Source: Deltaproteobacteria bacterium
Lineage (GTDB): Bacteria; Myxococcota_A; Polyangia; Polyangiales; Houyiibacteriaceae
Direction: 5' to 3'
Length of the DNA: 39,907 bases
Assembly (NCBI GenBank): GCA_013151775.1
Contig: JAADHO010000072.1
Location: 1 to 39,907, forward strand
Shown: piece by piece, positions 1 through 39,907 of the stretch
Layout: each line of letters starts with the position of its first letter
Position numbering within the stretch: position 1 is the first letter of the stretch
The notes under the pieces: generated by a model
The model's database searches: none
What the model was told of the DNA's origin: nothing
What the model saw: the letters and a program-made list of their open reading frames with translations, nothing else
Position numbers and translations under genes: made by a program

Positions 1-177
1 CAGCGGCAAGGCGCCACGCGGATCGTTCGCTGCGTCGGCGGCGGCGTGCACGGGTGCGCCGGGAGCCGCAGGCGCCGCGCGCTCCGGCACGTCCTCGCGC
101 TGGGCCCGATGGATCAGGACGGCCGCGACCACGGCCGAGGTCCACATCGCGATCAACATGATTCGGCGACGATTCAA
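1..177 (-). CDS. partial N-terminus of a membrane-anchored or exported protein, function unknown
   Basis: The reading frame on the minus strand runs off the left edge. The visible N-terminus begins with N-R-R-R-I, then about 18 hydrophobic residues (LIAMWTSAVVAAVLI), then an Ala/Pro-rich linker (ERAAPAAPGAPVHAAADAA). This looks like a single transmembrane anchor, or an uncleaved signal, followed by a flexible periplasmic stretch. The start shown is a TTG at 177 because it places three arginines before the hydrophobic segment. An ATG at 159 (M-L-I-A-M) is the alternative. Neither has a clear Shine-Dalgarno sequence. The functional domain lies outside the window, so no family can be named. Confidence 0.45.
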   Translation of the reverse strand, partial: MNRRRIMLIAMWTSAVVAAVLIHRAQREDVPERAAPAAPGAPVHAAADAANDPRGALPL

Positions 178-383
178 GGTTCAGCCGACCTAGCATTCGA
201 CCAAGGGCGCGGCCAGCCAATCCGGCGGGATCGGAGCGCGTTGACTCGGACGTTTCGTGCGCTCGCCTGGCGGCCGCCGGGCGGAATCGGCGGTTTCGCC
301 GCCAGTCGGCCACCTGGATCGGTGTAAGCACCTGAATTCATTCGATCTCGATTGACGGCACGCGTCCTGCTTTGAACCAGCCC
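178..383. other. intergenic region between divergent genes
   Basis: No convincing gene is present. The right end carries GAATTC (334-339) and then a sequence with sigma-54 spacing (355-371) directly before radC. The remainder is ordinary GC-rich DNA. Confidence 0.5.
355..371 (+). promoter_or_regulatory. possible sigma-54 (-24/-12) element before radC
   Basis: GG (357-358) and GC (369-370) are separated by exactly 10 bases, as in -24/-12 promoters. The 17 bases GGCACGCGTCCTGCTTT (357-373) recur exactly at 5468-5484. The conserved T before GG is a C here, so the match is weaker than the second copy. A transcript would begin at about 382, two bases before the radC ATG at 384, so radC mRNA from this promoter would be essentially leaderless. 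Confidence 0.4.
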
Positions 384-1079
384 ATGAACGCCGCACTGTC
401 CCGCACCGTCCCTCTCCCTGGTCCCCGGGAGCGCCTGCTCACCGTCGGTCTCGACGGCCTCTCCGATGGCGAACTCGTCGCCCTCGTGCTCGGCACGGGC
501 AGCCGTGGAGAGCCGGTCTCGAGCCTCGCGGCGCGCATCCTCCAGGAGCTCGGCGGCCTGCACGGCCTGGCCCGCGTGGGCGCCGGGGAGCTGTCGTCCT
601 GCGCAGGCATCGGGCCGTCGAAGGCCGCGCGCGTCGTCGCCTGCTTCGAGCTCGGGCGCCGAGCGGCCAGCCAACCGATGACCAAGGGCGCGCCCATGCG
701 CTCGAGTCGCGACATCGTCGCCGCCCTCACGCCATTGCTCGCCGACTCGGAGGTCGAGCGCTTCCTCGCCATCCCCGCAGACGCGCGCAACCGCCCCATC
801 GGACGCATCGAGCTGGCCAAGGGTGGACTCCACGCCTGCCCCGTCTCGCCCGCGGACGCCTTCCGAAGCCTGCTGCGTGCGGCGGCCTCGGGTGTGGTCT
901 TCATCCACAACCACCCCAGCGGAGACCCCTCACCCAGCCCGGAGGACATCGCGCTCACCGACCGCCTCGAGCGCGCCGGTGAGCTGGTCGGTGTGCGCGT
1001 GCTCGACCACGTGATCCTCGCCCGCGAGGGCTCCTTCAGCTTCGCCGACGCCGGCCTTCTGCCGGGAGGAGAGAGATGA
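384..1079 (+). CDS. radC: RadC family protein (JAB/MPN domain)
   Basis: The 231-residue protein matches RadC in length and layout. It has an N-terminal [22 protein letters not shown] block and a helix-hairpin-helix-like region at about residues 60-90 ([15 protein letters not shown]). The C-terminal JAB/MPN metalloprotease-like domain carries H175-N-H177-P-S-G, then SPSPEDI and LDHVI. RadC proteins were once tied to DNA repair, but their biochemical role is unsettled. The ATG at 384 is used; an in-frame TTG at 372 overlaps the possible sigma-54 element and is less likely. The gene stops four bases into a small following frame (ATGATG at 1076). radC is not a usual neighbour of rpmH. Confidence 0.93.
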
Positions 1080-1294
1080 TGAACCCGTTCTTCCTGACCC
1101 TATTGCTGCTGAGCGGTGGCCCCGAACCGAGTCCTCCTCCCATCCTGCATGGAGTGCGAACCCTCGGCGCGCGGCTCGAGCGGCACCCGGAGCCGGCTGC
1201 CGAGCGCCCTGGCGATCCGAACGCCAGCTTGACACCCACGCGAGCGCATGCTTATTTCCCGGCCCCCGAGATTTCGTTGGAGTATTCGCAGTGA
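1076..1294 (+). CDS. doubtful 72-residue ORF between radC and rpmH
   Basis: This small frame overlaps the radC stop (ATGATGA) and the rpmH start (GTGA), as translationally coupled genes often do. It begins [15 protein letters not shown], which could be a signal peptide. The remainder is low-complexity Pro/Arg/Glu with no recognisable family. A TTGACA promoter candidate for rpmH lies inside it, which argues that the stretch may simply be leader DNA. Either reading is possible. Confidence 0.25.
1229..1257 (+). promoter_or_regulatory. sigma-70 type promoter candidate for the rpmH operon
   Basis: A perfect -35 hexamer TTGACA (1229-1234) is followed after 17 bases by TTATTT (1252-1257), in a locally A/T-rich patch. 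This places a start site about 25-30 bases before the rpmH GTG at 1291. The -10 is a poor match to consensus. Confidence 0.45.
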
Positions 1295-1440
1295 AGCGCA
1301 CCTATCAGCCCAGCCGTCGGCGCCGTACCCGTACCCACGGATTCCGTGCCCGCCTCAAGACCCGCGGTGGCCGCAAGGTGCTCGCCAACCGCCGACGGAA
1401 GGGTCGCAAGCGTCTCGCCGTGGGCGTGTACCAGAAGTAA
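1291..1440 (+). CDS. rpmH: 50S ribosomal protein L34
   Basis: The 49-residue product is typical bacterial L34: it begins M-K-R-T-Y-Q-P-S and continues with [14 protein letters not shown]. The middle reads [19 protein letters not shown] and the protein ends GVYQK. It binds 23S rRNA in the large subunit. The start codon is GTG, overlapping the stop of the preceding small frame in GTGA. It heads the conserved block rpmH-rnpA-yidD-yidC-khpB. Confidence 0.97.
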
Positions 1441-1453
1441 GCTCGCAGCGGCG

Positions 1454-1912
1454 ATGGCCCGCGTCTCGACGGAAGTGTCCGCTCCCATGGAGTCCACCGC
1501 GTGTGAGATCTCCAGAGCCCGTTTCCGCCTGAGGCGCACCGACCGCATCCGCCGACGCTACGAATATCGCCGCATTCAAGCGGGAGGAGCTCGCGTGCAC
1601 ACGCGACATTTCCTCATCCTGATCGAGCATGGACGGGATCCTGCGCGCCGACTCGGCGTCACCGTCACCAAGAAAGTGGGCTCCGCCGTGGGTCGAAACC
1701 ACGTCAAACGCCGCGTCAAAGAGGTCTTCCGACAGCATCGTGCGCTCTTCCCGAGCGGCGCCGATGTGGTCGTGATCGCCAAGCGCGGCGCCGTGGAGCT
1801 CAGCTATGGGGACATCCTCGGGCAATTCAGCCGGGCGCGGCGCGCCATGACCAAGGCCCTCAGGCGCCACCCGGTCGCGGCGCCACAGGGTCCTGAGGGT
1901 GCGCCCGCATGA
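1454..1912 (+). CDS. rnpA: ribonuclease P protein component
   Basis: The protein subunit of RNase P helps the catalytic RNA mature tRNA 5' ends. The sequence shows the family pattern: an N-terminal basic stretch RFRLRRTDRIRRRYEYRRI, a central TRHFLILI strand, RLGVTVTKKVG, and the signature GRNHVKRRVKEVFR (the RNR motif), followed by DVVVIAKRGA. The start is uncertain. ATG 1454 lies 13 bases after rpmH without a clear ribosome site. ATG 1487 has GGAAG 11 bases upstream and gives a more usual length. The stop overlaps the yidD start (ATGATG). Confidence 0.95.
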   Translation: MARVSTEVSAPMESTACEISRARFRLRRTDRIRRRYEYRRIQAGGARVHTRHFLILIEHGRDPARRLGVTVTKKVGSAVGRNHVKRRVKEVFRQHRALFPSGADVVVIAKRGAVELSYGDILGQFSRARRAMTKALRRHPVAAPQGPEGAPA

Positions 1913-2196
1913 TGCGCCGCCTGCTGCTCCTGTTGATCCGCGTGTACTGGTGGACCCTGTCACCACTGATCGGCCAAGTCTGCCGCTTCGAGCCCTCTTG
2001 CTCTCGCTACACGGCCACCTGCATCGAGCGCTTCGGCGCCGCCCGCGGTGGTTGGCTCGGGGTCAAGCGCGTGTGTCGCTGCCATCCCTTCCACGCGGGC
2101 GGCTACGATCCACCGCCGACCTCCCTCGCGCGCTCCGCTGAAAACCCGGACGCGGATGCGGTCGCCGACATACACGAAGGACGCGCCCATGGGTGA
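1909..2196 (+). CDS. yidD: membrane protein insertion efficiency factor YidD
   Basis: The 95-residue protein shows the YidD core. It has a short hydrophobic/amphipathic N-terminus (RRLLLLLIRVYWWTLSPLIG), then C-R-F-E-P-S-C-S-R-Y-T, GWLGVKRVCRCHPFHAGGYDP, and a variable tail. YidD is a membrane-associated helper of YidC-mediated insertion. The start overlaps the rnpA stop, and the 3' end overlaps the yidC start by eight bases, so the three genes are probably translationally coupled. Confidence 0.95.
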   Translation: MMRRLLLLLIRVYWWTLSPLIGQVCRFEPSCSRYTATCIERFGAARGGWLGVKRVCRCHPFHAGGYDPPPTSLARSAENPDADAVADIHEGRAHG

Positions 2197-3964
2197 CGGC
2201 AAGGTCAACCTCCCGCGCCTCTTGATGATCGCCGCGATCGTCGCCGGTGGCTTCGCCTTGATGGACACGTTCGGCGGAGATCATCCGAGCGCAGCGGACG
2301 CCACGGCGGATGCGGGCGCTGCGGGTGCAGACGCTGGCGTGGACGCAGGTGCGGCTGCGGCCGGGTCCTCCGAGGCCAGCGCCCAAGCGACTCCGGAGCC
2401 CGCGGCCCGCCTGAGCGAACAGGTGCTCGCAGCGCGCCAAGCCAGCCAGCACACCTTCCACATTCGCACCGAGGCCATGGACGTCACGCTCACGGACCTC
2501 ACGGCCGGGGTGACGAGCGTGAAGCTGAAGCGCACGCAGTTCCAGGACGACGAGGGTCGACCCATGGAGCTGGTGTCGACGGATCAGGAGCAGTACACAC
2601 CCTTCCGGCCCACCATACGCGGCGCGCACATCCCGGCGGACGCGACCTGGCGAGGCGAACAGCTCTCGGACACCGCCGTGCGCTTCACCTGGCGAGGTGA
2701 CGGCTTCGAGGTCGCTCAGCGCGTCGAGGCGGGACGCGCCGACTACGAGCTCTGGAGCACCACGCGGGTCACGAATCTCTCGGACGGAACGCGCCCCGTG
2801 CGACTCGAGCTCTCGGCGAACCACTACGTGCGACGCAGCGACGAGTCCGGCGGCTTCATCGGTCGTCCGTCGACGGCCGCGTCCCACACGGTCTGCGCCA
2901 CGCGCGAGGACGGCGTCAAGCGCTTCGACCGCAAGAAGCTCGAGCACCCCATGGGCTTCGGGCCAGACGTAGAGCTCGTCGCCATCGAGAACACCTACTT
3001 CGCCTTCGCCATGACGCCGGACGGGGCGCCCGCGGAGCGTTGCCGCGTGCAGGGAGAGGACCGCTTCGCCGGAGGGTCGGAGGCGGACGGGACGCTCTTC
3101 GAGGCGCGCCTCATCTACCCCCGCGATGAGCTCGCGCCCCATGAGTCGAGCCTCCACCGGACGGCCCTCTACGTGGGCCCCAAGGACCTGCGATCCCTGA
3201 CCACGGCGGGCCACGGGCTGACCCGGCTGGTCGACATGGGCTGGTTCACCTTCATCGGGAAGTACCTCACGAGCCTGCTGCGCTTCATCCACAGCGGCGT
3301 GGGCAACTGGGGCATCGCGATCATCCTGCTGACGCTGCTGGTGAAGCTGGTGCTGCTGCCGCTGACCCACAAGAGCTTCCAGAGCATGGCGCGCATGCGG
3401 CTGGTGAAGCCGCAGATGGACCACATCAACGAGCTCTACGCCGACGACCGCGAGAAGAAGGGCGCGGCGATGATGGAGCTGTATCGGAAGGAGAAGATCA
3501 ACCCTCTGGGGGGTTGCCTCCCGAGCCTGCTACAGATGCCCATATGGTTCGCCCTCTACCGCTCGATCTCGACCAACATCGAGCTGTACCATGCACCCTT
3601 CACGCTGTGGTGGACCGACCTCTCCGCGCCCGACCCGATCTACGTCCTCCCGCTGATGCTGGGAGGGCTCATGTTCTTGCAACAGAAGCTCACGCCTTCG
3701 ACCATGGACGCAGCCCAGGCGAAGATGATGATGTACTTCATGCCGTTGATGATCACAGTTTTCATGCTCTTCCTACCCGCCGGACTCTGTCTCTACATGG
3801 TGACGAACTCCGCCTTGGGTATCGGGCAACAGCGCTACATCCAGCACAAGCTGGAGCAAGCGTCGCCCGCGGCGGCCGAGGCCGAGGCCAAGACCGCCGA
3901 CACGGATGAGCGTGCCCCAACCCCCAAGCGAACGAAGACGAGGAAACGCCGTGGACGAGCGTAA
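2189..3964 (+). CDS. yidC: membrane protein insertase YidC (Oxa1 family)
   Basis: The product (591 residues) inserts inner-membrane proteins alone or with SecYEG. It has an N-terminal membrane segment (residues about 8-26) and an Ala/Asp-rich linker. A large periplasmic beta domain follows (about 90-340), then the 60KD_IMP insertase core (about 350-565) with KSFQSMARMR, INPLGGCLPSLLQMPIWFALY and several hydrophobic helices. The basic tail (KRTKTRKRRGRA) fits ribosome contact. ATG 2189 is chosen because GAAGGA (2176-2181) lies seven bases upstream. Longer frames begin inside yidD. The 3' end overlaps khpB. Confidence 0.97.
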   Translation: MGDGKVNLPRLLMIAAIVAGGFALMDTFGGDHPSAADATADAGAAGADAGVDAGAAAAGSSEASAQATPEPAARLSEQVLAARQASQHTFHIRTEAMDVTLTDLTAGVTSVKLKRTQFQDDEGRPMELVSTDQEQYTPFRPTIRGAHIPADATWRGEQLSDTAVRFTWRGDGFEVAQRVEAGRADYELWSTTRVTNLSDGTRPVRLELSANHYVRRSDESGGFIGRPSTAASHTVCATREDGVKRFDRKKLEHPMGFGPDVELVAIENTYFAFAMTPDGAPAERCRVQGEDRFAGGSEADGTLFEARLIYPRDELAPHESSLHRTALYVGPKDLRSLTTAGHGLTRLVDMGWFTFIGKYLTSLLRFIHSGVGNWGIAIILLTLLVKLVLLPLTHKSFQSMARMRLVKPQMDHINELYADDREKKGAAMMELYRKEKINPLGGCLPSLLQMPIWFALYRSISTNIELYHAPFTLWWTDLSAPDPIYVLPLMLGGLMFLQQKLTPSTMDAAQAKMMMYFMPLMITVFMLFLPAGLCLYMVTNSALGIGQQRYIQHKLEQASPAAAEAEAKTADTDERAPTPKRTKTRKRRGRA

Positions 3965-4535
3965 AAACGAAGCGCGCGACGGAGCCCTTCTGCTGGACGA
4001 CGCGGACGCCAAGCGCGCGCCGACCGGACAGGATGGCCAGTCGGGTGATGGTAAGGCCGAGGAATCCGCTGGAATCCTCGAAGAAATTCTCGATCGCATG
4101 GATCTCGACGTGGACGTCGACGTGCGTGAAGACGGCGAGAAGATCGTGTTGGATCTCGACGGTCCCGACGTGGGCCGCGTGATCGGCAAGAAGGGCATGA
4201 CGCTCGACGCCCTGCAGTTCTTGCTGAACAAGATCGTCAACCGCTTCCCGGACGGCCGCCGTCACGTGGTGGTGGACTCGGGTGACTACCGCGAGCGCCA
4301 CGACAATGGGCTGATCAGCATGGCGCGCCGAGAGGCGAAGCGCGTGGTGACTGAAGGCGAGGTCGTGACCCTCGAGCCCATGAGCGCACGTGACCGGCGC
4401 GTGATTCACCTCTCCTTGGCCAAGTTCGAGGGCGTGACGACGGCCTCCCACGGCCAGGGCATGCAGCGCCGAATCCAGATCATGCCCGCGGACGGCGAGC
4501 AGCCGCGCAGCCGCGGCCGCGGTCGACGCCGCTGA
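3951..4535 (+). CDS. khpB: KH and R3H domain RNA-binding protein (Jag/SpoIIIJ-associated)
   Basis: The 194-residue protein has an acidic, low-complexity first 45 residues, then ILEEILDRMDLDVDVDV. A KH domain carries the GxxG loop in V-I-G-K-K-G-M-T-L (about residues 77-84). A C-terminal R3H domain contains R-R-V-I-H (about 149-154). Members bind RNA and often follow yidC. The GTG at 3951 is preferred over an ATG at 3906 because GAGGAA lies just upstream. It overlaps the yidC end by 14 bases. The usual N-terminal Jag_N domain is not recognisable. mnmE, the common next gene, is absent. Confidence 0.93.
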   Translation: MDERKNEARDGALLLDDADAKRAPTGQDGQSGDGKAEESAGILEEILDRMDLDVDVDVREDGEKIVLDLDGPDVGRVIGKKGMTLDALQFLLNKIVNRFPDGRRHVVVDSGDYRERHDNGLISMARREAKRVVTEGEVVTLEPMSARDRRVIHLSLAKFEGVTTASHGQGMQRRIQIMPADGEQPRSRGRGRRR

Positions 4536-4539
4536 GGAT

Positions 4540-4556
4540 CAGCGCCAGGAGCGCTG
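4540..4556 (+). terminator. hairpin after khpB, possible weak terminator
   Basis: CAGCGC and GCGCTG form a perfect 6-bp stem around the loop CAGGA, four bases after the khpB stop. No T-run follows, so intrinsic termination would be weak at best. Confidence 0.3.
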
Positions 4557-4611
4557 GCCGGGCGGAGCGTGCGCCTTCCTGTCGGGCTTGCTCGATGCCT
4601 GATCGCGAGCG

Positions 4612-4935
4612 CTATCGCCGAAGCCGTTCGTGGAGCGTGGAGTATACGTCCCGGCGTCCGTCGATGATCGCCACGACGCGGACCTCCCGCTTCACCACTC
4701 GAAACATGATCCGCCAGGGCGACTCGACGATCTCCCGGTACTGGGACACACCTTGGCGTTGCAGCTCGGGCACGATCCGGCCGATCCGTGGAGCGGACTC
4801 TAGCTTGGTCAGCGCCGCCAGAATGCGAGCCTCCACGCGAAGTGCGTCCGTCACGTTGTCGTTGACCGCGATGAAGTCGACCAACGCAGCCAAGTCGGCT
4901 TCCGCCTCGTCGGAGACTCGGACCCGGTAGCTCAC
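4612..4935 (-). CDS. ParE/RelE-superfamily toxin
   Basis: The 107-residue protein has the ParE/RelE layout. It begins Y-R-V-R-V-S-D-E-A-E-A-D-L-A and continues with helices ending SAPRIGRIVPEL. The C-terminal strands read REIVESPWRIMFRV.KREVRVVAIIDGRRD. Family members inhibit gyrase (ParE) or cut mRNA on ribosomes (RelE); the sequence alone does not decide which. The start is GTG with GGAG a few bases upstream. It lies nine bases after the antitoxin stop in the usual antitoxin-toxin order. The pair sits on the strand opposite khpB. Confidence 0.88.
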   Translation of the reverse strand: MSYRVRVSDEAEADLAALVDFIAVNDNVTDALRVEARILAALTKLESAPRIGRIVPELQRQGVSQYREIVESPWRIMFRVVKREVRVVAIIDGRRDVYSTLHERLRR

Positions 4936-4944
4936 CGCTCCAAC

Positions 4945-5211
4945 TCAGCGGGACGTCGCGCGGCGCGCCCGGCGAAGCTGCGCGAGCGTCTTCGATCTTC
5001 CCTGGTCGATCGCGCGATCCCCATCGAGGCACATCTTCAAGAGCGCGAAGGCTCGCCGCTGCTCTTCATAGCTCTCCACGTCTTGCAGCACAGCCGCCGC
5101 TTTGCCGTTCTGGGTGATGTAGATCGGGGCGCGGCTCTCACGAACACGCTGCACCAGCTCGGCCGCACGCTTCAGGCTGGAGATGGGTTCGATATGCGAC
5201 ATGGTGGACAT
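4945..5211 (-). CDS. Phd/YefM-family antitoxin
   Basis: The roughly 88-residue protein shows the Phd/YefM pattern: HIEPISSLKRAAELVQRVRESRAPIYITQNGKAAAVLQDVESYEE, followed by a helical C-terminus that would wrap the toxin. The N-terminal part of this family binds DNA and autoregulates the operon. ATG 5211 is used. ATG 5202 gives the more canonical start M-S-H-I-E-P, and a frame to 5262 is also open. A TATTAT hexamer (complement of 5210-5215) with TTGCGT upstream (complement of 5235-5240) may be the promoter. The 9-bp odd palindrome CATAATATG (5209-5217) may be an operator. Confidence 0.87.
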   Translation of the reverse strand: MSTMSHIEPISSLKRAAELVQRVRESRAPIYITQNGKAAAVLQDVESYEEQRRAFALLKMCLDGDRAIDQGRSKTLAQLRRARRATSR

Positions 5212-5386
5212 AATATGGACCCACATTTGGCCATACGCAAGGTGCGTCTCCGGCTTGGCCACGAGCGAACGAGCGGTTCATCACAGCCTGTCGCTCGCGT
5301 CCTCGGACAGCTCGCGCCAGCGCCCGTGGGGGCCTTGCGCGAGGTCGATTCGTGACCCCACAGGTGTGCGGATCCGCCCGATCTGT

Positions 5387-5437
5387 CGAATTCGCTGAAC
5401 ACAATTGAACAACTCCGAATTCGTCGAAATCAGCGAA
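5387..5437. promoter_or_regulatory. candidate activator binding sites upstream of a sigma-54 promoter
   Basis: The palindrome CGAATTCG occurs twice, at 5387-5394 and 5416-5423, 29 bases apart (nearly three helical turns). An 8-bp inverted repeat, TTCGCTGA (5391-5398) and TCAGCGAA (5430-5437), overlaps them. They lie about 30-80 bases upstream of the -24 element, where enhancer-binding proteins usually sit. The regulator is unknown. Confidence 0.4.
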
Positions 5438-5465
5438 CTGCGCGGAGAATTGCCACTTTTCAGTC

Positions 5466-5482
5466 TTGGCACGCGTCCTGCT
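5466..5482 (+). promoter_or_regulatory. sigma-54 (-24/-12) promoter
   Basis: TTGGCACG-N4-CTGCT matches the RpoN consensus TTGGCACG-N4-TTGCT at all but one position. GG (5468-5469) and GC (5480-5481) are 10 bases apart. Transcription would start near 5493, giving a leader of about 57 bases before the ATG at 5550. An RpoN promoter requires an enhancer-binding activator. Confidence 0.72.
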
Positions 5483-5549
5483 TTCTGTACCGCCCGTACG
5501 CGCGCCGCGAGGCGCCGAGATGGCGCAAGCAAGAGAGAGGTGAGTCAGG

Positions 5550-6890
5550 ATGGAAGCAACACGAGATGAACTGGGCACAGGGCGGGGACTTCACCGGGGG
5601 GCAGCCCTTGGGCTGCTGATGACCGCGTTCGTCTCGGCCTGCGGCGGGCCCAACCCGCAGGACTGGGCCCGCGTCTGCGGGCGCTACTGCGCGGGTCACC
5701 CGGTACAGGTGGAGATCGACCGCTTGGAGACCTGCGTACGTTACGCAGGCGGCGCCATGATCTGCTGGGGCGACGTCCACGGAAGCAGCCGCGATGAAGA
5801 GCCATCTCCATCACACCTGGACTCATTCGGGTTCTATTCGAGCGACCCCCACCGCGCCGCGCGTCTGGTGCCTGGAATGCTCGATGTCCGGGACATGGCT
5901 TGCAGTGCCGCCGCCTGTTGTTCGCTGCGGTCCGACGACTCCGTCTGGTGCTGGGGCTGGAAGGACGGCGTCACACCATCCGGTAGCAGGCTCTTGGCGA
6001 AGCCAGGCATCGCCGATCCGCGCGCGACCGCCGCAGTACCCGAGCCCGTGCCTGGGCTGGAGCGCGCCGAGAGGTTCATCCCGGATTCCCACGGAATGAC
6101 GGTGTTGACGCAGGAGGGTCGCGTCTACCGTATTGAGCCTGGCGCGCTGCGGGACATCACGAACGAGGCGTTGGGCACACCGACGCGGTTCACGGAAGAC
6201 TGCGAGCTGAATCATGGTCACGTCTATTGCCGGGGCTACAACGGCGTAGGCCAGCGGGGTCTCGGGCACTTGGGGAACTACCCTGGCGACACGCCGGACA
6301 GCCCGGTCGTGATCATCGACGACGCCATCGCGCTCGCGGCCAATGGGCCAAGCAAGTGTGCCGCGCGCGAGAACGGAGAGGTGTGGTGTTGGGGCCTGAG
6401 TGGGATTCTCGATCACCAGGAACCCGACTACGATCCTTATAGAGATAGGATATATTCGATCCCTCGGCGCGTTGGCGGCCTCGAGCACATTGTCGATCTA
6501 CGCGCAGGTTCGGGATACAATTGCGCACTTCGGGACGATCATCAGCTCGTCTGTTGGGGGTTCTCGCGCTTTTTCGACACTGGCCACTGCGGCGGCAGCC
6601 GCTGGGAGCCCTACGCCATACCGGGTGCCGACGACGTCCTCTCATTCAGCACTGACATCAGCGGTATCTGCATACTCCATGAGAGTGGCGAAGTGGCCTG
6701 CAACGGCGGCTTGCCCCCCGAGGTGGGGTTTCCGCAGGAGTGCGGCGGCGGGCAGCTCGTCACGATCCCCAACCTGCCCGACTTGCCCACCGACTTCGCC
6801 GACGAGCCCACCCTCGTGCCCGAAGAGCCCTTCGACTTCGACGCCTCGGGCCGCCCCCCACCCGAACCCAACATCGTGACCTTCCCATGA
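5550..6890 (+). CDS. RCC1-repeat (beta-propeller) lipoprotein
   Basis: The 446-residue protein has a long N-region, a hydrophobic stretch and the lipobox V-S-A-C31, so it should be lipidated and exported. The body carries about seven RCC1-like blades of the form C.....G.V.CWG, such as CSLRSDDSVWCWG, CAARENGEVWCWG and CALRDDHQLVCWG. Most blades have a paired cysteine that could form a disulfide. RCC1 propellers are binding scaffolds, and many myxobacterial ones are surface lipoproteins of unknown ligand. The last 50 residues are Pro/Asp/Glu-rich. A sigma-54 promoter and a GAGAGG ribosome site precede it. Confidence 0.85.
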   Translation: MEATRDELGTGRGLHRGAALGLLMTAFVSACGGPNPQDWARVCGRYCAGHPVQVEIDRLETCVRYAGGAMICWGDVHGSSRDEEPSPSHLDSFGFYSSDPHRAARLVPGMLDVRDMACSAAACCSLRSDDSVWCWGWKDGVTPSGSRLLAKPGIADPRATAAVPEPVPGLERAERFIPDSHGMTVLTQEGRVYRIEPGALRDITNEALGTPTRFTEDCELNHGHVYCRGYNGVGQRGLGHLGNYPGDTPDSPVVIIDDAIALAANGPSKCAARENGEVWCWGLSGILDHQEPDYDPYRDRIYSIPRRVGGLEHIVDLRAGSGYNCALRDDHQLVCWGFSRFFDTGHCGGSRWEPYAIPGADDVLSFSTDISGICILHESGEVACNGGLPPEVGFPQECGGGQLVTIPNLPDLPTDFADEPTLVPEEPFDFDASGRPPPEPNIVTFP

Positions 6891-6997
6891 CCGCGATACG
6901 AAAGGCCGGCCACGACACCCACCTCATGACTCGACCCACCCGGAGCCGCTCCTTCGTCCGCGCCCTCCGGCGTGGGCCTGGGCTATGATCGCCCGCC

Positions 6998-8155
6998 ATG
7001 GTCTCGTCCACGCTCTCGATCTTCAGCGCCGCGGCGCTGCTCGGCGTGGCCGTGTTCGCGCTCTCCGCGTCTCGGCGCACACGCTTCGCCTGGATCCTCG
7101 CCTGGCTGTGCGCCGACTTCGCGGGCTTCACCCTGGCACAGGCGCTGGAGGCGCCGGATCACGTCGACGCCTTCCGCCTCCTGGACCTTGTGCTCTCACC
7201 CTGGGCGCCGGTGCTGGGCCTCTCGCTCGTGCTCGGCTTCACCGGCAACCTGCGGGGTGATAGGCGATGGCTGCTGCTCGCCGCCTTCTTCTTCGGGGCG
7301 CTCTCGCTGACCGCCTGCCTCGCCTTCATCTGGGCTCCGGCGAGGCTCTTCGTCGCCTCGGATGCCTGGCCCGTGAGCTACCTCGTGGGGCTCGTGCCCT
7401 CGGTGACCCTCGCCCTCGGGCGCGTGCTGCGCTATCGCGCGCAGGTCGGCGAGCAAGAGGAACGTCGACGTGCCCTCGGCCTCGTGATCGGGCTGGCCGC
7501 CGCGCTGCCGCTCGGTGCGTCCGATCTGCTCGCCGACATGGGCTACGCCTCACCGCGCCTCAGCGCCCTGGCGACGCTCGTGGTCGCGCTCTTGCTCGGC
7601 GGCCTGACCCTCGGCGCCGATCTGCTCGAGGCGCCGCGCCGACGCGTGGGCCTCTGGCTTGGGCTGCTCGCCTGCGGGCTGGTCCTCGCCTCGGCTCTGA
7701 GCCTTCAGCATCTCCTGCCATCAGCGCTCGCCATGCGCGCGACGCTGGTGCTGGTCTCGAGCCTCTTCGCGCTGCTCTTCGCGGGCGCTTGGGGCTTCGC
7801 GCGTCTGCTCGCGCGCGGTCGAGACGAACGCCTGCGCTACGCGGGGCGCATGAGCCGACAGCTCGCCCACGACCTGAACACGCCGCTGATGGCCATGCAG
7901 GGCGCCCTCGATTACCTGATGGAAGAGCGGCGGCGGCGTGAGGTCGACCCGGACGACACGGAGGGCCAGATGTTGACGCTCTTGCTGGAGCAGGTCGAGC
8001 GCCTGTCGCTGCAGGAGGCGCGCTATCGACGACTGCTGCAGCTCGAGCCCGTGCCAGGGGGGATCGTGCTCGCCGAGGTCGTCGAGCGCGCCCTGCGCGC
8101 CTGCCGTGCCGGCTTCCCCGGACGTCGCCTCGAGCAGCGGCTGCCAGGGCTGGAG
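6998..8155 (+). pseudogene. sensor histidine kinase lacking its ATPase domain (deletion junction)
   Basis: The N-terminal 270 residues form about eight or nine membrane helices. The HisKA dimerisation helix follows, with the H-box L-A-H291-D-L-N-T-P-L, then a second helix (LLEQVERLSLQEARYRRLLQLEPVPGG cut across its length) and a linker up to about residue 385. There the homology ends. No HATPase_c domain (N, G1, G2 boxes) follows. Instead the DNA becomes the truncated receiver domain of a response regulator in another frame. The kinase frame stays open by chance to 8608 with no meaningful sequence. At least the ATPase domain, about 110 residues, is missing. Confidence 0.75.
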
Positions 8156-9371
8156 CTCCCTGCTCGAGCAGGCGGGCTACGAGGTGCGCTGCGCGAGGCG
8201 CGCCGAGCGGGCCCTCGGCGAGCTTCGGAGCTGGGCGCCGGCCCTCGTGTTGAGCGACGTGCGCATGCCCGGGATGGACGGCTTCGGCTTGCTCGACGCC
8301 CTCCGCGCCTCACGACCGGGGCTGCCCGTGATCTTGCTGACCGCCTTCGGCGACGTGGAGCTCGCCATGCAGGCCGTGCGGCGAGGAGCGCGCGATTTCC
8401 TGACCAAGCCCGTGAAGCGCGAGCGTGTGCTGGCGGCCATCGCTCGGGCGCTACCCGCGAGCGACGCCGACACCGATCTCGTGCGCGAGAGCGAGGCCAT
8501 GCAGCAGCTCTTCGAGCGCCTCGAGCGGGTCGCCGGGAGCGACGCCTCCGTGCTCCTCGAGGGGGAGACGGGCACGGGCAAGGGCCGGGTGGCGCGCCAC
8601 CTGCATAGCCTCGGGCGGGGTCACGAGCCTCTGGTGGAGCTGAGCTGCGGCGCCATCCCGAGCGAGCTCTTCGAGGCGGAGCTCTTCGGCGTCGCGGCGG
8701 GCGCCTACACCGGCGCAGGCCACGGACGCCCTGGTGTACTCGCGCGCGCTGGCCGAGGCAGCGTCCTGCTGGACGACGTGGACGCCCTGACGGCTCGCGG
8801 GCAGGCGGCCCTCTTGCGCGCCCTGGGCGAGGGCCGATACCGGGAGGTCGGCGGCGTGACCGAACGCTCGCTCGAGGCGCGTGTGTTGGCGACGAGCGCA
8901 GCCGATCTCGAGCGCGCCTGCGTCGAGGGCCGCTTCCGGCAGGATCTCTTCTACCGGCTGGCAACCTTCCGGCTGCGGCTGCCAGCCTTGCGAGAGCGCC
9001 TCGAGGACATCCCGGCGCTGCTGCGCCTCTTCCTTGGACAGCTCGCGCTCGAGCACGATCAGAAACCTCCTGACCTGCGCGATGAGGCGCTGGTGGAGCT
9101 CTCGGCCCACGCTTGGCCAGGCAACGTGCGCGAGCTAGAGGCCGTGGCCACGCGCCTGTGGCTGACACGTCCAACACAGCTCGGCGCCGAAGACGTGCGC
9201 CGAGCCCTCGGGCGAGACGCGCTCGACGAAAACGCAGAGGTTGCGCGCCTGCGAGCGGCGCTGCGAGTGGCGCAGGGCAACAAGAGCGAAGCGGCGAGGC
9301 TGCTCGGCCTCAGCCGCGGCACGCTCTACAAGCGCCTGCAGACGCTCGACGCCGAGTCCCGACGGCGCTAG
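8154..9371 (+). pseudogene. NtrC-family sigma-54 response regulator, receiver domain truncated at its N-terminus
   Basis: The protein reads from helix 1 of a receiver domain (LLEQAGYEV) through the phosphoacceptor Asp in L-S-D-V-R-M-P-G-M-D-G, L-L-T-A and F-L-T-K-P. The first strand with the acidic pair is missing. The AAA+ domain follows: Walker A GETGTGKG, the sigma-54 contact loop GAYTGA, Walker B VLLDDVD (D-D instead of D-E), and WPGNVREL. A Fis-type HTH (NKSEAARLLGLSRGTLYKRLQ) ends it. A GTG at 8106 could open this frame but adds no family-like residues. As read, phosphorylation control should be lost. The stop shares CTAG with rsmG. Confidence 0.78.
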
Positions 9372-10039
9372 CGCTCGAAGAGCAGGGCGCGACGCTTGGC
9401 GCCGCTGCTGGGCACGACGTAGTCGCGTGCATCGACGGGCGCGCCTTGGTCCGCTGGCCACTCCGCGGAGCCTAGGAGCGCGACGCAGCGAGGCGCGAGA
9501 CGCAGGCCCAGGGGCACCCAAATCTCCGGTGCGAAGGTGGCGCGCGAGAGGGCGAGGTCGAAGTCGTTCGCGTCCACGTCGGGGCTGTCCGGCTCGATGC
9601 GCGACTGCTCGACCTTTGCGCGTTCCAGCAAACCCAGGCTCGCACAGGCCGTGCGCAAGAAGGCGCCACGCTTCTGCCGCGGCTCCACCAAGAGCGCCCT
9701 GAGGTCGGGTCGCAGCAAGGCCAGCGGGATCGTCGGCGCTCCGCCGCCCGCGCCCACGTCGATCACGCGCGCGCCTTCGGAGATCCAGCCGCTCTTGGCG
9801 AGCACGAAGGCGTCGAGGAAGAGCAACTCGACCAGCTCGCGGGCGCCACGGGTCGCCACCAGATCCACGCGCAGAGTCCAGGTCGCCACCAGGGCGGCGT
9901 AGCTCGCGAGGGAGCGCAGCTGGGACTCGTCCAAGGGCACGTCCTCGGCTCGGGCGAGTGAGGCGATCGAGGGTGCGTCGCGAGCGGCCTCGAAGACCGG
10001 GACCTTGGTGCGACCTCGGCTGGGCTTGCGGCGACTCAC
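9368..10039 (-). CDS. rsmG: 16S rRNA (guanine-N7) methyltransferase RsmG
   Basis: The 223-residue protein carries the RsmG SAM-binding signature V-I-D-V-G-A-G-G-G-A-P-T-I-P-L-A, then LLVEPRQKRGAFLRTA and the DLALSRATFAP block. RsmG methylates G527 of 16S rRNA at N7. The start is a GTG at 10039 that overlaps the stop of the upstream kinase in GTGA, suggesting coupling. rsmG is normally beside mnmG/parA; here it forms an operon with a Ser/Thr kinase. Its stop is in the same CTAG as the stop of the convergent regulator. Confidence 0.92.
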   Translation of the reverse strand: MSRRKPSRGRTKVPVFEAARDAPSIASLARAEDVPLDESQLRSLASYAALVATWTLRVDLVATRGARELVELLFLDAFVLAKSGWISEGARVIDVGAGGGAPTIPLALLRPDLRALLVEPRQKRGAFLRTACASLGLLERAKVEQSRIEPDSPDVDANDFDLALSRATFAPEIWVPLGLRLAPRCVALLGSAEWPADQGAPVDARDYVVPSSGAKRRALLFER

Positions 10040-10932
10040 GAGCACACCGCGCTCGGAAACACCGAACAGTGAAAGGCCTCCGCCAGCTCTCCCGCCGTGG
10101 CGAAACGCTCCTGCGCCTTGGGCGCCATGGCGCGCTCGACCACGCGACACACGGCGGACGGGAGATCGGGGAGCGCCTCGGCCAGCGGATCGACCTTGCC
10201 CGTGGCGATGCGAAACATCAGCCGCCCGGGGTTCCGCTCGACGAAGGGAGGGCAACCGACGAGGGCCTCGTAGAGCACGACGCCCATGGCGTAGACGTCC
10301 ATGCGCGAGTCGATGGCGCCCTGTCCCGTGAGCAGCTCGGGGGCCATGTAGATCGGGGTGCCCACGACCTCCCCCGTGCGCGTGAGGCGCTCGAGACCGT
10401 GCACCTTGGAGGTGCCGAAATCGACCAGCTTCGCGCCGACGCGCGGCGCATCCTCGCCGTCTGCGACCAGGAAGATGTTGGCCGGCTTCACGTCCCCATG
10501 CAGCACACCGTGGGCGTGGGCCGCGGCCAGACCCGCGCATACGTCCTCGACGATGGGCCAGAGTTCACGGGGATCCGTGAAGACGGCGCGCTCGATGCGG
10601 GCCAGCAGAGTCTCTCCACGCAGCCGCTCCATCACCGTGAAGAGCAAGCCCTCGGCCGTCTCGCCCACATCGAGCACGCGCACGACGGCCGGATGCACCA
10701 AGGACGCCAGAATCGAGGCCTCGCGACGAAAACGCCGATGCATCTCGCGATCGACGCACAGCTCCGGGTGCAGCAGCTTCAGCGCCACGTCCTCTCCCTG
10801 CTGCTCGTCGTGCGCCTCGAAGACCGCGCCCATGCCGCCCGCAGCCAGCCGCCCGCCCACGCGGTAACGGTTCGCCAAGAGCTGACCCGTTTGGGGCATG
10901 CGCGGACGACCTGCGCCGGGCTTCATGGCCAT
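10036..10932 (-). CDS. Hanks-type serine/threonine protein kinase
   Basis: The roughly 298-residue protein is nearly all kinase domain. It has a glycine loop (RLAAGGMGAVFEA), the lysine in D-V-A-L-K52, the catalytic loop H-G-D-V-K-P-A-N-I-F, V-D-F-G-T-S-K, G-T-P-I-Y-M-A-P-E, and subdomains IX-XI. The usual HRD arginine is glycine, so it is a non-RD kinase and may not depend on activation-loop phosphorylation. There is no membrane segment or sensor domain, so it is probably cytosolic. The start is ATG 10932 (or 10926); longer frames run into the intergenic region. It overlaps rsmG by four bases. Confidence 0.9.
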   Translation of the reverse strand: MAMKPGAGRPRMPQTGQLLANRYRVGGRLAAGGMGAVFEAHDEQQGEDVALKLLHPELCVDREMHRRFRREASILASLVHPAVVRVLDVGETAEGLLFTVMERLRGETLLARIERAVFTDPRELWPIVEDVCAGLAAAHAHGVLHGDVKPANIFLVADGEDAPRVGAKLVDFGTSKVHGLERLTRTGEVVGTPIYMAPELLTGQGAIDSRMDVYAMGVVLYEALVGCPPFVERNPGRLMFRIATGKVDPLAEALPDLPSAVCRVVERAMAPKAQERFATAGELAEAFHCSVFPSAVCS

Positions 10933-11233
10933 GAGCAGACCATACCCCAAGCCTCGCGAGAAGCTCGAATCCTGCGCAAGGGCCGCAGCGGTGGGACCGA
11001 AATGGGGTCGACGAGGAAAAATCGCGAGCCAGGTGGAATGTCTCCGACGTCTGCGTGTTGCACCCATGAACATCGGGGGTTGGAGCTGCACCGACGCCGT
11101 CCTCTCCACCCTCCTGCCGGTGCAGCCCCTTCCCCCGATTATTCCCTTTCCATGTCCCCTCCCTCTGCGAGGCCTGCATCCCTAGGTGCGGGCCTTGCAG
11201 TCTATTGGGTCAGCTGTAGACTCCGCCCCGCTC
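10933..11233. other. intergenic region between divergent kinase and secreted-protein genes
   Basis: No gene is supported. It carries a strong inverted repeat (11072-11139). Promoters for both directions should lie here. A weak match (TTGCAG 11195-11200, TAGACT 11217-11222) precedes the plus-strand gene. Confidence 0.5.
11072..11139. repeat. imperfect 22-bp inverted repeat (stem-loop)
   Basis: The arms 11072-11093 and 11118-11139 pair over 22 bp with three mismatches. The inner 9 bp, GCTGCACCG/CGGTGCAGC, are perfect, and so are the outer 8 bp, ATCGGGGG/CCCCCGAT. The loop is 24 bases. A pyrimidine-rich stretch (TTATTCCCTTTCC) follows on the plus strand. It is long for a terminator and could be a structured RNA element or a protein site. 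Confidence 0.55.
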
Positions 11234-11674
11234 ATGCAGCGCGCTCTCCTCGTAGCGGCCCTCGTGGCCTCGTTCTTCGCATCCAGCTCGGACGCACGCG
11301 CGCAGGATTGCAGCTGCGTCTCGTCCTCGGGCCTGCTGCGCGCGAGCTTCAGCTCGAGCTTCCTGCCTGAGCTGCCCGCGCCTTTGAGCGGCGGGTTCTC
11401 GGCGGCGCCCGAACCGAGGAGTGTGGGGGTCGCGCCATCGCACGCCATGGGCGAGCCCCTGTGGTGCGAAGACTCGGACGATCCTCGCTGCGCGCCCATG
11501 CACCAGAGCGAGCGCAGCCCGAGCGTGCCGAGCGTGCCCGCGCCGGTCTCCCAGACGACCTCGCCGTTCTCGGTCGCGCCGCCCACAGCGACGCGCGCTC
11601 CCTTCGAATCTCCGCAGGCCGAGCGCGCCCGCGCAGAACATCGACGCCGCCTCGATCGGCCCCCGAAACACTGA
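11234..11674 (+). CDS. small secreted protein of unknown function
   Basis: The 146-residue product begins with a clear signal peptide (MQRALLVAALVASFFASSSDARAQ), probably cleaved after A-R-A-Q. The mature part has two cysteine pairs (D-C-S-C and W-C-E-D...R-C) and a Ser/Pro/Ala-rich second half, with no recognised domain. ATG 11234 is chosen because it puts the basic residue directly before the hydrophobic core; a frame open from 11186 adds a non-signal extension. No good ribosome site is visible. It precedes the first triple DsbA gene on the same strand. Confidence 0.6.
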   Translation: MQRALLVAALVASFFASSSDARAQDCSCVSSSGLLRASFSSSFLPELPAPLSGGFSAAPEPRSVGVAPSHAMGEPLWCEDSDDPRCAPMHQSERSPSVPSVPAPVSQTTSPFSVAPPTATRAPFESPQAERARAEHRRRLDRPPKH

Positions 11675-11770
11675 GCGCGTCCGGTGTCCATCGACGCCGG
11701 CGCGCGCGTCCGTGGCCGAGGGTCTCATGCCGAGACCTGCGGCCTCCATTGTTTCCATCCACATGATTCA

Positions 11771-11787
11771 CCGGCGTAGGACGCCGG
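11771..11787 (+). promoter_or_regulatory. perfect hairpin just before the first triple DsbA gene
   Basis: CCGGCGT-AGG-ACGCCGG forms a 7-bp GC-rich stem with a three-base loop. It is followed by AAAGG (likely ribosome site, 11788-11792) and TTATTTTT (11793-11800). The hairpin could end transcription from the upstream gene inefficiently or shield the leader of the oxidoreductase mRNA. Confidence 0.4.
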
Positions 11788-11803
11788 AAAGGTTATTTTT
11801 GCA

Positions 11804-13861
11804 ATGAACAAGGCATCAGCAATTTTAGCGATACTAATCGCGTTTGTAGGCGGCTTCGCCGTTGGCAATCTTACATCAGGCGACTCGGATACCTCTGGAG
11901 AAGAGGTCGCCGCGGTCGAACTGGCAGGTGACCAAGGGGCCGCCGCAGGAGCCGCAGCCAACGCCCCGGCGGCGCCGGCGGACGGCATCGAACGCTACAA
12001 CGTCCCCGTCACCTCCGCTCAGCCGGCCAAGGGCCCGGCGGACGCGTTGGTCACCATCGTGATCTTCAGCGACTTCCAATGCCCCTTCTGCAGTCGTGTG
12101 CTGCCGACCACCACGCGCATCATGAGCGAGTATGCGGGCAAGGTCCGCATCGTCTGGCGCAACCAGCCCCTGCCCTTCCACCCCAACGCCATGCCCGCCG
12201 CGGAGTTGGCCATGGAGGCCTTCGCACAGGGTGGCTCCGACAAGTTCTGGGCCATGCACGACAAGATCTACGCAAACCAGCGCGCCATCGATCGCCCGGA
12301 CCTCGAGCGCTACGCCACGGAGCTCGGCCTCAACATGACCGGCGTGCGCAACGCCCTCGACAACAACACCCATCAGGCCGCCATCGACGCCGACAAGGCG
12401 CTCGGCACGCGCCTCGGTGCCAACGGCACGCCCTCCTTCTTCATCAACGGTCGACCGCTCGTGGGAGCGCAGCCCTTCCCGGCCTTCAAGACCATCATCG
12501 ACGAGGAGATCACCCGCGCCCAGGGGCTCGTCCGTGGCGGCACGCCCGCCGCCCAGGTCTACGCCTCGCTCACGCGCGGGCGTCCGACCCAGAAGCAGGC
12601 GCCCGCCAAGCAGGCGCCCGCCCAAGCGCGCCGCCAGCCCGACCCGAACGCGGTCTACAAGGTCCAGCTCACGGGCAACGAGCCCAGCGCAGGCCCGGCA
12701 GACGCGCTGGTCACCATCGTGCAGTTCAGCGACTTCCAGTGCCCCTTCTGCTCGCGCGTCGAGCCCACCATCACGCAGATCAAGGAGCGCTACGGCAACG
12801 ACGTGCGCGTGGTCTGGATGAACAACCCCCTGCCCTTCCACCCCAACGCCAAGCCCGCCGCGAAGCTCGCCCTCGAGGCGTTCCAGCAGGGCGGAAACGC
12901 CAAGTTCTGGGCCATGCACAACCTGATGTTCGAACATCAGCGTGAGCTCACCCGGGAGAACCTCGAGACCTACGCACAGCAGGTCGGTCTGAACATGGCG
13001 CAGGTGCGCGCCGCCCTCGACAGCGACGAGCACGAGGACGAGATCACCCGCACCCAGGGCATCGCTCGCACCTTCGGCGCCAGCGGCACTCCGGCCTTCT
13101 TCATCAACGGTCGCAACCTGCGCGGCGCCCAGCCCCTCGCGGCCTTCACCGCGGTCATCGATCAGGAACTCGCCAAGGCCCGCGCCTTGGTCGCCGCGGG
13201 CACGCCTCGCAACCAGGTCTACGCCCGCACCATCGCCAACGGCGCCACCTCGCCCCAGTTCGTCGGCGGCGGCAACGCTCCGGCCGCTCCGGCCCGTCCC
13301 GCGGCTCCCCCCGCGGATCAGGTCTACCGCATCCCGGTGCCCGCCAACGCGCCGAGCAAGGGCAACGCCAACGCCTCGGTCGTGATCCAGCAGTTCAGCG
13401 ACTTCCAGTGCCCCTTCTGCTCGCGCGTCGAGCCGACCGTCGAGCAGATCATGCGCGAGTATGGCACCCGCGTGCGCATCGTCTGGCGCAACTACCCGCT
13501 GCCCTTCCACCCCAACGCCACGCCGGCCGCTAACGCCGCCATGGAGGTCTTCCGTCAGGGCGGAAACGATAAGTTCTGGGCCTACCACAACCTGATCTTC
13601 TCGAACCAGCCCGACCTCGATCGCGCCCACCTCGAGTCCTGGGCCGAGCAGCTCGGCGGCATCAACATGGCGCAGCTCCGCGCCGCCATCGACGGCAGCA
13701 CGCATCAGGCGTCGATCGACGCCGACAAGCAGGCGGTCACGGCCGCGGGCGCGCGCATCGGAACGCCCTCCTTCTTCATCAACGGTCGCCTCGTGCAGGG
13801 CGCACAGCCCTTCGCGGCCTTCAAGACCGCCATCGATCGGGCGCTCGCCGAAGCGAACTGA
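11804..13861 (+). CDS. triple-domain DsbA-like thiol oxidoreductase, membrane-anchored
   Basis: The 685-residue protein begins with an uncleaved-looking hydrophobic signal anchor (ASAILAILIAFVGGFAVGN). Three tandem thioredoxin-fold DsbA-like domains follow. Each has the motif FSDFQCPFCSR (Cys93/96, 313/316, 536/539), a conserved PLPFHPNA region, KFWAMHD or KFWAYHN, and the cis-proline segment G-T-P-S-F-F-I-N-G-R (or close). Linkers are Ala/Pro/Gln-rich. DsbA-family proteins introduce or isomerise disulfides in the periplasm. The repeat period is 660 and 669 bp, and the domains are similar even in DNA. No DsbB, VKOR or DsbD partner gene is in the window. A terminator follows. Confidence 0.9.
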   Translation: MNKASAILAILIAFVGGFAVGNLTSGDSDTSGEEVAAVELAGDQGAAAGAAANAPAAPADGIERYNVPVTSAQPAKGPADALVTIVIFSDFQCPFCSRVLPTTTRIMSEYAGKVRIVWRNQPLPFHPNAMPAAELAMEAFAQGGSDKFWAMHDKIYANQRAIDRPDLERYATELGLNMTGVRNALDNNTHQAAIDADKALGTRLGANGTPSFFINGRPLVGAQPFPAFKTIIDEEITRAQGLVRGGTPAAQVYASLTRGRPTQKQAPAKQAPAQARRQPDPNAVYKVQLTGNEPSAGPADALVTIVQFSDFQCPFCSRVEPTITQIKERYGNDVRVVWMNNPLPFHPNAKPAAKLALEAFQQGGNAKFWAMHNLMFEHQRELTRENLETYAQQVGLNMAQVRAALDSDEHEDEITRTQGIARTFGASGTPAFFINGRNLRGAQPLAAFTAVIDQELAKARALVAAGTPRNQVYARTIANGATSPQFVGGGNAPAAPARPAAPPADQVYRIPVPANAPSKGNANASVVIQQFSDFQCPFCSRVEPTVEQIMREYGTRVRIVWRNYPLPFHPNATPAANAAMEVFRQGGNDKFWAYHNLIFSNQPDLDRAHLESWAEQLGGINMAQLRAAIDGSTHQASIDADKQAVTAAGARIGTPSFFINGRLVQGAQPFAAFKTAIDRALAEAN

Positions 13862-13905
13862 TGACACCCCAGGGCGCCTAACGGCGATCCTGGGTTCATG
13901 CCGAG

Positions 13906-13934
13906 GGCCGATCCGCCATGCGGGTCGGCCTTTT
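13906..13934 (+). terminator. rho-independent terminator after the first triple DsbA gene
   Basis: GGCCGATCCGC (13906-13916) and GCGGGTCGGCC (13920-13930) form an 11-bp stem with one G-T pair and a CAT loop, directly followed by TTTT. It isolates the two paralogous genes transcriptionally. Confidence 0.8.
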
Positions 13935-13968
13935 GCGTTCCGTCCCTGGGCCGACTAGGACGGCTGCC

Positions 13969-16034
13969 ATGAAGAGACTCCCCCCGAAGTTCGCACTGGC
14001 CCTGTTGATGCTGCTGGGCGCGTGCGCGGCTCCCGAGAACTCCAGCCAGACCAGCGCAACCTCCGGCGCCGAGGAGACCGCGACGAACGACGCGCCGGTG
14101 CAGGGCGTGCTCGGCCGCTCGGCGACGGCGGACGAGCTGCGCGGCATGCTGGCACCCGACTACGGAGCGCCACCGGCCGCGGACGTGGAGCGCGTGGCCG
14201 TGCCGATCGACGGCGCACCGGGGCGAGGAGCCGAGCTGCCGGCGGTGACGATCGTGGTCTTCTCGGACTTCCAATGCCCCTTCTGCAGTCGCCTCGAGCC
14301 GACCCTCGCGCGCCTACGTGCTGCCTATCCCGACGACCTGCGCGTCGTCTTCCGTCACCTGCCCTTGCGCTCCCACGAGCACGCGCAGGAGGCGGCCGAA
14401 CTCACCGAGGTCGCCTTCGATCTCGGCGGAAACGACGCCTTCTGGCGCGTCCACGACCTCCTCTTCCAAAACCAGCGCCAGCTCGAGCGGCCGGATCTGC
14501 TGCGCTACGCCGCCGCCACCGGGCTCGACCCAAGCGAGGTCGCCCAGCGGCTCGACGACGGAACCGTCACGGCTCGAGTCGAGGCCTCGGCGCGCATGGC
14601 CGCGCGTTTGTCCGTGGCGCACCGACCAGCTTCATCAACGGCCGGCCCGTGGTCGGCGCACAGGGCTACGAGGCCTTCAACGCCATCATCCGTGAGGAGC
14701 TGGCCTTGGCCACGCAAGAGGCCCGCCGAGGCCTCGACCGCCGAGGGCTCTACGCGCGGCGCATCACGGGCGGGGCGTCGCGGACGACCCGCGAAGAACG
14801 GCCCGCAGCGCCTCCGCGGGATCCCGAGCCCGACCTGCGCTTTCGTGTACCCGTCGGGGCCCAGCCCAGCCGTGGGCCTGCGGACGCTCTGGTCACGATC
14901 GTGGAGTTCTCCGACTTTCAGTGCCCCTTCTGCGCTCGCGTGGTGCCAACCCTCGAGGCCGTGCGTGAGCGCTACGGAGACGACGTCCGCATCGTCTGGC
15001 GCAACACCCCCCTGCCCTTTCATCCGAACGCTCGGCCCGCGGCGGTGGCGGCCCTAGAGGCGTACGAGCAAGCTGGCAATCAGGGCTTTTGGGCCTTGCA
15101 CGATGCGCTCTTCGCCAACCAGCGTGAACTCGAGAACGCCAACCTCGAGTCCCTCTTCGTGCAGCAAGGGCTAAACCTGAACAAGCTTCGCCGAGCCGTC
15201 GAGCGCGGCACACACGACGCCGTGATCGACGCCGACCTCGCCTTGGGAGCACGCGTCGGAGTGCTTGGAACTCCGATCTTCTTCATCAACGGCCGCCCGC
15301 TGCGCGGCTCCCAACCCCTCGAGACCTTCGTGACGGCGATCGACGCTGCCCTGCTCGAGGCGCGCGGGGAGATCCAGCGCGGCACACCACGCGCCGCGGT
15401 CTACGAGGCGCTCACGCGCGACGGGCTGACGCAAGCCCCGGCTCGACCGGCACCAAGCGCGCGGCGTCCCGCGCCTGACCCCGATCGCGTGTACGACATC
15501 GCCATCCCAAGCGACGCGCCCAGCCGCGGTGGCGCCGACGCCCCAGTGGTGATCCAAGAATTTGCCGACTTCCAGTGCCCCTTCTGCGCCCGCGTCGAGC
15601 CCACCCTCGCGCGCATCCGGGAGGTCTATGGCGAACGCGTCCGCTTCGTCTGGCGCAACTACCCTCTGCCCTTCCACGACAACGCCATGCCCGCCGCCCT
15701 CGCCGCCATGGAGGTCTACCGCCAAGGGGGCAACGCGAAATTCTGGGCCTACCACGACCTGCTCTTTGCTCACTCCAACGATCTCACGGAAGACAACCTC
15801 GTGCAGTGGGCTCGGGAGCTCGGCGGGATCCGAAGCAGGCGCGTCCGCAGGGCGATCCACGACAGCCAAGGTCGAGCCCAGATCGGCGCTGAGATGGACC
15901 CCATGCGTGCAGCCGGTGCGCACATCGGCACGCCCGCGTTCTTGATCAACGGCCGCCTGCTGCAAGGCGCACAGCCCTTCGAGGCCTTCCAGCGCGCCAT
16001 CGACCGCGGCTTGCAGGAAGCCACCGCTCGCTGA
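13969..16034 (+). pseudogene. triple-domain DsbA-like lipoprotein with a one-base frameshift
   Basis: The N-terminus is a lipoprotein signal with lipobox L-G-A-C19. Three DsbA-like domains follow, with CPFC motifs encoded at 14275, 14922 and 15576. The frame breaks near 14616: before it the text reads AARLSV, after it G-A-P-T-S-F-I-N-G-R in another frame. Adding one base (GTGGGCGCA instead of GTGGCGCA) restores a continuous 688-residue protein. The motif spacing, 647 bases across the break against 654 for the next pair, also shows one base is missing. As given, only the first domain without its cis-proline segment would be made. It is a paralogue of the preceding gene. Confidence 0.82.
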
Positions 16035-16064
16035 GCCGGCCGTGTGGAGCGTCTGGCCGCTGGT

Positions 16065-16093
16065 TTGACACCCCAGGGGGCGAGTCGTAGGCT
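16065..16093 (+). promoter_or_regulatory. sigma-70 type promoter candidate
   Basis: Perfect TTGACA (16065-16070), a 17-base spacer and TAGGCT (16088-16093). Its -35 shares TTGACACCC with the rpmH promoter candidate. Transcription would start about 40 bases before the ATG at 16141. Confidence 0.5.
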
Positions 16094-16140
16094 GCGCCGC
16101 TCCGAGGGTGGGTTATAGCATTTTGCGCGAGGAAACGACG

Positions 16141-17076
16141 ATGGCCAAAGCCGCCGCCACCAAGACCGGTGCCACCAAGACGCGGGCGCGGGCCAAGCCG
16201 CGCACCAAAGCCAAGGCCGAGCCAATGGTCGAGGAGCTCTACTTCCGTACGGAGAGCGCCTACCTCTGCTTGCTGCTGAACCGCCGCACGAAATTCATCC
16301 GCGTGGTGGACTTCCGCGTCGGGGCGATCCCCGCCAAGCGCCTCTACATCCAATCCGTCGCCAAGCGCGAAGGGGTGAAGAAGGTCATCACGCTGGTCGA
16401 GAAGGACGAGGTCTCGTCCTGGACCCGAGTGGGCTTCGTGCGCGAGGGCACCGTGCCCGGCTTCTACAAGCGCAGCGACGGCCACCTCTGCGGCTGCGTA
16501 ATCGGCGACAAGACCGCCTCCGTCACGGTCAGTGACGCCGGCGTGAAGCTCTCCGAGCGGACGCTCAACGCCGCCAAAAAGGCCGCCAAGGACGTCTCCG
16601 ACAAGATCCGTGGCTCCTCCTTCCACGAGCTGAATGAGAAGGACGCGCTGAAGGAACGTGACCGCATCTGGAAGAAGGGCAGCCCCCTCGGCTCCTTCGA
16701 GTCCTTCGGTCGCGACGCCACGCGCCTCTACTACGACGCCTCCTACAAACGCTCGAAGACACACACGCTCTCCGCGGAATACCAGGACTGCTTCGGCCAC
16801 TCCCTGATCGAGATCCTCGAGGCACCACGATCCAAGAACGAGATCGTCGCCATCGTGGAGGCCCTCCGACGCATCGGCGAGGCGCTGCGAGAGTTCGACA
16901 TCGTCTCCATGTTCTCCTTCGCGCCCAGCGATGACGAACAGCTCGCGACCGCCTTCATCGCCGCCGGCTACCGGCGCACGGGCCTCTTGGCCTCGGCCCT
17001 AGAGGTCGATGGGGAGCGCAAGGACGCCATCCTCTTCACGCAGAAGATGCTGATGCCGGGCGAAGAAAACGCCTAA
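16141..17076 (+). CDS. putative GNAT-like N-acetyltransferase
   Basis: The 311-residue protein starts with a Lys/Ala/Thr-rich basic leader (about 30 residues). Two alpha/beta halves follow. The first has GFVREGTVPGFYKRSDGH, which resembles the end of acetyl-CoA-binding domains such as beta-lysine acetyltransferase (AblB). The second ends GYRRTGLLASALEVDGERKDAILFTQKM, also acetyltransferase-like. A clear Q/RxxGxG acetyl-CoA loop is not obvious, so the assignment is tentative. ATG 16141 is favoured by GAGGAA (16129-16134) six bases upstream. An earlier in-frame ATG at 16108 lacks such a site. Confidence 0.55.
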   Translation: MAKAAATKTGATKTRARAKPRTKAKAEPMVEELYFRTESAYLCLLLNRRTKFIRVVDFRVGAIPAKRLYIQSVAKREGVKKVITLVEKDEVSSWTRVGFVREGTVPGFYKRSDGHLCGCVIGDKTASVTVSDAGVKLSERTLNAAKKAAKDVSDKIRGSSFHELNEKDALKERDRIWKKGSPLGSFESFGRDATRLYYDASYKRSKTHTLSAEYQDCFGHSLIEILEAPRSKNEIVAIVEALRRIGEALREFDIVSMFSFAPSDDEQLATAFIAAGYRRTGLLASALEVDGERKDAILFTQKMLMPGEENA

Positions 17077-17095
17077 GGCGCCCGACTCGCCCCGC

Positions 17096-17130
17096 GGCGC
17101 GCTTGACCGCGACCCGGGCGCGCCTTTATG
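17096..17130 (+). promoter_or_regulatory. promoter candidate overlapping a GC-rich inverted repeat
   Basis: TTGACC (17103-17108) with TTTATG (17125-17130) 16 bases away could drive the YbjN-like and pspA genes. The same stretch contains GGCGCGC (17096-17102) and GCGCGCC (17118-17124) followed by TTTAT, which could instead act as a terminator of the upstream gene. The sequence alone does not separate the two. Confidence 0.35.
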
Positions 17131-17154
17131 AAAGCGCCTCGTACGGGAGCCGCT

Positions 17155-17547
17155 ATGCGCACGCGAGAAGACATCGAATCCTATCTGATGCGGTCGGGCC
17201 TAGGCCACGACAACATCGGTGACAAAGACATGTGGTTGGTCCGAGAACCCGCCACGACCGAGAAGATCATCGTCCGCCTCGCGGGGCCTGTGGTGATCTT
17301 CCGGGCCAAGGTCATGGAGCTCGGGCGCGTCGCGCGCCGCGAGGAGCTCTTCGAGGCGCTCCTGCGGATCAACGCCTCGGACATGCTTCAGGGCTCATAT
17401 GGCATCGCCGAGGACGCAGTCGTGCTGATCGCTGCGCTGCGCCTCGAAAATCTCGACTACAACGAGTTCCAAGGCGTCATCGACGACTTCAGCCTCGCCT
17501 TCACCAACCACTACGAACAGCTCGCGGCCTTCCGCGACGCCGCCTAG
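17155..17547 (+). CDS. YbjN/YjfI-like small protein paired with PspA
   Basis: The 130-residue acidic protein has no signal or membrane segment. Its order is a helix (REDIESYLMRSGL), strands (WLVREPATTEKIIVRLAGPVVIFRAKVMEL), and a helical end (EELFEALLRINASDMLQGSYGIAEDAVVLIAALRLENLDYNEF read in pieces). That alpha/beta layout resembles YbjN/type III chaperone-like folds. ATG 17155 has GGGAG five bases upstream. Its stop lies inside the AGGAGG ribosome site of pspA, so the two are cotranslated. In E. coli a small protein, YjfI, is likewise encoded beside the PspA homologue YjfJ, so a partner role is plausible. Confidence 0.6.
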   Translation: MRTREDIESYLMRSGLGHDNIGDKDMWLVREPATTEKIIVRLAGPVVIFRAKVMELGRVARREELFEALLRINASDMLQGSYGIAEDAVVLIAALRLENLDYNEFQGVIDDFSLAFTNHYEQLAAFRDAA

Positions 17548-17557
17548 GAGGCGCGCC

Positions 17558-18355
17558 ATGGGGTTCTTCGGCCGCTTGGCCACGCTCATCAAGAGCAACC
17601 TGAACGATCTGATCAGCAGCTCCGAAGATCCGGAGAAGATGCTGAGCCAGATCATCATCGAGATGAACAAGCAGCTCATCGAGGCGAAGAAGCAGGTCGC
17701 CATCGCCATCGCGGACGAGAAGCGCCTGAAGAAGCAGCGCGACAACGAGGCGAGCGTCTCGTCGGAGTGGGAGCGCAAAGCGATGATGGCGATCCGCGCC
17801 GGCGACGAAGAGCTCGCCAAGGAGGCGCTGCTCCGCAAGAAGGAGCACGACTCCCTCGCCGAGACGTATGGCGACCAATGGCAGAAGCAGAAGACCGCGA
17901 CCGATCAGCTGAAGCTCGCCCTGCGCGCGTTGAACAGCAAGATCGAGGAGGCCAAGCGCAAGAAGAACGTGCTGATCGCACGCGCGCGTCGCGCCGAGGC
18001 GATGAAGAGCATCCAGGAGACCATGAGCGGGCTCTCGGACACGAGCGCCTTCGACACCTTCGATCGCATGGCGGAGAAGGTCGATCAGATGGAGGCCGAG
18101 GCCGAGGCGGGCGCCGAGCTCGCCGAGGAGTACACGGGCGACGTGCTCAGCCACAAATTCCGCGAGCTCGAGGCCACTGCGGGCGCCGACCAAGAGCTCG
18201 AGGCGCTGAAGATCAAGATGGGTCTGGTGGAAGCCGAGCCCGAGCCGGCGCCGGCGGTGCGTGTCGAGACCGAGGACGACGAGATCTCCGAGGATGAGAT
18301 GGCCGAGCTCGAGGAGGCGCTCGCGGAGCTGAAGCAACGCGAAATCGGTGGCTGA
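17558..18355 (+). CDS. pspA: PspA/IM30 (Vipp1) family membrane-remodelling protein
   Basis: The 265-residue protein starts M-G-F-F-G-R-L-A-T-L-I-K-S-N-L-N-D-L, a typical amphipathic helix. It continues E-D-P-E-K-M-L-S-Q-I-I-I-E-M and then a long charged coiled coil to about residue 220. An acidic tail (EPEPAPAVRVETEDDEISEDE) ends it. PspA/IM30 proteins are bacterial ESCRT-III relatives that assemble on stressed inner membranes. A strong AGGAGG site (17546-17551) lies six bases upstream. No pspF, pspB or pspC is nearby, and no sigma-54 element was seen before this operon. Confidence 0.93.
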   Translation: MGFFGRLATLIKSNLNDLISSSEDPEKMLSQIIIEMNKQLIEAKKQVAIAIADEKRLKKQRDNEASVSSEWERKAMMAIRAGDEELAKEALLRKKEHDSLAETYGDQWQKQKTATDQLKLALRALNSKIEEAKRKKNVLIARARRAEAMKSIQETMSGLSDTSAFDTFDRMAEKVDQMEAEAEAGAELAEEYTGDVLSHKFRELEATAGADQELEALKIKMGLVEAEPEPAPAVRVETEDDEISEDEMAELEEALAELKQREIGG

Positions 18356-18361
18356 CACCGC

Positions 18362-18390
18362 TTGACGATGCCCCTAGCCGAACTCATCTT
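18362..18390 (+). promoter_or_regulatory. weak promoter candidate before the FmdB gene
   Basis: TTGACG (18362-18367), a 17-base spacer and CATCTT (18385-18390). Only the -35 is close to consensus. Confidence 0.28.
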
Positions 18391-18410
18391 GGGCCGACGA
18401 GCCGAGGACT

Positions 18411-18704
18411 ATGCCTACCTACGAATACGCCTGCGACGCCTGTGGTCACGAGTTCGAGCGCGAACAGCGCATGACGGACAAACCCCTGAAGAAGTGCCCG
18501 AAGTGCGGCAAGATGAAGTCGCGCCGCATGCTCAGCTCGTCGAACTTCATCCTCAAGGGTGGTGGCTGGTACGCCGACGGGTACTCGGGCAAGGGCGCGA
18601 AGTCCGGATCCAAGAACTCCGACTCGGCCAAGCCTGCGTCGAGCAAGTCGGAGAAGGCGCCGGCGAGCGACGCCTGCGCGAGCTGTCCCGCCAAGAAGGA
18701 CTGA
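18411..18704 (+). CDS. FmdB-family zinc-ribbon protein
   Basis: The 97-residue protein begins M-P-T-Y-E-Y-A-C8-D-A-C11-G and has K-C29-P-K-C32-G, the four-cysteine zinc ribbon of FmdB-type regulatory proteins. A Gly/Ser/Lys-rich tail and a last C-A-S-C pair follow. Its function is unknown beyond metal binding. It ends 11 bases from the convergent uvrD stop. Confidence 0.87.
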   Translation: MPTYEYACDACGHEFEREQRMTDKPLKKCPKCGKMKSRRMLSSSNFILKGGGWYADGYSGKGAKSGSKNSDSAKPASSKSEKAPASDACASCPAKKD

Positions 18705-18715
18705 GCGGCTGCGAG

Positions 18716-21037
18716 CTACGCCGGCTCGAGGTAGGTCGCGAGCAGCACCTTCTCGCCGCGACCTGGGAAGCGCACACGCACCTTGGGAGGTGAGCCAGGC
18801 TCCACGCCGCGCACCTGACCCACGCCGAACTTCTTGTGGCGCACCTGCATGCCCGGCTGTGGTCCGGCCTCGGGATCGCAGCCGTCGCTCGCGTCGAGCC
18901 AGACCTCGTCGTGCGCAGACCCCGGAGGCGGTCCCGGCGCGACCTGCGCCTCAGCCTGCACGCTCGCGTGGGAGTCGGCTCCGAAGGGATCGTATGCGGC
19001 CTCACGCCGTGTCACCCCGCGAGCGCTCGACGCGCGCGGCCGCCAGCCGATGAAGGTGACGTCCTCCGCCGGTAGCTCGCTCAGGAATCGCGAAGGCTGA
19101 CAGCGGCGATAGCGTCCAAAGAGCCGGCGCTCGCGGGCGTGGCTCATCAGCAGGCGACGGCGCGCACGCGTGAAGGCGACATAGGCGAGGCGGCGCTCCT
19201 CTTCGATGTCATCGGGATCCGTGAACCCGGGGCGCGACATGGGGAAGAGCTCCTCCTCGAGCCCCGTGACGAGCACGGTGTCGAACTCCAGGCCCTTGGC
19301 CGCGTGGATGGTCATCAGGGTCACGCGCTCGCCCTCGGGGGCCTCGTCCGCCTGCGTCTCGAGGCTGACTCGCTCGAGATAGGAGGAGAGGGAGGCGTCC
19401 GCCAAGAGCGGCGCGAGGGGCTCCTCGCCGGGCTGCTCCTGATGCTGCTCCGCCTCGTCGTCGGGCTGGGCCGCCCGCGCAGCCTGCTCGAAGCTCTGCA
19501 TCGAGCCCACGAGCTCCCACAGATTCTCGAGCCGCGCCTCCGCCTCCGGGCTGTCCTGCTGCTCGAGGCTCAGCCCGTAGCCGCTGCCCTTCAGCGCGGC
19601 CTCGCCGAGCTCACCGAGGCCCACGCCCTCGTCCTTCAAACGGGTCAGATCATCGAGCAGCTTCCCGAAGGCACGCAAGCGCTCGCGCGCCTTGCCCTTC
19701 ACGCCTTCCTCGGGTCCTGCCAGACCGAGCGCCTCACGCACGGAGATGCCGCGACGCCCGGCGGCCTCGAGCAGGCGCCCCTCGGTGGTCTTGCCGATGC
19801 CGCGAGCGGGCACGTTGAGCACACGCAGCAGGCTGATGTCGTCGTCCGGGTTGTCGATCACGCGCAGATAGGCGAGCAGGTCCTTCACCTCGGCGCGGTC
19901 ATAGAAGCGCTGACCGCCCACGATGCGGTAGCCCACGCCAGCGCCACGTAGCGCCTCCTCGAAGACGCGTGATTGGGCGTGCGTGCGATAGAAGGTGACG
20001 ATCTCGTCCAGCGCGAGGCCATCCTGCTGCGACTGCTCCACCAGCTCGAGCAACACGCGCGCCTCGTCCCACTCGTCGCGCACTTGCACCACGACGGGCG
20101 GCGCCCCCTCCTCGTTCTCGGTCCAGAGCTGCTTCGGCTCGCGATCGACGTTGTTGTGGATCACCGCGTAGGCCGCCTGCAGGATGCGCTGCGTCGAGCG
20201 GTAGTTCTGCTCGAGCTTCACGACCTTTGCGTCTTCGAAGTCGCGCTGAAAATCCAAGATGTTTCGTCGTTCAGCACCACGCCATCGGTAGATGCTCTGG
20301 TCGTCGTCACCGACCACGCAGAGATTCCGGTGGACGCTCGCCAGAGCGCGCACGAGGCGCAGCTGCGCGTGGTTGGTGTCTTGAAATTCGTCCACCAACA
20401 GATGCTCGAAGCGTCCGGCGAGCTCGAGGCGGAAGGCCTCGTCCTTCTCCAGCGCCAAGACCAGACGGTAGATCAGATCGCCGAAGTCCAGGGCTCCGGC
20501 GCGCTTCATCGCCTTGTCGTACTCCTCGAAGATCCGCACCTGCGTGGCCTCTCGATAGCCGCTCGACGAGAGATCCTCGGGCCGTCGCATGCGCTGCTTC
20601 GCTTCGCCGATGAAGTGCGCCACCTCCTTCGGCCGGTGCTGCTTCTCGTCGAGGCGCAGGTCGCGCAGCACCCGCTTGATCATCGCACGCTGATCTTGAT
20701 CGTCGTAGATCGTGAAGCTCGAGGAGACGCCCGCGCGCTCGGCGTTCATGCGCAGAAGTCGCGCGCAGACAGCGTGAAACGTGCCGATCCAGGCGCGCTC
20801 TCCGACCCCGGGCGCCAAACGTGCCAGGCGCTCGCGCATCTCGCCGGCGGCCTTGTTGGTGAAGGTCACGGCCAGGATGCGCCACGGCGGCACGTGGCGG
20901 CGAGTGGCGAGGTCTGCCACGCGATGGGTGATCACGCGGGTCTTGCCGCTGCCCGCGCCAGCAAAGACCACGAGCGGGCCGCCCTCGTGGAGCACGGCCT
21001 CGCGCTGCGGTGGGTTCAGGTCGGAAGCGAACGACAC
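18716..21037 (-). CDS. pcrA: UvrD/PcrA-type superfamily 1A DNA helicase
   Basis: The 773-residue protein has all SF1A motifs in order: LNPPQREAV (Q motif), Walker A AGAGSGKT, VTFTNKAA, GTFHAVCARLLR, DEFQDTN, GDDDQSIYRWRGA, QNYRST, VTLMTIHAAKGLEFDTV and AYVAFTRAR. The C-terminal PGMQVRHKKFGVGQV module is the Tudor-like end that in PcrA/UvrD binds RNA polymerase. It unwinds DNA in repair and clears replication conflicts. The start is GTG at 21037. PcrA and UvrD cannot be separated by eye. Confidence 0.95.
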   Translation of the reverse strand: MSFASDLNPPQREAVLHEGGPLVVFAGAGSGKTRVITHRVADLATRRHVPPWRILAVTFTNKAAGEMRERLARLAPGVGERAWIGTFHAVCARLLRMNAERAGVSSSFTIYDDQDQRAMIKRVLRDLRLDEKQHRPKEVAHFIGEAKQRMRRPEDLSSSGYREATQVRIFEEYDKAMKRAGALDFGDLIYRLVLALEKDEAFRLELAGRFEHLLVDEFQDTNHAQLRLVRALASVHRNLCVVGDDDQSIYRWRGAERRNILDFQRDFEDAKVVKLEQNYRSTQRILQAAYAVIHNNVDREPKQLWTENEEGAPPVVVQVRDEWDEARVLLELVEQSQQDGLALDEIVTFYRTHAQSRVFEEALRGAGVGYRIVGGQRFYDRAEVKDLLAYLRVIDNPDDDISLLRVLNVPARGIGKTTEGRLLEAAGRRGISVREALGLAGPEEGVKGKARERLRAFGKLLDDLTRLKDEGVGLGELGEAALKGSGYGLSLEQQDSPEAEARLENLWELVGSMQSFEQAARAAQPDDEAEQHQEQPGEEPLAPLLADASLSSYLERVSLETQADEAPEGERVTLMTIHAAKGLEFDTVLVTGLEEELFPMSRPGFTDPDDIEEERRLAYVAFTRARRRLLMSHARERRLFGRYRRCQPSRFLSELPAEDVTFIGWRPRASSARGVTRREAAYDPFGADSHASVQAEAQVAPGPPPGSAHDEVWLDASDGCDPEAGPQPGMQVRHKKFGVGQVRGVEPGSPPKVRVRFPGRGEKVLLATYLEPA

Positions 21038-21201
21038 GCGCAGGACGATACGCTATGCGCCCGAGGTGCGCATGGTGAGCGGCGCCGCCTCGGGCCGCCT
21101 CGAGCAATCGGCAGATCGAAACCGCTCCGCGCGCGTCTGCAGCGGGTGATGAAGATGAAGACCGGGCCAGCGCCACGACGACTGAAGTGCTCCGGCGGGG
21201 C

Positions 21202-24200
21202 TCAGTAGCACTGCCAGAAGGCGGTGTCGTCGTAGACGTACATCACGCCGGAGTCGCCGAGGTTGATGTCGACGAAACTCTCGTCGAACTGCATCATGAA
21301 GCGCCCGCTGCCCTCGTCTCCCTGAACCCACTGCTGCCGAGCACACGCGCGCTCTGGGTGAAGAGCTGACCGTGGAGGTCGCCCTCGCCGGACCAGACGT
21401 CCACAGGCACGCGCAGACTCACGACCTCGAAGCCACGCGCGTGTCGCAGCTCCACTTCATCGGGCGGCTCGAGCGTCTGCCCGGCCTGCTCGGCGGTGGA
21501 GAACACGATGGCGGTCTGCCCCGAGTAGGGCTCGAAGGCCTCGTTCATGTCCGGGTTGGCACAGAAGACGCTGATCACTCGTTGCTTCGGGTAGCGACTC
21601 GCGAGCTCGGGCATGCTCGTGAGGTCGAGGCTGAAGAGGTGCACCATCGGCTCGTCGTCGAAGCTCGGCCAGCGCTCGTCGCCGACACCCGGCGGCTTGC
21701 CCCCGCGCAGGTTGAACGTGCCCGCATCCGACGTCTCCTTGGGGCGCAGGAGGTAGATGATCTCTGCGGTGCCTCCCTTCTGCAGCGCCTTGTCCGCGAG
21801 CAGGGCGGCCTTCTCGATGGCGTCGAGTTCCTTCGGCGCCTCGACCCCCTGCTGCTGAATTTCCTCGAGGAGCTTGGTGTAGTCCTGATGCCCGAGCGCC
21901 TGCTCGAAGACGCTCTTCAATCCCTGCACTCCGTTGCGTAGCAGCCACGCGGTCCACACGCGCTTGTCCGTGAGGCCCTGCAGACCCGCGCGAAGTTCGT
22001 TCTGCTCTTCCTGCTTCAGTGGTGGCTCGAGATCGAGCAAACCCGCGAAGGCGTGCTGCAGCACGGGCGCGCTGGGGTGACTCCCGATGAAGCGGAAGGC
22101 GCGACAGAAGCGAACTTTCTTCTGTGTGTCGAGGTTGGCCAGCAGCACCTTCTCCGCTCGCTCCGCCGGCAACCTGTGCACGATCTTCTGGAGCATGGGC
22201 ATGATGTTTCGATACTCGTACGACTTCCGCACCGCGTTCGTGCGGATCAAGACGTCGAATTTCGCGTCCCAGGCCTCACCGCGATCCGCCATGCGCGCCA
22301 GCATCAACAGGATGGCGTGGTGAAGCATCTCCTTCTCGTCCTTCTTCTTCTGCCCGGCGTGACGGGAGACGAGCAGGGGCAGGGCTCGGGCCGGGAGCAT
22401 GCCGAGGCTGAACGCCACAGAGGCCGCGGAGCCGCTAGGGTCTTCGATCACATCGAGGGCCTTCGGCCAGATCTCGGCGTCATCGAGGAAGGGCAGGACG
22501 CTCGCGACGTAGTGCCTGGCGTATTCGTCCTCGAGCTGTTGCTGATAGACCCTCTGACGGTCGCTCTCATCCAAACACGCGAGGGCCTCGAAGAGCCCGT
22601 TGCTGCTGGGAAACCAAGGCACGTCGCCGCGCGTGAAGTCGACGGCGGCGTCGATGAAGGCCGGATCCATTCGTGAGGCTTCGGGCATGGCGCGGAGCTC
22701 CTGATCGACCCAGTCCGGAGACGGGCTCCCAGGGTTGAGGTCCATGGCCTCGAGCAGGGCCGGCGGCATGTCCTTGCCCTCGGAGGCGAGTTTCTGCACG
22801 GCGAGGTTCGCCACGATCTTTCCGCGCCCCTTGTCACAAGCTGCGGCGAGCTTGGCCAGCGCCTCTCCGTCGTCGGCGCGCCACTCGCGGAAGGCGGTCA
22901 CGACGCGACCCTCGTAGCCGGAGAAGTTCAAGAGCTCGACCAGCTGCGCCTCGGTCATCAGAGGCAGCGCGTCCTTGGTCTGGTCCCAGGGAACCGTGGA
23001 CTCGCGCTCGGCCTTGGTGAGGACACGCTCTAGCAGCGCCTGCGCCCATTCTTCACGTGTGCCGAAGAGCTCGACCAGCTGATAGAAGTGCGCGTTGGGC
23101 TCACGGCGGTGACCCTCTTCGGGCAGCGTGTCGTAGAGCTGCACTTCTTCGAGCTCACCGTCGACCCACCACAGGATGCGATCCTCCATCCCGTAGTCGT
23201 CCACGTGCTTGCTCGTGAGCTCGTCGAGCTGACCATCGAGGGCCTCGCCCACGTCCACACCGGCCCGGGCCAGCACGAAGGCCACGCCGCGGCGCATGTC
23301 GGTGGGCAGATCTCCAAAGCGCGCCTCGAAGGGCGCGGGCTCGAGGTCGTAGACGTGGGCCACGAGCGTGTCGAGGTCCCGGGGCCAACCGGGGAGATGC
23401 CCGCAGTAGACAGTCTCGCTCACGGCGGTGACCTTCGAGAGCAGCCCGAGCAGCTCGTCAGCCTTCACCAGCGCGTGGTGCTCCGCCAGCACCTGCCACA
23501 GGGACTGCTCCTGCTCCAACGCGAGCAGGCCACTTCGCCACAGGCGCATCAAGAGCGGTCCCACCTCGGGGTAGCCGCAGGCGGCGTTCAGGGCGTCACG
23601 CTTGGCGTATTCGTCGCGCTTCTTGACGACTTTCGCCGCGATCTTCGCCAGCTTCTTCTCGTCCTTGGCGAGCTTCTCCGACAGACCGTCGACGTAGACC
23701 TCGACGGTCTCCTTGCCCTGCTCGTCCCAAGTGGTCTTCGGGCCCGCGATGACGCCACGCTCGTAGCGAACCTTCAGCTTGGGCGCACCGCCCGGATAGT
23801 ACTCTTCCCAGTCTCCGACCATCACGCCCCTGCGCCAGAAGCGCCGGTAGGCGAGCTGTCCCCCCGGGTACCAGGCAGCCTCCTCCTGATCGCGCGCGCC
23901 GCGCCAGTAGCCCGAGACCACGCGCTCATGTGCAGGCCCGCCGTACCAGGTCCAGAGGCCGTGACGCTGACCATGCCAGAACTCGCCACGCGCCTCGGGG
24001 GAGCCGTCTTCCGCGTCGTTCGAGAAGGGGCCATGTGCCTTGCCCTCGTCGTCGTACGAGAGGGTCTGCTTGTGAGCGCCGCTCGGGTAGCGCCGAATCC
24101 AGTCGCCACGCCGCTCACCGCGCTCCCAACGCCCGCAGCAGATCTCCTGACCACTCGGGGTGAAGTCGTGCTGTTCGCCGTGGTCGAGTCCGTCGACGTA

Positions 24201-24407
24201 GTCGGTGATCCAGTGGGGCTGGCCGTCGGCGAAGAAGCCCTCCCAACGTCCGTGCCAGCGTCCCGCCTTCAGCGTGCCTCGCTTCTTCACGACCTCCGTG
24301 CCGGGCCACCGCTCGCGAAACTCGCCGTCTCTGGGCCTAGGGAGGATTGACGGAAACGGCGTGCTGAGTTTACCCGTCATCTCGACCTTCATGCCCTGAA
24401 TGCTCAT
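21202..24407 (-). CDS. large MORN-repeat (YwqK-like) protein with C-terminal DUF1963, frameshifted near the end
   Basis: Residues about 42-240 are Trp/Gly-rich MORN-type repeats such as GRWHGRWEGFFADGQ and VGDWEEYYPGGAPK. A long helical middle of about 650 residues is unrecognised. The C-terminus resembles DUF1963/YwqG (MVHLFSLDL, RVISVFCANPDMNEAF). The open frame ends at 21294, but the family ending W-V-Q-G-D-E-G-S-G-R-F...G-D-S-G-V-M-Y-V-Y...F-W-Q-C-Y continues in the next frame to a stop at 21202. One base is missing near 21330. ATG 24407 has AGGGAG six bases upstream; GTG 24410 is next to it. No signal peptide is seen. The repaired length is 1068 residues. Confidence 0.72.
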
Positions 24408-24480
24408 CACGTTCTCCCTGTGCCCACGGTGATACCGCGAGCGCGTCCGAAACCTTCTCAGAGCGGGCGACGATCAGCAA

Positions 24481-24558
24481 CGGAGCGAGGCGGAGCGAGG
24501 TAAGTCCAGACGCGACTCGGAATTGCACTGGCGGTTGGCGCGCCGCGTCCCTATAGGG
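24481..24558 (+). promoter_or_regulatory. tandem 10-mers and a palindrome before the GST-like gene
   Basis: CGGAGCGAGG is repeated exactly in tandem (24481-24500), and the 10-bp perfect palindrome CCCTATAGGG (24549-24558) ends five bases before the ATG at 24564. They lie in the divergent gap between the MORN protein and the GST-like gene and could be regulator sites. No clean -35/-10 pair was found. Confidence 0.3.
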
Positions 24559-24563
24559 CGGGC

Positions 24564-25286
24564 ATGTCAGCGCCCATCACACTCTACCAATTCGAACTCT
24601 GCCCCTTCTGCCACAAGGTGAAGGCTGCCCTCGAGCTCGAAGGCATCCCCTTCGTGAAGGTCGAGGTGAACCCCATGACCAAGAAAGAGCTGCCCGAGCT
24701 CGAGGGCAACGAGAAGCGCAAGGTGCCCGTGATCGACGTGGACGGCCGGCTGATCGCGGACTCCTCGGCGATCCTCGCGTTTCTCGAGAACGAGTACCAG
24801 GCGCCCTACTCCCTGAGCTCTCGAGGCGACGAGCCGAATGACACGTCCAAGAGCCAGCAGGTCGAGGCCTGGGTCGACGAGGACCTCGCGCAGGTGCTGC
24901 CCGCGGTGATCTACGGCAAGTGGCGCGACGCTCTGCGCGCGGCAAAGGTGGTCGCCAAGAGTTCGAACTTTGGCGTGGTGCAGAACGCCGTGGTGCGAGG
25001 TGGCGGCTCGCTGATCATGCATCAGGTGGCCAAGAAGATCGTCGCACGACGCGGCGGTGAGAACCCCCAGCAGATGCTCGACGACGAGATGGACAAGTTC
25101 GAGCAGTGGCTCGGCGACGACGACTTCATCGGCGGATCCGAGCTGTGCATCGGCGACGCCGCGGCCCACGGCTGCCTCACCTGTATCCAAGATTTCCCCG
25201 CCTTCGAAGAGATCATGCGGCGCCCAAAGGTCCAGGCCTGGTACCAGCGGGTGCAGGCGCTGCGCAGCCAGCGACGCGCCGCCTAG
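24564..25286 (+). CDS. glutaredoxin/GST-like protein (prostaglandin E synthase 2-like)
   Basis: The 240-residue protein has an N-terminal glutaredoxin-like domain with L-C13-P-F-C16-H-K-V-K-A-A-L and the cis-proline segment K-V-P-V-I-D-V-D-G. D-S-S-A-I-L follows, then an all-helical GST C-terminal domain. The text CPFC.KVKA.L...IPF..VEVNPM is close to the mPGES-2 type of GST proteins. It has no signal and should act in the cytosol on glutathione or protein thiols. Its substrate is unknown. The preceding region carries the CCCTATAGGG palindrome. Confidence 0.82.
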   Translation: MSAPITLYQFELCPFCHKVKAALELEGIPFVKVEVNPMTKKELPELEGNEKRKVPVIDVDGRLIADSSAILAFLENEYQAPYSLSSRGDEPNDTSKSQQVEAWVDEDLAQVLPAVIYGKWRDALRAAKVVAKSSNFGVVQNAVVRGGGSLIMHQVAKKIVARRGGENPQQMLDDEMDKFEQWLGDDDFIGGSELCIGDAAAHGCLTCIQDFPAFEEIMRRPKVQAWYQRVQALRSQRRAA

Positions 25287-25340
25287 ACCGAGGTCTACTC
25301 CGGGTCGACGAAATCGCGCACATGGGCTAAGCAAGGCGCC

Positions 25341-25862
25341 ATGTCGAACCCCATCGCAACCTTCGAAACCTCCATGGGCAGCTTTCAGGCGGAGATTTAC
25401 GCCGACAAGATGCCGATCACGTCAGCCAACTTCATCCGTCTCGTGAAGGAGGGCTTCTACGACGGCCTGCACTTCCACCGCGTGATCCCGAACTTCATGA
25501 TCCAGTTCGGCTGCGAGAACACGCGGGACAACCCCGACTCGCCACGCGCGGGCACGGGCAACTCGCCCTTCGGCACGATCCAGGACGAGCACCCGGCGGA
25601 GCACAAGCTCAGCAACGAGGTGGGCACCCTGTCCATGGCCAACACGGGTCGGCCCAACAGCGGCGGCGCGCAGTTCTTCATCAACACGAAGCACAACGCC
25701 TTCTTGGACTTCTTCGACAGCAGCACACCCTCGAAGCACCCCGTCTTCGGCCACATCACCGAGGGCATGGACATCGTGGGCGCCATCGAGAACACACCCA
25801 CGGGTCACGGCGACAAGCCCAAGACGCCCGTGAAGATGATCAAGGTCACGCTCAGCGAGTAG
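25341..25862 (+). CDS. cyclophilin-type peptidyl-prolyl cis-trans isomerase
   Basis: The 173-residue product is a single cyclophilin domain. It shows [11 protein letters not shown], then [16 protein letters not shown], and [14 protein letters not shown]. These cover the catalytic arginine and the proline-binding pocket. It catalyses proline isomerisation in folding. No signal peptide is present, so it is probably cytosolic. It lies 54 bases after the GST-like gene and could be cotranscribed with it. Confidence 0.95.
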
Positions 25863-25908
25863 CCAGCGACGTCCTCAGACGCTCGCGCCCTCAGGATCTG
25901 GAGGCTTC

Positions 25909-26340
25909 ATGATGAGAACACGATCGCTCTTATCCCTGGCCGCGATCGCGCTGCTGGCCTGCGGTGGCTCGGCTCCAGCTGCCGACTCGGGTACCGACTC
26001 CGGCGCAGCTGACTCCGCCACGCTCGCCGACTCCGGCGCAGCTGACTCCGCCACGCTCGCCGACTCCGGCGCAGCTGACTCCGCCACGCTCGCCGACTCC
26101 GCCACGGCTGACTCCGGCGCAGCCGTGGACTCGGGCGCAGCCGTAGACTCCGGCGCTGACGGCGGCGCCATGGCCGAGTGTCGCGCCACCTGTGTGCATG
26201 GCGCGGAGATCTGCCCCGCGACCTTCCCGGACGTCGAGCGATGCGTCCTGCTCTGCGTCGCGGCAGCCGACCCGGTCCGAACCGCCTGCGAGCTAGCCGC
26301 CACGGACTGCGCCTCAGCCAACGCCTGCTTCGGCGGCTGA
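25909..26340 (+). CDS. small lipoprotein with Asp/Ser/Ala repeats and a Cys-rich end
   Basis: The 143-residue protein has a lipoprotein signal with lipobox L-L-A-C18-G-G. A low-complexity linker of repeated D-S-G-A-A-D-S-A-T-L-A units follows, encoded by three exact 33-bp repeats plus degenerate copies. The C-terminus has eight cysteines over about 60 residues (CRATCVHGAEICP, RCVLLC, ACELA, DC, AC). The linker probably spaces a disulfide-bonded head from the membrane. TGGAGG (25899-25904) precedes the ATG; the second ATG at 25912 is equally possible. The family is unknown. Confidence 0.72.
   Translation: MMRTRSLLSLAAIALLACGGSAPAADSGTDSGAADSATLADSGAADSATLADSGAADSATLADSATADSGAAVDSGAAVDSGADGGAMAECRATCVHGAEICPATFPDVERCVLLCVAAADPVRTACELAATDCASANACFGG
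25996..26094 (+). repeat. three exact 33-bp tandem repeats
   Basis: Units at 25996-26028, 26029-26061 and 26062-26094 are identical, each beginning GACTCCGGCGCAGC. They encode D-S-G-A-A-D-S-A-T-L-A. Because the unit is a multiple of three, copy changes keep the frame. Degenerate copies continue to about 26160. Confidence 0.92.
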
Positions 26341-26352
26341 GGCCACGCCTCA
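26338..26352. terminator. short hairpin spanning both stop codons of convergent genes
   Basis: TGAGGC-CAC-GCCTCA is a perfect 6-bp stem whose first three bases are the stop of the plus-strand lipoprotein. Its last three are the complement of the stop of the minus-strand lipoprotein. No T-run is present on either side, so termination would be weak. Confidence 0.35.
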
Positions 26353-26877
26353 CTCCCGGCTGATGTCGGCGTTCTCGCCGGCCTGCATGGCGCCGCTCTC
26401 CGCCGTACCGCTGAGGCTCACGCCCGCGTTGTCGGTGGCTACGACCGCGGCCTGAGTCCCGCTGATGGAGCCGCCCGTGAGGTTCACGTCGGCCTGTCCG
26501 CTCGCGTCGATGGCGACCATGCCGGAGATGCTGCAGCCGGTGAGGTTCACCGTAGCGTTGTCGCTGACGCGCACCACGTTGCCGCCCGAGAGGTTGCAGC
26601 CGTCGATGGTCAAGGTGCAGTTGCCGTCGGCGACGATGGCGCTGCCCTGTCCCGCGTTCAGCGTGACGTTCGTGAGGTTGACGTCGTCGTTCGCGCCGCA
26701 GCTGATGGGCTGCCCAACGGAGGCGGACTCGGGCCCTTCGACGACCACGCTGCCGCCCGCGCTGGCTTGCATGGGCTCGGCCGCGGCGGGCTCGGCCTGC
26801 GTCTCGACGGTACAGCCGGCGGCGATCGAGAGGAGAACGATGGAGAGCGACAGGTTCTGGAGGGTCATGGTTTCCAT
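26350..26877 (-). CDS. small lipoprotein with a beta-helix-like repeat body
   Basis: The roughly 175-residue protein has a lipoprotein signal (LSLSIVLLSIAAGC). Repeated short units follow, such as NLTNVTLNAG, CTLTIDGCNLSGG, NATVNLTGCSISG and QADVNLTGGSISG. These hydrophobic/Asn/Gly periodicities suggest a right-handed parallel beta-helix. Its role is unknown. The start is ATG 26877 or 26868, neither with a good ribosome site; longer frames would place residues before the signal. It is convergent with the preceding lipoprotein. Confidence 0.65.
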   Translation of the reverse strand: METMTLQNLSLSIVLLSIAAGCTVETQAEPAAAEPMQASAGGSVVVEGPESASVGQPISCGANDDVNLTNVTLNAGQGSAIVADGNCTLTIDGCNLSGGNVVRVSDNATVNLTGCSISGMVAIDASGQADVNLTGGSISGTQAAVVATDNAGVSLSGTAESGAMQAGENADISRE

Positions 26878-27048
26878 GATATCAGTGGGCCCGCCGGAGG
26901 CGAACGCAGGAGGAAGCCAAGGGCTAGCGAAGGGTAGCCGCGCGCTCAAGCTCCCTCGTGAGCTTGCTTCGGAACAGTTGAGCGAACGCAATCGTGCCGT
27001 GGAGTGCTCCAAAGGAACGAAGACCGCCGCTCAGCGTATGATGCCGCG

Positions 27049-28497
27049 ATGGATCCCCTCGAGGCGGCGCGCGAGATTCTCCCGGCCTGGGTGATCTGGG
27101 GTCCGCTCTACAGCTACCTACCCTTGATCTTCGTGTGGGCGCTGGTGTTCACGGCGGCGGGCGCTGCCCTGGGCGGCTTGCCTCCGGCGCGCACGCAAGA
27201 GGAGGCGCCCAACTCCTGGGTCGAGCGGGCGCGGCGAGCCTACCCGGCGCGCCTCGGAACGGCGCTCCTGGCGACGTTTCTGCCTCTCTTTGCAGCCATG
27301 ATCGCCTGGCTCTTCGCGGGCTACCTCTTGCCCATCGGGAGCGCGGGTCTCGCCACCCTCGCCTTCGTCAGCGCCTGGCTCGGCTGCGCCGTGGTGCGCT
27401 ATCGCGTGGAGCGCCGCATCCTGGGCGCGCTCACAGCGCGGCTCTTCGTCTCGGGGACGCTCGTGCGCTGGCTCTTCTTCTTGTGGCCGCTGCTGCTGAT
27501 CCTCTTCGCGAACCTCGCCGCAGACGACCGCTTCGGCGCGCGCAGCGCCCTGGTCCTCGGCGTCACGGGCGTGTGCTTCGCGGCGCTCAGCTTCGGCGCG
27601 AACATCTCCATCGGCCGCTGGGTCGGCTTGGTGGAGCACGCCGACGCGAGGGTGGTGGCGATCGTCGATCGCGTGGCCGCCTCCGTTGGACGCGCTCCGA
27701 GCGGCGTGTGGGTCGCCAAGACGGGGCTGGCCAACGCCTGGATCCTGATCATTGGCCGCGAGCTGCTGTGGACGTCGCGCGCCCTCGAGGTCCTCGACGA
27801 CGACGAACTGGCCGCCATCACGGCGCACGAGCTCGGTCACCTCTCCGAGTCGAGGCGCGTCCGCTCGCTGCGGATCCTCCGGCTGATGCTCTTCCTCCCT
27901 CTGTGCGCGGCGAGACCCATCGCGGGAGAATTCGGCATCGGCACCGTCGCGCTGTTGATCGCTGGGTTTCTCTTCAGCATGGTCGCCCTGGGCCGGACCA
28001 CGCGCCGCATGGAGAGCCGCGCCGACCACGTGGCACACGCACATCAAGGAGACGCGGGCACCTACGCCCGCGCCCTCGAGCGCCTCTATCGAGCGAATCA
28101 ATCGCCCGCCGTGACGCGCGGCAGAGGCGGCGTCCACGGGCACCTCTACGACAGGCTCACAGCGGCGGGCACGACTCCCGGCTACCCTCGCCCTGCGCCG
28201 CCCCCTCGTTGGCGCTCCAGCGCTGCGTCCGTGCTCCCGCTCGGCGTCGGTGTGTTCGCCCTGCTGATCGCGCGCATCCTGATCGTCGTGTGGGTCTCCC
28301 TGGCTAGCAGCCAAGGCGCGACGCTCGTCGGAGCTGCCTTCGGAGGGCTCGACCATCAGATGCTCGAGACGCTCGCGGAGCAGGCGGACTCGCGCGGGGA
28401 GCTGCACGACGCGGACGTGTTCTTCGCCGCCGCAGACTTCGTGCTGCCGACACAGCCCGAGCCGACGCCGCCGGATCCTTTCGACCGATCAGAATAG
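27049..28497 (+). CDS. M48-family membrane metallopeptidase
   Basis: The 482-residue protein is a multi-pass membrane protein. It has the zinc motif H260-E-L-G-H264 and a third ligand in E322-S-R-A-D, followed by a helical pair near the C-terminus (VLPLGVGVFALLIARILIVVW read in two pieces). This matches Ste24/HtpX-type M48 peptidases, which cut membrane proteins or prenylated peptides. The start is ATG 27049; a frame open from 27004 adds a hydrophilic leader. The 3' end overlaps the convergent Omp85 gene by nine bases. Confidence 0.85.
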   Translation: MDPLEAAREILPAWVIWGPLYSYLPLIFVWALVFTAAGAALGGLPPARTQEEAPNSWVERARRAYPARLGTALLATFLPLFAAMIAWLFAGYLLPIGSAGLATLAFVSAWLGCAVVRYRVERRILGALTARLFVSGTLVRWLFFLWPLLLILFANLAADDRFGARSALVLGVTGVCFAALSFGANISIGRWVGLVEHADARVVAIVDRVAASVGRAPSGVWVAKTGLANAWILIIGRELLWTSRALEVLDDDELAAITAHELGHLSESRRVRSLRILRLMLFLPLCAARPIAGEFGIGTVALLIAGFLFSMVALGRTTRRMESRADHVAHAHQGDAGTYARALERLYRANQSPAVTRGRGGVHGHLYDRLTAAGTTPGYPRPAPPPRWRSSAASVLPLGVGVFALLIARILIVVWVSLASSQGATLVGAAFGGLDHQMLETLAEQADSRGELHDADVFFAAADFVLPTQPEPTPPDPFDRSE

Positions 28498-31400
28498 ACC
28501 GATGCTGAAGTGGAAGGCGCCGAAGCCCTCGTTGATGGCCCGGCGCCGCAGGAGCACGAAGCCGTAGTCGAAGGCCAGAGGTCCGATGGGCGTGGCGATG
28601 CGTAGGCCGATGCCCGCCGTGGGCCGCAGGGCGAAGGGATCGAAGTTTCCGGCGTCGGCCCACAGGTTGCCCAGATCGGCGAACACCCCTCCGGCGATGT
28701 CCCCGTAGATGGGAAAGCGCAGCTCGCCGCGCAGCAAGAAGAAGGCGTCTCCGCCACGCACCACGTCGGTCACCGTCAGGTCGCGGCTGCGTTCGATCTG
28801 GTCGGCCAGATCCTGCGGCACCATGGCGTCCTCGAGGTAGCCACGCATGGTGTCGACGCCGCCCATGAAGAAGAGGCGGTTGGGGTAGGTCTCGGAATTC
28901 GCCGACAGGTGCACGATGCGCCCGAAGCGAAGCTGCGCGGCGAACACGACGTCGTGACTCAAGGGCGCATAGGCGCGCACGCCGGCGGTGACCTTGATGT
29001 GATGGCTGAAGAATTCCTCGCGCACACCGGCTACGTTTACGCCTTGGGTGCGCAGTGTTCGCGCCCACTCACCGCCCAGATCCAGGAGCACGCCGCGATG
29101 GGGCGTAAACGGGTTGTCCCTCAGATCGAGGTGGACACCACCCGCCAAGGTGACGAGGCTGGTGCGGCCCTCGGGCACCAACAAGAGCTTCCGGAGGCGG
29201 GTGTCGGTGGTGGTCCGCAGGAGCTGCGAGAGGCTCTCGCTGACCTCGGGGAAGAGCCCGATGTCGTTGCTCTCGACACCGCCGGAGAGGGTGCTCGAGA
29301 GCTGGCGCATGGGCGTGTAGATGAACGCGAGCTCGACGCTGTTCTTGGTGTAGCCAAAGTCCCGTTCATTGTCGCGCAGGTGAGCCGCGGTCAGGCTCGA
29401 GCGCACGTCGGACAGACCCACGAAGGGGAACGACAGGCTCAAGGAGACCTGCCGCTCGAGCTGGTCCGAGACTGACAGATCTTGGAGGCGGCGCTGCAAG
29501 GTCGAGTCTTGAAACACGAAGAACTGATACGCGAACTGCACGCGCAGATCGAAGCCGACCGCGTAGCCGAAGAGGTTGCGGTAGCCGTACTCGAAACCCG
29601 AGCGCACGCCCTCACCCGTGGAGAGGCCGAGATGAAAATCCAGGAACTGGGTCTTGCGTTCGGTCACCCGGATCAAAACGGACTTCACGCGCGCGGCGAG
29701 CCCCGGATCTTCCGGACCCACGTTGACGCCGGTGAAGATGCCCAACGCCAAGAGCGCGTCTTCCGTCTCTCGCGCGAGCGACGGACGATAGACGTCCCCC
29801 GGATGCAGGGCCATCAGGCTGCGGATCAATGCCTCCGACGTGCGCTCGGCGCCTTCGATGCGCATCTCTCCGGCGTGCACCACGAAGCGCTCGACCACGC
29901 GCAACATCACGTCCACGCGAGTGCGATCTCCGCTGAAGCGAACCTCTGGCTCCACCTGTACGAAGAGGTAGCCCGCCTCTTGGTAGAGGTCGATGACGCG
30001 AGAGCGTGCCTGCTCCAAGGCGAGGTGACTGAAGGGCATGTCGCGGCGCAGACCCGCGGCCTCGAGCAGCTCGCGAGAGCCGATGGCTTGATTCCCGCGA
30101 ATGTCCACTGCGTGAAGCATGGAGCGCGGACCTTCGACGATCGGGACGACGGCGATGGCGCGTCCGGGAGCGAGCACGTCGAGGCGCGCCGGTCCGACCA
30201 CGGCGCTGAGGTAGCCCTCGGCGCGATACAGCTCCTGAAGATGGGTCGTCGCGCGCTCGTAGGTCGGCTCGTAGAAGACCTCGTGGGGATCGACACGGAA
30301 GGGCGGCGGCGTCTCGCGCACACGCGGCGTCGTGCTCTCGACCAAGAGCCGCGCCGTCTCCGCGTCGACGGGCTCGGTGATGCGCGTCGAGGCGAGATCC
30401 TCGTCGAGGTAGCTCTGCACCTGCTCACGCAGCGTGGCGGAGTCGAAGTGCCGCGCGCCAGGGAAGGAGGTGCCGATGACCCGCAGTCGCCTGCCGGGCG
30501 AGACGTGCACGAGCAGGAAGGCCTGCCCGTGTCGGCGCCCGCGCACGCGCCGAACTTGGGCCTGAGCGTCGTGAAAGCCGACCTTGGCGTAGGTCTGACG
30601 CACGCGCTCCTGCATGCCCTCGAGCACGCCCGGGGCGGTCACGCGATCCTCTCCGGAGCGCAGAGCATCGATCACGTCGTCGCGCTCCAGAGGCGCCTCG
30701 CCACGCACCCGGACCTCGTAGCGCGGGCCCACGCGCGTCGTCAGCGTCAAGGTGGCCAGAGCGCCGGCCCGCTCGACTCGGGCCAGAGTCACCTCCGCCT
30801 CGAGCCAGCCGCGTTTCCACAGGCGCGTCTGAAGCTTGCGCACATCCCCCGCGAGGCGTCGACGATCGAGCGCGTCTCCGGGATCGAGGTAGAGCCCTCG
30901 CATCAGACCACGTGAGGCGGGGAGCGCCTCGCCCTCGATGTGCAGGGCGGCGATGTGGGTGCGAGGCCCGGGCTCGAGCTGAACGACCAACACCTTCTGG
31001 GTCGGGTCGTCCGTGTCCCTCAGGATGACCTCGACCCGAGCGTCGTCGTAGCCTCGCTCCACCAGGGCGCGCTGCGTCGCGTCGCGTCCGCGCACCAACT
31101 TGGCGCGATCGAGCAGCTCTCCAGCGCGCACGCCGATGATGCTGGCGAGCTCCTGCTGTTCGAGGGCGCGACCCGGGCGCAGATCCACCCGCGAGAGCAC
31201 GATGCGCGGCTCGACCAAGACCACCAGACGCACACCTCCCCGCACGGGCACGAGGTCGAAGGCGACGTCGGCGTAGCGACCTGTGGCCAGCAGCCGCAAG
31301 GTGGCCTGACGCAAGAGCCCGCGGCTCAAGCGAGCGCCCACGGGGATGCCCACCGCGCGCTCGGTCGTCTGGTCGGCGTGCGTGGCCACACCACGACCCT

Positions 31401-31578
31401 CCACGCGGACATCGAGCACGCGCGCGCCCCTGAGCTCAGGGGGGATGTCGGCCCGAGCCGCCGGCGACCACGACGCCACGAGCACGCACGAGGCGAGGGC
31501 CAGCCGCAGGCCTCGCAAGACGAGGCGCGGCGTAGCCCAGGGGCGGCGATGCGGACGCGATTGGGTGAGAGCGATCAC
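28489..31578 (-). CDS. Omp85-family outer-membrane assembly protein (BamA/TamA-like) with about seven POTRA domains
   Basis: A signal segment (VLRGLRLALASCVLVASWSPAARA, read in two parts) precedes about seven POTRA-like units of 75-110 residues. Each ends with a V-x-x-G/P-R linker, for example LVVLVEPR, VVQLEPGPR, TTRVGPR, LVHVSPGR, PIVEGPR and RVVERF. A 16-strand-type barrel follows from about residue 650. It includes F-M-G-G-V-D-T-M-R-G-Y, equivalent to the conserved (V/I)RGF loop-6 motif, and ends with phenylalanine (S-I-G-L-F) as barrel proteins do. GTG 31578 overlaps the tamB-like stop (GTGA); GTG 31596 is the alternative. It probably works with the TamB-like protein in the envelope. Confidence 0.88.
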   Translation of the reverse strand: MIALTQSRPHRRPWATPRLVLRGLRLALASCVLVASWSPAARADIPPELRGARVLDVRVEGRGVATHADQTTERAVGIPVGARLSRGLLRQATLRLLATGRYADVAFDLVPVRGGVRLVVLVEPRIVLSRVDLRPGRALEQQELASIIGVRAGELLDRAKLVRGRDATQRALVERGYDDARVEVILRDTDDPTQKVLVVQLEPGPRTHIAALHIEGEALPASRGLMRGLYLDPGDALDRRRLAGDVRKLQTRLWKRGWLEAEVTLARVERAGALATLTLTTRVGPRYEVRVRGEAPLERDDVIDALRSGEDRVTAPGVLEGMQERVRQTYAKVGFHDAQAQVRRVRGRRHGQAFLLVHVSPGRRLRVIGTSFPGARHFDSATLREQVQSYLDEDLASTRITEPVDAETARLLVESTTPRVRETPPPFRVDPHEVFYEPTYERATTHLQELYRAEGYLSAVVGPARLDVLAPGRAIAVVPIVEGPRSMLHAVDIRGNQAIGSRELLEAAGLRRDMPFSHLALEQARSRVIDLYQEAGYLFVQVEPEVRFSGDRTRVDVMLRVVERFVVHAGEMRIEGAERTSEALIRSLMALHPGDVYRPSLARETEDALLALGIFTGVNVGPEDPGLAARVKSVLIRVTERKTQFLDFHLGLSTGEGVRSGFEYGYRNLFGYAVGFDLRVQFAYQFFVFQDSTLQRRLQDLSVSDQLERQVSLSLSFPFVGLSDVRSSLTAAHLRDNERDFGYTKNSVELAFIYTPMRQLSSTLSGGVESNDIGLFPEVSESLSQLLRTTTDTRLRKLLLVPEGRTSLVTLAGGVHLDLRDNPFTPHRGVLLDLGGEWARTLRTQGVNVAGVREEFFSHHIKVTAGVRAYAPLSHDVVFAAQLRFGRIVHLSANSETYPNRLFFMGGVDTMRGYLEDAMVPQDLADQIERSRDLTVTDVVRGGDAFFLLRGELRFPIYGDIAGGVFADLGNLWADAGNFDPFALRPTAGIGLRIATPIGPLAFDYGFVLLRRRAINEGFGAFHFSIGLF

Positions 31579-34500
31579 TCGAATTCGAGGCGCCACCGCA
31601 GATCCACACCCAGGTTTCCGAAGGTCGTGCCCTGGCGGTTGACGCTGTCATATACCGCCTCGACGCTGGTCTGGTCACCCACACGCCACTCGGCGGACGC
31701 GCGCACGTCGCGCTCGTTGCCGGTGAGCGCCGTGGCCGCCGTGAGTCGAACCCGGTCGGAGATGCGCTTGCCGATGCTGACGAAGGGCTCCGGCCGGCCC
31801 GTGCGCTGAGAGTAGAATGTGGTGATACCGAACTCGTCGATCACGCCCACCGCGCGCGTCACCTCGTCGTTCACCCCCGTGACGTTGCTCAGGGCCTCCA
31901 GACCCGCGGCGCCAATGTTTCCAGCCTGAAGCTGCTCCGCCTCGCTGCGGGTCATGCCCAAGGTGAGAAGCAAGATGATGTCCTCCTGACCCATCTGGGG
32001 GTCGCTCGAGAGATCGAGGCGAAAGCCGTCGAGGTTACCATGGGCGCGCAGCTGAATGCGGTAGTTGGGAGCGCTCGGATCCGTGGCGCGGTGCACTTCG
32101 GTGGTGGCCGTGACGTCGAACTGCGGATCGATGCGCGTCGGATCGTCGAAGTCGATGTCCGCCCGCTGGATCGACAGCTCCGTGCCACGCAGGCGCACCT
32201 GACCACGCGGCACGCCGAGGGCGCCCACCACGCCGAAGCGTTGGTCCGTGCCCACGATACGAAAAGGAATGTCGGAGTCCTGAATCACCACGTCCGCGTC
32301 GAAGACGTTGTTCTCGATGCGGATCGGCGCACGCGTGGTGAGCCTGAGATCGAGGGAGAGCTTGTCCGCGTCGGGATCGTAGCGGTCGACCTCGAGGCGC
32401 GACGCATGGTTCAGCTCTCCGATGGTGGGAGAGAGGGAGACCGGCTTGGTGTAGCGCACCCGGTCTAGGTGAATGTTTCCGTCCAGCAGCGGCAGGCGCT
32501 GACCCCGATGCCAGGTGAGCCGGGTGTCCCCACCGAAGGCGAGCTCGAGCCCAGGCTCGGGGCTGAGCGAGAGCCCCGAGAGGCCCACGTTGAAGGCATA
32601 GCGGTCGATGCCCCCCGCGCGCAGGCTCGCGGAGCCTCCCAAGGACAGGCTCCCGCCCGCGAAGCGCGCCTCGAAGTCCTCGAAGAGGATGCGGTGGGCG
32701 CTGAAGGTCACCTGACCGTCGAGCTCTCGGATCGGCGCCGGGAAGTCCGCGAAATGAAAGCTCGCGTCCTCCACCCTCGCCTCACCGAAGACGGCAGGAT
32801 CGTCGAAGGCCCCCGTGATGTTCACCTGCATCCCCACGGCGCCCGAGGCGCGCGTGAGGCGCGGTGAGAGCGTGGCCAAGAGTGCGAGGTCCAGCGCGCC
32901 ATCCACACGCAAGGCGAGGCCCCCGCGCATCAGACCCGTGCCCGAGACGTCCAGAGTCGAGCCCGAACCGCTCAAGCGCGCACGCTCCACGGAAAAGCCC
33001 CGTCGTCCGTTCAAGGCGACGACCACGTCTCCGACGTTCTGCACCGAGACGGCGCCGGCCGAGACCGCGAGGCGCGGCAGGCGCAGCTCTCCGACCAGAG
33101 AGTCATCCTGAAACATGGCGCCGCCGGTCAGCAGCAGATCTCCGCTGATCTCTCCTCTCAAGGTCTCGTCCGAGGCCTGAGCTTGGAGCAAGCTGTCGAG
33201 CTTCAAGCCTGCGAAGCGCACCAGGCCTCGCAGGGGGATCACGGAGGTGCGACCAAAGGCCATGTCCACGACGATCTGACCGTTCGCCCCCTCGCCACAC
33301 ACGATGTAGGCACTCTGCTTGGGCGAACGAGGGACGGGACCTCGGGAAGTCCTGTAGGGCGGATCGGGCCGGAAGCGTGCGCGCGCGAAGCCGGCGCGGG
33401 CGTGGGCGCAGGGCTCGTCCGGGGGCGGCGCCGCGGGATCCCAACCACGAGCGGCGCGCACCCAGGGGTCGTCCTCGTCCGTCAACCGGATATAAGTGCG
33501 GCCATCGCCTATCAAGGTGCCGGCCCAGGTCAGCCCTGTGATGGTGACGTCCATGTCCGCACGCGGAGAGTCGGGCGTCCCGCGCACCTCCACCGCGGCC
33601 CCGATGGTCCCGTCGAGGGCCGGCATGTTGTCGCGGAGACCTTCGACGTCGTGCAGGCGCATCTGGTCGATGACGGCCGAGAGGCGCAACTCCCCGTCGA
33701 GTCCCATCTCACCCGATAGGGTGACGACCCCGTCGCTCTTGTGCAGATGCGCGTGGTCGATGGTCAGCACACCGCCCTCGTAGCCACGCTGCCAATCGAC
33801 CCAACGCCAACGACCCACGAAGGCGCCGTCGGTGTAGTGATAGCCGTCGATGTCGGCCTCGCTGACGTCCATGTCGATGTCAGCGAGCATGGTCCCGTGG
33901 GGTCCGTCTCCGGGATAGTCGTTGGTGAAGCGGATGCCCACGCGCCCGGAGCCGATCGCTTGATAAGACTCGAAGCGCTCATCTCCGTCGAAGTGAAAGA
34001 TACGATAGAGGTCCGCCAAGCTGACGCGAGTGGCCACCATGGTCGTGGTCGCGGCGAAGCGGTGGTCGCGAAAGTCGAGCAAGAGGTCGTCCATGCGGTA
34101 GTGGCTCTGGCCCTTGACCGCGACGATCGACGGAAAGCGCGCCATGAAGCCGCCTCCCTCCAGGCGAAAGTCGCTCTCCACGTCGCCCAGCGGGAAACCG
34201 CCAAAGACAAAGCCGGCCAGGCGGGTGTGTCCCTGCACCTGTGGATCGCCGTAGGGACCTTCGATGTCGATGCTCAGCTCACCACGCCCGGCGAGCTGAA
34301 ACGCCAGCAGAGGCGTGACGTCCTCGAGGTCGAGCTGTGTGAGGCGCGCCGCGATCTCGATGTGGTCCGAGAAGCCGAGCAGCACGTGCCCGGAGATGTG
34401 ACTCCGCGGGGTGTCGCCCTCGAGGTGCTCGAAGCGCAGACCGTCCGGACGGATCGAGATGCCGCCCTCCAGACGCGCGCGACTCACCTTCAAGACGTGG

Positions 34501-35870
34501 CGCTGAGGGCGCACGTGCCAGGCGTCTTGAGTGATGCGGAGGTTGCGCGTGTCCATGGCGATGGGTCCGCTGATGTTCAACGGATTCAGCGTGCCCGACA
34601 GGGCGATGGGCCCCGAGAGATCCCACTGCACGATGGCGTCCGGCGTAACGCCGAGCTGCGCCATCAGCTTCGCGAACTCGAGATGCTCGATACCGATCTG
34701 TGCGTGCACCGCCATGCTGCCGTCGAAGGAGACACCTCCTTCGATGTGCACGACGCCGCCGTCGCGGATCAGGTGCACGTCGCCCGCGGGGACGCGCACG
34801 CCGTGGGGATCGAAGTCCACCGCCAGCTCCACGCGATCGCCCAGCCCATAGGTGTCGATGTGCGCGTTGGTCAGCCGCAGGTCGCCCTGACCAATGGGTC
34901 CATCCGTCGTCCCGTTCACGTCTGCGCGTAGCTCGAGCAGACCGTCGATGGGCGGCAGGTCGACGCCCAGCGGTAGGTGCCGAAGGTGTCCGAGGTCCAC
35001 CCGAGTCGTGACCTCGCCCGCCCAGGTCGAGTCGAAGGGCAGCGGGAGATGAAAGTTGCTGACGCCCACGCGCAGGTGCCCCGTGCGCAAGACGAAGCGG
35101 CGCAGCTCGATCTCCTCGTCGGGATCGACCTCACCGTCGATCAGAAGGCGCTGCAGATGCTCCGTGCCCAGAGCGTGGACGATCTCGCCGCCGCTCGCGT
35201 CCGCACGCAGTGACACCCTGCGCCCGGCCTCCACGCTGAGGCTCAGATCGAGATCCTCGATGCGCGCGTCGGCGAAGGGCTGCGCGTCGATGATCACGGT
35301 GGCGGAGGTGGCCTCGATGCGAGAGAAGGGCAGGTGCGTCTCGCCCTCGGGCGTGCTGCGCGTGCGAGGCAGGTTGCGCACCTCTCCGTCGCGTACGACC
35401 AAGTGGATGGTCGGGTGATCGATGCGGATCGTCTCTAGATCGAGCTCCCCGGCGAGGAAGGCCTCGAGGGACGGCTCGATGGTCAGCTCCTGCGCCTCGA
35501 CGAAGTGACCGTAGACCGGATCATCGAGGGCGATGTCGGTGGCGTGCACGGCGACGCCAGGCGGAAAATACGAGAGGTCCACGCGCACCTCGCCGAGCGT
35601 GGCCTGAAGCCCGAGCTCGCGCTGGATCACGCTCACCGCCAGGCGACGCATGCGCTCGCGCCCCCAATCCGTCTGCGTCACCCACACGCTCAACCCGACG
35701 CCGGCCAAGAGCGTCAGGGCGACTCCGCGCACAACCCAGCGCGCACGCCTGTCATGGCGCAATCCAGGCTTTTTTTGTGCCTTTTTTGTCTCTTCCAACG
35801 CGATCTCGGAACGGCTCTTGATCTTAGCACGAGAGCCCGAATCGGCCCCGATTCCGGGCCGTGTTTCCAT
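31575..35870 (-). CDS. TamB-like inner-membrane/periplasmic protein (DUF490, AsmA-like)
   Basis: The roughly 1431-residue protein has a basic N-terminus, one transmembrane helix (VVRGVALTLLAGVGLSVWV), and a very long beta-rich periplasmic part. The C-terminal DUF490/TamB domain reads L-S-S-D-P-x-M-G-Q-E-D-I-I-L-L-L-T-L-G, then F-Y-S-Q-R-T-G-R-P-E-P-F-V-S and L-R-W-R-L-E-F-E. TamB-like proteins bridge the two membranes in lipid transport and assembly with an Omp85 partner, encoded directly downstream with a GTGA overlap. A Pro/Arg-rich insertion with two cysteines lies at about 33290-33420. ATG 35870 is the best start; the frame stays open upstream to 36584 only as antisense of the next gene. 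Confidence 0.88.
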   Translation of the reverse strand: METRPGIGADSGSRAKIKSRSEIALEETKKAQKKPGLRHDRRARWVVRGVALTLLAGVGLSVWVTQTDWGRERMRRLAVSVIQRELGLQATLGEVRVDLSYFPPGVAVHATDIALDDPVYGHFVEAQELTIEPSLEAFLAGELDLETIRIDHPTIHLVVRDGEVRNLPRTRSTPEGETHLPFSRIEATSATVIIDAQPFADARIEDLDLSLSVEAGRRVSLRADASGGEIVHALGTEHLQRLLIDGEVDPDEEIELRRFVLRTGHLRVGVSNFHLPLPFDSTWAGEVTTRVDLGHLRHLPLGVDLPPIDGLLELRADVNGTTDGPIGQGDLRLTNAHIDTYGLGDRVELAVDFDPHGVRVPAGDVHLIRDGGVVHIEGGVSFDGSMAVHAQIGIEHLEFAKLMAQLGVTPDAIVQWDLSGPIALSGTLNPLNISGPIAMDTRNLRITQDAWHVRPQRHVLKVSRARLEGGISIRPDGLRFEHLEGDTPRSHISGHVLLGFSDHIEIAARLTQLDLEDVTPLLAFQLAGRGELSIDIEGPYGDPQVQGHTRLAGFVFGGFPLGDVESDFRLEGGGFMARFPSIVAVKGQSHYRMDDLLLDFRDHRFAATTTMVATRVSLADLYRIFHFDGDERFESYQAIGSGRVGIRFTNDYPGDGPHGTMLADIDMDVSEADIDGYHYTDGAFVGRWRWVDWQRGYEGGVLTIDHAHLHKSDGVVTLSGEMGLDGELRLSAVIDQMRLHDVEGLRDNMPALDGTIGAAVEVRGTPDSPRADMDVTITGLTWAGTLIGDGRTYIRLTDEDDPWVRAARGWDPAAPPPDEPCAHARAGFARARFRPDPPYRTSRGPVPRSPKQSAYIVCGEGANGQIVVDMAFGRTSVIPLRGLVRFAGLKLDSLLQAQASDETLRGEISGDLLLTGGAMFQDDSLVGELRLPRLAVSAGAVSVQNVGDVVVALNGRRGFSVERARLSGSGSTLDVSGTGLMRGGLALRVDGALDLALLATLSPRLTRASGAVGMQVNITGAFDDPAVFGEARVEDASFHFADFPAPIRELDGQVTFSAHRILFEDFEARFAGGSLSLGGSASLRAGGIDRYAFNVGLSGLSLSPEPGLELAFGGDTRLTWHRGQRLPLLDGNIHLDRVRYTKPVSLSPTIGELNHASRLEVDRYDPDADKLSLDLRLTTRAPIRIENNVFDADVVIQDSDIPFRIVGTDQRFGVVGALGVPRGQVRLRGTELSIQRADIDFDDPTRIDPQFDVTATTEVHRATDPSAPNYRIQLRAHGNLDGFRLDLSSDPQMGQEDIILLLTLGMTRSEAEQLQAGNIGAAGLEALSNVTGVNDEVTRAVGVIDEFGITTFYSQRTGRPEPFVSIGKRISDRVRLTAATALTGNERDVRASAEWRVGDQTSVEAVYDSVNRQGTTFGNLGVDLRWRLEFE

Positions 35871-35993
35871 GCCGTAGACGCAGGGAGGGCGGACTGATTC
35901 GCTCGCCGGGCCCGCGGCGTTGAATCGAAGGCGCCTCGGGAAGGTCTCAGGCGCGGCTTGCGTAACCAGGCCATGACCCCGAGGATCCTGCCC

Positions 35994-38900
35994 ATGCTCC
36001 ACGTCCGCGCTTCGCTCTTGGCCCTCGTCACCCTCGCGTTGCTCGCCCTCGCGCCGACCTCGGCCGACGCGCAAACGACGATTCCGGGCGGCAACATCAT
36101 CAACCAGACCTGGACCACCGCGGGCAGCCCCTACCTGGTGCAAGGTGACATCACGGTGCCGGCGGGCGCCTTCCTGACGATCGAAGCGGGCGTCGAGGTG
36201 CGCGCCTCGAGCAGCGACGCGGTCAGCTCCGGCACGAACACGAGCCGGGTGGAGATCATCATCAACGGCCGGTTCACGGTGAACGGTACGGCGGCGAGCC
36301 CGGCGCTCTTCACCTCCGTCACCACCACGACGGGCAGCTGGTACGGCATCATCGCGGACTCGGCGGAGGCCATCAGTATCACGGGCGCTCGCATCTCCCG
36401 CGCGAGCTACGGCGTCTACGTGAAGAGCGGCAGCCCCGCCCTGGTGGGGACGACCCTGCAGCAGAACAACTACGGCCTGTACGCGACGGGAAGCAGCGCC
36501 CCGAATGTCACGGGCTGCGTGCTCACCTCCAACACCTCGGCGGGCCTCTACGTGGGGGGGACGGCCACGCCCAGCGTCGACCACTCGACGATCTACGGCA
36601 ACTTCGACGGCGTCTTCACGCTCTCTGGGACGACGGCGCTGACGGCCGTCGTGATCACCAACAACACGGACGACGGCATCGACCGCAACGGCGGCGCGGT
36701 CAACCTCGACTACGCCAACGTCTGGGGCAACGGCACGAACTACGAGGGCACCACCAACCGGGGCGCGGGCGTCCTCTCCGCCAACCCGCTCTACGTCTCG
36801 AGCAGCGACCTGAGGCTCACGGAGAACTCGCCTTCACGCTTCGGCGCCGGAGACATGACCGACCAGGGCGCGCTGCCCTACGTCAGCGATCCCACGCCGG
36901 GGCTCTACGGCACGCTCTGGAGCGACCGCGTCGTGAGCGCCGGTGAGGTCGCGGTGGCCGGCGACCTCACGGTGGCGGCGGGCGTGACGCTGACACTGCA
37001 CGCGGGCGTGACCCTGCGCTTCGCTACCTCCGACCTGATGCGCGCCTACAAGGACTCGAGCCGCGGAGAGCTGCGGGTGTTCGGGACGCTCGTGACCGAA
37101 GGCAGCGTGGCGAGCCCGGTGATCCTGACCTCGGCGACCACCACCGTCGGCTCGTGGTGGGGCGCGCAATTCTACCCCGGCTCCACGGCCAACGTCGTGC
37201 GCGGCCTGGAGGTGAGCCGCGCGCGCTACGGGCTCTACAACGAGGCGGCGGATCCCGGGACCTTCGGGCTGCTGACGTTGAAGCAGAACACGTACGGCGT
37301 CTTCGCCTCCTCAGGCAGCCTGGGGCTGAGCGAGTGTCAGCTCCTGAACAACGGCTCGGCCGGCAGCTACGTGCTCAACACGGCCTCCCTGAACCTCGAC
37401 CACTGCACCGTCTACGGGAACTTCGACGGCATCTACAGCATCGGCGGCACGACCACGCTCACGGCCGTGGTGATCACCAACAGCGCGGACGACGGCATCG
37501 ATCGCAACAGCGGCGCGGTCAACATCGACCACAGCAACGTCTGGGGCAACGGCACGAATTACGAGGGCACCAGCAACAGGGGCGCCGGCATGCTCGCCGC
37601 CAACCCGCTCTACGTCAGCGCCTCCAACCTGCGGCTCACGGACAACTCCCCTTCGCGCTTCGGGGCGATCGACTCGAGCGATCAGGGCGCCCTGCCCTAC
37701 GTCAGCGATCCCACGCCGGGACTCTACGGCACGCTCTGGAGTGACCTCGTCGTGGGCGCGGGCAGCACCAACGTCGCCGGAGATCTCACGGTGGCGCCGG
37801 GCGTGACGCTCACCCTGCAGGCGGGCACCACTCTGCGCTTCCTGTCCACGGACATCATGGGCGCCTACGAGGACTCGACTCGCTCCGAGCTGCGCGTCTT
37901 CGGCTCCTTGATCACGCAGGGCACGGCGGCCGCGCTCGTGACCTTGACGTCGGCCACCACCACCGTGGGCTCGTGGCGAGGGCTTCACCTCTACGCGGGC
38001 TCCACGGGCAACGCGCTCGAAGGGCTGCTGGTGAACCGCGCCCGCTACGGCCTCTACAACCAGGCGGCCGCGCCGGGCGTCGTCAACCGCGTGACCTTCA
38101 GCTCGAACACCTATGGCGTGTGGCTGGGAGCGGGCAGCAGCCTGCAGATCGACAACGGGCTGCTGAAGTCGAACAGCTACGCGGGCGCATACGTCACCGG
38201 GGGCGCAACCCTCGACCTGACGAGCAGCACGCTCTACGCCAACTTCGACGGGCTCTTCGTGCAGTCGAGCGGCAGCCGTGTGAACGTGCTGAATTGCATC
38301 ATCACCGACAGCGCGGACGACGGCATCGATCGCAACGGCGGCAGCGTGAACATCTCGTACTCGGACGTGTGGGGCAACGGCACGAACTACGAGGGCACGA
38401 CCATCAGGGGCGCGGGCATGCTCGCCATCAACCCGCTCTACGCGGGCGCCCCCGGGGACCTGCGCCTGACCTCGACCTCGAGCTGCGTGGACGCCGGTGG
38501 CGCCGCGGGAGCGCCGACGGAAGACCTCGACGGCACGACACGTCCGCTCGACGGCAACGGCATCGGCGGCGCGCAGCAGGACATGGGCGCGTATGAATTC
38601 GCCCTCGCCACCGTGTGCGGCGACGGCATCCTCGGCGCAGGCGAGAGCTGCGACGACGGCGCGCTCAACGGCGGCTATGGGCAATGCAACGCGAGCTGCA
38701 CGGGCTTCGGTCCGCGCTGCGGAGACGGCGCGACGGACAGCCCGCCGGAGCAATGCGACGACGCCAACGGCGACAACACGGACGCCTGCCTCTCGACCTG
38801 CGTGAACGCGACGTGCGGAGACGGCTTCATTCAAGCGGGCGTAGAGCTCTGCGACGACGCGAACATGGACAACACGGACGCCTGCGCGGCCTGCGCGCCC

Positions 38901-39907
38901 GCGACCTGCGGAGACGGCTTCGTTCAGGCCGGCGTCGAGGCCTGCGACGACGCCAACGCGGACAACACGGACGCCTGCGTCGGCTGCGCGGCGGCCACCT
39001 GCGGCGACGGCTTCGTGCAGGCCGGCGTCGAGCAATGTGACGACGGAAACGCCAGCGATGCGGACGCCTGCACCAACGCCTGCCAGAACGCGCGCTGCGG
39101 AGACGGCATCGTGGGCCCGGGCGAGGCCTGCGACGACGGAAACTCGGTCAACGACGACGCCTGCTCCAATGCCTGCAGGCTTCCGGCCTGCGGCGACGGC
39201 ATCGTGCAGGCGGGTGAGGCCTGCGATGACGGAAACTCGATCAACGACGACACCTGCTCCAACGCCTGCACGCTCGCGACCTGCGGCGACGGTATCCTGC
39301 AGGGCACGGAGGAGTGCGACGACGGCAACACCGACCCCGCGGACGCCTGCACCTCGAGCTGCCGCGACGCGCGCTGTGGCGACGGCTTCCTGCAGACGGG
39401 CGTGGAGAGCTGCGACGACGGCAACAGCCTGAACGACGACGGTTGCGTCGAGGGCTGCGTGCCGGCGACCTGCGGCGACAGCTTCCTGCGCACGGGCGTC
39501 GAGGCCTGCGACGACGGCAACACCCTCGATGGAGACGGCTGCTCGAGCATCTGCGCCCTCGCCTCGTGCGGCGACGGCAGCGTGCAGGTGGGAGAGGAGT
39601 GCGACGACGGAAACGCCTCGAACCTAGACTCCTGCTTGAACACCTGCCTGACGGCAGGCTGCGGTGACGGCTTCGTGCGCACGGGCGCGGAGGCCTGCGA
39701 CGACGGCAACGAGCTCGACACGGACGGCTGCCTCGCGAGCTGTCGCAACGCGAGCTGCGGAGACGGCTTCGTGCAGGCGGGCGTCGAAGAGTGCGACGAC
39801 GCCAACGGCGAGCAGACGGACGGCTGCCTCGTGAGCTGCGTGACGGCGACCTGCGGAGACGGCTTCGTGCAGGATGGCGTCGAGGAGTGTGATGACGGCA
39901 ACGACGT
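35994..39907 (+). CDS. giant secreted beta-helix protein with Myxococcus-type Cys-rich repeats (3' end outside window)
   Basis: The frame is open for more than 1300 residues to the window edge. A signal peptide ([22 protein letters not shown]) is followed by three beta-helix-like blocks of about 273 residues. These share phrases such as YGNFDG, DDGIDRN and [10 protein letters not shown]. From 38616 at least 14 copies of a 31-33 residue repeat follow, of the form CGDG.....G.E.CDDGN....D.C...C (TIGR02232-type). ATG 35994 has GAGGAT about eight bases upstream; an in-frame ATG at 35973 is possible. The protein is surface-exposed or released; its anchor, if any, lies beyond the window. It is divergent from the tamB-like gene. 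Confidence 0.85.
36050..38500 (+). repeat. three tandem beta-helix coding blocks of 819 and 828 bp
   Basis: The codons for [10 protein letters not shown] begin with GGC at 36726, 37545 and 38373, giving periods of 819 and 828 bp. Blocks 1 and 2 share nearly identical DNA around their joins (36864-36925 and 37683-37744), where [20 protein letters not shown] is encoded in both. This indicates recent in-frame duplication. Confidence 0.85.
38616..39907 (+). repeat. array of at least 14 Cys-rich repeat units
   Basis: Units of about 93-96 bases begin with TGCGG(A/C)GACGGC and encode CGDG.....G.E.CDDGN....DxC...C, each with about four cysteines. The array continues past the window. Unit sequences vary from near-identical ([12 protein letters not shown] recurs) to divergent. 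It is a protein-coding repeat. Confidence 0.9.

What the first reader, a model, noticed from the sequence alone, without database searches (positions are those of the whole stretch)
21202..24407. Fusion of YwqK-like MORN repeats and a YwqG-like DUF1963 domain around an unknown 650-residue helical middle
In Bacillus subtilis ywqG and ywqK lie in the neighbourhood of an LXG toxin operon, where YwqK acts as antitoxin. Here both domain types appear in one protein, separated by a long unrecognised region. No toxin gene is adjacent. It may be an orphan immunity or scaffold protein, or an unrelated use of the same folds.
Basis: partly seen in the sequence, partly recalled or inferred. Interest (0 to 1): 0.5.

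Follow-up and report, generated by a model that had tools for sequence, protein, structure and literature searches.

The report
MORN–solenoid–YwqG scaffold protein in myxobacteria
A large myxobacterial protein joins a repeat sheet, a helical spring and a chaperone-like domain; its relatives carry DNA-break-sensing modules known from human PARP1, so it looks more like a DNA-linked adaptor than a toxin antidote, and this copy's ends look damaged.

Summary
The fusion is real. The gene lies on the minus strand (24407 to 21202). Domains: MORN_2-like beta repeats, a ~600-residue HEAT/ARM-like helical solenoid, and a C-terminal DUF1963 (YwqG, "TYPP") domain. The window protein misses Pfam's cut-offs for both named domains. 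A homologue in another myxococcotan family passes both. A homologue model matches MORN1 (Z 14.4) and B. subtilis YwqG 1PV5 (Z 11.9). In the window the last ~43 codons of the DUF1963 domain, with its conserved glutamines, lie in another frame after a frame change near 21331-21340.

The toxin-antidote reading gets no support: no LXG domain in 28 genomes searched and no conserved neighbour. Instead, close relatives begin with BRCT domains; the window protein keeps only what looks like the first BRCT strand. More distant relatives with the same solenoid-TYPP core carry zf-PARP or WGR. BRCT, zf-PARP and WGR are PARP1's DNA-sensing modules, yet no PARP catalytic domain was seen in these proteins.

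Best reading (function inferred): an adaptor whose N-terminus docks on DNA or a partner, whose repeats form a scaffold and whose TYPP domain holds a client protein chaperone-fashion. YwqG fusions to BRCT, WGR and ankyrin were published in 2014; MORN, the solenoid core and zf-PARP appear to be additions.

The parts
21202..24407 (-). whole gene, ATG at 24407, TGA at 21204-21202 reached only in a second frame
   Evidence: codon-position G+C 0.69/0.43/0.85 over the long frame
24366..24407 (-). probable remnant of the first strand of a BRCT domain (first 14 residues); the rest of the BRCT is absent
   Evidence: likeness to BRCT strand 1 of L004/L046 seen; score 41, reached by 0 of 5000 shuffles (weaker against three other BRCTs: 0.0002, 0.0126 and 0.0214 of shuffles); no BRCT in the upstream frames
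23700..24329 (-). MORN_2-like beta-repeat sheet, about residues 27-236
   Evidence: searches (below cut-off; homologues above cut-off), model and MORN1 match
21849..23693 (-). HEAT/ARM-like alpha-solenoid, about residues 239-853
   Evidence: AlphaFold2 model of window 21846-23690, pLDDT 88.7, pTM 0.81; generic solenoid matches, best Z 9.9
21202..21848 (-). DUF1963/YwqG-like (TYPP) domain, split over two frames
21331..21340 (-). approximate place of the frame change inside the TYPP domain
   Evidence: compared with homologues the net length change looks like 4 bases missing (by eye)
18716..21037 (-). next gene downstream, same strand: UvrD/PcrA-type helicase; adjacency not conserved in relatives
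24564..25286 (+). divergent upstream gene: glutathione S-transferase/glutaredoxin-like

Best explanation
It is a cytosolic scaffold/adaptor protein. Shown here: its anatomy (MORN sheet, alpha-solenoid, TYPP/DUF1963 domain), its place in a myxococcotan family with interchangeable N-terminal modules, and that close relatives begin with BRCT domains. Inferred: in the intact family members the N-terminal module (BRCT here; zf-PARP or WGR elsewhere) docks the protein on damaged or broken DNA or on a repair partner; the MORN sheet and solenoid form an extended binding surface; and the TYPP domain holds an unstructured stretch of a client protein, chaperone-fashion, as its eukaryotic relatives Tsr4/PDCD2 hold ribosomal protein uS5. 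The window's copy has lost almost all of its BRCT and has a frame change in the TYPP domain, so it is either a DNA-uncoupled variant with an assembly error at its end, or a gene that has begun to decay.
For: Domain folds. N-terminal modules over Pfam cut-off in 12 of 42 family proteins scanned: BRCT in L046, L047, L172; zf-PARP in L060, L069; WGR in L050, L051, L053, L068, L070, L186, L189; two more below cut-off, BRCT in L048 and zf-PARP in L072. The window protein lies in one clade with the four BRCT proteins and one other, support 100/99. Chaperone-like role of TYPP: proposed in PMC4275035 (passages read); Tsr4/PDCD2 as uS5 chaperones and TYPP residues needed for uS5 binding: PMC10216425 (passages read). 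PARP1 holds zinc fingers, BRCT and WGR: PMC4245714 (passages read).
Against: 30 of 42 scanned members show none of the three modules above cut-off, so DNA docking is not a general feature. The window's own copy has no Pfam-detectable BRCT. Two MORN-bearing relatives lack the TYPP domain (L048, L049). No conserved DNA-repair neighbour was seen; the UvrD neighbour is particular to the window. No client is known, and there are no expression data. That the protein is cytosolic is assumed, not tested.
Confidence: 0.42

Rival explanations
1. Orphan immunity protein: the YwqK-like MORN part and the YwqG-like part neutralise polymorphic toxins, as YwqK is paired with the LXG toxin YwqJ in B. subtilis.
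For: TYPP sits in multi-domain proteins in several bacteria.
Against: LXG 0 of 28 genomes with the control ringing; no widely conserved adjacent gene among 53 loci; N-terminal partners are BRCT, zf-PARP, WGR and ankyrin; 1000+ residues is far larger than usual immunity proteins (recalled). Only the LXG class was searched for; other toxin classes were not.
Confidence: 0.08
2. Generic protein-protein interaction scaffold unrelated to DNA: the BRCT, zf-PARP and WGR modules are just further binding modules, and the N-terminal module is freely replaceable.
For: Ankyrin-bearing members, 30 of 42 members without BRCT, zf-PARP or WGR over cut-off, and the 2014 paper's own preference for a general interaction role.
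Against: Three of the modules are exactly those of PARP1, and zf-PARP is a DNA-break-binding finger (established knowledge); zf-PARP is uncommon in the class, 22 of 144 genomes.
Confidence: 0.35
3. The window's copy is a decaying pseudogene of such a scaffold (compatible with either functional reading).
For: BRCT almost wholly missing and a frame change inside the TYPP domain that leaves its conserved glutamines out of frame; the only other genome of the genus searched has no homologue (that genome is 81% complete).
Against: A 1037-codon open frame with strong codon-position bias and a still conserved stretch after the frame change (E 6.7e-19) speak for recent constraint; an indel in a 460-contig assembly may be an error.
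Confidence: 0.3

Closest known systems
YwqG / DUF1963 / TYPP superfamily (TSR4, PDCD2, PDCD2L)
   Same: C-terminal domain: fold of 1PV5 (Z 11.9), GGxP-like motif, conserved glutamines
   Different: fused behind a MORN sheet and a solenoid; sequence too divergent for Pfam's DUF1963 cut-off in all scanned members but L174
YwqG-family fusions with BRCT, WGR or ankyrin (Burroughs & Aravind 2014, PMC4275035)
   Same: same class of N-terminal partners
   Different: that main text has 0 hits for 'morn' and for words beginning 'parp'; a helical N-terminal domain is described there for another TYPP family (family two)
PARP1
   Same: BRCT, zf-PARP and WGR modules occur in this family
   Different: each scanned member carries one kind of them, not the set; no PARP catalytic domain detected; the window's genome has no PF00644 hit
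YwqK (MORN_2 protein, putative LXG antitoxin; MORN_2 content recalled)
   Same: MORN_2-type repeats
   Different: no LXG domain in the genome searched, and a long multi-domain protein

Membership tests
TYPP/DUF1963 superfamily | fold of B. subtilis YwqG (1PV5) | tested here: met
   homologue model residues 873-1077 against 1pv5: Z 11.9, rmsd 3.9, 194 aligned
TYPP/DUF1963 superfamily | profile similarity to Pfam-positive DUF1963 domains | tested here: met
   hhalign probability 98.1 over 162 columns; homologue L174 24.1 bits, cut-off 23; window protein itself has no Pfam hit
TYPP/DUF1963 superfamily | GGxP motif (as given in PMC4275035) | tested here: met
   GGKP in the window's long frame; consensus GGxPxGV in the 29-row alignment, with one G invariant
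TYPP/DUF1963 superfamily | conserved glutamine of the second repeat (PMC4275035) | tested here: inconclusive
   two glutamines nearly invariant in homologues and encoded in the window, but after the frame change
MORN_2 repeat proteins | array of MORN-type beta hairpins | tested here: met
   homologue model with 18 strands at residues 16-225, matching MORN1 Z 14.4
MORN_2 repeat proteins | score above Pfam's curated cut-off | tested here: inconclusive
   window 24.6 bits against 29.6; homologues L003/L047, L005/L048, L049, L172, L174, L185 pass
BRCT proteins | BRCT domain | tested here: not met
   no Pfam hit in the window protein, only a 14-residue likeness; met in L046, L047, L172
LXG toxin-antitoxin systems | LXG toxin gene nearby or in the genome | tested here: not met
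   0 of 28 genomes, control rings in B. subtilis
PARP enzymes | PARP catalytic domain | tested here: not met
   no PF00644 listed for any of the 42 family proteins scanned nor in the window's genome
HEAT/ARM solenoids | repeat fold of antiparallel helix pairs in a superhelix | tested here: inconclusive
   confident, nearly all-helical model; best matches are importin-, PP2A- and SF3b-type solenoids at Z 8-10, within the range of common arrangement

The most novel reading that the evidence does not exclude
Myxococcota use a family of PARP-free DNA-break receptors: PARP1's three DNA-sensing modules (zf-PARP, BRCT, WGR) are exchanged over one solenoid-TYPP core, so that break detection is wired to client-protein holding instead of ADP-ribosylation.
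Probability: 0.22. Interest if true: 0.65.

Novelty: new variant of a known kind. Interest (0 to 1): 0.4.

Why it matters
The bacterial branch of the TYPP superfamily has no demonstrated function in the papers seen here, while its eukaryotic branch is needed for making the small ribosomal subunit. A bacterial family that repeatedly couples this domain to DNA-break modules gives a concrete, testable lead. It also corrects the toxin-immunity reading that B. subtilis gene names suggest.

Tried and rejected
Immunity or toxin link: LXG search negative; neighbours not conserved. Anti-phage defence: PADLOC models hit mainly the BRCT or WGR parts of homologues and nothing in the window protein. Direct PDB sequence search with the C-terminal profile found nothing at E <= 1, and with the whole profile only the uncharacterised protein 2ra8 (a WGR protein, recalled) plus three chance-level rows. 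MORN_2 search of the own genome and of 37 relatives was uninformative, since the 22-position model rings almost nowhere. First scan of named genomes with the window protein found no relative; with the alignment it found 7 loci, 3 of them the full homologues already known. zf-PARP proteins in the class at large: of 30 loci scanned around zf-PARP hits one (L119, the same gene as L072) carries the solenoid; 14 longer stretches fetched around such hits gave none, so zf-PARP mostly sits in other proteins there. PARP catalytic domain: 4 of 37 relatives; of the four genomes with near full-length homologues only G006 has it. YwqG's fold did not come up among the 50 listed Foldseek rows of the whole model, only in the realignment.

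Tree limits: 39 rows, kept if their match covered profile positions from at most 150 to at least 500 and one per locus; shorter and TYPP-only members were dropped; root by midpoint; WGR needs 4 label changes and is not clearly clustered (65 of 500 shuffles as low).

Literature: searches. No paper in the library held 'MORN repeat' with BRCT and bacterial, nor MORN_2 with DUF1963. Only this open-access library was searched.

Full report
What is there. The gene lies on the minus strand of the window, ATG at 24407. Its long frame ends at 21294 after 1037 residues. The second stretch matches the family profile by itself at 21205-21330 with E 6.7e-19, so it is a real continuation and not chance. The change of frame lies near 21331-21340; compared by eye with homologues about four bases are missing. 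Whether this is an assembly error or a real mutation cannot be told here.

Domains. Pfam alone is weak on the window protein: MORN_2 below its cut-off and no DUF1963. Homologues settle the matter. L174, from another myxococcotan family, passes the cut-offs for MORN_2 (48.3 bits) and DUF1963 (24.1 bits; cut-off 23) in one protein. A profile of 29 C-terminal domains aligns with 15 Pfam-positive DUF1963 domains at probability 98.1. A model of homologue L046 (residues 207-1283, pLDDT 87.6, pTM 0.73) shows a MORN sheet, a helical region and a C-terminal beta domain; against solved structures the first matches MORN1 (Z 14.4) and the last matches B. subtilis YwqG 1PV5 (Z 11.9, rmsd 3.9, 194 residues). 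The window's own middle was modelled alone (pLDDT 88.7): a nearly all-helical solenoid resembling importin-beta, PP2A-A and SF3b at Z 8-10, a level at which only the general arrangement is shown.

The family. Of 57 relatives, 7 including the own genome have any match, and three besides it (G006, G008, G015) have near full-length ones of about 40% identity. In 289 genomes of the class the near full-length matches were again only these four genomes, all of the window's family; the three named records are Deltaproteobacteria, Myxococcota and Sandaracinus sp. MAGs. A profile of solenoid plus TYPP finds 21 of 235 genomes across the phylum, among them L172 (BRCT, MORN, solenoid, TYPP) and L174 (MORN, solenoid, TYPP) from two other families. 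The fusion is thus found in three families of the phylum and is not an assembly accident. The own genome has a second, shorter solenoid-TYPP protein without a MORN hit (contig C339).

N-terminal modules. L046 has two BRCT domains and L047 one, over cut-off; L048 has one below it (where they are named L004, L003 and L005). The window protein begins with a stretch like the first BRCT strand (score 41 against the first BRCT of L046, 0 of 5000 shuffles as high; against three other BRCTs 0.0002, 0.0126 and 0.0214 of shuffles) and then jumps straight to the linker before the MORN repeats. No BRCT lies upstream in any frame. In a tree it falls with the four BRCT proteins and one other, support 100/99, so loss of a BRCT is likelier than never having had one, though it sits at the base of that group. 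Elsewhere in the family zf-PARP (L060, L069; L072 below cut-off) or WGR (L050, L051, L053, L068, L070, L186, L189) takes that place, and ankyrin repeats in others. In all, 12 of 42 proteins scanned carry BRCT, zf-PARP or WGR over cut-off and 30 do not. The 42 are 32 of the 33 proteins found by profile in the window and the loci (L062 was left out) plus 10 from the loci, where 22 frames matched. BRCT, zinc fingers and WGR are the DNA-sensing parts of PARP1 (PMC4245714, passages read). No PARP catalytic domain was listed for these proteins or found in the window's genome.

Mechanism. The TYPP domain was defined by Burroughs and Aravind in 2014 (PMC4275035, passages read). They proposed a chaperone-like protein-binding role and already listed BRCT, WGR and ankyrin fusions of the YwqG family. 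Tsr4 and PDCD2 are now described as dedicated chaperones of ribosomal protein uS5, and residues conserved in TYPP are needed for that (PMC10216425, passages read). From this I infer an adaptor: N-terminal module for docking, repeats as scaffold, TYPP as client holder. A WGR protein (DR2173) is strongly upregulated when the damage-response repressor DdrO is depleted in Deinococcus radiodurans (PMC8533742, one passage), which is a loose parallel and not a test.

Against the immunity reading. LXG is absent from 28 genomes with the control ringing; the four closest loci share kinases and one other weak pair but no adjacent gene; over 53 loci with 393 neighbour frames, the widest recurring group was a kinase in 6 loci, the next came from closely similar loci of one group (L054, L057, L062, L063, L073), and the rest were groups of 2 or 3 loci that I did not identify (the kinase identity is). 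Only LXG was tested, so other toxin classes remain open.

Limits. The window's copy is damaged at both ends on paper, so any function should be tested on L046 or L047. The DNA link rests on domain identity alone, and most family members show no such domain.

Noticed in passing
window 4612-5262, minus strand: A ParE-type toxin gene (54 bits) with a small upstream frame that could be its antitoxin; an ordinary type II pair 16 kb from the finding.
   Followed up: partly
window 28489-36584, minus strand: Omp85/POTRA protein and TamB protein side by side, a TAM-like outer-membrane assembly pair.
   Followed up: partly
window 372-1079: RadC-like gene; with UvrD at 18716-21037 the contig holds two genes usually annotated as DNA repair.
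   Followed up: no
L060 (G048 C104), L069 (G190 C695), L072 (G075 C65): Bacterial proteins with PARP-type zinc fingers in front of a solenoid and a YwqG-like domain; zf-PARP was found in 22 of 144 class genomes, mostly in other proteins.
   Followed up: partly
L189 (G364), 2319-4805: WGR-solenoid protein whose end weakly matches DUF4241 (E 0.003, below cut-off) in place of TYPP, suggesting that the C-terminal module may be exchanged too.
   Followed up: no
L048 (G006 C134), around 7192: Member of the BRCT-MORN group that stops just before the TYPP domain, with no TYPP remnant seen in the three downstream frames.
   Followed up: partly
window 38924-39901: Minus-strand frame made of a repeated serine/threonine-rich motif at the contig end, probably a tandem repeat.
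   Followed up: no
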